A stretch of 52,770 nt of DNA from Bacillota bacterium (GTDB taxonomy: Bacteria; Bacillota; Clostridia; Lachnospirales; Lachnospiraceae), in contig JAQXYZ010000039.1 of assembly GCA_029226935.1 (NCBI GenBank), forward strand, positions 1 through 52,770. The letters are read 5' to 3'. The notes under the pieces are model-generated. The model made no database searches. It was not told the DNA's origin and saw only the letters and a list, made by a program, of their open reading frames with translations. Within the stretch, counting starts at the first letter, position 1. Each line of letters starts with the position of its first letter. The translations under genes and the position numbers were made by a program. Of the stretch, positions 1 to 52,770 are shown piece after piece.

Positions 1-740
1 CAATAGAAGCCGTAAAGGCAGTAGAAGAATATGGGGAGCTGTCTATGAGTGAGTTAATAGGTATACTGACAGACAGGATGAAACCGACAGAGCACGATAG
101 CAGAATACTTCATAATCGAAATGATACCTATTTTTCTCAAAAGGTAAGAAATTTGCGCTCACATCAAAATAAAATATTCTTTCAAAATGTGTATTATGAT
201 CAATCGAAAGAGAAGTATATGTCGTATGAGTGCAAAAATTTAAGAGATACGCTGGAAAACAGTGCATACAGGGAACGAATCAAACGAAGAAAAAAGATGG
301 CACAGCGCTTCTATGCCCAAAAAGTAGATTATGAAATGATAAACAAAGAAAAAAAGTTAATCGGAAATAGTGGCGAAGAATTCGTATATCGTGACCAAAT
401 TAATTTTGTCAGAAAGTATGCACCGGAATATGAAAGTAGTGTGCGCCATGTATCAAAATTAGACGGAGATGGTGCGGGATATGACATTAGTTCCTTCGAT
501 AAAGATAAAAAAATAGTATATATAGAAGTAAAAACGACCACAGGCAGGAAAGAAACTCCTTTTTATATGAGTGCAGCGGAGTATGCGTTTTTTGAACTGC
601 ATAAGGATAATTATATCATTGCGCGGGTCTATGATTTTGATAAGGAAACCGGAACCGGAAAAATAGAATACTTACCAGGTGCGCAAATTGAAGGTACTTT
701 TGAAAAGGAAGTATTTTCATATAAAATTTTTTACAAATAA
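1..740 (+). CDS. Type II restriction endonuclease-like protein, DUF3883/PD-(D/E)XK (5' partial)
   Basis: The C-terminal third carries a PD-(D/E)XK-type nuclease core: GYD in GAGYDISSFD, then the E-x-K of YIEVKTT about 14 residues later. This matches DUF3883-type restriction nucleases. The N-terminal part contains NDTYFSQKVRNLRSH, a segment I associate with the DNA-recognition part of type II endonucleases. The reading frame is open to the left edge, and the residues before the ATG at 45 (AVKAVEEYGELSMSELI) look like coding sequence, so the gene probably starts outside the window. A GGGGAG six bases before 45 leaves that ATG possible as the true start. A Dam-type methylase begins 17 bases downstream, which supports a restriction-modification pair. 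The nuclease role is inferred from the motif and the neighbour. Confidence 0.72.
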   Translation, partial: IEAVKAVEEYGELSMSELIGILTDRMKPTEHDSRILHNRNDTYFSQKVRNLRSHQNKIFFQNVYYDQSKEKYMSYECKNLRDTLENSAYRERIKRRKKMAQRFYAQKVDYEMINKEKKLIGNSGEEFVYRDQINFVRKYAPEYESSVRHVSKLDGDGAGYDISSFDKDKKIVYIEVKTTTGRKETPFYMSAAEYAFFELHKDNYIIARVYDFDKETGTGKIEYLPGAQIEGTFEKEVFSYKIFYK

Positions 741-756
741 GGAAAAGGAACAGGCT

Positions 757-1932
757 ATGAGCAGCAATGTTTTGGCAAATAGATTATCTCCATTAATTAA
801 ATATCCCGGTGGGAAGGAAAAGGAGTTAAATTACATTCTTCCGGCATTGCCATCTAAATTGGAAAGATATTACGAACCGTTTGTAGGCGGAGGTGCTGTA
901 TTTTTTGCAATTGATGCAGAAGAATACTATATAAATGATAAGTCCGATGAACTGATTTCGCTTTATAATATGGTTAAGCATCAGAATAAGGAATTTTTTA
1001 ACAAATTGGAAGCAATCGAAGATAACTGGAAGATTATCAGTGATGTAGTCGACCATCATGAAAAGGCGCTGGTGGATATTTACACTTGCTTTAAAAGGGA
1101 AGACATCAATAACCAGCAGCTTGGGGAAAAAATTTCAGAGTTTGTGCATCAAAACAGGGAAGAATTTAAGGGACTCCTGTCAACGGATTTTAACTATAAA
1201 ATTGAGGAATTTGTTGGAGAACTTTGTAAAAGTATCAAAAATAAAATGATTCGAATGAACAGGATAGAGCGAGAAAAGGGAGAACTTGTATACGCAGATA
1301 TTGTGGCGAATATAGAGTCTTCACTAAAGGCTGCCTTTTATACTCATTTTAGAATGTTGATGAACCGCAAGGAAGAACTGGGACTTTCGGAGGAGTTTGG
1401 AACTGCAATCTATTTTTTTATCAGGCAGGTATGTTATTCTTCCATGTTCCGGTATAATAAAGACGGTAAGTTCAATGTTCCCTATGGCGGTATTTCCTAT
1501 AACAGAAAATCCTTTGCCAGTAAAATTGAATATTACAAAAATACAGATGTAGTGGAGCATTTAAGAAGGACGACAATTGGGAATATGGATTTCTATGAGT
1601 TTATGAAAATAAATGAGCCAAAGGAAAATGACTTTGTATTTTTGGATCCTCCCTATGATTCGGAATTCAGTACCTATGCCCAAAACGAGTTTGACAAAAG
1701 CGATCAGGCAAGATTAGCAGAATACTTAATCAAAGAGTGCAAAGCAAACTTTATGATTGTCATCAAAAATACAGAATATATTTCCTCTTTATATCAGGAG
1801 GGAAAGGAAACTGCAAATGGAAAAAGCCTTCATGTGAGTTCCTTTGATAAGAAGTATTTCGTCAGTTTTCAGGATAGGAATGATAAAAATGCGCAGCATT
1901 TACTGATTACCAATTATGGGATAGAGGATTGA
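757..1932 (+). CDS. D12-class DNA adenine N6-methyltransferase (Dam/M.DpnII-like)
   Basis: This is an SAM-dependent methylase acting on adenine N6, probably the protective partner of the upstream nuclease. Visible motifs are PLIKYPGGK near the N-terminus, YEPFVGGGAVFF (the SAM-binding FxGxG) and the catalytic DPPY at residues 297-300 in FVFLDPPYDSEF. At 391 residues it is longer than the usual 270-300; the extra length lies between the SAM motif and DPPY and forms the target-recognition region. The frame stays open back to 679, but the ATG at 757 follows a purine-rich GGAAAAGGAA site and gives the usual N-terminus. The target sequence cannot be read from the protein; a GATC-like site is only a family expectation. 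Confidence 0.87.
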   Translation: MSSNVLANRLSPLIKYPGGKEKELNYILPALPSKLERYYEPFVGGGAVFFAIDAEEYYINDKSDELISLYNMVKHQNKEFFNKLEAIEDNWKIISDVVDHHEKALVDIYTCFKREDINNQQLGEKISEFVHQNREEFKGLLSTDFNYKIEEFVGELCKSIKNKMIRMNRIEREKGELVYADIVANIESSLKAAFYTHFRMLMNRKEELGLSEEFGTAIYFFIRQVCYSSMFRYNKDGKFNVPYGGISYNRKSFASKIEYYKNTDVVEHLRRTTIGNMDFYEFMKINEPKENDFVFLDPPYDSEFSTYAQNEFDKSDQARLAEYLIKECKANFMIVIKNTEYISSLYQEGKETANGKSLHVSSFDKKYFVSFQDRNDKNAQHLLITNYGIED

Positions 1933-1957
1933 TTTATTTTTTTTTAAGGGATATATT
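1929..1957 (+). promoter_or_regulatory. Predicted sigma-A promoter for the SDR gene
   Basis: TTGATT at 1929-1934 and TATATT at 1952-1957 are separated by 17 bases, overlapping the methylase stop codon. The spacer is T-rich. The SDR gene starts 35 bases downstream. Confidence 0.45.
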
Positions 1958-1991
1958 TAAATTAGCAAAATAAAATCAAGGAGGTATTACT

Positions 1992-2795
1992 ATGGACAGA
2001 TTAAAGGGTAAGGTTGCTGTTGTCACTGGCTCTACCAGCGGGATTGGAATTGGTATTGCTAAGCTGTACGCCGCAGAGGGCGCTAAAGTTATCATCTGTG
2101 GGCGCAGGGCAGAGAAGGGACAGGCAGTGGTGGATGACATTCAGAAGGATGGCGGGGAAGCCAGTTATCATTTTATGGATATTACCGTTCCTGAGAGCAT
2201 CGAGAGCCTTATGGCAGATACTGCAGAAAAGTATGGTAAGATTGATGTTTTGGTAAATAATGCTGCCAATGTGGGTCTAAAGGACGGAAGAGTAGATGAA
2301 CTGACGCTGGAAATGTGGGATAATGTTCTTCAGAGTGATTTGCGTGGAACCTTTTACACAACTAAATGCGTACTTCCTTATATGCAGAAGAATGAAAAGG
2401 GAGGCTCCATTATCAATATTGGCTCTATGGCTTCCTGCGGAGGGGATCTTGGCTCTACTGCATATGCCTGTGCCAAAGCAGGAGTGGATATGCTGACCAA
2501 GTCGACTGCTCTGCAGTATGGCAAGCAAAATATCCGTTGCAATTGTGTGCGTCCCGGACTGATTGTTACTCCTCAGAACGATGCACATGTTCCACAGGCA
2601 TTGAAGGATATTTTCCTGAGCAACATCATGGTTAACCGCTATGGATGTCCTGAAGATATCGGAAATATGTGCGTATATTTTGCCTCCGATGAAAGCAGCT
2701 ATGTGACCGGACAGATCATTAATGTAGACGGTGGATTAAACTCCCATGTTCCTACAGTTGCTCAATTCAGGGATTTAAATTCCCGTACATGGTAA
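1992..2795 (+). CDS. Short-chain dehydrogenase/reductase (SDR) family oxidoreductase
   Basis: This is a classical SDR of 267 residues with a Rossmann fold. It shows the TGxxxGxG cofactor loop (TGSTSGIGIG, about residues 12-21), NNAA at 89-92, and the catalytic set Ser145 or Ser148, Tyr158 and Lys162 (YACAK). Arg38-Arg39 after the second beta strand (CGRR) would favour NADP(H). A perfect AAGGAGG lies eight bases before the ATG. A strong terminator follows and the promoter is its own, so it is a single-gene unit. The substrate is unknown: gut Clostridia use SDRs of this size on hydroxysteroids, sugars and keto acids, and nothing here separates these. Confidence 0.85.
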   Translation: MDRLKGKVAVVTGSTSGIGIGIAKLYAAEGAKVIICGRRAEKGQAVVDDIQKDGGEASYHFMDITVPESIESLMADTAEKYGKIDVLVNNAANVGLKDGRVDELTLEMWDNVLQSDLRGTFYTTKCVLPYMQKNEKGGSIINIGSMASCGGDLGSTAYACAKAGVDMLTKSTALQYGKQNIRCNCVRPGLIVTPQNDAHVPQALKDIFLSNIMVNRYGCPEDIGNMCVYFASDESSYVTGQIINVDGGLNSHVPTVAQFRDLNSRTW

Positions 2796-2808
2796 CAGTG
2801 TAACATAC

Positions 2809-2853
2809 GAGTCTTGGATTGTAGAATGTGCACAATTCAAGACTCTTTTTTTT
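2809..2853 (+). terminator. Rho-independent terminator after the SDR gene
   Basis: GAGTCTTG-G-ATTGT pairs with ACAAT-T-CAAGACTC around a short loop, and a run of eight or nine T follows. Confidence 0.9.
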
Positions 2854-2876
2854 GTATTAGGTTATGCGTTTAACCT

Positions 2877-2905
2877 TTGATGTGCCGGGGATTAGAAAGT
2901 ATAAT
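2877..2905 (+). promoter_or_regulatory. Predicted sigma-A promoter for the MATE gene
   Basis: TTGATG at 2877-2882, a 17-base spacer and a perfect TATAAT at 2900-2905. The start codon is about 50 bases downstream. Confidence 0.65.
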
Positions 2906-2957
2906 GAAAATGAAATTAAATTAGAAAAAAGTTTTCAAATGGGAGCAGAGCTGTAAA

Positions 2958-4310
2958 ATGAAAAAACAAAATCAATTTTTGGGGACGGTGTGTAAGATTG
3001 CAGTTCCGGTAACATTTCAATCCATGTTGCAGTCATCCTTCAGTGTGGTTGATCAGATTATGATTGGACAGTTAGGAAGTACGGGGGTTGCAGCTGTAGG
3101 ACTGGCAGGAAAATTTTCTTCTGTGTTTTCTGTAGTTGTCTCTGCGGTTGGAGCGGTTGCGGGAATTATGATTTCTCAATATATAGGGCAAAAAAATCAG
3201 AGGGAAGAAAGACGCAGCTTTTTTGTCAATTTATGGATCTCAGTTGGAATTGCGATGGCATTTACACTGCTGTGCCTGATGCTTCCTGAACAGATTATGA
3301 ATCTTTATACAAAGGATCAGGCAACCTGTCATTTGGCAGCAGGATATCTGAGGATGATTGGACTGACGTTTTTTCCTATAGCCGGAACTACAATGTTTGC
3401 AACCCTGTTCCGCTGTATGGAAAAAGCTTCTCTGCCTCTTTATGCGGGTATTATGGCAGCCGTGCTGAACACGGCATTAAATTATATATTGATTTTTGGT
3501 AAATTTGGTTTCGCACCCATGGGTGTCTATGGGGCGGCGATTGCAACGGTGATCTCCCAAGTTGCAAGTTTTCTGGTAATGTATGTGTTATACCGTGTCT
3601 ATTGGAAAAATAGAAAGAATTCAAAAGAAAATGAAAAAAGCAGATTCCAATGGAAACAGTATTGGATTATGTTGTTTCCTATCCTGATCTGTGAGTTCAT
3701 GTGGAGTCTGGGAGAAAATATTTATGCGGGAATTTATGGGCATCTTGGCACTATGTCATGTGCAGCAATGACGTTGATAAATCCCATTCAGAGTCTGATG
3801 ATTGGCGCATTATGCGGCTTGTCTCAGGCAGCAGGGGTTATTATAGGCAAGCTCCTTGGAAAAAATGAGCTTAAGGAGGCCTATTTCGGTTCGAAAAAGC
3901 TGATGATTTACGGCTGGTGTGGTTCGTTGATTTTATCCGCTCTGCTCCTGATTATAAGACCATTTTATGTAAATATTTATCAGGTAGAGCCAACAGTAAA
4001 AATGCTTACATCACAGATACTTGCAGCATATGCGGTAATTGCACCGTTTAAAGTCCAGAACATGATATTGGGAGGCGGTATTCTGCGCAGTGGGGGAAAG
4101 ACGAACTATGTGATGTGGATTGACCTGATGGGGACATGGATTTTTGGTGTGCCGCTGGGAATGCTGGCAGCTTTTGTGTGGAAGCTTCCCATTCCCTGTG
4201 TATATTTTATTCTGTCTCTTGAAGAGTGTATAAGATATGTGGTGTCCCTGATCGTATTTAAGCAAAAAAGGTGGATGCAGCAGCTGAAATCTGAAAAAAG
4301 CACAGAATGA
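2958..4310 (+). CDS. MATE family multidrug/toxin efflux transporter
   Basis: A 450-residue polytopic membrane protein with the two-fold MATE architecture of about 12 membrane segments. The N-terminal half begins with the typical PVTFQSMLQSSFSVVDQIMIG stretch, and the second half repeats the layout after the basic loop near residues 215-230. The family exports cationic drugs and metabolites by sodium or proton antiport. The gene has its own promoter and is convergent with the sodium-pump genes downstream. The start follows GGGAGCAG. The substrate cannot be deduced. Confidence 0.88.
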   Translation: MKKQNQFLGTVCKIAVPVTFQSMLQSSFSVVDQIMIGQLGSTGVAAVGLAGKFSSVFSVVVSAVGAVAGIMISQYIGQKNQREERRSFFVNLWISVGIAMAFTLLCLMLPEQIMNLYTKDQATCHLAAGYLRMIGLTFFPIAGTTMFATLFRCMEKASLPLYAGIMAAVLNTALNYILIFGKFGFAPMGVYGAAIATVISQVASFLVMYVLYRVYWKNRKNSKENEKSRFQWKQYWIMLFPILICEFMWSLGENIYAGIYGHLGTMSCAAMTLINPIQSLMIGALCGLSQAAGVIIGKLLGKNELKEAYFGSKKLMIYGWCGSLILSALLLIIRPFYVNIYQVEPTVKMLTSQILAAYAVIAPFKVQNMILGGGILRSGGKTNYVMWIDLMGTWIFGVPLGMLAAFVWKLPIPCVYFILSLEECIRYVVSLIVFKQKRWMQQLKSEKSTE

Positions 4311-4312
4311 GA

Positions 4313-4429
4313 TTATAAATGAAGTTTGCCAATCAGGGAAATGATGATCATAATGAGGAGTATGGACACGAAGATGCCCAGCATGCCTTGTGCCATGATC
4401 ATTAATGCAATTAATATATTCTGAGACAT
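4313..4429 (-). CDS. OadG-like small transporter subunit (38 aa)
   Basis: A 38-residue ORF starting MSQNILIALMIMAQGMLGIF, consisting of one hydrophobic helix and a short GKLHL tail. An AGGGGC site lies 8 bases before the ATG, and the start is 15 bases downstream of the stop of the decarboxylase beta subunit on the same strand. Small OadG-related subunits occur next to beta subunits of sodium-translocating decarboxylases in many Firmicutes, and the single helix, size and position fit. It would sit in the membrane and help assemble or stabilise the beta subunit. It lacks the long hydrophilic tail of full OadG. Confidence 0.75.
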   Translation of the reverse strand: MSQNILIALMIMAQGMLGIFVSILLIMIIISLIGKLHL

Positions 4430-4443
4430 AAATAAGCCCCTTT

Positions 4444-5580
4444 CTATAAATAGTTTGAAACCAGATGAATCAGAAGACCGCCGGCGATAACGGATGCAAT
4501 TTGACCGGAAACATTTGCCCCTGCAGCCTGCATGATTAATATGTTATTGGAATCTTCTTTTAAAGCCATTTTTTGAACTACGCGGGATGACATAGGAAAA
4601 GCGGAAATTCCTGCTGCTCCAATCATGGGATTGATTTTTTCTTTTACGAACAGGTTAATTACTTTTGCAAAAACAACACCTGCTATTGTATCAAAGACGA
4701 AGGCAACAAGTCCAATTGCCATAATGAGCAGAGTATTTGGCTTTACGAAAGCTTCTGCCTGCATACTGAAGGAAATAGTAATGCCGAGAAATAACGTAAT
4801 CAGATTGGCAAGGACATTCTGGGCAGTTTCAGACAGGCTTCCCAGAACACCGCATTCTCTCAGTAAATTGCCAAACATCAGAAAGCCGACTAAAGCAACG
4901 GATGATGGTGCGATCAGACCCACGATAAAGGTTACTACAATAGGGAATGCAATCCGCATGGACTTCGAAACCTCTCCAGGAGTATATTTCATGCGGATTT
5001 GGCGCTCTTTCTTTGTGGTAACCAGTCTGATTGCAAAAGGTTGTACAATGGGAACTAAAGCCATATATGAATAAGCGGCTACGGCAATTGCACCAATATA
5101 GTTGGAATGCAGAATCTGGGATACCAGAATTGAGGTAGGACCGTCTGCGGCTCCGATAATACCGATGGCAGCAGCATCCTTCAGATCAAAACCAAGAATT
5201 ACTGCAAACAGGAGAGCAGCAAAAATGCCGAACTGGGCAGCTGCACCAAATAAAAACAGTATTGGTTTGGAGAGCAGGGGACCAAAGTCAATCATAGCAC
5301 CTATTCCGATAAAAAGAATAATGGGAAGTGCCTCAGAGGCCTCAATACCTATTGAGAAGAGCCATTCAATAATGCCGTTGGTTTCGCCCACCCCCTCAAT
5401 GTATTGATTGAGCACGCCACTGGCAGGAAAGTTTACCAGAATTGCTCCGAATCCCATGGGAAGCAGAAGCGACGGCTCATATTCCTTTTTTACAGCAAGC
5501 CAGATCAGTATGATTCCGACCACATACATGACTGCCTGCTTCCATGTGATGGCGAGAATGCCGGAAATCAGAAAATCCAT
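4444..5580 (-). CDS. Sodium ion-translocating decarboxylase subunit beta (OadB/GcdB/MmdB family)
   Basis: This is the membrane subunit that couples decarboxylation of carboxybiotin to sodium export. It is about 378 residues and strongly hydrophobic. The hallmark GAADGPTSI motif carries the aspartate equivalent to the ion-binding Asp203 of oxaloacetate decarboxylase, and the GAAGISAFPMSSRVV and AAGANVSGQIASV stretches near the C-terminus are also typical. The frame is open back to 5715. The ATG at 5580 gives the family N-terminus (MDFLISGILAITW), but AAGGAG at 5600-5605 is better placed for the in-frame TTG at 5589. The OadG-like peptide follows. No carboxyltransferase alpha subunit or biotin carrier is present here, so the substrate (oxaloacetate, glutaconyl-CoA or methylmalonyl-CoA) is undecided. 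Confidence 0.87.
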   Translation of the reverse strand: MDFLISGILAITWKQAVMYVVGIILIWLAVKKEYEPSLLLPMGFGAILVNFPASGVLNQYIEGVGETNGIIEWLFSIGIEASEALPIILFIGIGAMIDFGPLLSKPILFLFGAAAQFGIFAALLFAVILGFDLKDAAAIGIIGAADGPTSILVSQILHSNYIGAIAVAAYSYMALVPIVQPFAIRLVTTKKERQIRMKYTPGEVSKSMRIAFPIVVTFIVGLIAPSSVALVGFLMFGNLLRECGVLGSLSETAQNVLANLITLFLGITISFSMQAEAFVKPNTLLIMAIGLVAFVFDTIAGVVFAKVINLFVKEKINPMIGAAGISAFPMSSRVVQKMALKEDSNNILIMQAAGANVSGQIASVIAGGLLIHLVSNYL

Positions 5581-5704
5581 TTGGTTCAAATGTTCATTAC
5601 TCCTTCTTATTTTTAAAAATAAATTGTTTCTATGTCTATTATATAAATCTATATGCAAATCATCACGTAAAGAAAACGTAAAGAAATACGGTAAAAGAGT
5701 TTCA

Positions 5705-5733
5705 TTGAACTTCATCTCAATGTGTAGTAAACT
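5705..5733 (+). promoter_or_regulatory. Predicted sigma-A promoter for the phosphatase gene
   Basis: TTGAAC at 5705-5710, a 17-base spacer and TAAACT at 5728-5733. The phosphatase starts at 5800 and the GTPase gene follows 26 bases after it, so both may share this promoter. Confidence 0.5.
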
Positions 5734-5799
5734 GGACTGGTAACGGATATTTTAGCCGGAAAAGAATTAGTCGCGTCGCGAGAATGAGAAAGGATTTAT

Positions 5800-6402
5800 A
5801 TGAAACTGTATTTGGTAAGGCATGGTGAGACTGACTGGAACCAGGCAAGCAGGATTCAAGGGCAGACAGATACACCTTTGAATCATCATGGAATGGAACA
5901 GGCGAGAAAGCTGGCAGAAAAATTGGAGCAGGAAGATTTAAAGATCAGGCATATTTATTCAAGTCCCCAGCAGCGTGCCTGCGAAACTGCCCGAATTATA
6001 GGAGAGAGACTTTCCATTTCTCCAATCATGCATCGTGGGCTTGAGGAAATGTGTATGGGAAAGTGGGAAGGATACACATGGAAACAGGTACGGGAAAAGT
6101 TTCCTCAAGAGTATGATAATTGGTATACCAACCGTCGGTATCAGGTAACACCTGCGGGAGAGTCTTATCAGCAGCTGCTTGAAAGACTCTTGCCGGCATT
6201 AGAAGATATTCTTGAAAAAGAAACAGAGAATACCTTGATTGTGACACATAGTGCAGTGATCATGACATTGATGTCATATTTGTATGATACGCCATTTGAG
6301 GATATGGTTAAAAACTACAAGACGGGAAACGCGGCAATTGTGGAAGTGGATTTGACATTGTTTTATGAAAGAATAGGTCGGGAAATCCATCATTTGGCAT
6401 AA
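5800..6402 (+). CDS. Histidine phosphatase family protein (phosphoglycerate mutase-like)
   Basis: A 200-residue soluble enzyme with the branch-1 histidine phosphatase signature LVRHGETDWN. His8 is the phospho-acceptor, with Arg7 and Gly9. The acid residue lies in LEEMCMGKWEG (Glu82/83) and the second catalytic histidine in LIVTHSA. The size and the TDWN variant resemble the GpmB/CobC/broad phosphatase group rather than glycolytic phosphoglycerate mutase. The ATG follows AGAAAGGA. It sits directly upstream of the ribosome-acting GTPase, but no shared function is evident. The substrate is unknown. Confidence 0.85.
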   Translation: MKLYLVRHGETDWNQASRIQGQTDTPLNHHGMEQARKLAEKLEQEDLKIRHIYSSPQQRACETARIIGERLSISPIMHRGLEEMCMGKWEGYTWKQVREKFPQEYDNWYTNRRYQVTPAGESYQQLLERLLPALEDILEKETENTLIVTHSAVIMTLMSYLYDTPFEDMVKNYKTGNAAIVEVDLTLFYERIGREIHHLA

Positions 6403-6428
6403 CAGACAGAGAATGTGAGATATATGGA

Positions 6429-9125
6429 ATGAAACAATTAGTGATCGGAATTCTGGCACATGTGGATGCCGGAAAGACAACCTTATCGGAAGCAATGCTT
6501 TATCTAAGCGGCAGCATTCGTAAGCTGGGGAGAGTAGATAAGAGGGATACGTTTCTGGATACTTACGGACAGGAGAAGGAAAGAGGAATTACCATCTTTT
6601 CAAAGCAGGCGGAATTATCTGTAAATGATACACAGATCACGCTTTTAGATACGCCGGGGCATGTGGATTTCTCGTCGGAAATGGAGAGGACTCTTCAAGT
6701 GCTGGATTATTGTGTGCTCGTAATCAGCGGAAGTGACGGTGTGCAGGGGCATACTCTGACTCTTTGGCGGCTTCTTTCACATTATAGGATACCTACATTT
6801 TTGTTTGTCAATAAGATGGATCAGCCGGGCGCAGATGAGGCGGAGCTGCTGCAGGAGTTGAGGGGGCGGCTCAGTGAAGCCTGCGTGGACTTTTCCGTGC
6901 AAAGGGGAGAAGACTTTTTTGAAAGTATTGCTTTAAGTGATGAAAAAGCATTAAATGAGTTTTTGGAAACAGGAAAGATATCGCAGGAACATATCAGCAG
7001 GCTGATTGGGGAAAGAAAGCTCTTTCCCTGCTTTTTTGGCTCTGCGTTAAAGCTTTCAGGTGTGGAAGAATTTCTGGAAGGACTGGATTGTTATACCCGG
7101 AGAAAAGAATACCCTGAAGAATTCGGTGCCAAAGTATTTAAAATTACACGTGATGCACAGGGGAATCGTCTGACGCATATGAAGATTACGGGGGGAAGCC
7201 TTAAAACAAAGGAAGTTTTGAGCGGAAGATTCAGGGAAGCAGTTTTGGAAGGTTCAAATATATGGCAGGAAAAGGTCAATCAGATAAGAGTTTATTCCGG
7301 AGATAGGTTTGCAACACCGGGAGAGGTAAAAGCAGGGGAAATCTGTGCCGTTACAGGGCTTGGAGAAACATGGGCGGGAGAAGGACTGGGATATGAAAAG
7401 GAAACATTATACCCGGAATTGTCCCCTGTTATGTGCTATTCTATTTTGCTGCCGGAAGGATGTGATGCAGCGGTCATGCTTCCGAAATTCAGACAGCTGG
7501 AGGAAGAGGAGCCGCAGCTTCATATTGCGTGGGATGAAAAGAATAAGGAAATTAAAGCCAAGATTATGGGGCAGGTACAGATAGAAGTCTATCAGAAGCT
7601 GATTAATGAACGGTTTGGAATTTCGGTGGAATTTGGTGCAGGCAGCGTGGTATATAAGGAAACAATAACGGATGTTGTGGAAGGGGTTGGGCACTTTGAA
7701 CCCCTTCGCCATTATGCGGAAGTGCATTTGCTTCTTGAACCCGGAGAGGTGGGAAGTGGGCTTACGTTTGCAACAGACTGCAGTGAAGACCTGCTGGATA
7801 AAAACTGGCAAAGGCTGATATTGACTCATTTGGAGGAAAAGGAACATATCGGTGTGCTGATTGGCGCGCCTGTCACGGATATGAAAATTACATTGAAGTC
7901 GGGACGTGCCCATCAAAAGCATACTGAGGGAGGGGATTTCAGACAGGCAACCTATCGGGCATTACGGCAGGGACTGATGAAGGCAGACAGTGTTCTCTTA
8001 GAGCCTTACTATGAATTTTCGCTTGAGATACCGGAAAGCGCGGTGGGACGCGCGATGACCGATTTGGACAGGATGCATGCAGAATTTGGCATGGAGAACA
8101 ATTGTGCTGGAACTACGGTGCTTAGAGGAATGGCACCCATGGTATTATTGCAGGATTATCACAAAGAAGTTATTGCCTATACCAAAGGGCAGGGACGGCT
8201 TTTGTGCAACATGAAGGGATACTATCCCTGTCATAATTCAGAGGAGATTATTGAGCAGAGTGGATATGATCCTATGGCAGATGTGGAAAATCCTTCTGCA
8301 TCAGTATTTTGTGCCCATGGCGCAGGCTTTCTCGTGGAGTGGAATCGTGTGCAGGATTTCATGCATTTAGAAAGCTGTATGAAGGAAAAAATGCAGTCGG
8401 TTTCTTCGCAACATATTGCCTCTAAGGAGCGTACACAATGGCTGGGAGTGGATGAAATCGATGAAATATTGAGCAGAGCTACCTGTGCAAACAGGAAAGA
8501 AAACAGAACAGGCAACCGTGCCGGATGGAAGAGGGAACACAAGAGCAGTGGAAGAGAGGAGTTTATGGAGGCTCGAAGCACAACCTTCTCTCCAAGGGCG
8601 AAGAGAGAGGAATACCTGCTGGTGGATGGATATAATGTGATTTTTGCATGGGAGGAATTAAAGGAGCTGGCAGGACGCAATCTGGATAGTGCCAGAGGAA
8701 AGCTTCTGGATATTCTCTGTAATTATCAAGCAATAAGAAACTGCAGCCTGATTGCAGTCTTTGATGCCTACCGCCTGGAGGGACATCCCACGGAAATCAT
8801 GGATTACCACAATATTCATGTAGTGTTTACAAAGGAGGCAGAAACGGCTGATCAGTATATAGAAAAATTTGCACATGAAAACAGCCGTAAATATGATGTG
8901 ACAGTAGCAACCTCTGATGGACTTGAACAGATCATCATTACGGGAGAAGGGTGCAGACTGATTTCGGCAAGAGAATTGCAGCAGGAAATTACCCGTGTAT
9001 CCAGAGAAATTATGGAGGATTACAGGAGGAACAACAGAACAGAAAAAAACGCATTTATTCATTCTCTCAGCCAGCAGGCGGTGAAGGAAATCAATGCGTT
9101 TCAGGATTGCTATGATGAACAGTAG
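6429..9125 (+). CDS. EF-G/TetM-like translational GTPase fused to a C-terminal YacP/Rae1-type NYN ribonuclease domain
   Basis: A protein of 898 residues in two parts. Residues 1 to about 650 form a translational GTPase like the ribosomal protection proteins: G1 AHVDAGKT (10-17), G2 RGIT (52-55), G3 DTPGH (74-78), G4 NKMD (128-131) and G5 GSA near 205, followed by EF-G domains II-V. A basic linker rich in Arg, Lys and Ser (about 690-727) leads to a second domain that starts EYLLVDGYN (DGYN at 733-736). This matches the NYN/PIN fold of YacP, known in Bacillus subtilis as Rae1, an endonuclease that cuts mRNA in the ribosomal A site. Also visible are ETADQYIEKFA and VATSDGLEQ, which carry the usual acidic residues. 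Ribosomal protection proteins are about 640 residues and lack this domain. A role in clearing or cutting mRNA on the ribosome is inferred. Real tetracycline resistance is not supported by the sequence alone. Confidence 0.88.
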   Translation: MKQLVIGILAHVDAGKTTLSEAMLYLSGSIRKLGRVDKRDTFLDTYGQEKERGITIFSKQAELSVNDTQITLLDTPGHVDFSSEMERTLQVLDYCVLVISGSDGVQGHTLTLWRLLSHYRIPTFLFVNKMDQPGADEAELLQELRGRLSEACVDFSVQRGEDFFESIALSDEKALNEFLETGKISQEHISRLIGERKLFPCFFGSALKLSGVEEFLEGLDCYTRRKEYPEEFGAKVFKITRDAQGNRLTHMKITGGSLKTKEVLSGRFREAVLEGSNIWQEKVNQIRVYSGDRFATPGEVKAGEICAVTGLGETWAGEGLGYEKETLYPELSPVMCYSILLPEGCDAAVMLPKFRQLEEEEPQLHIAWDEKNKEIKAKIMGQVQIEVYQKLINERFGISVEFGAGSVVYKETITDVVEGVGHFEPLRHYAEVHLLLEPGEVGSGLTFATDCSEDLLDKNWQRLILTHLEEKEHIGVLIGAPVTDMKITLKSGRAHQKHTEGGDFRQATYRALRQGLMKADSVLLEPYYEFSLEIPESAVGRAMTDLDRMHAEFGMENNCAGTTVLRGMAPMVLLQDYHKEVIAYTKGQGRLLCNMKGYYPCHNSEEIIEQSGYDPMADVENPSASVFCAHGAGFLVEWNRVQDFMHLESCMKEKMQSVSSQHIASKERTQWLGVDEIDEILSRATCANRKENRTGNRAGWKREHKSSGREEFMEARSTTFSPRAKREEYLLVDGYNVIFAWEELKELAGRNLDSARGKLLDILCNYQAIRNCSLIAVFDAYRLEGHPTEIMDYHNIHVVFTKEAETADQYIEKFAHENSRKYDVTVATSDGLEQIIITGEGCRLISARELQQEITRVSREIMEDYRRNNRTEKNAFIHSLSQQAVKEINAFQDCYDEQ

Positions 9126-9131
9126 AGTTAT

Positions 9132-10724
9132 CTACCAGCGATTCCAGAAGAGATAAATCAGTGTGATTCCGGTAAGCAGGGTTAGAATGCCTGCGTTGAT
9201 CACATGCATGTAGTTGGCCTTAAGTCTGGCAGATTTATTGCTGTTTAATGGAGAAAGAGGTAAATAATATTTATTTCCCAGTCCCAAAGCAATGGAGATA
9301 TAAACAAGGCAGATTGCCACGTAGCGGAAATCACTGCTGCAGGTATAGGGATAAATGATGACAAAAGCAGCAAAAGAAATCAGCATAATCACATAGCCCG
9401 TCAACAGGAAAACAGTGTCCTCGCGGCGGGTTCTTTTGTTGAGCAATACGATGAACAATAAAATAGCAGTAGCGATACCAAGAATAACCGCAAGTATAAA
9501 CATCATCTGGCATAATGCGAGAAGTACATCGGGAAGGTCAGCAGGATATTCTTCTGCAAACATGGAGGTCTGGAACATAATGACCCAGGTATTGCAGCAG
9601 GCCTTAGCGCTGATGGGATGGAAAGGAAAGTCAAAATGCCAGTCTGAAAATGAGGGAATACCAAGTCTTTCCCAAAGACTGAAATTCTGCGTGTACATGG
9701 GAGAGGTCACTCCGGGGACCGGAACTCCGGGCTTTTCGCCGAATCGGATCAGATTTCTGGTAATCCAGGAAAGACCGATGGGAGCGACTATCAGACCGAA
9801 AATACAGTAATTTCTGATCCAATATAGTAATTGCTTTTTATCCTTTGAGCGGATCACACCGACAAAATGCATCAGAAAGACGATTGCAAGAGGAATAGCA
9901 AGAACTGCGGAGTTCAGCTTGGTGATCATGCCCAGACCTATGTAAAGGGCAAGCTTAATTAAGCCCTTTAAATCTTTATTCCGTATCCACTGTAGAGAAC
10001 CCAGAATAGTCAGACACATAAAAAGGATGGTAAGCATATCGTTATTAACGCTTCCTGACATTATAATGGTGGCAGGGTGGAACACCATAAAGGCCAATCC
10101 TATGTAAAGTCCTGTGCCGTTTATTTCAAGAACCTTTAAAATCTTATGGGTAATGATCAGACACAGGCAGGAGTAAAAAAGAGGAAGAAACTGAAGATTT
10201 TCAAAAGCTAATTCTTCGCAAACTCCCAGCCAGATATTTATCTGCAGCCAAAGATAGGAGATAATATGATGGAGGGGAGGATGATAATAGGCAAACAGCT
10301 GATAGGGATTTATGTCAGGCAGTTTATGAAATTTATAAATGTATTCAATATAGCCAATATGCCCGGGATTGATAAAATCTGTGCCCATTCCGGTATATGC
10401 TCCGGCATCATGCTGACGGTCATAGAGACCGGACAAAAGCACATAGCTGCAACGGATCAGAACACCCAATAAAATCATCATAAATACGATGGTATTTTCG
10501 TTAAAACGATGAGAAGATTTCAGGTAAAAGAAAATACCTGCATAAGCAAGAAAAAAGCAGCCAAGAACTAGAACCTTGGTGTAATGTGAACTATAAAAGA
10601 ACCGACTCCCCTGAAGAACGGCAGTGACAAAGCAGGATAAAAGGATGGTAAGTATCAGGCAAAGTTCTGTCTTTTGAGAGGTACTTTCGGAAGAACTGCT
10701 GCTTTGGAAAAGTAGTTTTGTCAT
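9132..10724 (-). CDS. GT-C/PMT-like membrane glycosyltransferase family protein
   Basis: A polytopic membrane protein of 530 residues with about 12 hydrophobic segments. After the first helices it has an extracellular loop with RQHDAGAYTG and, further on, YYHPPLHHIISYLW. These resemble the acidic first-loop motif and the HPP element of the GT39/PMT and ArnT-like lipid-linked-sugar glycosyltransferases. Such enzymes move a sugar from a polyprenyl carrier onto a surface acceptor. AAAGGA lies 7 bases before the ATG. It is the second gene of a minus-strand pair behind the lipoprotein, 54 bases away, and ends 6 bases from the convergent GTPase gene. Donor and acceptor are unknown. Confidence 0.68.
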   Translation of the reverse strand: MTKLLFQSSSSSESTSQKTELCLILTILLSCFVTAVLQGSRFFYSSHYTKVLVLGCFFLAYAGIFFYLKSSHRFNENTIVFMMILLGVLIRCSYVLLSGLYDRQHDAGAYTGMGTDFINPGHIGYIEYIYKFHKLPDINPYQLFAYYHPPLHHIISYLWLQINIWLGVCEELAFENLQFLPLFYSCLCLIITHKILKVLEINGTGLYIGLAFMVFHPATIIMSGSVNNDMLTILFMCLTILGSLQWIRNKDLKGLIKLALYIGLGMITKLNSAVLAIPLAIVFLMHFVGVIRSKDKKQLLYWIRNYCIFGLIVAPIGLSWITRNLIRFGEKPGVPVPGVTSPMYTQNFSLWERLGIPSFSDWHFDFPFHPISAKACCNTWVIMFQTSMFAEEYPADLPDVLLALCQMMFILAVILGIATAILLFIVLLNKRTRREDTVFLLTGYVIMLISFAAFVIIYPYTCSSDFRYVAICLVYISIALGLGNKYYLPLSPLNSNKSARLKANYMHVINAGILTLLTGITLIYLFWNRW

Positions 10725-10778
10725 AAGTAAGTCCTTTCATAAATTAAATGATGATTTAATAAAACGAAAAATAATATA

Positions 10779-11834
10779 TTAATAAATTGAAATAACATTG
10801 GTTATAGAATTGTCCTCTACGTGGAAACTCCAAATGGAATGTCCCGGAATGCGGTGCTCTGTTAAATACCAGGTATCTTCAATTCGGGTAATGTAGTATG
10901 GTGTTCCCCCACCGATAAAGTTGCTATAAACATCCTCGTACTTGCCGGAGGATAAATCGTTTAGGTTTTTCACCCGAAGCATGGTTGCATAGTCCTGATT
11001 TCCGGTTACGTCTGTGGAAACGGTGATATAAAAGTAATCTTCAATTTGCGTAAGCTGAATCATGCCGGCAATCTGGTCGGGAACAGGATATTCCTTTTCA
11101 ATCTCAAAGCTGTAAAGATCTGCCTGAATGATGTTTGAATTGCCGGATACAAAATAAATGTCATCCTCTATAATTGTAAAGGAACGGACATATACACCAT
11201 TCAGGGATGGGATAGAACGGATTTCTGTAAGGTACATCCGGGAATCCCCTTTTGCATGCCGGAAAAGAAACATTTCGCCACTCTGAGAGCTCCAGGCATA
11301 AAAGGTGTCGGTATATTCATCATAGATAATATAGTGAGGGCGATCTCCTATATTCAGAAACTCCTGTGTAGGAGCAAATACATCCTGTCCGTTATCGTTT
11401 TTGATTTTTTCCATGACCAGAATCCGGTTGTTCTCTGTATCGTCAATCAAATAAACAGTTCCGTCACTGGCCAGAGTATGTCCCATGGAAATATTGTTGG
11501 TCATAATCTTCCATTCATACAATGGGTCGGTAAGATTATCATTGTAAATGACCTGATTGTTATAACAATCCACAATAAAATAAGTGTCCTCTACTTTGGT
11601 AATATAAGTAGGCACGCTCAAAGAAGGAAAGGGATTGTTGGGAATCGTGTTTAAGGAAGAAGTGTCATAGGAAATCAAATCAGATTCCGCAAGATAATTT
11701 TGGGGTACATATTCAGTTGCCGGTTCAGGTCTGGACTTGCCGCAGGAAGTCAGAAGAACCGTAAAAGAGCATGCTGCCAGACAAAGAGCAGCTTTTAATG
11801 TTTGTTTGAGTGATAAATTATTTTTTGCATTCAT
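10779..11834 (-). CDS. Predicted lipoprotein with beta-propeller-like repeats
   Basis: A 351-residue exported protein. The N-terminus has Lys residues, a hydrophobic stretch and a lipobox LTSC with the lipidated Cys near residue 31. The mature part has repeated segments of about 45-50 residues with Tyr-Phe-Ile/Val patterns and an Asp after each strand (TKVEDTYFIVDCYNNQV, TIIEDDIYFVSGNSN, TQIEDYFYITVS, TRIEDTWYLTEH). This is what a beta-propeller looks like, with the I-x-D-x-W/Y/F element recurring at least five times. It heads an operon with the GT-C enzyme. The start codon has no Shine-Dalgarno and lies almost on top of its promoter (see findings). Function unknown. Confidence 0.72.
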   Translation of the reverse strand: MNAKNNLSLKQTLKAALCLAACSFTVLLTSCGKSRPEPATEYVPQNYLAESDLISYDTSSLNTIPNNPFPSLSVPTYITKVEDTYFIVDCYNNQVIYNDNLTDPLYEWKIMTNNISMGHTLASDGTVYLIDDTENNRILVMEKIKNDNGQDVFAPTQEFLNIGDRPHYIIYDEYTDTFYAWSSQSGEMFLFRHAKGDSRMYLTEIRSIPSLNGVYVRSFTIIEDDIYFVSGNSNIIQADLYSFEIEKEYPVPDQIAGMIQLTQIEDYFYITVSTDVTGNQDYATMLRVKNLNDLSSGKYEDVYSNFIGGGTPYYITRIEDTWYLTEHRIPGHSIWSFHVEDNSITNVISIY

Positions 11835-11840
11835 ATTGCT

Positions 11841-11869
11841 ATTATAGAATTTTTGGCATTTTTATACAA
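11841..11869 (-). promoter_or_regulatory. Predicted promoter for a leaderless lipoprotein mRNA
   Basis: On the minus strand TTGTAT (11869-11864), a 17-base spacer and TATAAT (11846-11841). Only six bases separate the -10 box from the ATG at 11834, so transcription should begin at or next to the start codon. Confidence 0.6.
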
Positions 11870-11880
11870 TCTTTTTTTCA

Positions 11881-11909
11881 TTGACATTGTTCATTGTACA
11901 TGATATGCT
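11881..11909 (+). promoter_or_regulatory. Predicted sigma-A promoter reading toward the surface-protein gene
   Basis: A perfect TTGACA at 11881-11886, a 17-base spacer and TATGCT at 11904-11909. It is divergent from the lipoprotein promoter. Transcription would start near 11916, ahead of the terminator ending at 11997. Confidence 0.65.
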
Positions 11910-11960
11910 GAATTCACTTACCGCTGTGAAGTTTAATTGAAGAATGAATTTTGAACAGGT

Positions 11961-11997
11961 GACCTGTCCGTGGAAATTCCATGGGCAGGTTTTTTTG
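11961..11997 (+). terminator. Terminator-like hairpin in the leader of the surface-protein gene
   Basis: ACCTGTCC and GGGCAGGT pair around an inner TGG/CCA stem, followed by seven T. It lies between the promoter at 11881-11909 and the ORF at 12084. It could attenuate that gene or end a small RNA of about 80 bases. Confidence 0.7.
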
Positions 11998-12083
11998 CTT
12001 TATAGATGCGAGGCTCTGGAAGCAAAAATTTGATGCATGATTGATGTTTGCTGCTTCAATGGCAGCGGAAAGGAAAAGGATTA

Positions 12084-14003
12084 ATGAAAAAAAGAATTAT
12101 AACATTGGCGGCAGTAATCTGCCTGATGGCTGGGCTGATATTGCCGGTGCATGGAGAAGAAATACAAAGTGGACAAAAGGATGCCACAGTAGAACAGGGG
12201 ATTAAATCAGTGACCACGGATATTTATCATAAACACGTGGGAAATTCCGAGGAAAAAGGGGGGTGCTATCAGAATGTCCTGCCCCATCAGCATGAAGGAA
12301 ATTCGAGAACGGGAGGAAGCTGCTATCAGACGCCGGTATATCATCATCATCAGGGGAACGGAAGCACGCCTTCAGGATGTTATACCCGACCTGTTTATCA
12401 TCGGCATCAGGGAAATGTAAGTCAGGGAGGAAACTGCTATACTCCGGTTTTCCATTCTCATTCGGATACCTGCTATGAGGTGGCAGATTGTATGGTTTAT
12501 TATGTAATTGGAGAGGAAGTGAACAGCTGGTACGAAAATTGTTACAGACATGGAGAGACATTGTTCACAGAGGTAAAGGCGGTAGCAAATCATGAAAGCT
12601 GTGGTAAAGGGCAGATGGAGCTGACGCTTGACTATTGCAAAAGCTGTGGATTTCATTCTCCCACAATACACAGCTATTCAAAAGCTGTATGCGGCATGAG
12701 GGAAGACACCGTGGTTGGCTATGGATTAAGCTGTGGAAAAACCGAAGACACCATAGAGAGATATGATGTGGAATGCGGATTGGCAGAAACAGAAATTGAA
12801 GGCTATCAGCTCAGCTGCAATCAGGCGATTGACGGCTATACAATAGGATGCGGATATGATGAAGGAACTCCCTGCGGAAGGCTGGTTATAACCAGTGAAC
12901 TCAAGGGACAGGGGGAGCGGTCAGCGCTGAGTGTTCGTCTGGAGGATTTTTCCGGTGGGAAATTGCAGTTATGCGAGAACCCATATGAATGGAGCAGTCA
13001 TAATGGCAGTATTCTTGGAACAGGAGATAGTATTACGGTAGAAGAAAACGGCACCTATATGGTAACTGTAACATTAGAAAATGAGGATGTGGATGAGACC
13101 GGATTGAAGGGTAGCATTACAGTGGACAATATTTGCAAGATCATGCCTTCTCCGACCGCTACGAAGGAGCCGCTCCCTACGGCAAGCCCGGAAGCCACAA
13201 AGGAGCCGCTTCCTACGGCAAGCCCGGAAGCCACGAAGGAGCCGCTTCCTACGGCAAGTCCGGCAGCCACGAAGGAGCCGCTTCCTACGGCAAGTCCGAC
13301 AGCCACGAAGGAGCCGCTTCCTACAGCAAGTCCGACAGCCACGAAGGAACCGCTCCCTGCAATAAGCCCAAAAGACACAGAAAACTCTGAGTCCGAAGGA
13401 GAAATTCCAGATACAGAAACAGTAAAAATCCCGGAAAAGAATTTAAATTCCGAAGAGCAGGAAAAAGAACAGCCTGAAAAGACAGAAATCCCGGGGACTC
13501 GATTGTCTGTCAGAACACCGGACGAAGAAAACCCTCAGAGCAGTCCCACACCTACGGAAAAAGTAATAAAGAAGGAAATCCACACCGTATCGCTTCCCGA
13601 AAAGGAATCGGCACAGGAAATCACCTATGTAGTGGGGGAGGAGAAAACACCGTCCTTCTGGGAAAAACCAATGGCAGGCTTGATTACCCTTACAGTCGGA
13701 ACCGTGCTGCTCATTGCTGCAGGAATACTGTTGCTTCTTTATTTAAAGCAGTGTGTCTGGATTTTCAATGATGATGGAAGAGGAAGAATGATATATTTAG
13801 GACACTGCATGGTAAGAACCGGCGAGGAGGGATATGCAATTACCTTAAGTAAAGCTATGGTTGAAAAGACCTGCACAAACAGATACTGTATTAAGCCGGG
13901 AGTTTTCCTGCTGGGGAAGAAGGAAGGACAGGAACTGATTATTTATAAAGAAGGTCAGAGAACTGCGGTTTATCTGAGCAGCAGGATGATCGTGATGCTA
14001 TAA
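12084..14003 (+). CDS. Membrane-anchored, repeat-rich His/Cys surface protein
   Basis: A 639-residue protein of unknown function with clear modules. Residues 1-24 are a signal peptide (KKRIITLAAVICLMAGLIL). Residues 48-130 hold four to five copies of a 19-residue repeat, Y/F-H-x-H-x-G-N...G-x-C-Y, with Cys61, Cys80, Cys99 and Cys118. From about residue 209 a 14-residue repeat follows, C-G-x-x-E-x-T-x-x-x-Y-x-x-x. Residues about 355-427 are a 12-residue Pro/Thr/Lys/Glu repeat (TASPEATKEPLP) that likely forms a stalk. A membrane helix lies at about 530-555, then an 80-residue cytoplasmic tail. There is no LPxTG motif. The ATG at 12084 follows AGGAAAAGGA; the upstream in-frame ATG at 12048 would spoil the signal peptide. 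Clustered His and Cys suggest metal or redox chemistry outside the cell, which is inference. Confidence 0.72.
   Translation: MKKRIITLAAVICLMAGLILPVHGEEIQSGQKDATVEQGIKSVTTDIYHKHVGNSEEKGGCYQNVLPHQHEGNSRTGGSCYQTPVYHHHQGNGSTPSGCYTRPVYHRHQGNVSQGGNCYTPVFHSHSDTCYEVADCMVYYVIGEEVNSWYENCYRHGETLFTEVKAVANHESCGKGQMELTLDYCKSCGFHSPTIHSYSKAVCGMREDTVVGYGLSCGKTEDTIERYDVECGLAETEIEGYQLSCNQAIDGYTIGCGYDEGTPCGRLVITSELKGQGERSALSVRLEDFSGGKLQLCENPYEWSSHNGSILGTGDSITVEENGTYMVTVTLENEDVDETGLKGSITVDNICKIMPSPTATKEPLPTASPEATKEPLPTASPEATKEPLPTASPAATKEPLPTASPTATKEPLPTASPTATKEPLPAISPKDTENSESEGEIPDTETVKIPEKNLNSEEQEKEQPEKTEIPGTRLSVRTPDEENPQSSPTPTEKVIKKEIHTVSLPEKESAQEITYVVGEEKTPSFWEKPMAGLITLTVGTVLLIAAGILLLLYLKQCVWIFNDDGRGRMIYLGHCMVRTGEEGYAITLSKAMVEKTCTNRYCIKPGVFLLGKKEGQELIIYKEGQRTAVYLSSRMIVML
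12225..12476 (+). repeat. 57-base tandem repeat encoding 19-residue HxH...CY units
   Basis: Four to five in-frame units with histidine pairs starting at residues 49, 68, 87 and 106 and near 124, and cysteines at 61, 80, 99 and 118, exactly 19 residues apart. The DNA copies have diverged more than the protein pattern, which points to selection on His and Cys. Confidence 0.8.
13142..13368 (+). repeat. 36-base tandem repeat, six units (stalk region)
   Basis: Six units of the 12-residue motif [T/S]-x-S-P-x-A-T-K-E-P-L-P. The DNA copies are nearly identical (GAAGGAGCCGCTTCCTACGG recurs), so copy number is probably prone to slippage. The repeat is protein-coding and contiguous without spacers. Confidence 0.85.
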
Positions 14004-14020
14004 AATATAAGAAAAAATCC

Positions 14021-14049
14021 TTGATTTTGCATAGGGAACGTGATAGACT
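14021..14049 (+). promoter_or_regulatory. Predicted promoter for the amino-acid ABC importer
   Basis: TTGATT at 14021-14026, a 17-base spacer and TAGACT at 14044-14049. The binding-protein gene starts at 14102. Confidence 0.45.
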
Positions 14050-14101
14050 CGTAGTGTTTATAGAAGCAAATGCATATTTATGCACAAGGAGGAGAAAGTT
14101 T

Positions 14102-14941
14102 ATGAAAAAGTTTTTGGCATTATTACTGGCATCAGTAATGACAATGAGTCTGCTTACAGCTTGCGGAAGCAAGAGTGCAGAGACTGAAACAGCAGCTACC
14201 GAAGAGGCAGCAGCAGAAACAACAGAGGAGACAGCAGCAGAAGGCGCTGCAACATCTGCTGCATTGGCAGACGGCGTACTTACTGTTGGTACAAACGCAG
14301 AATTCCCGCCTTTTGAATATGTTGATGACAATGGAGAACCTGATGGATTTGACATGGCTCTGATCAAGGCAATCGGCGAGAAGCTTGGTGTAGAGGTTGT
14401 AATTGAGAACATGGAATTTGCTTCACTGGTTTCTTCTATCGGAAGCAAGATTGATGTTGCTATTGCAGGTATGACCGTGACTCCTGAGAGACAGGAAACT
14501 GTCAATTTCTCAGATTCTTATTATGAAGCAGTTCAGTATGTGATCCTTCCTGCTGAATCAGACATTGCTACAGCAGATGATCTTGTTGGCAAAACAATCG
14601 GAGTTCAGTTAGGTACCACCGGTGATTTTATCGCAAGCGATATTGCAGACACCACTGTTTCACAGTATAATAAGGCAGTAGATGCTGTAAATGACCTGAT
14701 CAACGGAAGAGTTGACTGCGTAATCATTGATAAGAACCCTGCACTTGTATTTGAAGCAAAATTCGAAGGACAGGTGGTAGCTGTAGAGGGTGCTCAGTTT
14801 GCATTTGAACCTGAAGAATATGCAATTGCAATGCCTAAGGACGATGCAGCATTAGCAGAACAGATCAATGCAGCATTAGCAGAAATCAAAGCTGATGGAA
14901 CTTTTGATGAGTTGGTAAAGACTTATATCGAGGCAGAATAA
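14102..14941 (+). CDS. Polar amino-acid ABC transporter substrate-binding lipoprotein
   Basis: A 279-residue family 3 extracellular solute-binding protein that captures an amino acid and delivers it to the permease. It has a signal peptide with lipobox LTAC and lipidated Cys21, an acidic/Ala linker, and then the family signature beginning FPPFEYVDDNG...GFDMALIKAIGEKLG. The later VGKTIGVQLGTTGD and ALAEIKADGTFDELVKTYI segments are also typical. The start at 14102 follows AAGGAGGAGAAAG; the frame is open 27 codons further upstream, but that extension would hide the signal peptide. It leads a three-gene operon and is followed by a terminator that should raise its level over the permease. Substrate specificity (polar, basic or cystine) is not clear. 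Confidence 0.9.
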   Translation: MKKFLALLLASVMTMSLLTACGSKSAETETAATEEAAAETTEETAAEGAATSAALADGVLTVGTNAEFPPFEYVDDNGEPDGFDMALIKAIGEKLGVEVVIENMEFASLVSSIGSKIDVAIAGMTVTPERQETVNFSDSYYEAVQYVILPAESDIATADDLVGKTIGVQLGTTGDFIASDIADTTVSQYNKAVDAVNDLINGRVDCVIIDKNPALVFEAKFEGQVVAVEGAQFAFEPEEYAIAMPKDDAALAEQINAALAEIKADGTFDELVKTYIEAE

Positions 14942-14979
14942 TTTTAGCTGATGGGAAAGTGATATAAGAGACAGGCAAA

Positions 14980-15013
14980 GAGGATAGCATACAGATGAAT
15001 GCTATCCTCTTTT
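14980..15013 (+). terminator. Intra-operon terminator between binding protein and permease
   Basis: GAGGATAGCAT pairs perfectly with ATGCTATCCTC around an eight-base loop and is followed by four T. The short T-run suggests partial termination. Confidence 0.75.
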
Positions 15014-15036
15014 AGAAAGAGAAAGGAACTTATGAT

Positions 15037-15738
15037 ATGCAGGCATGGCTGAGTGATGTATGGAAAAAGTTTGAGATGGCGTTTATTTCCGGTGAGAGAT
15101 GGAGGCTTTATTTTCAGGGACTGGGAGTTACGTTGGAAATCGCAATATTTGCAGCGATTGTGGGGCTTCTAATCGGTACGGTAGTGGCGCTAATGAAGCT
15201 GTCAACTACCAGAAGTGGGAAAAAGACTATCTGGGCGAGGATCGCCAATGCATACATAGATATTATCCGTGGAACACCTTCTGTATTGCAGCTGCTGATT
15301 ATGTGGTTTATTATCATGAAGAGCTGTAAGAACGGTGTGCTGGTTGCGGTATTGTCCTTTGGTATCAACAGCGGCGCTTATGTGGCGGAGATTGTACGTG
15401 CCGGTATTCTTGCAGTGGATAAGGGACAGACAGAGGCAGGACGTTCTCTGGGGCTTTCCAAGGCACAGACCATGATTTATATTGTCATTCCGCAGGCAAT
15501 TAAAAATGTATTGCCTCCTATTGGAAATGAGTTTATCGTGCTGCTTAAGGAAACGGCGATTGTTGGTTATGTCAGCCTGACAGATTTGACCAGAGCAGCC
15601 AATCAGATTTCTTCAAGAACCTATGAAGCGTTTATGCCGCTCATTGGAGCTGCTGTTATTTATTTTGTAAACATCAAGATTTTGACTATTCTGTTGGATA
15701 AACTGGAGAGGAGGCTGCGTAAGAGTGATAATCGTTAA
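15037..15738 (+). CDS. Amino-acid ABC transporter permease (His/Glu/Gln/Arg/opine type)
   Basis: A 233-residue inner-membrane permease with several hydrophobic helices. It shows the cytoplasmic EAA loop typical of the HisM/GlnP family ([34 protein letters not shown]) and the preceding [13 protein letters not shown] stretch. It forms the channel with the ATPase encoded directly downstream, whose GTG start overlaps the end of this gene by 14 bases. The ATG at 15037 follows AAAGGAACTT. Confidence 0.93.
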
Positions 15739-16447
15739 GGATTTACACAAGAAATTTGAAGATAATCATGTACTTCGCGGAGTGAATTATCATGTGCACC
15801 AAGGAGAAAAGATTGTAATTGTAGGACCTTCCGGTTCGGGTAAAAGTACCTTTCTGCGTTGCCTGAATCTTCTGGAAACACCCACCAGTGGGGAAATCTG
15901 GTTTGATGGTCAGCTGATTACAGATTCCAAGGTGGACATTGATAAGATCAGACAGCACATGGGAATGGTATTCCAGAATTTTAACCTCTTCAACAATCTT
16001 TCTATTATGGATAACATTACGCTGGCGCCTGTAAAGCTGAAGCTGATGAGCAAGGAGGAAGCAAGTGAATATGCGCTTAAGCTCCTTACAAGGGTAGGAC
16101 TTAAGGAAAAAGCAGATGCGTATCCCAGTCAGCTTTCCGGTGGGCAGAAGCAGAGAATTGCGATTGTCCGCTCTCTTGCCATGAGCCCCAAGGTAATGCT
16201 TTTTGATGAGCCTACCTCAGCGCTTGACCCGGAAATGGTGGGCGAGGTTTTGGACGTTATGAAGGAACTTGCCGAATGGGGCATGACCATGGTGGTAGTA
16301 ACCCATGAGATGGGATTTGCCAGAGAAGTGGGAACCAAGGTACTGTTTATGGATGAAGGAATTATTATGGAGGAAAACACTCCGGAAGAATTCTTCAGCC
16401 ACCCCAAATGCGAGCGCTTGCAGGATTTCTTATCTAAGGTATTATAG
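15725..16447 (+). CDS. Amino-acid ABC transporter ATP-binding protein (GlnQ type)
   Basis: A 240-residue ATPase powering the importer. It shows Walker [10 protein letters not shown], the Q-loop in MVFQNFNLF, the signature LSGGQKQR, Walker [14 protein letters not shown] and the switch histidine in [10 protein letters not shown]. The length and the [18 protein letters not shown] stretch are typical of polar amino-acid importers. It starts with GTG at 15725, supported by GGAGG about 11 bases upstream and by the 14-base overlap with the permease, a sign of translational coupling. Confidence 0.95.
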
Positions 16448-16470
16448 ATTTCATTTATTCCAAATAAAGA

Positions 16471-16533
16471 GGCGGCAGCAATGCAGTCGAGATATCAGTT
16501 CGATAGGTTCGGTTGCTTTGCTGTCGCCTTTTT
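16471..16533 (+). terminator. Rho-independent terminator after the ABC importer operon
   Basis: GGCGGCAGCAA pairs with TTGCTGTCGCC (with a G-T pair) at the ends of a longer folded segment, followed by five T. It lies between convergent genes. Confidence 0.75.
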
Positions 16534-16556
16534 ATAGATTCAAGGTAATTTGTGTT

Positions 16557-18350
16557 TTAGTTTGCTTCAGTTTCCCTTTCGGGCAGGAGCAATACCATCA
16601 GATAAAAGGGAAGGCTGAAAATCATAAAGTAAACATATCTGAATTCTGTTGCAACGGGGGTAGCAATCAGTACCGTGAGAAGCAGGGCAATACTCGGGAG
16701 ATAAAGAATGAACTTTCTTTTTTCCCTGCGAACAAAAGCGCTTCCGATGCAGAACAAAAGTACCCAGCAGACAACACCCATACTCCAGAGGGTACCGTAA
16801 AGAGGTACCATACTTCCAAGTTTAATTGCAATTTCTTTTGTCTTAATGACCAAAGGACCGCCAATGAGAGGCGTGTGTGAAACACCCAGGGAGGTGGCGC
16901 TTACCCCTTCCGCATCTGCCACGGGATAGAAGGAATCGGGATACCAGTAGCCGTAAGTCTGATGAATATAGGCGGTCAGATAATCACCGGGATATTTGAG
17001 CCCAAGTCTTAACCACAGCATCAGAAAATCCAGCTTATGTTCTACCAGATAATCCTGATTGCCTGCACGCACCAACTCCTTGATATTATCAGCAAAATAG
17101 GGGTCATAGAGTTCTTTGATATAGGTAAGGTCAACCACATTTTCAATCAAAGCAATATCCTCATCTGAAATAGCACGGTCATTGCAGATGACAGCTGTAA
17201 TCTGCTGTGCAGGGATAGAGAGTGACTCAATGAAATCCGGCTGTGCAACATGAAAACCATTCATTACAGGATATTTGATAACAAGAGCAGCAGCAAAAAT
17301 ACCGATTAAAGCAGGAAACATAATTTTGGCTTTCTTTCTGAAATGAACAAGCAAAAAAGGCAGACAAAGAAGAAACGCATACCAGCCGTTGGAACGGAAC
17401 AGGCATAGAATCAGACCGGAAACAATGTAAGCAGTCAGATTGAAAGCTGTTATTTTCTGGTAAAGACGCAGGGTGGAGCATCCAAAGCAGAGAACGCCGG
17501 CGGCAAAAAGGATATCCTTCCAGAGGGTCACAGAGTACACTGCATGATAAGGCACCAATGCATAAAATAAAGTGATGATAAAGCAAATAATGGGTTTTAC
17601 GCGATATCGCTTTAAGGTGTTGATAAAATAAGAAACACTTAAGGCAAGCATACACATCTGAAAAAGGGTATAAAGGGAGAGCGAAATCAGCATATTCCCG
17701 GTAATGGCAAAGCCGATAGAGTAAATCAGCTTAATCAACATGGTATGAACCCACGGATGATGATTACTGTAAGGGATAACGCCAAGTACCTGCTCAAACT
17801 GTACCAGACTGTCAGGAGTCATGACTCCCGGATATTGATACAGATAATAAGGTAGCCAGAAAATCAGACAGAGAAGAAAGGCACATAGTCCGGGGTGTTT
17901 TTGGTAAAAGACAAATTTGGGGGAGGACTGTGCATCCCGTCTGACAAGGAGAATGCCTTGCAGCCATTCTTTGGCTGAGCATAAGCCCAAAAGAAGTTTT
18001 ACAAGGTAGTAAAAAAGAAAAATGAAACCAACAAATACAAATACCAAAACGCCAATCCGAAACAAAGGGTTGGTGAGATTTGCAATATAATTGGGATAAT
18101 CCACTGCCACATAAAGGACAGAAAAAACAACAGAGAGGATGGCAGCTGCCACAGTAGTGCGATGGGGATCAGACAGGTGCATCAGTCTGGGATGTTCATC
18201 AACATAACGGTAAAACAGGCAGACAAGAAAAAAGAAAACCACCGTCAGGAGGTTTCCGGGCTCCATGCGTCCGGCTTTCATCAGCGCCCATGTAGTAAAA
18301 AAGCTTTCAATCACTCTGATTAGAGAGCGTTTCGCCAAGAGATTTTTCAT
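16557..18350 (-). CDS. DUF6020-like polytopic membrane protein (possible GT-C glycosyltransferase)
   Basis: A membrane protein of about 597 residues with a dozen or more hydrophobic segments. An extracellular stretch PGVMTPDSLVQFEQVLG...YSNHHPWVHTMLIK follows the fourth or fifth helix; I associate this with DUF6020 proteins, which look like GT-C glycosyltransferases. GGAGGGATT lies just before the ATG at 18350, so the longer frame to 18452 is rejected. It is divergent from a family 2 glycosyltransferase, suggesting shared surface-polysaccharide work. The catalytic assignment is inferred. Confidence 0.65.
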   Translation of the reverse strand: MKNLLAKRSLIRVIESFFTTWALMKAGRMEPGNLLTVVFFFLVCLFYRYVDEHPRLMHLSDPHRTTVAAAILSVVFSVLYVAVDYPNYIANLTNPLFRIGVLVFVFVGFIFLFYYLVKLLLGLCSAKEWLQGILLVRRDAQSSPKFVFYQKHPGLCAFLLCLIFWLPYYLYQYPGVMTPDSLVQFEQVLGVIPYSNHHPWVHTMLIKLIYSIGFAITGNMLISLSLYTLFQMCMLALSVSYFINTLKRYRVKPIICFIITLFYALVPYHAVYSVTLWKDILFAAGVLCFGCSTLRLYQKITAFNLTAYIVSGLILCLFRSNGWYAFLLCLPFLLVHFRKKAKIMFPALIGIFAAALVIKYPVMNGFHVAQPDFIESLSIPAQQITAVICNDRAISDEDIALIENVVDLTYIKELYDPYFADNIKELVRAGNQDYLVEHKLDFLMLWLRLGLKYPGDYLTAYIHQTYGYWYPDSFYPVADAEGVSATSLGVSHTPLIGGPLVIKTKEIAIKLGSMVPLYGTLWSMGVVCWVLLFCIGSAFVRREKRKFILYLPSIALLLTVLIATPVATEFRYVYFMIFSLPFYLMVLLLPERETEAN

Positions 18351-18470
18351 GGCAATCCCTCCTGTTATAAAAATAAGTCTTATGATATAATGGCACATAG
18401 GAAAATTTCTTCTATAAAAAATATAGTGTATGATGATATGATTGTCAATCAAATGGAAAAGGAGACCGGA

Positions 18471-19508
18471 ATGGTTACCATCAGTTTATGCATGATTGTA
18501 AAAAATGAAGAAAGAGTTTTAAAGCGATGTTTAGACAGTGTGAAGGATCTGATGGATGAAATCATCATTGTGGATACAGGTTCCACTGACCGCACCAGGG
18601 AAATTGCGGCTGAATATACAGAAAAAGTCTATGATTTTGCATGGATTGATGATTTTGCTGCGGCAAGAAACTTTTCTTTTTCCAAGGCAGACTGTGATTA
18701 TATTTATACAGCGGATGCCGATGAGGTTCTTGATCAGGAAAATTATGAAAAGTTCAGGATTTTAAAGGAAACGCTTTTGCCGGAAATTGAGATTGTGCAG
18801 ATGTATTACAAAAATCAGCTTGCAAGGGGGACTGTTTATAACTATGACAGGGAGCTTAGACCTAAGCTTTTTAAACGATTGCGGACTTTCCAGTGGATAG
18901 AGCCTGTACATGAGACGGTAAGGCTCCTGCCGGTGGTATTTGACAGCGATATTGAGATTATTCATCTGCCGGAAACCAATCATGGCGGCAGAGATCTTGC
19001 TATTTTTGAGAAAATAGTACATAGAGGAGAAAAGCTGTCGGACCGGCTTGTGAATATGTATGCCAGAGAACTGCTGATTTCAGGAAAAGCAGATGAGTTG
19101 CAGAGAGCGGAGGCATACTTTACGGGGATTGCAGATGATGGAAAAACAGCACCGGAGCAGATGAAGGAAGCGGTATGCGTGGTAGTAAAAGCAGCAAGAA
19201 CGCTTGGCAATTACCTGAAAATGTACCGATATGCCATGAAGGATGTGGCAGATGACAGGAATACCACCAGTGAGGTGTGCTATGAACTGGGAGAATATTA
19301 TTTTTCAATGGAAGATTATCAGGAGGCGGCAATCTGGTACTATAATGCTGCCTATGAAACGGAGGCAATCCTCAATATTCATTGTGGAGGAGACTGGCCT
19401 CTTTTAGGGCTTGCAAAGTGCTATGAAGCATTAGGGATACCGGAACAGGTAAGCTTTTACCAAAAGGCAGCGCAGGAATGGTCAGAAGATGGAGAATGGT
19501 GCGAATAA
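18471..19508 (+). CDS. Family 2 glycosyltransferase with TPR-like C-terminal half
   Basis: A 345-residue cytoplasmic enzyme. Residues 1 to about 190 form a GT-A domain with SLCMIVKNEERVLKRCLDS and IIIVDTGSTDRT at the nucleotide-binding edge. A D-x-D equivalent sits in YTADADEVLD and WIEPVHET lies further on, as in the SunS/TPR glycosyltransferase group. The C-terminal half is helical with TPR-like pairs (YELGEYYFSMEDYQEAAIWYYNAA). The ATG at 18471 follows AAAAGGAGACC; an earlier ATG at 18453 has poorer spacing. The gene has a separate direction from the DUF6020 membrane protein, and the acceptor is unknown. Confidence 0.8.
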   Translation: MVTISLCMIVKNEERVLKRCLDSVKDLMDEIIIVDTGSTDRTREIAAEYTEKVYDFAWIDDFAAARNFSFSKADCDYIYTADADEVLDQENYEKFRILKETLLPEIEIVQMYYKNQLARGTVYNYDRELRPKLFKRLRTFQWIEPVHETVRLLPVVFDSDIEIIHLPETNHGGRDLAIFEKIVHRGEKLSDRLVNMYARELLISGKADELQRAEAYFTGIADDGKTAPEQMKEAVCVVVKAARTLGNYLKMYRYAMKDVADDRNTTSEVCYELGEYYFSMEDYQEAAIWYYNAAYETEAILNIHCGGDWPLLGLAKCYEALGIPEQVSFYQKAAQEWSEDGEWCE

Positions 19509-19580
19509 TACTTGCAGGTCCGGCGGGATAATGTTACCATAAACAACGGAGTTGTGAGAAACTAAGGAAGGAAATTTAGC

Positions 19581-20639
19581 ATGAGCTGGGAAAAAAATGT
19601 ACGGACAGTGGACCCTTATGTTGCAGGTGAACAGCCTAAGCAGGCAGGGGTCATTAAATTAAATACCAATGAGTGTCCTTATCCGCCATCGCCGAAGGTA
19701 AGGAAAGCGGCAGAGGATTTCGATTGTGAGAAGCTACGTTTGTATCCTGATATGAATGCAGAGAAGCTTGTTGACGCGCTGTCAGGATACTACCATGTGA
19801 AGCCTGAACAGATTTTTGTGGGGGTAGGGTCGGATGATGTGCTTGCAATGGCTTTCATGACCTTTTTTAACGGAGACAAGCCGATTTTATTCCCGGATAT
19901 TACCTACTCTTTTTATGATGTATGGGCAGATGTTTTCAGAATACCTTTCAGGACATGTCCTCTTGACGAGAATTTCTGTATCAGGAAGGAGGACTATCTG
20001 GTGCCCAATGGAGGGATTGTAATTCCCAATCCCAACGCACCTACAGGGGTGCTGGAGGACACTGCCATGTTTGAAGAAATATTGCAGGCAAACCCGGATT
20101 CAGTGGTGATTGTCGATGAGGCTTACATCGACTTTGGCGGGGTAAGCATGTTGCCGTTGATTGAAAAGTATGACAACCTGATGGTGGTACAGACCTTTTC
20201 CAAGTCTCGTGCCATGGCAGGAATCCGGATTGGCTATGCTATTGCCAATGAAAAGCTGATCAGGTATCTGAAGGATGTGAAATTTTCTTTCAATTCCTAT
20301 ACCATGAATATGCCCTCCATTGAAATGGGGACTGCAGCAGTTCTGGATGATGCTTATTTCAAGGAGATTGTGGGAAAGATTGTTGCAACAAGGGAGTGGA
20401 CCAAGGAGCAGCTAAAGGAACTTGGGTTCACTTTTGCAGACTCAAAAAGCAATTTTATCTTTGCCACACATAAGAGTGTACCTGCCAGGGATATTTTTCT
20501 TGCACTGAAAGAAAACAATATCTATGTAAGATATTGGAATAAACCAAGGATTGACAACTATCTGCGGATTACCATCGGAACAAAGGAGCAGATGCAGAAG
20601 TTGATTACATTTTTAAAAACATATCTTAAAGAGCAGTAA
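19581..20639 (+). CDS. hisC: Histidinol-phosphate aminotransferase
   Basis: A 352-residue PLP-dependent class I/II aminotransferase that converts imidazole-acetol phosphate and glutamate to histidinol phosphate. The N-terminus KLNTNECPYPPSPKV is the HisC signature. The PNPNAPTG loop, DEAYIDF and the PLP lysine in TFSKSRAMAGIRIGY follow, with NYLRITIGT near the end. AAGGAAGG precedes the ATG. It sits apart from other histidine genes, at the head of a run with popT-like, methyltransferase, hslO and nadE genes. Some HisC proteins also act on aromatic amino acids. Confidence 0.93.
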   Translation: MSWEKNVRTVDPYVAGEQPKQAGVIKLNTNECPYPPSPKVRKAAEDFDCEKLRLYPDMNAEKLVDALSGYYHVKPEQIFVGVGSDDVLAMAFMTFFNGDKPILFPDITYSFYDVWADVFRIPFRTCPLDENFCIRKEDYLVPNGGIVIPNPNAPTGVLEDTAMFEEILQANPDSVVIVDEAYIDFGGVSMLPLIEKYDNLMVVQTFSKSRAMAGIRIGYAIANEKLIRYLKDVKFSFNSYTMNMPSIEMGTAAVLDDAYFKEIVGKIVATREWTKEQLKELGFTFADSKSNFIFATHKSVPARDIFLALKENNIYVRYWNKPRIDNYLRITIGTKEQMQKLITFLKTYLKEQ

Positions 20640-20665
20640 GTAAATGCTTTGGAATGGAGGAAAAA

Positions 20666-21511
20666 ATGATTAAGAACATATTAAAAGGTATGGTAATTGG
20701 AATTGCCAATATTATTCCCGGTGTCAGCGGCGGAACCATGATGGTTTCCATGGGGATTTATGACAAGCTGATTCACTGTATTACCCACTTGTTTAAAGAA
20801 TTTAAGGAAAGTCTGAAATTTCTCATCCCTATTTTTCTGGGCGCAGGTATCGCGTTGGTAGGGTTGCCTTTTATCATCGAACCCGCATTTGAATATTTTC
20901 CGTTGCAGACAAATTGCCTGTTCATTGGTCTGATTGTGGGAGGTCTTCCGGCAATTCTTAAGAAGACAAAAGGGCATGGAATTAAAGTAAGTTATGTCAT
21001 TCCTTTTTTGGTTTTCTTTGCTCTTGTGGTAGGGCTGGCAGCGATTGGCGAGAGAGAAGGAGCAGCAGCCGATTTAACCTTTAGCCTGTGGTCGGTAATC
21101 AAGCTTTTCTTTGTAGGTATCGTTGCATCTGCAACGATGGTAATTCCCGGTGTCAGCGGTTCGATGATGCTGCTGTTGATGGGATATTATAACCCCATTA
21201 TTTCCACCATCAAGAATTTTGTGACAGCACTGGTTTCTTTTGATGTGCCCGGCATTTTACAGGGCTGCGGGGTGTTGATTCCTGCGGGAATTGGCATGGT
21301 GGTTGGAATTTTTGCCATTGCAAAATTGATAGAAATTATCTTTGAGAAGTTTCCGATTCAGGCATACTGGGCAATCACTGGTCTGATTGTGGCATCCCCT
21401 GTTGCTATTTTCCTGATGAGTGAACTGGGAACCATTACGGTTGTAAGTGTGTTGGTCAGTGTGGTTACCTTTGCCATTGGTTTTGTAGTTGCAATGAAGC
21501 TGGGGGATTAA
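20666..21511 (+). CDS. DUF368 membrane protein (PopT-like polyprenyl-phosphate carrier)
   Basis: A 281-residue polytopic membrane protein. The internal duplication is plain: IPGVSGGTMMVSMGIYDKLI at the start and IPGVSGSMMLLLMGYYNPII in the second half. These are DUF368 signatures, and members of this family (PopT) recycle undecaprenyl phosphate across the membrane for envelope synthesis. GGAGG lies 5 bases before the ATG at 20666; the ATG at 20654 is inside that ribosome site. The methyltransferase begins one base after its stop. Confidence 0.87.
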   Translation: MIKNILKGMVIGIANIIPGVSGGTMMVSMGIYDKLIHCITHLFKEFKESLKFLIPIFLGAGIALVGLPFIIEPAFEYFPLQTNCLFIGLIVGGLPAILKKTKGHGIKVSYVIPFLVFFALVVGLAAIGEREGAAADLTFSLWSVIKLFFVGIVASATMVIPGVSGSMMLLLMGYYNPIISTIKNFVTALVSFDVPGILQGCGVLIPAGIGMVVGIFAIAKLIEIIFEKFPIQAYWAITGLIVASPVAIFLMSELGTITVVSVLVSVVTFAIGFVVAMKLGD

Positions 21512-21512
21512 T

Positions 21513-22352
21513 TTGGAAGCTTATACAGATTTTGCAAGTGTGTATGATATTTTCATGGATGATACACCCTATAAGGAGTGGGCGGATTTTCTGGAGGAAC
21601 TGATAGAAACCTATGGCATTTCCAAGCCCGTCTGCCCACAGAGGGATGATGAGAAAGAACCGGAGAGAGCAGAAAAGGTGCTGGAGAGTGAAAAAAATCT
21701 GGTGCTGGACTTAGGCTGTGGTACGGGAACGCTGACGGAGCTTCTTTCTCAGAAGGGCTATGATATGATTGGCGTGGATAACTCTCAGGAAATGCTGAAC
21801 ATTGCGCTTCGCAAAAGGGAGGAAACAGGGAGCGAAATCCTGTATCTGTGTCAGGATATGCGTGAACTGGATTTATACAGTACCATTGGGACTGTAATCA
21901 GCGTTTGTGATTCGGTCAATTATCTTTTGGATAATGAGGATGTGGAGGATACCTTTGGGCTGGTAAATAACTATCTTTATCCGGGAGGTTTATTTATCTT
22001 TGACTTCAATACGCTGTATAAATATGAAACCGTAATTGGGGATACTACCATTGCGGAAAACAGGGAGGACTGCAGTTTTATCTGGGAAAATTATTTTCAT
22101 GAGGAAGAGGCAGTCAATGAATATGATCTTACCATCTTTGCAAGGGAGAAGGAGAGTCCTCTGTTCCGGCGGTTTACGGAAACGCATTTTCAGAGAGGCT
22201 ATACCCTTGCTGAGATGACCGGGTTTGTGGAGAAAGCGGGCATGGAAGTGGTGCTCACCTTAGATGCGGATACCCACAGTGTACCCACAGAAACCAGTGA
22301 GAGAATTTACGTGATTGCGAGGGAATGCAGGAAAGCAAAGATGAATGCTTAA
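21513..22352 (+). CDS. Class I SAM-dependent methyltransferase
   Basis: A 279-residue soluble enzyme with motif I VLDLGCGTGTLTELL, an acidic residue after the second strand (MIGVDNSQEML), and CQDMRELDL and SVCDSVNYLLDNEDV as post-motif elements. The N-terminus (YTDFASVYDIFMDDTPYKEW) is typical of a Clostridia group of small-molecule methyltransferases near hslO. It starts at TTG 21513, one base after the upstream stop, with GGGGGA in front. An insertion of charged residues at about 35-60 precedes motif I. The substrate is unknown. Confidence 0.83.
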   Translation: MEAYTDFASVYDIFMDDTPYKEWADFLEELIETYGISKPVCPQRDDEKEPERAEKVLESEKNLVLDLGCGTGTLTELLSQKGYDMIGVDNSQEMLNIALRKREETGSEILYLCQDMRELDLYSTIGTVISVCDSVNYLLDNEDVEDTFGLVNNYLYPGGLFIFDFNTLYKYETVIGDTTIAENREDCSFIWENYFHEEEAVNEYDLTIFAREKESPLFRRFTETHFQRGYTLAEMTGFVEKAGMEVVLTLDADTHSVPTETSERIYVIARECRKAKMNA

Positions 22353-22375
22353 ATGCTTTGGAAATGGAGGAAACG

Positions 22376-23254
22376 ATGTCAGATTATATCGTCAGGGCAA
22401 CAGCGGCAAATGCCCAGATCAGAGCCTTTGCGGCAACCACCAGAGAGCTGGTTGAGGCAGCTAGAAAGGCACATAATACAAGCCCGGTGGTAACGGCAGC
22501 CCTTGGAAGGCTGATGACCGGTGGTGTGATGATGGGCACCACGCTAAAGGGAGAAAAGGATTTGTTGACCCTTCAAGTCAGTGGAGATGGCCCCATCAAG
22601 GGAATGACGGTTACGGCCGACAGTCAGGGGAATGTAAAAGGCTATGCCATTGAACCTCAGGTGATGCTTCCCCCCAATGCTCTCGGAAAGCTGGACGTAG
22701 GCGGCGCAGTGGGGAAAGGAATGCTGCGTGTGATTAAGGATATGGGGTTAAAGGAGCCTTATGTGGGGCAGACTGTATTACAGACAGGAGAAATTGCAGA
22801 GGACTTAACCTATTATTTTGCGACCTCAGAGCAGGTGCCTTCCAGCGTGGGACTGGGTGTTCTGATGGAAAAGGATAATACGGTAAAGCAGGCAGGTGGC
22901 TTTATTGTACAGCTGATGCCTTTTACGGAGGACAAGGTTATTGAACAGTTAGAACAGAACCTGAAGGAATTTCCTTCTGTGACTGCAGTCTTAAATGAGG
23001 GAAAAACGCCGGAAGAAATGCTTCATATTCTTTTAAAAGGAATGGATGTGGAAATTACAGATACCATGCCCACACAGTTTTATTGTAACTGTGACAAAAA
23101 ACGTGTGGAAAAGGCAATCATCAGCATCGGTAAAAAAGAAATCAGGGAGATGATTTCAGAAAATAAAGAAATAGAGGTAAATTGTCATTTCTGCAATACT
23201 TCTTATAAATTCAGTGTTGAGGAATTGAAAAAACTGCTTGAAAAGAGCAGGTAA
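22376..23254 (+). CDS. hslO: Hsp33 redox-regulated chaperone
   Basis: A 292-residue cytoplasmic holdase activated by oxidation. The N-terminal domain begins DYIVRATAANAQIRAFAATT, which is typical of Hsp33. The C-terminal zinc/redox switch is complete, with C-x-C in FYCNCDKKRV and C-x-x-C in NCHFCNTSYKF. Oxidation of these cysteines releases zinc and unfolds the linker to expose client sites. GGAGG lies 5-6 bases before the ATG at 22376. It is in a run with the methyltransferase and nadE. Confidence 0.95.
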   Translation: MSDYIVRATAANAQIRAFAATTRELVEAARKAHNTSPVVTAALGRLMTGGVMMGTTLKGEKDLLTLQVSGDGPIKGMTVTADSQGNVKGYAIEPQVMLPPNALGKLDVGGAVGKGMLRVIKDMGLKEPYVGQTVLQTGEIAEDLTYYFATSEQVPSSVGLGVLMEKDNTVKQAGGFIVQLMPFTEDKVIEQLEQNLKEFPSVTAVLNEGKTPEEMLHILLKGMDVEITDTMPTQFYCNCDKKRVEKAIISIGKKEIREMISENKEIEVNCHFCNTSYKFSVEELKKLLEKSR

Positions 23255-23302
23255 ATAAGTTGGTAAAGAGGCAGGGAAGTGACTGCCGGAAAAGGGGAAA
23301 CG

Positions 23303-25219
23303 ATGAAACATGGCTTTGTGAAGGTTGCTGCAGTAACACCGAAAATTAAGGTGGCAGATACCGTCTATAACAGAGAACAGATTTGTGAGGAAATTGAACG
23401 GGCAGCAGGTCACGGGGCGAAAGTGATTGTGTTCCCGGAGCTGTGTCTTTGCGGATATACCTGTCAGGATCTGTTTCTGCAGGAGAGACTTCTTGATTCC
23501 TGTAAGGAGCAGTTGATTAAAATTGCAGAGTTTACGGAAGGAAAAGATGCCCTTGTGTTTGTGGGACTCCCTCTTGAGAGAGAAGGGAAGCTTTACAACG
23601 TGGCAGCCGCAGTCCATGATGGCGAAATACTCTGCTTTATTCCCAAATCCTATATCCCTTCTTATGCTGAGTTCTATGAAACCAGACATTTCCAGCCGGG
23701 AAATAAGGAGGCAGTGTCTGTGTTCTTTGATGGGGAAGAAATTCCCTTTGGCACCAACATCCTTCTGGAGGCAGAAGGAATGGAGGGGCTTTTGGTGGGA
23801 TGTGAAATCTGCGAGGACATCTGGGTACCCCAGGCTCCCGGCATTTCTCATGCCATGGCAGGAGCAACTCTTCTGGTCAATTTGTCGGCTTCCAATGAAA
23901 CCATTGGTAAGGATGTTTATCGTGAAATGCTTGTAAAGTCAGCCAGCGCCAAGCTGATTGCTGCCTACGTTTACTGTAGCTGTGGGGAAGGGGAATCCAC
24001 CCAGGATCTGGTATTTGGAGGTCATGACATCATTGCGGAAAACGGCACTGTCCTGGCAGAGAGCAAGCGGTTTGAAAATCAGATTGTTTATGCAGATATT
24101 GACATCAACAGACTGCGCATGGAACGAAGAAGGATGAATACCTTTGGTTTCGATGACAGCCTGAATTATCTTGTGATTCCCTTTGCACTTAAGGCAGAAG
24201 AAACCGTTTTGGAGCGGAACTTCCCATGTATGCCCTTTGTGCCTTCCAACATAAGTGAAAGGGAAAAGAGATGTGAAGAAATATTATCTATCCAGTCTAT
24301 GGGCCTTAGGAAGCGGTATCAGCATACGGGCTGTAAAAAGGCAGTGATCGGTGTGTCGGGGGGACTTGACTCTACTCTGGCATTGCTTGTATGTGCAAGA
24401 ACCTTTGACAGCCTTTCTATTGACCGTAAAAACATTTTTGCGGTTACCATGCCCTGCTTTGGAACTACAGACAGAACTTATGACAATGCCTGCAAGCTGG
24501 CAAAGACTCTTGGGGCTACGCTGGAAGAAGTCAATATCAGGGAAGCGGTTACCATACACTTTCGCGATATTAAGCAGGATATGGATAATCATGATGTGAC
24601 TTATGAGAATGGACAGGCAAGGGAGAGAACCCAGATCCTTATGGACATTGCCAATCGGGAAAACGGGATGGTCATCGGTACGGGGGATATGTCGGAGCTT
24701 GCGCTGGGATGGGCGACCTATAACGGAGATCATATGTCCATGTATGGGGTAAATGCCGGTGTCCCGAAAACACTGGTGCGCCATCTGGTACAATATTATG
24801 CAGACACCTGCGGAAATGAGGAGTTTCAAAAGGTTCTTCTGGATGTGCTTGACACACCGGTAAGCCCGGAACTTCTGCCTCCGGTTGATGGGGTAATTTC
24901 CCAAAAAACGGAGGATCTTGTAGGACCTTATGAGCTGCATGACTTTTTCCTGTACTATATGCTACGCTGCGGTTTTGAACCTGCTAAAATATTTCGCATT
25001 GCCCAGATGTCCTTTGCCGGAATGTATACGGACGAAGTGATTTTAAAATGGCTGAAAACCTTTTACAGGCGCTTTTTTGCACAACAGTTTAAGCGCTCCT
25101 GTCTGCCGGATGGTCCCAAGGTGGGAAGTGTGGCAGTATCCCCCAGAGGGGATCTGCGGATGCCATCGGATGCCTGTGTACGGATCTGGATGGAGCAATT
25201 AGAGGAATTGAATATTTAG
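23303..25219 (+). CDS. nadE: Glutamine-hydrolysing NAD+ synthase
   Basis: A 638-residue two-domain enzyme for the last step of NAD synthesis. The N-terminal nitrilase domain supplies ammonia from glutamine; it has catalytic Glu46 (FPELCLCGYT), a Lys in FIPKSYIPSYAEFYE and Cys in VGCEICEDIW. The C-terminal synthetase has the PP-loop GVSGGLDSTLALLV and later GTGDMSELALGWATYNGD. The length matches the glutamine-dependent form. The start at 23303 follows AAAAGGGGAAA. A strong terminator closes the unit. Confidence 0.95.
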   Translation: MKHGFVKVAAVTPKIKVADTVYNREQICEEIERAAGHGAKVIVFPELCLCGYTCQDLFLQERLLDSCKEQLIKIAEFTEGKDALVFVGLPLEREGKLYNVAAAVHDGEILCFIPKSYIPSYAEFYETRHFQPGNKEAVSVFFDGEEIPFGTNILLEAEGMEGLLVGCEICEDIWVPQAPGISHAMAGATLLVNLSASNETIGKDVYREMLVKSASAKLIAAYVYCSCGEGESTQDLVFGGHDIIAENGTVLAESKRFENQIVYADIDINRLRMERRRMNTFGFDDSLNYLVIPFALKAEETVLERNFPCMPFVPSNISEREKRCEEILSIQSMGLRKRYQHTGCKKAVIGVSGGLDSTLALLVCARTFDSLSIDRKNIFAVTMPCFGTTDRTYDNACKLAKTLGATLEEVNIREAVTIHFRDIKQDMDNHDVTYENGQARERTQILMDIANRENGMVIGTGDMSELALGWATYNGDHMSMYGVNAGVPKTLVRHLVQYYADTCGNEEFQKVLLDVLDTPVSPELLPPVDGVISQKTEDLVGPYELHDFFLYYMLRCGFEPAKIFRIAQMSFAGMYTDEVILKWLKTFYRRFFAQQFKRSCLPDGPKVGSVAVSPRGDLRMPSDACVRIWMEQLEELNI

Positions 25220-25232
25220 CGAAGAATTATTT

Positions 25233-25270
25233 CGGGATTGGATTTGGATGGCAAACCAATCCCGATTTTT
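25233..25270 (+). terminator. Terminator after nadE
   Basis: CGGGATTGG pairs with CCAATCCCG around a loop, followed by A and five T. It separates nadE from the convergent gene at 25277. Confidence 0.85.
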
Positions 25271-25276
25271 ATATAT

Positions 25277-25759
25277 TCATGTGGAAGAGGGTGAAGCTGA
25301 CGGACTTCCTGATGGTGAGGGTGAAGCAGCCTTTTCTAAGGAAGCTTTAATGGCATTTAATAAAACCATGGAGGTATATTTGTTATCATCGGAATAGGTA
25401 ATATTATCCAGAGACTGGCTTTGCATAATCTGGTTTGCGAGATCATCAAAGGATGGTTCTAACAGCGGAAACATGGTAGTTACAGCTTCATCCAGATTTA
25501 CAATGCGGATGTCGTTGATGTTTGTTTCGTCAACTGTTACAGCTACGTCCACTGTGTTATCATTTAAAACCAATGAGGTGGTGTAGATACCGGGAACATA
25601 GGTGGCAACAGGCTTTTCTACTGAACCGTTTTCCTTTTTGTCCTTTGGCACGAACATAATAATGAGGAGAATGATAAACAATATCCCCAGCAATGCAAAA
25701 ATGCCGGTATATATTAATTCTTTCAGATGAAGTACAACAATTTTGGTTTTGGAGCTCAT
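25277..25759 (-). CDS. Small membrane-anchored protein with Ser/Pro tail
   Basis: A 160-residue protein not assigned to a named family. A single helix (about residues 12-33, ELIYTGIFALLGILFIILLIIM) is followed by an extracellular domain of about 100 residues starting YVPGIYTTSLVLNDNTVDVAVTV, which recalls FMN-binding-type repeats (PGxYxxxV). The last residues are a low-complexity SPSPSGSPSAS tail. No thiol or metal motif is present. It is a single gene, convergent with nadE and divergent from glnA. Confidence 0.65.
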   Translation of the reverse strand: MSSKTKIVVLHLKELIYTGIFALLGILFIILLIIMFVPKDKKENGSVEKPVATYVPGIYTTSLVLNDNTVDVAVTVDETNINDIRIVNLDEAVTTMFPLLEPSFDDLANQIMQSQSLDNITYSDDNKYTSMVLLNAIKASLEKAASPSPSGSPSASPSST

Positions 25760-25856
25760 AGGATATCCCCGTCATGTTCTTTTTACTATAGTATTAGAGT
25801 GGAAAAAGAATTATGCCTTGAACGGATATCTTAATTATCTTTGTAAGCTTTAAGTA

Positions 25857-25886
25857 TTGACAAAAAGACAAAAAGGCTGTTATCAT
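25857..25886 (+). promoter_or_regulatory. Predicted sigma-A promoter for glnA
   Basis: A perfect TTGACA at 25857-25862, an 18-base spacer and TATCAT at 25881-25886. Transcription would begin near 25893, directly before the leader hairpin. Confidence 0.65.
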
Positions 25887-25891
25887 AAAGC

Positions 25892-25952
25892 AGAACAAAG
25901 GCGTTCTTATACGGCAGGTTTATGCCTGTGGCTGGTATATGAACGCTTTTTT
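25892..25952 (+). promoter_or_regulatory. glnA leader: intrinsic terminator with a competing hairpin (possible ANTAR target)
   Basis: A terminator can form from GCGTTC (25901-25906) and GAACGC (25941-25946), extended by AAAG/CTTT-type pairs, with an inner GGCAGG/CCTG hairpin and six T. A competing hairpin, AGAAC (25892-25896) with GTTCT (25903-25907), has the six-base loop AAAGGC. That loop has A at position 1 and G at position 4, as described for ANTAR antiterminator loops. The two structures share GTTC and exclude each other. No clear second upstream hairpin is seen, and the predicted start at about 25893 would trim the 5' arm, so the ANTAR reading is tentative. Confidence 0.5.
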
Positions 25953-26003
25953 GGTAGCTAAATATAAAAGGGATGAAAGATAAAAGAAAGGAATGAATAC
26001 AAT

Positions 26004-27338
26004 ATGAGGAAGCATTATTCAAAGGAAGACATTATGGAACTGGTAAATGATGAAGATGTGGAATTCATCAGACTACAGTTCACAGATATGTTTGGAAGCC
26101 TTAAAAATGTGGCAATTACAGCCAGTCAATTAGAAAAAGCATTGGATAATAAATGCATGTTCGACGGCTCATCAATAGAAGGGTTTGTACGCATTGAAGA
26201 GTCTGATATGTATTTGTATCCTGATTTAAGTACCTTGGCGATTTTTCCATGGAGACCGCAGCAGGGAAAGGTTGCAAGAATGATTTGTGATGTACACCGT
26301 CCTAATGGCGATCCTTTTGAAGGAGATCCCAGATATATTCTGAAGCGTGCAATCAGGGAAGCAGCAGATATGGGGTATACCTTTGAGGTAGGGCCGGAGT
26401 GTGAATTTTTCCTGTTCCATACAGATGAAAACGGAATGCCCACGACTCTGACACATGAACAGGCGGGCTATTTTGATTTAGGACCGCTGGATTTAGGTGA
26501 AAATGCAAGAAGAGATATGGTGCTTACTCTGGAGGATATGGGATTTGTAATTGAGGCGTCTCATCACGAGGTAGCGCCTGCCCAGCATGAAATTGACTTT
26601 AAGTATGATGAGGCGCTGGCTACCGCTGATAATATTATGACGTTTAAGCTGGCAGTAAAGACCATTGCCAAGAGACACGGACTGCATGCAACTTTTATGC
26701 CCAAGCCCAAGTTCGGGGTAAACGGTTCCGGCATGCACATTAATATGTCTTTATCCAAGGATGGGAAAAATATTTTCAATGATCCTTCGGATGCCCTTGG
26801 TTTAAGCAAAGAAGCCTATTACTTTATTGGCGGCATCATGAAACATATGAAGGGGATGACAGCGATTACCAACCCGCTGATCAACTCCTATAAGAGACTG
26901 GTTCCCGGATATGAGGCACCGGTTTACATTGCATGGAGCGCAACCAACAGAAGTCCTTTAATCCGTATTCCTGCAGCAAGAGGGGAAGGAACAAGAATTG
27001 AACTTCGCTGTCCTGATCCGTCTGCAAACCCATATCTGGCACTGGCAGTATGTTTAAGAGCCGGACTGGATGGAATTGCAAATAAGATTGAGCCTCCCGC
27101 AAGTGTGGACTGCAATATTTTTGCAATGACGGACGAGGAAAAGAAGGAGCGTGGTATTGAAGCCATTCCGGGTACATTGATTGAAGCAATTTATGAGCTT
27201 GAAAAAGATGAGTTCGTTCAGGAAGTGTTAGGTAAACATGTTTCCTCAAAATACATTGAAGCGAAAAAGGCTGAATGGGCAAATTACCGTTCGCAGGTAA
27301 CCGATTGGGAAATCAACCAGTACCTGAACCAATTTTAA
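26004..27338 (+). CDS. glnA: Glutamine synthetase type I
   Basis: A 444-residue enzyme that assimilates ammonia by making glutamine from glutamate and ATP. Visible signatures are [19 protein letters not shown], the metal ligands in [10 protein letters not shown] and [10 protein letters not shown], the ATP loop [30 protein letters not shown] and the [19 protein letters not shown] region. The length matches the GSI-alpha form, which lacks the adenylylation loop and is regulated by feedback. The gene has a terminator-containing leader and is followed 35 bases later by an ANTAR regulator, so RNA-level control is likely. Confidence 0.96.
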
Positions 27339-27373
27339 ACGCAGAAAATGTTTACTGATGAGGAGGTGTTCGC

Positions 27374-27925
27374 ATGACCGGTGTAATTGTAGCTCTCCCC
27401 AAAATAGATGATGCCAAAAACATGAAAAATCTACTGGTTCGAAATGGCATTTCGGTGGCAGGTGTCTGTACAACTGGGGCACAGGCGATTGCGATGGCAG
27501 ACGGACTCAATGACGGTATCATTTTATGCGGGTACAAGTTATCGGACATGATTTATTCCCAGCTTCATGAGGATCTCCCCTTTGGCTTTGAAATGCTGCT
27601 TATGGCCTCCCAGCAAATCATTGGGGGAGGCATGGTGGAAGGCGACATTATGTGCCTGACGATGCCCTTAAAGGTGCATGACCTAATCAATACTGTGGAT
27701 ATGATGACACAGAATATTGAACGAAGGAGAAGAAGGCTTAAAGCAAAACCCAAAGAGAGAAATCCCGAAGAGGTGAAGCTGATTAAGGAAGCAAAGGAAG
27801 TGCTGATGAACCGAAACCACATGTCGGAGGAGGAAGCACACAGATATATACAGAAATGCAGTATGGACAGCGGAACCAATATGGTTGAGACCGCGCAGAT
27901 GGTTCTAACCATGATGAGAGCATAA
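27374..27925 (+). CDS. ANTAR-domain RNA-binding antiterminator with degenerate receiver
   Basis: A 183-residue regulator. The N-terminal 120 residues resemble a response-regulator receiver (VIVALPKIDDAKNMKNLLVRNG), but the phospho-acceptor position in GIILCGYKLSDM lacks an Asp, so it is probably a pseudo-receiver. A basic helix (RRRRRLKAKPKERN) leads to the ANTAR domain at about 138-183 (LMNRNHMSEEEAHRYIQKCSM...MVETAQMVL). ANTAR proteins bind paired hairpins in nascent RNA and prevent termination, often for nitrogen genes. Its position behind glnA suggests glnA or other nitrogen genes as target. GAGGAGGTG precedes the ATG. Confidence 0.87.
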   Translation: MTGVIVALPKIDDAKNMKNLLVRNGISVAGVCTTGAQAIAMADGLNDGIILCGYKLSDMIYSQLHEDLPFGFEMLLMASQQIIGGGMVEGDIMCLTMPLKVHDLINTVDMMTQNIERRRRRLKAKPKERNPEEVKLIKEAKEVLMNRNHMSEEEAHRYIQKCSMDSGTNMVETAQMVLTMMRA

Positions 27926-27963
27926 AAACACAGCAGTCTGATATAACAGGCTGCTGTGTTTTT
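27925..27963 (+). terminator. Terminator after the glnA-ANTAR operon
   Basis: AAACACAGCAG pairs with CTGCTGTGTTT around a 14-base loop. The A and T arms make it usable in both directions, toward the convergent RiPP precursor as well. Confidence 0.88.
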
Positions 27964-28000
27964 AAAAGCACTCTTGGAAGTGCTTGGGTTTCAGTAATTA

Positions 28001-28873
28001 TTATTCTCCTTCGCCTGACTCAGCGTGCATAGAGCATGCTTCTGCACCACAAGTTTCTGCGGCACAGCCACCAAAAGCCCCACACCAATCAGCAGGACAT
28101 ATATTAGCGGCACAGCCACCGTGGGCAGCACAACCATCCCCGGGACATACATTAGCAGTACAGATAGCGTAAGCGGCACATGCATCTCCGCCGCAAAGGT
28201 TGCCAATACAAGCTGCCTGAGCAGCACAACCATCAGCAGCACACGCATTATAGAGACATCCTCCATGCGCCACACAACCGTCCGCAGCACATGCATTGGC
28301 GGCACAGGCACCGTGGGCAGCACATACATCCCCGGCGCAGGCATTGCCTATGCATCCTCCCTGAGCACCGCAGGCTTCTCCTCCGCAGGCCTCCCCTGCG
28401 CATCCTGCTTGTCCAGCACAGGCTCTTGCGGCGCAGGCTTGAGCAGCACAGGCATCTACAGGGCATGCAGCAGCAGCACAGGCATCCGCTCCGCAACCGG
28501 CAATTTGTACGGCGGCAGCACAGGCACTAATAATCAGAAAAATAGAAAAATTTGCTTCGGGTTCAGGCTCACCAGGTTTGAGGGGGATAGCTTCGACCGC
28601 TTGCGCTTCGTCCCCACTTCCACCGGAAACAGACTGTAATTCTTTCAGATTCAACTCTCCGGAAGTAATATCCGGAACTACATAGGTAGCATTGTAAGAG
28701 GGATCATTTTCAATAAATTTAAGGCGAAAACCTTCCGGTAATTCCTTACCGGCAATTTTCTCGATTGCAGCCCGGGAGTCTGCCTGTAGTTCTTTACGAA
28801 AGTCAGCATCCTCTGCTGCCAGCTTATTTACTTTTTGATAAAGTTCTTCCAATTCATTCTGTGTCCATGCCAT
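28001..28873 (-). CDS. NHLP-type RiPP precursor with a 31-cysteine repeat core
   Basis: A 290-residue peptide precursor. Residues 1-85 are a nitrile-hydratase-like leader: ELEELYQKVNKLAAEDADFR, ELPEGFRLKFIEND, VVPDITSGELNLKELQ, ending in VSGG at 82-85, where a C39 peptidase would cut. The mature part starts with an acidic/Pro stretch, then a hydrophobic segment (109-126). A Cys-rich core runs from 118 to 280 with 31 cysteines, spaced 5 residues apart at first and then, from Cys152 to Cys280, in a strict 6-5-5 pattern. The consensus unit of 16 residues is close to C-A-A-N-A-C-A-A-D-G-C-A-A-H-G-G. It is divergent from the NHLM transport and radical SAM genes and has its own promoter and AAAGGATG site. 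It is far longer than usual proteusin cores. The chemistry and activity of the product are unknown. Confidence 0.87.
   Translation of the reverse strand: MAWTQNELEELYQKVNKLAAEDADFRKELQADSRAAIEKIAGKELPEGFRLKFIENDPSYNATYVVPDITSGELNLKELQSVSGGSGDEAQAVEAIPLKPGEPEPEANFSIFLIISACAAAVQIAGCGADACAAAACPVDACAAQACAARACAGQAGCAGEACGGEACGAQGGCIGNACAGDVCAAHGACAANACAADGCVAHGGCLYNACAADGCAAQAACIGNLCGGDACAAYAICTANVCPGDGCAAHGGCAANICPADWCGAFGGCAAETCGAEACSMHAESGEGE
28034..28420 (-). repeat. 48-base periodic repeat encoding the 16-residue Cys units
   Basis: Eight consecutive units of 16 codons with cysteines at relative positions 0, 6 and 11 throughout (Cys152 to Cys280). The unit is also visible at DNA level as recurring GCAGCACA-type blocks. 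No insertion breaks the phase. Confidence 0.9.
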
Positions 28874-28935
28874 ACGCTCTTCATCCTTTCTTATTTTATT
28901 CGAGTATATAGTTTATGTATGAATTAATATACAAT

Positions 28936-28964
28936 ATTATATCCTGTCAGAATACCTTTTTCAA
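28936..28964 (-). promoter_or_regulatory. Predicted sigma-A promoter for the RiPP precursor
   Basis: On the minus strand TTGAAA (28964-28959), a 17-base spacer and a perfect TATAAT (28941-28936). The start codon is about 63 bases further on. The strength fits a highly expressed precursor. Confidence 0.7.
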
Positions 28965-29010
28965 GAAAACTTTGCATGGTTTTTCATAATTTGACCATAT
29001 AAAATTAAAC

Positions 29011-29056
29011 TTGCAAAGCCTTATCGGATATGTTCTAATTAAGTTAGTTTAAACTA
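29011..29056 (+). promoter_or_regulatory. Predicted promoter and palindromic operator for the NHLM/radical SAM operon
   Basis: TTGCAA at 29011-29016, a 17-base spacer and TCTAAT at 29034-29039. A perfect 12-base palindrome, TAGTTTAAACTA (29045-29056), lies over the expected start point, as a repressor site would. The rest of the 250-base gap holds the opposing precursor promoter. Confidence 0.5.
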
Positions 29057-29123
29057 GGATAGTTAAGCTGCTTTAAGATTTTTTGCATAGGATGAAATTG
29101 TTAATAAGGAGTGGAGAGCACTT

Positions 29124-29735
29124 ATGAATGGAATATACCGCATAGAGCCAAAAGAAGAAGATTCCTCTATGAAACGGCTGGACAAAATGATCACGGTAAC
29201 TTCTCCTTCCCTGTGGTTGATTCTGCTGGGAGGGGTCATAATCGTTGCGGCTGTATTAGTGTGGAGCTGCACGGGTTGGATGACGGAAACAGTGAATGCA
29301 ACAGGGCTGTATCACCCATCTGCATCAGAATATGGGGAAGTAATTGCCATGCTGCCTCTTGGGTCAGGGAAACGCATCAGTCCGGGAATGGAAGTTACCT
29401 TGTATGCAGCCGGTTATAATCAGCAGGAGTATGGGCATATGAAGGCAGTGGTCACCTATGTTGATGATTATGTTACCACAGTAGATGAAATGCAGAAACT
29501 TCTTCAAAGTGACAGTCTTGTCAGCGCTTATGCACAGAGCGGTCCTGTGATGGCGGTCATCTGCCGGCTGCAGGAGGATCCAAAAACGAAAAGCGGATAC
29601 TATTGGAGCAGTTCACGTGGTAAAAAGGTCGCTTTGTATGATGGTACGTTTATGAGCATGTCCATTACGGTATCCCGCATCAGACCGATTACGCTGGGAG
29701 TACCTGCTTTGGAGGAATATTTTGGCAATTTATGA
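29124..29735 (+). CDS. NHLM bacteriocin-system secretion protein (short HlyD-like)
   Basis: A 203-residue membrane-fusion protein with one N-terminal helix (about 29-50, SLWLILLGGVIIVAAVLVWSC) and an extracellular part with HlyD/biotinyl-lipoyl-like strands (GEVIAMLPLGSGKRISPGMEVTLYAAGY). It is shorter than typical HlyD adaptors, lacking a long coiled coil, as expected in a Gram-positive without an outer membrane. It is the first gene of the five-gene operon and would help the two ABC proteins export the peptide. GGAG lies 8 bases before the ATG. Confidence 0.78.
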   Translation: MNGIYRIEPKEEDSSMKRLDKMITVTSPSLWLILLGGVIIVAAVLVWSCTGWMTETVNATGLYHPSASEYGEVIAMLPLGSGKRISPGMEVTLYAAGYNQQEYGHMKAVVTYVDDYVTTVDEMQKLLQSDSLVSAYAQSGPVMAVICRLQEDPKTKSGYYWSSSRGKKVALYDGTFMSMSITVSRIRPITLGVPALEEYFGNL

Positions 29736-29768
29736 TTTGATTTCTGATACACTTTCCGGGGGTGTGGT

Positions 29769-31940
29769 ATGGCAAAACAAAATTCTGTAAAAACAGTAAA
29801 AAGGATTAAGCGAGTGTGGACGCCGGAGGTATATCAGATTGAGGCTTCTGAATGTGGCGCAGCTTGTCTTTCCATAATTCTGCAGTATCATCACTGCCAT
29901 GTAATGATGGAAAAGGTGCGCTACCAGTGTGGCGTTTCCAGAGACGGTTGCAGTGCAGCAGATTTAATCAATGCAGCTGCGGCTTTTGGTTTAAAGGGAG
30001 CCGGTTTTTCCAAATCACTGGAGGATATGAGAAGTTTTCCTGTCCCATGCATTCTGCACTGGGACTTTGATCATTTTGTCGTGCTGGAAGGCATTCGGGG
30101 TAATAAGGTATATCTCAATGATCCCGCTACAGGTCATCGGAAAGTAACAATGGAAGAGATGGATCAATCTTTTACCGGAATTGTCCTGTATTTTGAGGAG
30201 ACCGAAAGTTTTCAGCATTTGGAACAGCCGGATAAGCTGATGACGTTGGTTAAGGAGCGGCTAAGCGGTCAGCAGGCAACAATGCTTTATCTGCTATTTA
30301 CCGGATTGCTGTTGGTTTTTCCCGGTTTGGTGTTGCCGATTTTGACACAGACCTATATTGACAGTGTGGTAATGAATGGGAAGGTAAACTGGCTGATACC
30401 GGTACTTGCCGCTTTGGCAGGCACTTATCTGTTTCAGATTCTGTTTAACTGGATTCGGGCAAGTGTGCTTTCCAAGTTGAAGCTTAAGCTGTATATGATT
30501 ACGGGATACCAACTTTTGTACAAGCTTTTTCGCCTGCCGATTCCGTTTTTTGATCAGCGCTATACAGGGGAGCTTTCTCAGCGGATAGAAAATAACAGCG
30601 ATATCAACGATTTCCTGGCAGGAGGATTGATAGAAGCTGTTCTCAATGTGTTTGAAGCATCGTTTTTTCTTGTCCTGATGGCAATTTACAGTCCGGTTCT
30701 TACAATAGTCGGTGTAACAGGAATTTTACTGAATGTCGGGTTTTCTTTTCTGATGTTGCGCCCTTTAGCCAATCTTGCCATGAAACAGAGACAGGATCAG
30801 AACCGATTAACAGGTGTTTTGTGTGCAGGACTGTCTGTTTTTAGCACCATCAAGGCGAATGGAGCAGAGAACGATTATGCACAGGATATTCTTGGGTACT
30901 ATGCCGGAACTACGGAAAGTGAACAGCATATGGGCAGGACACAGCAGATTCTCAATGCCGTTCCTGCGGCGGTCTCTAATATTTTCAATGTTATTATTCT
31001 TATCTTTGGGGTGAACCTTGTAATCAACGGTGGTTGTACAGCGGGAATTCTCACAGCATTCTGTCAATTATTGACATCATTGACCGCACCAATCAATGCA
31101 TTGATTGGTTTTTCCCAGAATATTCAGCTGATGAAAGCGAATATGTCTAGCGTGGATGACATCGAATCTGCAACATCTGACCAACGTTTTCAGAAAAAGG
31201 ATAATGATAAATTGCCTGAAATGCTATCTGGAAGTGTGGAGATGAATGGGGTTACATTTGCCTATCATCCGGGTGCAGCGCCTGTGATTTCAAATTTAAG
31301 TCTGAAGGCATCGCCGGGCAGCCGGATTGGAATTACCGGAGCCTCAGGCTGTGGCAAAAGCACACTGGCAAAGCTGCTTGCAGGACTGTTGTACCCTCAG
31401 ACGGGCAGTATCATGTATGATGGCGTCAAGGTGGAGGAACTATCTCCTGAAATATTGAAGGGCTGTCTTTCCGTTATTGGACAGAGCAGTTTTTTCTTTT
31501 CAGGAACAATCAGGGATAATCTGACATTTTGGAATAAAAATTGTCCGGAGCAGGAAATAGTTTCCGCATTAAAAGATGCGGAAGCCTATGGACTTGTAAA
31601 TTCGCTTCCGGAGGGGTTGGAATACCGTCTGGAAGAGGGTGGGAAAAATCTGTCCGGAGGGCAGAGACAGAAGCTGCAAATAGCAAGAGCCTTGATTTGT
31701 GATCCGTCGATTCTTATTTTGGATGAGGCAACCAGTGCAATGGATCCTATAACGGAAAAGAACATTATGGAAAACATCCGTCGTCGGAATTGTACCTGCT
31801 TTATAATAGCCCATCGGCTTTCTACTTTCCGCGACAGTGATCTGATTCTCGTGATGGATGGCGGACACATCGTGCAGAGCGGAACGCATGACCAGTTGAT
31901 GGAGCAGGAAGGCATTTATCGCAGGCTGATAATGGATTGA
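29769..31940 (+). CDS. NHLM-type ABC transporter with C39 peptidase domain
   Basis: A 723-residue export ATPase that cuts leaders after Gly-Gly while exporting. The N-terminal C39 peptidase (about residues 18-145) has Cys29 in EASECGAACL, His102 in DFDHFVVLEG and Asp118 in YLNDPATG. Six membrane helices follow (about 165-440), then an ATPase with Walker A GASGCGKST, signature LSGGQRQK and Walker B ILILDEATSAMD. This fits the GG site of the NHLP precursor. It starts 33 bases after the secretion protein. Its stop overlaps the TGATG junction with the second ABC gene. Confidence 0.95.
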   Translation: MAKQNSVKTVKRIKRVWTPEVYQIEASECGAACLSIILQYHHCHVMMEKVRYQCGVSRDGCSAADLINAAAAFGLKGAGFSKSLEDMRSFPVPCILHWDFDHFVVLEGIRGNKVYLNDPATGHRKVTMEEMDQSFTGIVLYFEETESFQHLEQPDKLMTLVKERLSGQQATMLYLLFTGLLLVFPGLVLPILTQTYIDSVVMNGKVNWLIPVLAALAGTYLFQILFNWIRASVLSKLKLKLYMITGYQLLYKLFRLPIPFFDQRYTGELSQRIENNSDINDFLAGGLIEAVLNVFEASFFLVLMAIYSPVLTIVGVTGILLNVGFSFLMLRPLANLAMKQRQDQNRLTGVLCAGLSVFSTIKANGAENDYAQDILGYYAGTTESEQHMGRTQQILNAVPAAVSNIFNVIILIFGVNLVINGGCTAGILTAFCQLLTSLTAPINALIGFSQNIQLMKANMSSVDDIESATSDQRFQKKDNDKLPEMLSGSVEMNGVTFAYHPGAAPVISNLSLKASPGSRIGITGASGCGKSTLAKLLAGLLYPQTGSIMYDGVKVEELSPEILKGCLSVIGQSSFFFSGTIRDNLTFWNKNCPEQEIVSALKDAEAYGLVNSLPEGLEYRLEEGGKNLSGGQRQKLQIARALICDPSILILDEATSAMDPITEKNIMENIRRRNCTCFIIAHRLSTFRDSDLILVMDGGHIVQSGTHDQLMEQEGIYRRLIMD

Positions 31941-31951
31941 TGGAGGACGAT

Positions 31952-34528
31952 ATGCAAACGATAACCTTGAAATGCACACAAAAGATATTAAGTGATCAGC
32001 CACAGCTGGCATATCGCATTGTCTCTGGACATGTCCGAGTATTTTTGCAGCCCTGTTCTGAACAGGGAATGCAAAGACAGATGTTCCTTGATGAGTCAGG
32101 GGAAGGCAGCATAATTCCTTCCATGAATCAGGTGTATGAACAAAATCAGGTTTTGGTTCGGTTCAGGTTGCTGATTTCCGCAGTGGAAGACACCATTTTA
32201 GAAACAGTTGAAAATACGGAGGAAATTCGAAGGAGCTTTTTTTCTTCGCTCATGTTCTTTGAAGAAAATTATGAATTTAAGGAAGAGCCGGAGACGGAGT
32301 TGCTTCGCATTTATCAGGAGAAGCAGCAGGAAAGTATTTCCCGCATACAGAAAGCACAGAGTCATACAAGCACGTCAGAAAGTCAGAGTGCGGATACGGT
32401 TACTTCTGTATTCATGGGAGGTTGGGAGCGCAGGATAAGCAGTATTGAGCATTCAGGAAATCCAATCTATGATGCTGCAGCGTATATGAGCAGTGTGCTT
32501 CGACTGCCGATTGCTTCCTATGAAAAAGTACATAAGGCTTGTGGGGAAGAAATTTTATTGGAGGATATTGCACGTATCTCAGGCTTTATTTGCAGGAAAG
32601 TTTCTTTGGAGGCGGGATGGCAGCATAGTATTACTGAGCCGGTGCTTTGTAAGCACAGGGAAGATGATACAATGTGTGTGTGCATTCCGGGAAGAAGTGG
32701 ACATATGAAAATATTGACTCCATCCACGGGAAAGGTATCAAAAGCGAAACCGGAAGAATTGCAGGCACTGAGCCCTTCTGCATGGGTATTCCATCGTCCC
32801 TTTGAAAAGGAAAATGTGAGTTTTATAGATATTACAAAATTAGCGGCAAAAGGTTTTTCGTTAAGTGATGTGTTTTTTTTGCTTCTGTGTATGCTGCTGA
32901 TTACCGGCGTAGGGCTTCAGATGGCTAATTTGAATCAGATCATCTTTGATACGATCATTCCCCAGGGGGACAGAGATATGCTTTTGGGGATTGGGGGTGT
33001 TATTCTTGCCTGTACGGTGGGTAGTCTGTGTTTCTCCATCACAAAAAACCTAATCTCGTATCGGATTGACAGCCGTATTCGCTATACGCTACAGGCAGCT
33101 GTATATGAAAGAGTATTTCATTTACCGGAAAGTTTTTTTCATAGCAGAGACAGCGCAGAGCAGGCCTATCGTATCCAACTTCTGACTTCCTCCTATATGC
33201 GGATATACGACAATGCTGCCCAGATCCTTTTACAGGGAGGATTTTCGCTGTTATACATGTGGAAAATGCACCAATATTCTTCTGTGTTAAGCCATATAGG
33301 TACAGTTTTTCTCGTTTTTAATATTTTGATTACAATAGGGATTGGATGTATGGATCGTATCATGCAGCGCAAAAAGTCCCGTTCCATTGGAAGACAGCGT
33401 TCCTTTTTGTATCAGGCGCTGAGTGGCATCGAGGTAATTCGTGTCTCAGGAGCGGAGGATGAGGTCATGAATGTCAATATGAAGCAGACCGCAGAAGCGG
33501 GGCTGGCAGATAAAGGCAGTGCTGATAACAGGCGTCTTTCTGCGATGCTGGGCACCTTGAACAATGCGCTTTCTATTATGGTGTTGTATTATGTATATGT
33601 GACTGGAGAAATTGGGATTTCCATTGGTGCGTTCATGGGGTTTGTTACAGCTTTTTCGACATTTTCTGTTGCAATGTGCATGGTTGCGTCCAATAGCATG
33701 AATATTATTTCCATGTTCCCGATGCTGCGGGATTCCTCCGTATTCCTGAAGGTAACACCAGAGAGCAGCAGTAAAGGTGAGATCCCTGAGCATCTGGAAG
33801 GGGATATTCAGTTATCGCATGTGAGTTTTGCCTACGGAAAAGACCAAAAGCCGGTGTTACAGGATATTTCCATGCATATTCTGCCGGGGGAATATGTTGC
33901 AGTTGTGGGAGAAACCGGGTGTGGAAAATCCACCCTTCTGCGACTTTTGTTGGGCTTTGAAAAGCCATTGGCAGGGAAAATCTACTACGATGGTATTACC
34001 ATGGACAGGTTCAGCATGCCGGAACTGAGACGGCAGATTGGGGTTGTCCTGCAGGACGGAAGCCTGCTTGCCGGAAGTATTTCCAAAAACATCAGGATTG
34101 CCTGTCCTTCGGCAACTGCCGAACAAATAAGAAGGGCGGTAGAAGATGCCGGGCTGCAGGATGTGATTGACAGTATGCCCATGGGAATGGACACCCTTGT
34201 ATCGGAACAGGGGCGAACGCTTTCCGGTGGTCAGAAGCAGCGCATCCTGATTGCCAGAGCAATTGTAGGCGAACCTCGAATTTTGTTTATGGATGAGGCG
34301 ACCAGCTCTCTGGATAATCATTCACAGGCGAAGATTTGTGAAAGTCTTGAAAAGTACCATGCAACCCGACTGGTAATTGCACATAGGCTTTCTACGGTTG
34401 AGCATTGTGACCGCATCATTGTTCTTGATAAAGGAAGAATTGTTGAAAGCGGCACTTATGCAGAGTTAATAGAAAAGAAAGGTAAATTTTTTGAGCTTGC
34501 TCAAAATCAGATGATAAAGGAGGATTAG
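31952..34528 (+). CDS. NHLM-type ABC transporter, second ATP-binding protein
   Basis: An 858-residue ABC protein. The first 300 residues or so are a non-peptidase N-terminal domain typical of the second NHLM transporter. Six helices follow, then an ATPase with Walker A GETGCGKST, signature LSGGQKQR and Walker B ILFMDEATSSLD. NHLM systems carry two such ABC proteins, and this one probably pairs with the C39 transporter. GGAGG at 31943-31947 supports the ATG at 31952; ATG 31940, overlapping the upstream stop, is possible. Confidence 0.92.
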   Translation: MQTITLKCTQKILSDQPQLAYRIVSGHVRVFLQPCSEQGMQRQMFLDESGEGSIIPSMNQVYEQNQVLVRFRLLISAVEDTILETVENTEEIRRSFFSSLMFFEENYEFKEEPETELLRIYQEKQQESISRIQKAQSHTSTSESQSADTVTSVFMGGWERRISSIEHSGNPIYDAAAYMSSVLRLPIASYEKVHKACGEEILLEDIARISGFICRKVSLEAGWQHSITEPVLCKHREDDTMCVCIPGRSGHMKILTPSTGKVSKAKPEELQALSPSAWVFHRPFEKENVSFIDITKLAAKGFSLSDVFFLLLCMLLITGVGLQMANLNQIIFDTIIPQGDRDMLLGIGGVILACTVGSLCFSITKNLISYRIDSRIRYTLQAAVYERVFHLPESFFHSRDSAEQAYRIQLLTSSYMRIYDNAAQILLQGGFSLLYMWKMHQYSSVLSHIGTVFLVFNILITIGIGCMDRIMQRKKSRSIGRQRSFLYQALSGIEVIRVSGAEDEVMNVNMKQTAEAGLADKGSADNRRLSAMLGTLNNALSIMVLYYVYVTGEIGISIGAFMGFVTAFSTFSVAMCMVASNSMNIISMFPMLRDSSVFLKVTPESSSKGEIPEHLEGDIQLSHVSFAYGKDQKPVLQDISMHILPGEYVAVVGETGCGKSTLLRLLLGFEKPLAGKIYYDGITMDRFSMPELRRQIGVVLQDGSLLAGSISKNIRIACPSATAEQIRRAVEDAGLQDVIDSMPMGMDTLVSEQGRTLSGGQKQRILIARAIVGEPRILFMDEATSSLDNHSQAKICESLEKYHATRLVIAHRLSTVEHCDRIIVLDKGRIVESGTYAELIEKKGKFFELAQNQMIKED

Positions 34529-34530
34529 AT

Positions 34531-35910
34531 ATGAAATGGTCTAGATACAGCACTTTGTTTGAGTCTAAAAGGAATGGGTGGCTACTCTTTAATTCAGCTT
34601 CCCGGTCTTTTTTAAAGGTGGAGGATTGTGAACTGGATGTGGTAAGGGGGATTATGGCAGATCCGGAAGGCTACGATTATTCCAAGGTACCAATGCTTTA
34701 TATGCAGCTTCGGTCTCTCGGATATCTTGTGGAAGACCGGCAGGATGATAATCTTTACAATATTATTAAAATGAGGCATCTGACACAGCTGTATGGGGGT
34801 AACACGCTAATGCTGACAATAGCAATCACTCGGTCCTGTAATTTTGACTGCAGCTATTGCTATGAGGGCAACCGAACCGGAAAGCCCATGTCACAGGAGG
34901 TAGAAGACAAGCTGATTCGCTTTATCAAAAGCTTTAAGGCAGATCATTTGGGAATTACCTGGTACGGCGGGGAGCCGTTGCTGGCATTTGACCGTATTCT
35001 CAGTATTGATCGACGTATCAGGGAAATGGGCAAGACATACACAGCCAGCATGATTACTAATGGATACCTGCTTACAGAGGAAAAGATCGCAAAACTGAAT
35101 GAGTTGAATATAAATTATTTGCAGATTACATTGGATGGGAGGAAGGAGACTCATGACAGCCGTCGTTATCTCAAAAACGGAGATGCTACTTATGATGTAA
35201 TTATCAGTAACATAGACAAGGTGCTGAGTACGGATTTCAAAGGCACGATTCATGTCAGGGTCAATATTGACGGCAGAAATGATGAGGAATTTGCGGATGT
35301 ATACAACACCATCCGTCTGCGTTATCCACGTGATTTCGGCAGACGTATTACCGTATATCCCGGTTTTGTCAAGGGAGATGACCACCCGGATGCAAGCTGT
35401 TTTTTTGAACCGAAAGAGCAGGGAGAGTTTATCTCCAAAATGGTAAAAGAACATAGAATCAGCCCGTTACCAATCTTTCCACAGAAAGGAGTGCCAGGCT
35501 GTACCCTGACAAGGCGTAATGCATTTGTGGTAGGCCCGGATGGGGAGCTGTATAAGTGCTGGGATGATGTGGGACTTGAGGAAAAGGTTGTGGGACATAT
35601 TGATCGATTCAATGACTGGAATATTTCTCTGCTTGCGGAAGGTATGACAGGGTGCTCTTATCTTGATTCTGAAGAATGCAGGGAGTGTTATTATTTCCCT
35701 ATTTGCAATGGTGGTTGCCATCGAATTCGCCAAAAGAATCTGTATACAGATAAACCACATAGCCCTTGTTCGTACTTCCGGGATAATCTGGAAGAATTGC
35801 TGGAGCTTCATTATGAAAACAAGTTAGAAATGGTTGCAAGAATGCGTGCCCGACAAAAGGCACAGGAAGAAGCACAGAAAGCAGCCGCTGTACAGGGGGA
35901 AGAGAAGTGA
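34531..35910 (+). CDS. Radical SAM/SPASM peptide maturase
   Basis: A 459-residue radical SAM enzyme. The radical SAM cluster CxxxCxxC is at Cys103, Cys107 and Cys110 (CNFDCSYC). The preceding 80 residues look like a peptide-binding region. The C-terminal SPASM domain has CTLTRR, then GELYKCWDD, then CSYLDSEECRECYYFPIC and NGGC, enough for auxiliary Fe-S clusters. Such enzymes make thioether or C-C crosslinks in Cys-rich precursors, which fits the 31-Cys core. The exact bond is unknown. AAAGGAGG precedes the ATG, and the gene is tightly coupled to its neighbours. Confidence 0.9.
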   Translation: MKWSRYSTLFESKRNGWLLFNSASRSFLKVEDCELDVVRGIMADPEGYDYSKVPMLYMQLRSLGYLVEDRQDDNLYNIIKMRHLTQLYGGNTLMLTIAITRSCNFDCSYCYEGNRTGKPMSQEVEDKLIRFIKSFKADHLGITWYGGEPLLAFDRILSIDRRIREMGKTYTASMITNGYLLTEEKIAKLNELNINYLQITLDGRKETHDSRRYLKNGDATYDVIISNIDKVLSTDFKGTIHVRVNIDGRNDEEFADVYNTIRLRYPRDFGRRITVYPGFVKGDDHPDASCFFEPKEQGEFISKMVKEHRISPLPIFPQKGVPGCTLTRRNAFVVGPDGELYKCWDDVGLEEKVVGHIDRFNDWNISLLAEGMTGCSYLDSEECRECYYFPICNGGCHRIRQKNLYTDKPHSPCSYFRDNLEELLELHYENKLEMVARMRARQKAQEEAQKAAAVQGEEK

Positions 35911-37250
35911 ACCAAAGAGAGTATGCACGGTTCAAACGGGCAATGGAGTGGTATTCGGTAGACCCTGCTTTCAGGGAGGCTGTCGAGAAGGAGCCCTCAG
36001 ATGTTTTTTCAAGGCTGGGGGTTACATCAAAGCCTTCACAGGTGCTGGATGCAATTCGCTGTATTCTGGGAGGAACTTTCAATTCTGAGACCGCACAGGA
36101 AAACCCCTATGTGAAGGAGTATGCACATAGAAATTGCATGGTATCTGAAAGGGTGCGGCAGAGAGTGGGGAGAGAACGGTTTGCGGCAGATGGCATCTGG
36201 CAGTATTCTAATATAGTTCGGAATCGCTGCCGGATGGAAAATCAGCTTATTCGGATGCATTCCAATATCTACTTTTACCCTGCCGTATTTGAACTGAGCG
36301 AAGGCTGCCGTGTGCAATGTCCCTTTTGTGGTCTTGCGGCAAAACCATGGTCATCAGATTTTCGATATACGGAAGAAAACAGAACTCTGTGGCGAGAAGT
36401 ACTTCAGATTACCAGGGAATTGCTGGGAAATGTCATAGATGTGTCACCATGCTATTTTGCTACAGAACCCTTAGATAATCCGGATTATGAAGACTTTCTT
36501 CGGGATGCGAGAGAAGTGACCGGTGGTGTTCCACAAACAACAACGGCTCTTGCAGAAAGATATCCGGAAAGGATTCGCTCCCTGATGAATTTCCTGGGAA
36601 AAAGAGAATTGGAAGAAAATAATGCACTGCGTATTTCAATCCGTAATCTGACACAGTTTCACCGCATCATGGAACTCTATACGCCGGAGGAATTGGAAAA
36701 TGTAGAATTGCTTCCTAATAATCCTGAGTCGGTTTATAAATATTCCCGTTCCGGCAGGGCAGTGAAAGACAGCGCATGGATATCCAAAGACAAAGCGATT
36801 TGTTACAGTATTAGTTGTCTGGCAGGCATTCGGGTAAACATGGCTGCAAGGACAATTGCCTTTGTGGAGCCTGAGCAGCCTGACAGTGAATATCCTTTGG
36901 GCATTCGCACAAGAGAAATATTAACGTTTCAGGATGCAGAATCTTATCGGGAGGGGCTTATAAAGCTGTTTCGCTCTTATGCTTTTGGTTCTCTTCCGTA
37001 TTATGTTCCGGTGCAGCTTAACAAGAATATCAATATGGAGACAGATGAGAAGGAAATCCGCCTGCTTGGGGATGGCATCGGTTATCGCATAGACCGGAAT
37101 GCAATGCTCATGGATGCACTTATATTACTTAAGGGAGGAATTTGTCCGATAGAGATTCCGGAAAAAGTCGGAGCACCCCAATTTATGGAGGAGAAGCTCT
37201 TTCAATTGTTGAATGAACTTTATATACGCGGGTATCTTCGCTTGAAATAA
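35907..37250 (+). CDS. Radical SAM RiPP maturation amino-acid epimerase (PoyD-like)
   Basis: A 447-residue radical SAM enzyme of the family that turns L residues into D residues in proteusin-type peptides. The CxxxCxxC motif is at Cys134, Cys138 and Cys141 (CRVQCPFC), preceded by VFELSEG. The first 60 residues (MEWYSVDPAFREAVEKEPSDVFSRLGV) resemble an NHLP-like recognition region. It starts with GTG at 35907 that overlaps the TGA of the SPASM gene, so the two are coupled. A PoyD-like enzyme beside an NHLP precursor is the proteusin pattern. Which residues would be epimerised is not known. Confidence 0.85.
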   Translation: MNQREYARFKRAMEWYSVDPAFREAVEKEPSDVFSRLGVTSKPSQVLDAIRCILGGTFNSETAQENPYVKEYAHRNCMVSERVRQRVGRERFAADGIWQYSNIVRNRCRMENQLIRMHSNIYFYPAVFELSEGCRVQCPFCGLAAKPWSSDFRYTEENRTLWREVLQITRELLGNVIDVSPCYFATEPLDNPDYEDFLRDAREVTGGVPQTTTALAERYPERIRSLMNFLGKRELEENNALRISIRNLTQFHRIMELYTPEELENVELLPNNPESVYKYSRSGRAVKDSAWISKDKAICYSISCLAGIRVNMAARTIAFVEPEQPDSEYPLGIRTREILTFQDAESYREGLIKLFRSYAFGSLPYYVPVQLNKNINMETDEKEIRLLGDGIGYRIDRNAMLMDALILLKGGICPIEIPEKVGAPQFMEEKLFQLLNELYIRGYLRLK

Positions 37251-37382
37251 TGAAATGATAGCATTATTTGCATATTCCACCGCAATGAAAGCTATATTTA
37301 TATTGAAAAAAATGTGGTACACTTTGTGCAAAGGAAAACAGAAGCTTGTGTTATAAGAAAGTGATGAAGGAGGTTCCCGACG

Positions 37383-38222
37383 ATGAAGTTTACGAAAATG
37401 CATGGATGCGGCAACGATTATATTTATGTAGACGGTGCCAGAGAACAGATTTCACAGGATGAGAAGCCGGAAATCGTAAAACGGCTCAGTGACAGGCATT
37501 TTGGAATTGGTGGAGATGGTGTAATTTTTATCAATCCTTCCACAGAAGCTGATTTTGAGATGGAAATGTACAATGCAGATGGCTCCAGAGCGGAAATGTG
37601 CGGAAACGGAATTCGCTGTGTTGCAAAGTTTGTGTATGATAAAGGGCTTACCGATAAAACATCAATCAGCATTATCAGTTGTGGCAAGATAAAATACCTT
37701 GACCTTACCGTTGAGGATGGCAAGGTATCGACTGTTAAGGTCAATATGGGCTCTCCCATTATAAAAGCAACAGATATTCCTGTGATTTCGGAACGCGAGG
37801 AAGTGATTGCAGAACCCATAGAAGTAGAGGGAAAAACCTATAAAATGACATGCGTGTCGATGGGAAATCCCCATGCAGTCATTTTCATGGACGAAATAAC
37901 CGGACTTCCACTTGATCAGATGGGACCTCCCTTTGAAAATCATGTACGCTTTCCAAAGCGCATCAACACAGAATTTGTCAAAGTGATTGATGAGGAAACC
38001 GTGGATATGCGCGTCTGGGAGCGGGGGACAGGAGAAACGCTTGCCTGCGGAACCGGTGCCTGTGCTACAGTGGTAGCTTGTGTATTAAATGGTTTGACGA
38101 AGGAGAAAGTTACTGTTAAACTATTAGGTGGAAATTTACAGATTCAGTGGGATAGAAAGGAAAATCTTGTCTATATGACGGGACCTGCTGCAACTGTTTT
38201 TGAAGGCGAAGTAGAAGTGTAA
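37383..38222 (+). CDS. dapF: Diaminopimelate epimerase
   Basis: A 279-residue PLP-independent epimerase that makes meso-DAP from LL-DAP for lysine and peptidoglycan. The two catalytic cysteines are clear: EMCGNGIRCVAKFV and ACGTGACATVVAC. The N-terminus KFTKMHGCGNDYIYVD is typical. GAAGGAGG precedes the ATG. The 132 bases between the RiPP operon and this gene contain no obvious gene. dapL follows by 37 bases, so the pair forms the DapL-DapF route. Confidence 0.97.
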   Translation: MKFTKMHGCGNDYIYVDGAREQISQDEKPEIVKRLSDRHFGIGGDGVIFINPSTEADFEMEMYNADGSRAEMCGNGIRCVAKFVYDKGLTDKTSISIISCGKIKYLDLTVEDGKVSTVKVNMGSPIIKATDIPVISEREEVIAEPIEVEGKTYKMTCVSMGNPHAVIFMDEITGLPLDQMGPPFENHVRFPKRINTEFVKVIDEETVDMRVWERGTGETLACGTGACATVVACVLNGLTKEKVTVKLLGGNLQIQWDRKENLVYMTGPAATVFEGEVEV

Positions 38223-38259
38223 GTACAAGCCCAAATGCTAATCAGGAGGAGACAAAAAG

Positions 38260-39474
38260 ATGTTTAAGATTAATGACAATTATTTAAAGCTTCCCGGAAG
38301 CTACTTATTTTCAACCATTGGGAAAAAGGTAAATGCCTATGCCGCAGCTAACCCGGACAAAAAGATTATTCGTCTTGGGATTGGTGATGTGACTCAGCCC
38401 CTTGCCCCTGCCATTATCACAGCCCTTCACGGTGCGGTGGATGAGATGTCCAAGGCAGAAACCTTTAGGGGCTATGCACCGGATTTAGGCTATGAGTTCC
38501 TTAGAAATGCCATTGCGGAAAATGACTACAAAGCAAGAGGATGTGACATCGCAGCAGATGAAATTTTTGTATCTGACGGAGCAAAGTGTGACTCTGGAAA
38601 TATTCAGGAAATATTCAGCGTGGACAACAAGATTGCAGTCTGTGACCCTGTATATCCGGTATATGTGGATACCAATGTTATGGCAGGAAGAACCGGAGTT
38701 TATGACAGCGTAAAGGAGACCTGGAGTGATGTAATTTACATGCCCTGTACGGCAGAAAACAATTTTGCGCCTCAATTACCTAAGGAAACACCGGATATCA
38801 TTTATCTTTGCTTCCCCAATAACCCTACCGGTTCTACCATTAACAAGGCGCAGCTTCAGGAATGGGTTGATTATGCAAACAAGGTAGGAGCAGTAATCAT
38901 TTACGATGCAGCTTATGAAGCTTATATTTCTGAGGAAGATGTTCCACATTCTATTTATGAGTGTGAAGGGGCAAGAACCTGTGCAATTGAACTGCATTCT
39001 TTCTCCAAGAATGCAGGATTTACCGGTGTTCGTCTTGGCTACACGGTTATTCCCAAGGATTTGAAGTGTGGGGATGTTACACTCCATTCTTTATGGGCAA
39101 GAAGACATGGCACTAAATACAATGGCGCACCCTACATTGTGCAGCGTGCCGGTGAAGCCGTTTATTCCGAAGAGGGCAAGGCACAGTTAAAGCAGCAGGT
39201 GGCTTACTACATGAACAATGCCAAATACATTCTAGAAGGCTTAAAGAGCGCAGGGTATACCGTATCTGGTGGCGTGAATGCTCCTTATATCTGGCTGAAA
39301 GCACCGAATGGAATGACCAGCTGGGAATTCTTTGATTATCTGCTTGAAAATGCAAATGTGGTGGGAACACCCGGCTCAGGCTTTGGTCCCAGCGGTGAAA
39401 CCTATTTCAGACTGACTGCATTTGGAAGCTATGAAAATACCGTAGAAGCAGTAGACAGGATTAAGGCTTTGTAA
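38260..39474 (+). CDS. dapL: LL-diaminopimelate aminotransferase
   Basis: A 404-residue PLP aminotransferase that makes LL-DAP directly from tetrahydrodipicolinate and glutamate, bypassing the succinyl/acetyl steps. Signatures are [16 protein letters not shown] at the start, [32 protein letters not shown], and the PLP lysine in [28 protein letters not shown] precedes the ATG. The product feeds DapF, encoded just upstream. Confidence 0.96.
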
Positions 39475-39511
39475 TTTTCAGAACTATATAGTGATTAAAA
39501 GTATAAAGAAA

Positions 39512-39543
39512 AGGAACCACTGATTATTCAGAGGTTCCTTTTA
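39512..39543 (+). terminator. Terminator shared by dapL and the convergent DUF5684 gene
   Basis: GGAACC-a-CTGA pairs with TCAG-a-GGTTCC, with A and T runs on either side, so it can work for both strands. Confidence 0.85.
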
Positions 39544-39565
39544 ACATTCTTATGTAGTTTTTTGT

Positions 39566-39946
39566 TTACTGCTGAGGACCAACATATTCTGCATTGCCAA
39601 ATCCAAGGATTAAAACGAAGATGGTGTTTAAGAATAAAAGTCCAAAGCCGAATGCGGTGCCTTTTCCAAATGCCTTAGCCAGCTTGAAGTAAAGCATAAT
39701 CATTACAACAATGTTTACACAGGGGACTAAGGAAAGAAGGAATAACCATCCGTTTCCCCAAGCAAGATCAAAAAGGCAGTAAGTGTTGTAAAAGGGGATG
39801 ATACTAGCCCATCCGGGTTTACCTGCCTTCTTAAATATTTTCCACATTGCAATAATGGTTAATACCGAAATTACAAGGCTGACAATCACAGAGACCATAT
39901 ATACGCCTGTGCCTATAGCTGTAACCATTGCATCATAGTTTTCCAT
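39566..39946 (-). CDS. DUF5684 membrane protein
   Basis: A 126-residue protein with three to four membrane helices. The motif FKKAGKPGWASIIPFYNTY after the first helix and the later CVNIVVMIMLYFKLAKAFGKG are the DUF5684 signature, a family of small clostridial membrane proteins without a proven role. An AAGGGAGGATT site (minus strand) precedes the ATG. It is a single gene. Confidence 0.82.
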   Translation of the reverse strand: MENYDAMVTAIGTGVYMVSVIVSLVISVLTIIAMWKIFKKAGKPGWASIIPFYNTYCLFDLAWGNGWLFLLSLVPCVNIVVMIMLYFKLAKAFGKGTAFGFGLLFLNTIFVLILGFGNAEYVGPQQ

Positions 39947-40154
39947 TATAAAATCCTCCCTTCAGGAATATAAAATTTTGACTTCTTTCTAATCATATAT
40001 GATAGAAGAAACAATGTCAATTTGTAAATTATGCATAAAAAGAAGAAGGAAGTGTAAAAAATATAAATTTTTTATGAATATTGCAATATAGAGTTTCCTT
40101 TTGCTTAAAAAGGAGATAAAATATTTATTTACAACTATGAAAGAAGGAAACGAG

Positions 40155-40931
40155 ATGCAAATATTACTAGAGATAATTGTGTGTTTTTTTGCAGGAATGG
40201 GTGCCGGGCTTGGCACAGGCTTTGCAGGGATGAGTGCAGCAGCAGTAATTTCTCCCATGCTGATTACTTTTTTGGGAATGCCTGCTTATCAGGCGGTAGG
40301 AATAGCGCTTGCGTCGGATGTGTTGGCGAGTGCGGTTTCCGCTTACACCTATGGGAAAAATAAAAATCTGGATATTAAAAATGGTGTGGTTATGATGGTT
40401 ATGGTGCTCATTTTTACCATGGTAGGAAGTTACATATCCAGCCTGGTTCCCAACACGACAATGGGGAATTTCTCTGTATTTATGACATTGCTTTTGGGCA
40501 TTAAGTTTATTGTAAAGCCGGTTATGACTACCAAGGAGTCCATGGAAGCAGTTTCAAAGAAAAAGAGAATCATACAATCTGTGATATGTGGGTGCATGAT
40601 AGGATTTATTTGTGGCTTTGTAGGAGCCGGTGGTGGAATGATGATGCTTCTCATCCTTACATCCGTATTGGGATATGAACTTAAGACTGCTGTGGGAACC
40701 AGCGTATTTATTATGGCGTTCACTGCTTTTACAGGAGCAATGTCTCATTTCGCAATCGGAGGTGCGCCGGATGTGGCGGTTCTTGGGCTATGCGTAGTCT
40801 TTACACTTCTTTGGGCAAGGATTGCGGCAAGGTTTGCCAACAATGCTTCGGCTGCGACTTTAAACCGCGCTACGGGGGTTGTGCTTACCGTGCTTGGCAG
40901 TGTAATTGTGGCAGTCAACTATTTGTTTTGA
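40155..40931 (+). CDS. TauE/SafE family sulfite/organic-anion exporter
   Basis: A 258-residue polytopic membrane protein with internal duplication: GLGTGFAGMSAAAVISPML in the first half and GFICGFVGAGGGMMMLLIL in the second. This is the TauE/SafE pattern. Members move sulfite, sulfoacetate or related organic anions. The ATG at 40155 follows AAGAAGGAAA; the track-length frame starts at a TTG at 40101 with no proper ribosome site. The neighbours give no clue to the substrate. Confidence 0.82.
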   Translation: MQILLEIIVCFFAGMGAGLGTGFAGMSAAAVISPMLITFLGMPAYQAVGIALASDVLASAVSAYTYGKNKNLDIKNGVVMMVMVLIFTMVGSYISSLVPNTTMGNFSVFMTLLLGIKFIVKPVMTTKESMEAVSKKKRIIQSVICGCMIGFICGFVGAGGGMMMLLILTSVLGYELKTAVGTSVFIMAFTAFTGAMSHFAIGGAPDVAVLGLCVVFTLLWARIAARFANNASAATLNRATGVVLTVLGSVIVAVNYLF

Positions 40932-40969
40932 CATTAAAATAAGTCAATTAAATTGATTAAAATAATACC

Positions 40970-40999
40970 TTGCAGAACGCCGTATCCATATGCTACTAT
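40970..40999 (+). promoter_or_regulatory. Possible promoter for the leuA T-box leader
   Basis: TTGCAG at 40970-40975, an 18-base spacer and TACTAT at 40994-40999. Transcription would begin near 41006, just before the T-box leader. Confidence 0.4.
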
Positions 41000-41006
41000 T
41001 ATCAAA

Positions 41007-41300
41007 ACCCAATAAACAAAGAACAAATGTAATGATAAGGAATAGTAGCTGGAAACGGGACATCAGAGAACTGCCGGATGGTGCAAGGCAGTCAGAAGCA
41101 GACAGTGAACTCGCCTTTGAGCAGCTGACTGAAGACCGCTTGGCGGTTGTGTAGGCTCAGACGGAAATTCCTTCCGTAGAAGTGGAAAGGCATGATAGTG
41201 CCGATGAGCGTATGACATATATGTCATAAAGTAGGGTGGTACCGCGTAAAGAATTTGCGTCCCTATGAAGTATCTTTGCAGATATTTCATAGGGATTTTT
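41007..41300 (+). promoter_or_regulatory. T-box leader (predicted Leu, specifier CTC)
   Basis: The T-box sequence AGGGTGGTACCGCG is at 41233-41246, able to pair with uncharged tRNA. A distal stem I loop GGATGGTGCAAGG is visible at about 41076-41088. GTGAACTCGCC (about 41106-41115) offers a Leu CTC specifier at 41110-41112. The terminator follows: CCCTATGAA...TCATAGGG plus TTTTT (41260-41300). Uncharged tRNA-Leu would stabilise the antiterminator and turn on leuA. The specifier was placed by eye and fits the downstream gene. This accounts for most of the 400-base gap before leuA. Confidence 0.85.
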
Positions 41301-41337
41301 AAGTTTAATGACATGAATGTCGGAGAGGAGATTCAAC

Positions 41338-43335
41338 ATGAGCGTAGCAGAAAAATATGGAAAATCTTATTTTATGCCCCCGGAGGTTACATATGACTGG
41401 GTAAAAAAGGATACAATTACCAAGGCACCCATTTGGTGCAGCGTGGATTTGAGGGACGGTAATCAGGCGTTGGTTGAGCCAATGAGTCTTGAGGAAAAAT
41501 TGGAATTTTTTAAAATGCTGGTGGAAATTGGCTTTAAGGAAATAGAGGTGGGGTTTCCGGCTGCATCCGAAACAGAATATCAATTTGTCCGTGCTCTGAT
41601 TGAACGGAACATGATACCTGAGGATGTGACAATCCAGGTTCTCACACAGGCAAGAGACCATATCATCAGAAAGACCTTTGAGGCTTTAGACGGTGCACCT
41701 TCGGCGGTTGTGCATCTCTACAACTCAACCTCTGTTGCACAGCGAGAGCAGGTATTTAAGAAATCTAAGGAAGAGGTCAAGCAGCTGGCGGTGGAGGGTG
41801 CAAAGCTTCTGAAAGAAATTGCACAGGAGACAGAGGGAAATTTTACCTTTGAATACAGCCCTGAAAGTTTTCCGGGAACGGAAGTAGATTATGCGGTGGA
41901 GGTGTGTAATGCGGTGTTGGATGTGTGGCAGCCGGATCAGAAGCATAAGGCAATCATCAATATTCCAACGACTGTCCAGATTGCAATGCCCCATGTGTTC
42001 GCGTGCCAGGTGGAGTACATTCACAAACATTTGAAATACAGGGATGCAGTAGTTTTAAGTGTGCATCCTCACAATGACAGGGGATGTGGGGTCAGTGATG
42101 CGGAATTTGGTGTGCTGGCAGGAGCAGACCGTATTGAAGGAACACTTTTTGGAAATGGAGAGAGAACCGGAAATGTGGACATTGTGACACTTGCCATGAA
42201 TATGGTCTGCCATGGCGTAGAACCGGAGCTTGATTTCAGACATATCAGTAAGGTCAGGGAAACTTATGAACTGCTTACGGGAATGCGTGTCTATGAGAGG
42301 ACTCCTTATGCGGGAGATTTGGTGTTTACTGCATTCTCCGGTTCTCATCAGGATGCTATTTCTAAGGGAATGGCATGGTGGAACGAAGGAAAAAGCGGTA
42401 AGCGCTGGGATGTACCTTATCTTCCTATTGATCCGGAGGATCTGGGAAGAGAATATGAATCTGATGTTATCAGGATCAACAGCCAGTCAGGCAAAGGAGG
42501 CATAGCCTTTATTTTGAAACAGAATTTCGGTATGTCCCTGCCGGATAAAATGAAGGAAGAAGTGGGATATCTCATGAAGGGAATTTCCGATCAGAGACAT
42601 AAAGAACTTGCACCGGATGATGTGTATCGCATTTTTGAAGATCATTATATCAATCAGAGGGAGATTTTTGATATACCGGAATGCCATTTCAGACAGATGG
42701 ATGATGGAATTGTAGCGGAGGTAACGATTGAGCAGAATAAGGAAAGACGTGTGATTGAGACCTCCGGGAATGGTCGTTTGGACGCGGTCAGCAATGCAGT
42801 AAAGCTGTATTTTGGCATTAGCTATGAACTGTCCGTCTATGAAGAGCATGCGGTATCAAGAGGATCGTCCTCCAAGGCGGCGGCATATGTCGGGATTTTA
42901 TGCAATGGTAAGACGTACTGGGGCGTGGGTGTAGACGAAGATATCATTAAAAGTTCCATTGCGGCGCTGGTTTCTGCCGGAAATAAGATGGCTCAGAGCG
43001 AGAATATCAGAGAGGGCAGAGAAGAACGAATTGTAGATATCATGCGTTATGTGCAGAACCACTACAAGGATGTGACCCTGGAGGAGCTTGCCGGAACCTT
43101 CCACCTTTCTGCACCCTATCTTTCAAAATATATTAAGGAACGTACGGGAGCAACCTTTCAGGAGACGGTAAAAAAGGTGCGGATGAAAAAGGCACGGGCG
43201 ATGCTGAAAGAAACCAATCAGACAGTGGAGAGCATTGCCGCCTGCGTAGGATATGAGACAGTGGAACACTTTAACAGACTTTTTAAAAAGATTTATGGCA
43301 TGACCCCGGTGCAGTTCAGAAGGCAGCATAAATAA
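41338..43335 (+). CDS. leuA: 2-Isopropylmalate synthase with C-terminal AraC-type DNA-binding domain
   Basis: A 665-residue protein with three parts. Residues 1 to about 400 are a DRE-TIM-type synthase that condenses acetyl-CoA and 2-oxoisovalerate, with DLRDGNQ (37-43) and the metal-binding HPHND (His243, His245). Residues about 448-555 are the LeuA allosteric dimer domain that binds leucine. Residues about 562-663 are unexpected: two helix-turn-helix units of the AraC family, one in [21 protein letters not shown] and one in [20 protein letters not shown], ending in [11 protein letters not shown]. The frame is continuous with no sign of a frameshift. Normal enzymes of this type end near residue 560. 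The ATG at 41338 follows GGAGAGGAG. Control is by the T-box upstream. The fusion may couple leucine sensing to DNA binding. Confidence 0.9.
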
Positions 43336-43390
43336 AAAGATAAAATGAGATAATTTAACAAAATATTCCAAAAGAAAGCAATATCTGCTG

Positions 43391-43419
43391 TGTACAAAAA
43401 AGCGGGTTAGTGTTACAAT
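43391..43419 (+). promoter_or_regulatory. Predicted sigma-A promoter for nagA
   Basis: TGTACA at 43391-43396, a 17-base spacer and TACAAT at 43414-43419, about 60 bases before nagA. Confidence 0.5.
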
Positions 43420-43481
43420 GAGGACAACTTAAGCAAGATGACTCTTCACGTTGGGAATGGTTTGAAAGGAATGGTAGAAAA

Positions 43482-44633
43482 ATGATTGTTAAAAATGCAA
43501 GTGTTTTTACAGAAGAGAACCGTTTTGAAGAGAAGGACATTTATATAGCTGGAGAAGTGTTCGCTGATGATAACGGTAAAGGAGCCGGAAAGGAAGTTAT
43601 TATTGACGCAGATGGATGCTATGCAATTCCGGGTCTTACGGACATTCATTTTCATGGATGCATGGGAAGTGATTTTTGTGACGGAACGATGGAAGCAATT
43701 GACACGATGGCTGCGTATGAGGCATCTGTAGGTGTCACTACAATTGTTCCGGCGACAATGACCCTTGGCAGAGAACAGTTGTACCGTATTTGTGAGACGG
43801 CTGCAGAATATAAAACGGCACAGGAAGCCGGGGAGAAGGAAGGAAAAGCAATTTTCTGCGGCATCAATATGGAAGGACCGTTCATTTCCAGAGATAAGAT
43901 GGGAGCACAGAACCCCGCATATATCCATGCGGCGGATCAGGAATTGTTTGATACCATGCAGAAAAAGAGCGGAAATCTTATCAAACTGGTAGCAATTGCC
44001 CCGGAAACAGAGGGGGCACTGGAATTCATCCATGCGAACAGGAATAAGACGGTTTTGTCTCTGGCACATACCACGGCAGATTATGAAACGGCCATGAAGG
44101 CTTTTCATGAGGGCGCAAGTCATGTGACTCATTTATATAATGCAATGCCGCCTTTGGGGCATAGAGCACCCGGAGTAATAGGCGCAGCGGCAGATGCGGG
44201 TGCAGATGCAGAACTGATTTGTGATGGTGTACACATTCATCCCGGTACAGTGCGTGCAACTTTTAAAATGCTGGGAGATGATAAGATCATATTGATTAGT
44301 GACAGCATGATGGCAACCGGATTGAAAGATGGAGATTACAGTCTCGGAGGTCAGGACGTAAAGGTAACAGGCAATCTGGCAACATTAAAGGATGGAACCA
44401 TTGCCGGAAGTGCAACCAATCTGATGGACTGTCTGCGAAGAGTGGTTATGGACATGAAGATTCCGCTTGAAAGTGCAGTGAAATGTGCGGCGGTCAATTC
44501 GGCTAAGAGTGTGGGAATTTATGATAAGTATGGCAGTATTACCGCTGGAAAGGTAGCCAATCTGGTACTGCTCCGTAAAGAAGATTTAAGCCTGTACAAG
44601 GTAATTCTTAAAGGACAGGTACTCAATAAATAA
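43482..44633 (+). CDS. nagA: N-acetylglucosamine-6-phosphate deacetylase
   Basis: A 383-residue amidohydrolase that removes acetate from GlcNAc-6-phosphate for amino-sugar use and wall recycling. It has the DIHFHGCMG metal-binding start, NMEGPFISRDKMGAQNP, the histidines in LAHTTAD and THLYNAMPPLGHRAPG, and LISDSMMATG near the catalytic Asp. GAAAGGAATGG precedes the ATG. A 37-residue membrane protein follows after 35 bases. No nagB is present in the window. Confidence 0.94.
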   Translation: MIVKNASVFTEENRFEEKDIYIAGEVFADDNGKGAGKEVIIDADGCYAIPGLTDIHFHGCMGSDFCDGTMEAIDTMAAYEASVGVTTIVPATMTLGREQLYRICETAAEYKTAQEAGEKEGKAIFCGINMEGPFISRDKMGAQNPAYIHAADQELFDTMQKKSGNLIKLVAIAPETEGALEFIHANRNKTVLSLAHTTADYETAMKAFHEGASHVTHLYNAMPPLGHRAPGVIGAAADAGADAELICDGVHIHPGTVRATFKMLGDDKIILISDSMMATGLKDGDYSLGGQDVKVTGNLATLKDGTIAGSATNLMDCLRRVVMDMKIPLESAVKCAAVNSAKSVGIYDKYGSITAGKVANLVLLRKEDLSLYKVILKGQVLNK

Positions 44634-44668
44634 GCTGTGGGATAGAACAGAAAAGAAGGAGAGTTGGT

Positions 44669-44782
44669 ATGGAGTTTATGTTGTTAGCCGGTGGATTGCT
44701 GGTGATTATTATTGCAGTGATAGTTGCAGTAGTTTCCTCGGTGGTTTCTGCAGTGGCGGCAGATCAGGATATTGAAGATTAA
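44669..44782 (+). CDS. Small single-helix membrane protein (37 aa)
   Basis: A 37-residue ORF. MEFMLLAGGLLVIIIAVIVA begins a hydrophobic helix that continues through VVSSVVSAVAA and ends in an acidic tail DQDIED. AAGAAGGAG lies 7 bases before the ATG, and the gene follows nagA by 35 bases, so it is probably translated in the same operon. A terminator-like hairpin follows at 44806. No family was recognised. Confidence 0.6.
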   Translation: MEFMLLAGGLLVIIIAVIVAVVSSVVSAVAADQDIED

Positions 44783-44805
44783 AGAATGAAATTTAAGTTG
44801 GAGAG

Positions 44806-44830
44806 AGCAGGGCAGTTTGTCCTGCTTTTT
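44806..44830 (+). terminator. Terminator after the nagA operon
   Basis: AGCAGG and CCTGCT pair around a nine-base loop, followed by five T. Confidence 0.7.
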
Positions 44831-44934
44831 CATAGGTAATTTTGCTGAAATCCGGAGAGAAAAATATTTGATTTATGAAATAGTGGAAAAAAATGTTATT
44901 ATTTGATAAAATATAAATGTTAATGGGGATTAAC

Positions 44935-47031
44935 ATGAAAGCTAGACAGTGGGAGGTATATGAATTGGAGAAAAAACTAAAAAAGAAGAAGGCGGAAAGA
45001 AATCCTATCCCGATATGGCGACGCATTCAATTTAGAATGATTACGGCTTTTTTACTGCCGGTTATTTTTATTGTGATTTTGGGTGTCGTTTCTTATCAGA
45101 AAGCATCCGGTCAGATTGTTGCCAGTTATGAAACCTCGGTTAATCAGACTATGAGCATGATGAATCAGTATCTGACGCTGGCTTTTGATACGGTTCAGAC
45201 AAATTATAAAGAGTATCTGAAGGAAGACACGTTGTTGCAGTTTTATAAAGGGCTTTTGGATACTGACAAAACAAAACACTCTTATGTGCCTAAAGAGTAT
45301 AGGGACACATTGGGACATGCGGTAACGGCAGATGCCCTGATATCAAATGTTTACTTTTTATCAGACAAACAGGCATCCATTACCACATCACAATCCGCGG
45401 AGGAAAAGCTGTACAGCGCTTTTATGGAGACACCTCAGGGACAGATGGTTTCGGAGGATCAATATAAATTTTTCCTTTTTGGAAATCAAAGTGCCATTGA
45501 CGAAAAGCTGAGAACTGACAGCAGTAAATATGGTGCAAGAATGGCAAGATATTTTAACGGAACTCAGGCAGTTATGATTGTGGATATCAGCAGGGATGTG
45601 ATAGAGAGCACATTATCTTCTTTGGATGTAGGCGAGGGAAGCATTGTTGGATTTGTAACCTGTGATCAGACAGAATTTCTGTCTTCTTTATCAGCTGTGC
45701 CGGATGGAACTGCTTTTATCGGAAAGACCTATGTGGATGAGGCTTTTCAGACAGAAGAAACCAGCGGGTTTTCCTATGTTGAGGACGGCAGATATCTGTT
45801 TCTGTATTCGAAGATGGACAGCCGCAACGCAATGATTTGTGCGTTGATCCCAACAGAAACAATTATAGGGCAGACTGCAGACATCAAGAGGGTTTCCTAT
45901 GTACTTGTAGCAGTTGCCAGTCTGGTTGCGATTATTCTTGGCTCCATCATGGCAGGGCAATATGGCGGTTCTATTTATTATATGATACGGAAGCTGAAGA
46001 AGGTTTCAGAGGGAGATCTTACAATAGAACTTAAATCAAAGCGCAAGGATGAATTTAAACTGCTTGCAGAGGGAATCACTGATATGATTGCCCACATGAA
46101 GAAGCTGGTTATAGGACTAAAAGATGTTAACGGAGAATTGAACAGTGCCGTAGGCGGAATGTCAGCGGCTTCTGAAAGTTTCCTGAAATCATCCAGAGAA
46201 ATCCAGACAGAGATATCGGAAATGAAACAGGGAATGGGAAGGCTGGATGATGGATCAGAGGATTGCATGATGCGTATGGATACTCTGTCGGGGCGAATAG
46301 GAGAAGTTGCAGATAATTCTGAGCAGATCAGTATTCTCGCCCAAGGCGCAAATCAGGTCATTGAGACAGGAATAGATACTGTGGCACAGCTGAAAGAAAG
46401 CACAGGCTCCACAATTACAATTACTTCGAATATTATTGAGGCAATTGAAAATCTGGCAGAAAAGTCCAAGTCGATTGGAACAATTATTGAAGCCATCAAC
46501 GAAATTGCAGAACAGACGAATCTGTTGTCATTAAATGCATCTATCGAGGCGGCGAGGGCAGGAAATGCAGGTAAAGGCTTTGCAGTGGTCGCAACAGAAA
46601 TCAAGAAACTGTCAGATGAATCCATTCGCTCGGCGGGGCAGATTGCACAGATTGTAGATGAGATTGAGAAGAATACAAAGGAAGCTTCCGAGGTTGCAAA
46701 GCAGGCAGAGGGTGTAGTGGATGAACAGCAGCAGGCGGTGGCACTTACCACAAATTCCTTCGATCAAATCGGAAAACAGGTTTCAGAACTGCTGGCGGCA
46801 CTTAAACTGATTAATGCGAATGTAAGTAATATGGAAGATGACCGTAATGAGACACTTTCGGCAATCTCAACGATTTCGGCAGTATCCGCACAGACTGCGG
46901 CTGGTTCTGAAAATGTTTACAGCACTGCAAAACAGCAGTTGTCCTCTGTAGAAGAGCTGGATAGAGCAGCCGGAATTCTTGAAAAGAGGGCAAAGGAATT
47001 GTCAGAGCTGTTAGAGGTATTTAAAGTTTAG
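44935..47031 (+). CDS. Methyl-accepting chemotaxis protein
   Basis: A chemoreceptor of about 698 residues. An N-terminal Lys/Arg-rich segment precedes helix 1 ([20 protein letters not shown]). An extracellular sensor of about 270 residues follows, then helix 2 ([19 protein letters not shown]), a HAMP domain and a long signalling coiled coil with the conserved tip [23 protein letters not shown]...[12 protein letters not shown]. Such receptors control CheA and motility, although no che or flagellar genes are in the window. The ATG at 44935 has GGGGAT 8 bases upstream; 44917 and 44923 are alternatives. The ligand is unknown. Confidence 0.93.
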
Positions 47032-47056
47032 ACTGATTTTTTTACAGGATAGCAGG

Positions 47057-47095
47057 AAGGCATCGGTTGACATAATTTGTCGACAGATGCCTTTT
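47057..47095 (+). terminator. Terminator after the chemoreceptor gene
   Basis: AAGGCATC and GATGCCTT pair, with an inner GTTGAC/GTCGAC stem, followed by four T. Confidence 0.8.
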
Positions 47096-47228
47096 GTGGT
47101 GGATAGAAGAATAGTTTGAGACAAAAGTTTAGAAAATATTTATATTCATTTATTTTACGTTTATTGATTTATGGTATAGAAAGAAGTAGGATATAATACA
47201 GAATAAAGAACCGAAGGGTGTGACTGTG

Positions 47229-47621
47229 ATGAAAGAAAAATTGTATCGTTTTATGCAGGGAAGATATGGAAATGATCAGTTGAATCGTTTCCTGATGGTG
47301 CTGGTTCTTGTCTGTTTTGTGTTTTCCCTGTTTGGATTAAAAATGCTGTATGTGCTGGGAATAGCGCTTTTAGTGTATGCATATTTTAGGATGTTTTCCA
47401 AAAATATCTATAAACGAAGTCAGGAAAACTCCGTTTATCTTAAATATGAGTACAAAGTAAGACAGTGGTTTGCAACTCTTAAAAGAGATATGAATCAGAG
47501 AAAGACACATCATATTTACAGATGTCCATCCTGCAGACAGAAGATAAGAATCCCAAAGGGCAAAGGAAAAATTGAAATCAGATGCCCGAAATGTGGTCAG
47601 ACCTTTATCAAGAAGAGTTGA
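47229..47621 (+). CDS. Small membrane protein with C-terminal zinc ribbon
   Basis: A 130-residue protein. Two short hydrophobic segments (about 17-57) are followed by a basic stretch and a zinc ribbon near the C-terminus, CPSCRQKIRIPKG...IRCPKCGQTF, with two CxxC pairs. I recognise no named family. AAGGG lies about 10 bases before the ATG at 47229; GTG 47220 is an alternative. DUF5685 and J-domain genes follow in the same direction, 23 bases and 2 bases apart. Confidence 0.7.
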   Translation: MKEKLYRFMQGRYGNDQLNRFLMVLVLVCFVFSLFGLKMLYVLGIALLVYAYFRMFSKNIYKRSQENSVYLKYEYKVRQWFATLKRDMNQRKTHHIYRCPSCRQKIRIPKGKGKIEIRCPKCGQTFIKKS

Positions 47622-47644
47622 GAAATATCGGGCAGGAGAGTGTT

Positions 47645-48481
47645 ATGTTTGGATACATTATTATTAATAAAGGGGATATGAAATTCAAGGAATTTGATAT
47701 TTATCATTCCTATTATTGCGGACTTTGCCAGGAATTGAAGAACAAATACGGTAAATTGGGGCAGATTGGTCTTTCCTATGACATGACTTTTCTTGTGATG
47801 CTGCTCAGCAGCCTTTATGAACCGGAGACAGAACTTACGACAACAAAGTGCATTGCCCATCCGTTTGAAAAGCATCCGGTAAGAACCAATGAATTTTCTT
47901 CATATGGTGCTGATTTGAATTTGCTTTTTACTTATTACAAGTGTCTGGATGACTGGAATGACGAACATAAAATTACCAGTCTGACCTATGGAAAAGCTCT
48001 CAAAAGAGCACATCGGAAGGTATGCGCTGCTTACCGGGAAAAGGTCAGAAAGATTGATTCACTTATGAGAGAGCTCTCACAGCAGGAAAAGAAGCAAAAT
48101 CAGGATGTCGACCACATGGCAGGGTTGTTTGGCGAGATTATGGGTGAAATCATGGCACCCAGAAATGATGAATGGCAGGACAATTTAAGAGCAATGGGAT
48201 TTTATCTGGGTAAATTTATCTATCTTCTTGATGCATATGAGGATGTGGAGGAAGATGTGAAAGAGAATAGATATAATCCATTGAAAAAGAGGTTTGATGA
48301 TCCGGACTTTGAGGAAGAGACGAAAACGATTTTAACAATGTTTATGGCAGAGTGCTGCAGGGAGTTTGAAAAACTTCCTATTATTGAAAATGTAGAAATT
48401 CTGAGAAACATTCTTTATTCTGGTGTTTGGTACCGGTATGAGGTTGTAAGACAAAGGCGTGAAAAGGAGCAGAAAGAGTAA
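47645..48481 (+). CDS. DUF5685 family protein
   Basis: A 278-residue soluble protein. The N-terminal stretch [36 protein letters not shown] carries a C-x-x-C and is the DUF5685 signature; the rest is helical with [18 protein letters not shown] near residue 200. No function is proven for the family. AGGAG precedes the ATG at 47645, and a J-domain gene follows by 2 bases. This pairing suggests an accessory or folding role, which is inference. Confidence 0.78.
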
Positions 48482-48483
48482 AA

Positions 48484-49182
48484 ATGCGTGATCCATATGA
48501 GGTTCTTGGCGTTTCCAGAAGCGCTACGGAGGAAGAGATAAAAAAGGCATATAAGATGCTGAGCAGGAAATATCATCCCGATGCCAATATTAATAATCCC
48601 CATAAAGAAGAGGCAGAGGATAAGTTTAAGGAAATTCAACAGGCATATCAGCAAATCATGAAGGAACGTACGGAAGGATGCAGCTACCAGAATACCGGTT
48701 ATGGGAATTATGGCGGCTTTGGATCGGGTTACGGGAATACCGGATACGGTAGCAGTGGGTTTGGTGATTCCGGAACAGGTTATGAGGAAGACGGACATCT
48801 TCGGGCGGCAGGAAATTATGTGCGGAACGGATATTATAAAGAAGCACGGACGGTACTTGACAGTATGGAAGAGAGCAGCCGCTCTGCCAGATGGTATTAC
48901 TACAGTGCATTGGCGCATGCAGGGCTTGGAAATCAGGTTGCCGCATTGGAGCATGCAAGGAGGGCTGCAACCTTAGAACCCGGAAATATGGACTATAATC
49001 AGCTGGTATATCAGTTTGAAAATGGGGGAACATGGTATCGGCAGAGGCAATACACTTACAGTCAGCCATATTCGGGAGGAAATGGATTATGCCTTAAACT
49101 TTGCCTTGCAAATCTGATATGCAATCTTTGCTGCGGCGGTGGCGGACTTTGCTGTGGAGGAGTTCCGTATTACAGATATTAG
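48484..49182 (+). CDS. J-domain protein with Gly-rich linker and Cys-rich tail
   Basis: A 232-residue protein. The N-terminal J-domain has [21 protein letters not shown] and the HPD motif in [11 protein letters not shown], for stimulating a DnaK ATPase. A Gly/Tyr-rich linker ([20 protein letters not shown]) follows, then two TPR-like helices with residues for about 60 positions, and a Cys-rich tail with [15 protein letters not shown] and GLCCGG. It is not canonical DnaJ, which has a zinc-finger domain with four CxxCxGxG repeats. It is coupled to the DUF5685 gene. Confidence 0.83.
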
Positions 49183-49254
49183 TTTGATAAAAAACTATAT
49201 ATAGCACTTGAACGGACGAAAATTCAAAATTAAATGAATTTAACTTGCTACCCC

Positions 49255-49283
49255 TTGACAAAGACAGAAGAATATAATAGAAT
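49255..49283 (+). promoter_or_regulatory. Predicted sigma-A promoter for tRNA-Arg
   Basis: A perfect TTGACA at 49255-49260, a 17-base spacer and TAGAAT at 49278-49283, 30 bases before the tRNA. Confidence 0.7.
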
Positions 49284-49312
49284 AACTGTTGTTGCAAAGA
49301 AGGTCAACGAAT

Positions 49313-49386
49313 GTGCGCTTAGCTCAGCTGGATAGAGCGTTTGGCTACGGACCAAAAGGTCGGGGGTTCGAATCCTCTAGCGCACG
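49313..49386 (+). tRNA. tRNA-Arg (ACG)
   Basis: The acceptor arms GTGCGCT and AGCGCAC pair fully. The D arm GCTC/GAGC, anticodon stem TTTGG/CCAAA with loop CTACGGA, and a T arm with TTCGAAT are all present. The anticodon ACG (A34 read as inosine) decodes CGU, CGC and CGA. The CCA end is not encoded. It has its own promoter and a terminator at 49419. Confidence 0.95.
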
Positions 49387-49418
49387 CTTTGGTGCGTATG
49401 AGCACGTTGATAAGTGAG

Positions 49419-49453
49419 GCGGAAATGCTTAAAGTAGCGTTTCCGCTTTATTT
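49419..49453 (+). terminator. Terminator after tRNA-Arg
   Basis: GCGGAAA-TGC pairs with GCG-TTTCCGC around a small loop, followed by a T-rich stretch (TTTATTT). Confidence 0.6.
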
Positions 49454-49492
49454 AAATATTTAAAAAAGAGCAAAAGAAGAAAGGTGTATGTT

Positions 49493-49909
49493 ATGAAGGG
49501 ATTAATCAAGGAATTTAAAGAATTTATTTCAAGGGGCAATGTGATGGATATGGCAGTCGGTGTTATCATTGGCGGCGCATTTACAGCAATTGTAAATTCT
49601 CTGGTCAATGATGTTATGATGCCCCTTCTGTCCCTGATTACAGGTGGATTTGATTTTACATCAATGTGTATTGTGCTGGGAGAGGGAGAAGGTGCCGCAA
49701 CATTGAATTATGGCGCTTTTATTGCCGCGGTCATTAATTTCCTTTTGATTGCGCTTGTCATTTTTCTTTTAATTAAGATCATTAATAAGATAGCAAAAAG
49801 GAAAAAGGAAGAGACTTTGGCACCTGTAACTACCAAGGTGTGTCCCTTCTGCAAGGAGGAGGTTGCAATTGATGCAACCAGATGTCCTCATTGTACATCG
49901 GAATTGTAA
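49493..49909 (+). CDS. mscL: Large-conductance mechanosensitive channel with C-terminal zinc ribbon
   Basis: A 138-residue channel that opens under hypo-osmotic membrane tension. The N-terminus KEFKEFISRGNVMDMAVGVIIGGAF, the pore helix, NDVMMPLLSLITGG and the second helix YGAFIAAVINFLLIALVIFLLIK are all MscL hallmarks. The C-terminal helix is followed by CPFC...CPHC (CxxC-x12-CxxC), a likely zinc ribbon absent from classical MscL. The ATG at 49493 follows AGAAAGG. The kinase gene begins 2 bases after the stop. Confidence 0.92.
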   Translation: MKGLIKEFKEFISRGNVMDMAVGVIIGGAFTAIVNSLVNDVMMPLLSLITGGFDFTSMCIVLGEGEGAATLNYGAFIAAVINFLLIALVIFLLIKIINKIAKRKKEETLAPVTTKVCPFCKEEVAIDATRCPHCTSEL

Positions 49910-49911
49910 AG

Positions 49912-50754
49912 ATGAGTGATCAAATGGGAAAAAGCTTACAGAAAAAAATTGTAGCAATCAATGATCTGACCGGTTTTGGAAGGTGCGCTCTCACCGTCGC
50001 CATACCGGTTATTTCTCATATGAAGATACAATGCTGTCCGGTTCCAACTTCTATTTTGTCCAATCATACAGGATATTCAGAGTATTTCTTTGATGATTAC
50101 ACAGCAAAGCTCCCTAAATATCTTGCTATGTGGAAAAAGCTGGATCTGAAGTTTGAAGGGATTATGTCCGGTTTTTTGGGATCTAAGGAACAGATTGATA
50201 TTGTGCGGGCTTTTATTAAGCAGTTTCAAAGAGAAGAGACCGTTGTGGTAATTGATCCTGTTATGGGGGATCACGGCAAAATAGCAGGAACCTATACAGA
50301 AGAAATGTGTATGGAAATGCGAAAACTGGTTTCCTGTGCGGATATCATTACTCCCAATCTTACCGAAGCCTGCAAGCTGACCGACACGCCTTATAGGGAA
50401 AAAGGCTGGAAACGGACTGAACTTGAGACTATGGCTGAAAAATTACGGGCAATGGGACCTGAAAAGATTGTGATTACCGGAATTGTGCAGGGAGAGTTCA
50501 TTGCCAATTATATGTATCAGGATGGAGAAAAGCCAATGATGCTCAGAACCCATCGAGTGGGATGTGAACGCTGTGGAACGGGAGATTTGTTTGCGGCAAT
50601 TATTGCAGCAGATGCCGTGAACGGAGTTTCGTTTGCTACATCTGTAAGAAAGGCCTCTCTTTTTGTAAAAAAGTGTATGATAAAATCTATGGAATTTGGA
50701 ATAGAGGAAAAGAATGGAGTATGTTTTGAAGAAATCCTGCATTTATTAAAGTAG
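49912..50754 (+). CDS. Pyridoxamine/pyridoxal kinase-like PfkB-fold enzyme
   Basis: A 280-residue kinase that would make pyridoxal phosphate by salvage. The N-terminal KKIVAINDLTGFGRCALTVAIPVI resembles pyridoxamine kinase PdxY, and VVVIDPVMGDHGK, ITPNLTEACKLTD and the GCERCGTGDLFAA motif give the ATP site and the catalytic Asp. The ATG at 49912 lies 2 bases after mscL; ATG 49924 is an alternative. Cardiolipin synthase follows by 35 bases. Other B6- or hydroxymethylpyrimidine-type kinases share the fold. Confidence 0.83.
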   Translation: MSDQMGKSLQKKIVAINDLTGFGRCALTVAIPVISHMKIQCCPVPTSILSNHTGYSEYFFDDYTAKLPKYLAMWKKLDLKFEGIMSGFLGSKEQIDIVRAFIKQFQREETVVVIDPVMGDHGKIAGTYTEEMCMEMRKLVSCADIITPNLTEACKLTDTPYREKGWKRTELETMAEKLRAMGPEKIVITGIVQGEFIANYMYQDGEKPMMLRTHRVGCERCGTGDLFAAIIAADAVNGVSFATSVRKASLFVKKCMIKSMEFGIEEKNGVCFEEILHLLK

Positions 50755-50789
50755 ACTGGTTTCCGTAATGGAGTATCAGGGAGGGGAAA

Positions 50790-52337
50790 ATGAAACGGTT
50801 TTTGAATTGTCTGTTTAAAATTGTATTTGGGCGCACTCTGATTATCATTTTGATGGTACTTTTGCAGATATTGGTGCTTTTTGGAAGCTTTACATGGCTG
50901 AGAAGCGGATATCCGTTTATTTGGGAAAGTATGAGTGTTCTGGGCACTATTTTGATTATTTATATCTTTAACAGGGATGAACCGGCAGAATTCAAGCTCA
51001 GCTGGATTATTCCCATATGCCTGTTTCCGGTGCTGGGAGCGCTGATTTATGTATTTGTAATGGGAAATTTCGGTGCAATCGGTCAGAAAGCAAAGCTGAA
51101 AAGGAGTATGAAGGAGACGGAAGGACTGCTCTATATTTCTGATGAAACTAAGGCGGCAGTTGAACAGTATCCTGCCGGATTTCAGGGCTTTTCACATTAT
51201 ATGATGCATACAGCGGGTTTCCCGACCTATCATAATTCGACGGCGGTATATTATCCGCTGGGGGAAGATAAATTTGAAGATCTTCTTAAGGAACTAAAAA
51301 AAGCTGAGAAGTACATTTTCCTTGAATATTTTATTATTGAGCATGGAATCATGTGGGATGCAGTACTGGATATTTTGAAGGAAAAGGTCAAAGAGGGTGT
51401 GGAAGTCAGGGTTATGTATGATGGGATGTGTTCCATTTTACTTCTTCCTTACAAATATCCTGAGGAACTGAAAAAGTATGGGATTAAAGCGAAGATGTTT
51501 GCCCCCATTGTTCCGTTCCTGTCTACAACCCAGAATAACCGTGATCACAGAAAAATAGTAGTGATTGATGGTAAGGTTGCGTTTACCGGCGGGGTGAATT
51601 TGGCGGATGAATATATTAACAAGGTAGAACGGTTTGGACACTGGAAAGATGTAGCCGTCAAGATTACCGGAGATGCTGCACGCAGCTTTACAATCATGTT
51701 CCTGCAGATGTGGAATGTGTCGGAGTGGGAAAAAGAAAATTATGGGGCATATCTTGAGAATATTACCTACGAAAAACCTCTTTACCATGACGGATTCGTG
51801 ATTCCATATGGGGAGACACCTACAAGAAGTGTGGAACTGGGGAAAACTGTATATACATCTATGATCAACAGTGCCACTAAGTATGTACATATTATGACGC
51901 CGTATTTCATTGTGGACAGAGAATTTTTGGACAGCATGCGTTATGCAGCAAGGCGTGGGGTAGAAGTCGTTATGCTCCTGCCTCATATACCGGATAAAAA
52001 GATTGTTTATTATATTGCAAGAAATTATTATCCGGAACTTTTGGAGGCGGGAATTAAGGTATATGAGTATACGCCGGGCTTTGTGCATGCAAAGGTCCTT
52101 GTGGCAGATGATATCAATGCAGCAGTAGGAACAATTAACCTGGATTATAGGAGCTTTTACCATCATTTTGAGTGTGGCGCTTATTTCTATGATAATTCCG
52201 TAATCAGAGAAGTGGAGGAGGATTTTCAGAACACTCTGCTTAAGAGCATGGAGGTTACAATGGAGTATTACAGAAAGATTCCGCTACACGAGAAGCTGAT
52301 AGGCAGAATTGCCAAGGTAATTGCTCCACTTATGTAA
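50790..52337 (+). CDS. cls: Cardiolipin synthase (phospholipase D type)
   Basis: A 515-residue membrane enzyme that joins two phosphatidylglycerol molecules to cardiolipin. Two N-terminal helices (about 9-60) are followed by the two HKD motifs, DHRKIVVIDGKVAFTGG and FVHAKVLVADDINAAVGTINLD. The motif pair is complete, and the length matches the family. GGGAGGGG precedes the ATG. A hypothetical gene follows by 15 bases. Confidence 0.93.
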   Translation: MKRFLNCLFKIVFGRTLIIILMVLLQILVLFGSFTWLRSGYPFIWESMSVLGTILIIYIFNRDEPAEFKLSWIIPICLFPVLGALIYVFVMGNFGAIGQKAKLKRSMKETEGLLYISDETKAAVEQYPAGFQGFSHYMMHTAGFPTYHNSTAVYYPLGEDKFEDLLKELKKAEKYIFLEYFIIEHGIMWDAVLDILKEKVKEGVEVRVMYDGMCSILLLPYKYPEELKKYGIKAKMFAPIVPFLSTTQNNRDHRKIVVIDGKVAFTGGVNLADEYINKVERFGHWKDVAVKITGDAARSFTIMFLQMWNVSEWEKENYGAYLENITYEKPLYHDGFVIPYGETPTRSVELGKTVYTSMINSATKYVHIMTPYFIVDREFLDSMRYAARRGVEVVMLLPHIPDKKIVYYIARNYYPELLEAGIKVYEYTPGFVHAKVLVADDINAAVGTINLDYRSFYHHFECGAYFYDNSVIREVEEDFQNTLLKSMEVTMEYYRKIPLHEKLIGRIAKVIAPLM

Positions 52338-52352
52338 AAAGGAAGTGGTTTC

Positions 52353-52739
52353 ATGCAGGGGATTATATATGATGCAACAAAAGTCAAAACCTGTCAGGCA
52401 TTTTACGAGATCTGCGAATATGCAGAGCTTTCGGGAGAGTGGGCAGATGCGCTTTGGAAGGAGCTTTTGCTCCATAGACAGGTTTATGATGAACTGGTAT
52501 ATTATATTGAACATCATACTTTTCAGGATCAGGTAAAGGTGTGCGGTTATACACTCTGTGATCTTTATGTATGGCAGATGAACCGGTACAATCTGATAAA
52601 GGACGTGGGCAAAAACCCAAGAAACTGTAATAAGGAAAAGATGGCAATGCAGGCTTTTGAAAGCATGATAGAGCTTATAAAAAACCCGGAGGAATACAGC
52701 AAAAGGCTGGAATATGGGCAGGGAACAGATAAATTATGA
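52353..52739 (+). CDS. Hypothetical protein (128 aa)
   Basis: A 128-residue soluble, mostly helical protein, not recognised. It has Cys-Tyr-Trp-rich stretches (KTCQAFYEICEYAELSGEW, VKVCGYTLCDLYVWQMNRY) and an acidic/basic C-terminus. AAAAAGGAAG precedes the ATG. The next ORF overlaps its stop (ATGA), so they are likely translated together. Confidence 0.65.
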   Translation: MQGIIYDATKVKTCQAFYEICEYAELSGEWADALWKELLLHRQVYDELVYYIEHHTFQDQVKVCGYTLCDLYVWQMNRYNLIKDVGKNPRNCNKEKMAMQAFESMIELIKNPEEYSKRLEYGQGTDKL

Positions 52740-52770
52740 CAAAACAGGAATTTTTGATGCAGCTTCAAAG
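52736..52770 (+). CDS. 3'-truncated ORF, possible DUF1700-type membrane protein
   Basis: ATG at 52736 overlaps the stop of the preceding gene. Only 11 full codons are in the window (MTKQEFLMQLQ). Starts of this kind are seen in DUF1700 proteins, so this is a weak guess. The overlap and the start make a real gene likely; its identity is open. Confidence 0.4.
   Translation, partial: MTKQEFLMQLQ

Follow-up and report, generated by a model that had tools for sequence, protein, structure and literature searches.

Organization of the gene cluster

The window analyzed here, the whole stretch of 52,770 nucleotides (positions 1 to 52,770 of contig JAQXYZ010000039.1, assembly GCA_029226935.1) from a Bacillota bacterium of the Lachnospiraceae, carries a precursor gene on the reverse strand (28001..28873, 290 aa with 31 Cys, recognized as an open reading frame with profile matches) next to a five-gene operon on the forward strand. 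The operon encodes, in this order, a short HlyD-like membrane fusion protein of an NHLM exporter (29124..29735, TIGR03794), an NHLM ABC exporter with a C39 peptidase (29769..31940, TIGR03796 and Pfam C39), a second NHLM ABC protein termed ABC2 (31937..34528, TIGR03797), a SPASM radical SAM peptide maturase distantly related to CefB and the Clo7bot maturases (34531..35910) and a PoyD-like radical SAM epimerase (35907..37250, TIGR04517 and conserved Cys). All six genes named in a first-pass annotation of this DNA were found in the same positions. Its wording that the precursor "faces" the operon is loose, as the two are transcribed divergently and have a 250-bp upstream region in common (28874..29123, no strand assigned). 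Across the cluster, scores stayed under six curated NCBIfam cut-offs, in one case by 0.5 bit.

The ABC2 gene overlaps the C39-ABC gene by 4 bp, and the PoyD-like gene overlaps the SPASM gene by the same length, which suggests co-expression of the two radical SAM genes. A sigma-70-like site for the precursor lies at 28936-28964 (11/12 match), such sites being no more frequent than the shuffle mean of 1.8. Read directly from the DNA, a perfect inverted repeat of 13 bp that comes with runs of A and T (27924..27963, no strand assigned) is a possible bidirectional terminator between an ANTAR gene and the precursor; it was missed by a hairpin search that allows loops of 3-8 only.

The precursor leader

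Residues 1-85 of the precursor (28619..28873, reverse strand), ending in Gly84-Gly85, were assigned as a nitrile-hydratase-like (NHLP) leader by profile, phmmer and predicted structure. The leader matches TIGR03793 at profile positions 3-77 of 77 (E 3.5e-10, 39.6 bits, under the cut-off of 50.9), and nothing else in the genome matches as an NHLP leader. An alignment to the solved NHLP leader PDB 9cjx covers residues 3-85 and reaches the Gly-Gly (phmmer E 1.5e-14), which bears out the Gly-Gly NHLP leader proposed at first pass, and a second solved structure, 8tb1, is matched as well (phmmer E 1.9e-4). Helices plus a hairpin are predicted, with pLDDT 72-83 in the first five ten-residue blocks, and an LXXXXL motif (L74-L79) sits at -12 to -7, the position described for proteusin leaders in an excerpt of PMC10858898. 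The features of proteusin leaders, namely a length of about 80-90 residues, helices followed by a hairpin, LXXXXL and Gly-Gly, are all found here, and judged by these comparisons the region is a true NHLP (proteusin) leader.

A cysteine-periodic core

The chain after Gly-Gly comprises 205 residues (18.9 kDa unmodified). It begins with a variable Pro/Glu-rich linker that includes the beginning of a hydrophobic stretch (residues 86-117; 28523..28618, reverse strand), delimited by sequence and by its dN/dS of 0.49 against a sister species; the hydrophobic stretch itself spans residues 109-126. Sequence comparison places the Cys-periodic core with all 31 Cys at residues 118-290 (28004..28522, reverse strand). 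It is Cys/Ala/Gly-rich and acidic (pI 4.05), and the unmodified core is predicted to be disordered (AF2, mean pLDDT 41.7). A mass test on trypsin fragments would be nearly blind to this chain, because it holds a single Lys (99) and a single Arg (150) beyond the Gly-Gly.

The Cys are mostly spaced 5-5-6, giving eight 16-residue repeats at residues 158-285 (28019..28402, reverse strand), the final one degenerate at its end. The phase within the repeat fixes the residue at Cys+3 as Asn/Glu, Asp/Glu or His/Gln/aromatic. A polar residue occupies Cys+3 in 27/31 units and none of the positions -1, +1, +2 and +4 (0/31 each), with Ala, Tyr or Phe as the exceptions in 4/31 units. His, Gln or Arg stands at Cys+3 in nine of the 31, and to our knowledge these are not known as thioether acceptors. 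Against 2000 shuffles the Cys periodicity is clear at lag 5 (21 observed, shuffle maximum 12) and at lag 16 (24 observed, maximum 13), while lag 6 alone gives 8 and no excess. This 16-residue grammar did not feature in the first-pass annotation.

The core scores 48.5 bits in five stretches against the NCBIfam CefA "Cys-every-fifth" model NF038108, above its cut-off of 30; the model is short and also finds matches in 2 of 14 control genomes, above the cut-off in one.

Exporter and radical SAM enzymes

The NHLM models are the best matches of all three exporter proteins, each under its equivalog cut-off. The HlyD-like protein, at half length, reaches 117 bits against TIGR03794 (cut-off 156.2), the C39-ABC protein 840 bits against TIGR03796 (853.3) and ABC2 637 bits against TIGR03797 (709.4), both ABC proteins over nearly the full profile. 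The C39 domain (Pfam C39, 122.6) carries the Cys motif QIEASECG from residue 23 and the His motif at residue 102; the domain search found no peptidase domain in ABC2. The closest relatives of the exporter (44-46% identity; G143, G095, G249) were considered as carriers of similar precursors and set aside, as the precursors beside them are poor in Cys and, judged by eye, resemble Nif11.

SPASM radical SAM maturases follow a seven-Cys pattern, and in the window enzyme both the CxxxCxxC motif and this set are complete: Cys103/107/110 and Cys324, 343, 383, 386, 392, 396 and 413 are invariant in 11/11 aligned sequences. The gene has a dN/dS of 0.03 against the sister species. Since the protein scores 221.8 bits against CefB (NF038107) and the cut-off is 600, we do not file it as CefB; its better family matches include the thioether-forming maturases PapB and SCIFF, at low scores. 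A role in defense was discarded, the SPASM protein giving generic viperin-model scores only and the other three proteins tested none.

The PoyD-like enzyme scores 324.5 bits over residues 7-444 against TIGR04517 (324.2 in a second run; cut-off 325). Its CxxxCxxC motif (Cys134/138/141) is intact, and Cys304 is the only other Cys invariant in 12/12 aligned sequences. Cys304 fits the description of PoyD Cys372 in part of a review and is a candidate H-donor, the equivalence resting on the wording of that review with PoyD itself outside the alignment. Some homologues have a second Cys in a P-C motif; its lack as a cause of inactivity was dismissed, as the rhizobial homologues lack it too and Cys304 is invariant. 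The enzyme departs from its homologues at 16 positions that are invariant in ten other aligned sequences, five of which are closely related rhizobial proteins. Its dN/dS of 0.24 is the highest among the enzymes, and its frame is open in both species. An AF2 model built from three sequences has a mean pLDDT of 49.1. The first-pass reading of these proteins as a C39-peptidase exporter, a SPASM radical SAM protein and a PoyD-like enzyme agrees with the profile matches and the intact Cys sets.

Conservation and rarity of the locus

The same six genes occur in a sister-species genome bin (CAMBLS010000035.1, L032), with a 95.3% match over 12.9 kb, an amino acid-identical leader and all 31 core Cys retained. 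A chance or binning artefact was rejected, as the bin of another species carries the same 13-kb block; chance and assembly error are both unlikely because this block is conserved and the Cys periodicity exceeds that of shuffles. A viral origin was likewise rejected: among the IMG/VR pattern matches listed (at least 120 loci and 277 matches, yielding 80 translations of 43 residues free of stops, all with 12 or more Cys where the pattern requires 9) none resembled the core, and no relative of the precursor or epimerase was found.

The system was seen in this one sister genome only. The 15 loci with SPASM relatives yielded no PoyD-like gene, nine further epimerase loci no SPASM gene and the CefA-like loci examined no epimerase gene. 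Upstream of the other epimerase genes, the candidate precursors contain 0-2 Cys, and their cores are either rich in V/A/T/I or short and hydrophobic. The Cys+3 grammar of the window recurs in two CefA-like precursors (18/18 and 17/17) that adjoin a near-CefB enzyme, each scoring 25.3 bits and so under the CefA cut-off of 30. The rule holds weakly or not at all in G569 and G583, and in the related tail of G449 Ala stands at Cys+3 in 13/27 units.

The first-pass annotation knew of no described product with this combination and this core. The combination is indeed rare in the loci searched, and no such product was found in the open-access literature searched, mainly titles and abstract openings. 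The core, above the cut-off of the CefA family, is not wholly new.

Proposed biosynthesis

The cluster probably serves to produce an unusually large peptide with Cys every five or six positions, to modify it and to export it. We consider it reasonably probable that the product is a hybrid proteusin bearing both thioether crosslinks and D-residues, which would be cleaved by the C39 domain and exported; crosslinking, epimerization, crosslink partner, cleavage, export and the order of steps are what we infer from the gene content and core pattern. The NHLP leader would present the precursor to both radical SAM enzymes. The SPASM enzyme would join many of the 31 Cys to a nearby residue, most likely the conserved Asp/Asn/Glu at +3, giving a ranthipeptide-like side-chain thioether of the type CX2[D/N/E], and the PoyD-like enzyme would turn some intervening residues (Ala, Val, Ile, Asn and similar, but not Gly) into D-residues. 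Cleavage after Gly84-Gly85 by the C39 domain would follow, and the two-ABC/HlyD exporter would secrete the modified 205-residue chain. Leader homology, the Cys+3 grammar, the intact SPASM Cys and Cys304, the 4-bp overlaps and the low dN/dS of the SPASM gene favor this reading; it is weakened by the 16 epimerase changes and the dN/dS of 0.24, the off-rule residues at Cys+3, the missed cut-offs, the promiscuity of the CefA model and the predicted disorder of the core.

With a lower but still appreciable probability, the SPASM enzyme alone acts on the core, which would make the product a giant ranthipeptide or sactipeptide of CefA type on a proteusin leader, with a PoyD-like enzyme that is degenerate or confined to one or a few sites. 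The altered epimerase positions, its score 0.5 bit below the cut-off, a dN/dS above that of the SPASM gene and the CefA-like loci without an epimerase gene all point this way, whereas the intact cluster motif and Cys304, the frame kept open in both species and the co-expression suggested by the SPASM overlap speak against it.

We find it unlikely that the product is a secreted, sulfur-rich protein that binds metal or has a structural role, its Cys free or in disulfides, its Cys, Asp, Asn and His columns binding metal and the radical enzymes making different, sparse modifications. Phase-fixed His/Asp/Asn beside Cys would suit metal binding, and the Cys tail of G449 on a crystallin/fascin-like protein suggests structural use, but the thioether-forming PapB and SCIFF are among the better, if low-scoring, SPASM matches and the grammar is common to CefA-like precursors. 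A polytheonamide-like pore former, its dense alternating D/L residues forming a membrane-spanning beta-helix with the Cys secondary, is highly improbable: PoyD does make D-residues in a 1,3 pattern according to part of a review, and residues 109-126 are hydrophobic, but the core is Cys/Ala/Gly-rich, acidic and longer than that of polytheonamide, a spacing of five residues, being odd, does not keep to a strict 1,3 register, and the precursor candidates at other PoyD-like loci are Cys-poor and V/A/T/I-rich or short and hydrophobic.

Returning to the hybrid proteusin, a more far-reaching form of it, which we regard as doubtful, is a giant RiPP in which the 205-residue chain carries up to about 30 thioethers along with D-residues and folds into a solenoid of three faces, in which each turn is one 16-residue repeat and the Asn, Asp and His/aromatic positions form columns of their own. 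Such a chain would be a genetically encoded, protease-proof scaffold of repeats made jointly by a CefB-like and a PoyD-like enzyme; the fold is suggested by periodicity alone.

If the hybrid reading is true, radical epimerization and radical thioether formation would meet on one core, which is undescribed in the mostly title- and abstract-level literature searched. The substrate would be several times as long as the polytheonamide core. The 16-residue unit would serve as a test bed for the choice of Cys partner and the order of epimerization and crosslinking, and the C-x-x-polar grammar is a testable rule for CefA-type substrates.

Comparison with known systems

With the proteusins that pair an NHLP leader with a PoyD/OspD-type epimerase (polytheonamide, landornamide), the window shares the leader with LXXXXL and Gly-Gly and a PoyD-family enzyme. 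The epimerase genes of two other loci (L155 and L158) also have a C39 exporter of NHLM type beside them. It differs in the 205-residue, 31-Cys region after Gly-Gly, set against 0-2 Cys in candidates at other epimerase loci, in its SPASM enzyme and in a cluster without a B12 methyltransferase.

CefA/CefB systems (NF038108/NF038107) resemble it in a core above the CefA cut-off, the C-small-small-polar-small grammar and a SPASM partner. The window enzyme is remote from CefB by score, and the CefA-like precursors of G535, unlike that of the window, have 7/5 spacing, a short leader and neighbors that match neither PoyD nor HlyD. The G449 locus (L182), encoding the crystallin/fascin-like protein with a Cys-every-fifth tail, likewise combines a Cys array (CefA 53.0 bits) and a SPASM maturase with another radical SAM enzyme, whose type occurs in proteusin pathways. 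There, however, the SPASM protein belongs to TIGR04463, its companion is a C-methyltransferase (TIGR03975) rather than an epimerase, and folded N-terminal domains take the place of the NHLP leader.

Ranthipeptides (freyrasin/PapA-PapB, NxxcA, SCIFF), whose thioethers run from Cys to a non-alpha carbon, resemble the window in Cys that have Asp/Asn/Glu close by and in an enzyme of SPASM type. Their enzymes are known to use Asp, Asn and Glu as thioether acceptors (excerpts of PMC9413430 and PMC8326336), and PapB takes CXnD with n 0-6 as well as D-residues (excerpt of PMC9413430). Ranthipeptides have CX3D or NX2C where the window has CX2Z, and the window adds a far longer repeat array, an NHLP leader and an epimerase.

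Gene content of the cluster

All six genes named by the first-pass annotation were found where it had placed them, with the precursor gene (28001–28873, minus strand) divergent from an operon encoding an HlyD-like protein, a C39-peptidase ABC transporter (C39-ABC), a second ABC protein (ABC2), a SPASM radical SAM protein and a PoyD-like epimerase. Operon genes overlap or abut at 31937/31940, 34528/34531 and 35907/35910, which is consistent with coupled translation. The names given at first are right as best family matches, but among these families only CefA, the Cys-every-fifth precursor, passes its curated cut-off. The precursor scores 48.5 bits against CefA (NF038108, cut-off 30) and 39.6 bits against the NHLP leader (TIGR03793, cut-off 50.9), HlyD 117 bits (TIGR03794, cut-off 156.2), C39-ABC 840 bits (TIGR03796, cut-off 853.3) and ABC2 637 bits (TIGR03797, cut-off 709.4). 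The SPASM protein reaches 221.8 bits for CefB (NF038107, cut-off 600) and 221.5 bits for Clo7bot (TIGR04334, cut-off 600), and the last gene 324.5 bits for PoyD (TIGR04517, cut-off 325).

The CefA model, 65 positions long, matched 9 of 391 class genomes at E ≤0.001, three of them above the cut-off (the window genome, G449 and G609, whose match contains a stop), and two of 14 control genomes, one above the cut-off. The window genome (2.59 Mb in 161 contigs, of which the window is C39; closest named relative found, an uncultured Lachnospiraceae MAG) has a single NHLP-leader match at E ≤1, whose 43.0 bits lie under the cut-off; this search also matched 5 of the 14 controls, none over the cut-off. 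Outside the cluster, a T-box leader (41023–41267; Rfam RF00230, 114.2 bits) lies upstream of a 672-aa ORF (41317–43335).

Leader and core of the precursor

The proposed Gly-Gly leader of NHLP type was borne out by alignment up to its Gly-Gly end with the solved NHLP leader 9cjx (residues 3–85, E 1.5e-14); residues 9–85 also align with 8tb1 (E 1.9e-4). AlphaFold2 predicts three helices and a hairpin for the leader in a precursor model of mean pLDDT 41.7, with 72–83 in the first five ten-residue blocks and below 50 nearly throughout beyond residue 68. Leu74 and Leu79 form an LXXXXL motif spanning −12 to −7, where such a motif has been reported in a proteusin leader (PMC10858898).

The chain following Gly85 comprises 205 residues (18.9 kDa, pI 4.05, 30% Ala, one Lys, one Arg), and the 31 Cys of its core are spaced 9, five times 5, 6, seven times 5-5-6 and finally 5-5. 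Cys pairs number 24 at lag 16 (shuffle mean 5.2, maximum 13) and 21 at lag 5 (maximum 12), while the counts at lags 6 and 10 stay at or below the 12 reached by shuffling (2000 shuffles per lag). At Cys+3, 27 of the 31 units carry a polar residue (D 8, N 6, Q 4, E 4, H 4, R 1); the other four have A (twice), Y or F. None of the 31 Cys has D, N, E, Q, H, R or K at −1, +1, +2 or +4; the 20 such residues at Cys−2 arise because in 5-spaced units this position is the +3 residue viewed from the next Cys. When the eight 16-residue units starting at residue 158 are read by phase, the +3 residues are ENNNNNNE, EDDDDDDE and QHHQYHFH, a mutual information of 1.42 bits that was equalled in none of 20000 shuffles. 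The units share 46–75% DNA identity, too little for the array to look newly duplicated. The 5-5-6 pattern is also matched in the IMG/VR contig L116, by an array rich in Lys and Ser that has Cys-Cys pairs and a period of 16 residues; it looks unrelated to the core, yet more than plain low complexity.

Conservation and genomic location

A genome bin of another species carries the same six genes (L032, CAMBLS010000035.1) and matches window 28002–40929 at 95.3%; contig C35 of genome G788 agrees with L032 in length and gene positions. All 31 core Cys and every spacing are conserved in this sister, with three synonymous and no non-synonymous changes in Cys codons. The leader shows a dN/dS of 0 (no amino-acid change, one synonymous), followed by 0.49 for the linker and 0.34 for the core, compared to 0.10, 0.08 and 0.14 for HlyD, C39-ABC and ABC2, 0.03 for the SPASM protein, 0.24 for the epimerase, and 0.14 and 0.01 for the flanking dapF and dapL. 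Judged by these ratios, the core is more variable than the enzymes, with its grammar retained. Synonymous divergence from L032 is uneven across 29124–39474 (most cluster genes 0.06–0.09, C39-ABC 0.175, dapL 0.24), hinting at recombination within the shared block.

Among 37 genus genomes, the SPASM gene occurs at ≥99% identity in two, its own and G788, and ten others have matches of 27–31% only. Four congeneric loci (L211, L213, L214, L216) share the order glnA, ANTAR, DedA-, glycosyltransferase-, response-regulator- and histidine-kinase-like genes (by eye), dapF and dapL, with two other genes before dapF and dapL in L216. In the sister, a histidine kinase (Pfam HisKA) and dapF flank the cluster; in the window, its direct neighbours are ANTAR and dapF. 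The ANTAR–dapF stretch (27374–38222) is variable in the genus, as compared with L032 and these four loci. The four intermediate L214 proteins had no blastp match among window ORFs at E 1e-3; the histidine kinase of this set is found in the sister. Most simply, the lineage of window and sister would have gained the cluster, and its ANTAR side would afterwards have undergone loss or rearrangement.

Relatives of the two radical SAM enzymes

No protein in 381 class genomes passes the CefB cut-off; G535 ranks best (573.7 bits) and the window protein seventh. Nine aligned relatives are 25–32% identical to it and the sister 99%, and all 11 sequences retain the radical SAM Cys together with the seven Cys of SPASM. 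By our own filter, 6 of the 15 loci of best SPASM relatives (L176–L190, at least four cut by contig ends) contain a Cys-periodic ORF; at E 1e-5, neither a PoyD-like nor an HlyD gene was matched at any of the 15. G535 encodes two precursors of 7/5 spacing, G449 has spacing 5 on a crystallin/fascin-like protein, G415, G569 and G583 mainly 3–4, and G527 2. Polar +3 residues occur in 18/18 and 17/17 units of the G535 precursors, in 13/27 of the G449 tail (the remainder Ala except one Tyr), and in 8/12, 5/10, and 4/7 and 1/6 for G415, G569 and G583. Thus CefA-like cores follow the C-x-x-polar rule, but not every SPASM relative does so. CefA scores are 25.3 bits for each G535 precursor, below the cut-off, and 53.0 for the G449 protein.

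The latter (G449 contig C13; L182, 4481–9507) has 515 residues with beta/gamma-crystallin and fascin-like domains and a 27-Cys tail spaced 5 or 10. Next to it lie both a TIGR04463 SPASM maturase (561.9 bits against a cut-off of 525) and a TIGR03975 B12 radical SAM C-methyltransferase (607.7 bits). By gene content, the locus is another hybrid in which Cys-array chemistry meets chemistry of proteusin type, here on a folded protein. The window genome itself has a second SPASM-type radical SAM gene (contig C34, 15911–16987; CefB profile 124.6 bits), and the same filter found no Cys-periodic ORF in the 12.6 kb read around it (L192).

PoyD-family matches are rare in the genomes searched: at E ≤0.001 the profile hit three genomes among 385 of the order, one through a 30-position fragment, and the window epimerase as query matched 3 of 392, one weakly. 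A genome-contig scan sensitive to close relatives only picked up two proteins, that of the sister and one from Streptomyces (31%), and 49 and 47 plasmid records match the Streptomyces and window proteins, respectively. In an alignment of 12 epimerases (window, sister, Streptomyces, two of G040 and seven plasmid-borne, five of these rhizobial and closely related), no Cys other than 134, 138, 141 and 304 is invariant, and 16 positions constant in the ten others are altered in window and sister. Almost 70 PoyD homologues are reported to have one strictly conserved Cys, Cys372, whose mutation abolishes epimerisation in vivo (PMC8326336); we take Cys304 as its putative equivalent. At nine other epimerase loci (L033, L154–L160 and the G040 region L210/L015/L018), no SPASM protein was detected within the sequence covered, using a profile from the SPASM alignment that matched window and sister, and likely precursors upstream of these epimerases have 0–2 Cys.

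For the epimerase N-terminus (35907–36120), the N-terminal part of the PoyD-family profile weakly matches 6lk7, a nitrile hydratase alpha chain (E 0.016). The region is helical and belongs to the best-predicted portions of the structural model; the epimerase may carry a leader-like domain. The full gene (35907–37250) matches phrog_35107, a phage family of unknown function (138.9 bits), and a viral contig scan confirmed no epimerase relative.

Proposed assembly of the cluster and comparison with known systems

C39-ABC matches at E ≤1e-100 occur in 47 of 330 order genomes, the nearest in G143, G095 and G249 (44–46%), with a split copy in G235 and others at ≤39%. The exporters of the first three adjoin Cys-poor Gly-Gly precursors, Nif11-like by eye, and no window-like leader was found in 14 stretches searched (among them seven from the surroundings of NHLM genes in other genomes and one from G040). 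These loci (L203–L205) combine NHLM exporters and Nif11-like precursors with PP2C- or STAS-like genes, and those of G143 and G095 also with sigma-factor-like genes, all by eye; possibly they are regulated Nif11 islands. Taking the exporter, leader/epimerase and core/SPASM comparisons together, the cluster therefore looks like a composite of an NHLM-type exporter, the leader and epimerase of a proteusin system, and core plus enzyme of CefA type.

Each enzyme type is already known. In agreement with the first-pass annotation, the literature titles and abstract starts covered named no product uniting NHLP leader, SPASM and PoyD-like enzymes and a Cys-array core, and the literature searched gave no papers on "Cys-every-fifth" or "Clo7bot"; a prior description in RiPP mining tables may exist. 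Our comparison drew on parts of PMC8326336, PMC9413430, PMC9062424 and PMC10858898. The crosslink partner is the weakest link of the proposed mechanism: a CX2[D/N/E] thioether in the core would agree with the grammar and suit 18 of 31 units, and where +3 is His, Gln, Arg or another residue, the unit may lack a link, be linked at a different position or have a structural role. Since PapB, which forms the ranthipeptide pair CX3D and tolerates CXnD with n 0–6, also tolerates D-residues (PMC9413430), crosslinking and epimerisation can be compatible in principle. The CX2[D/N/E] proposed here would stand apart from the known ranthipeptide pairs, CX3D of PapB and NX2C of NxxcA (PMC8326336).
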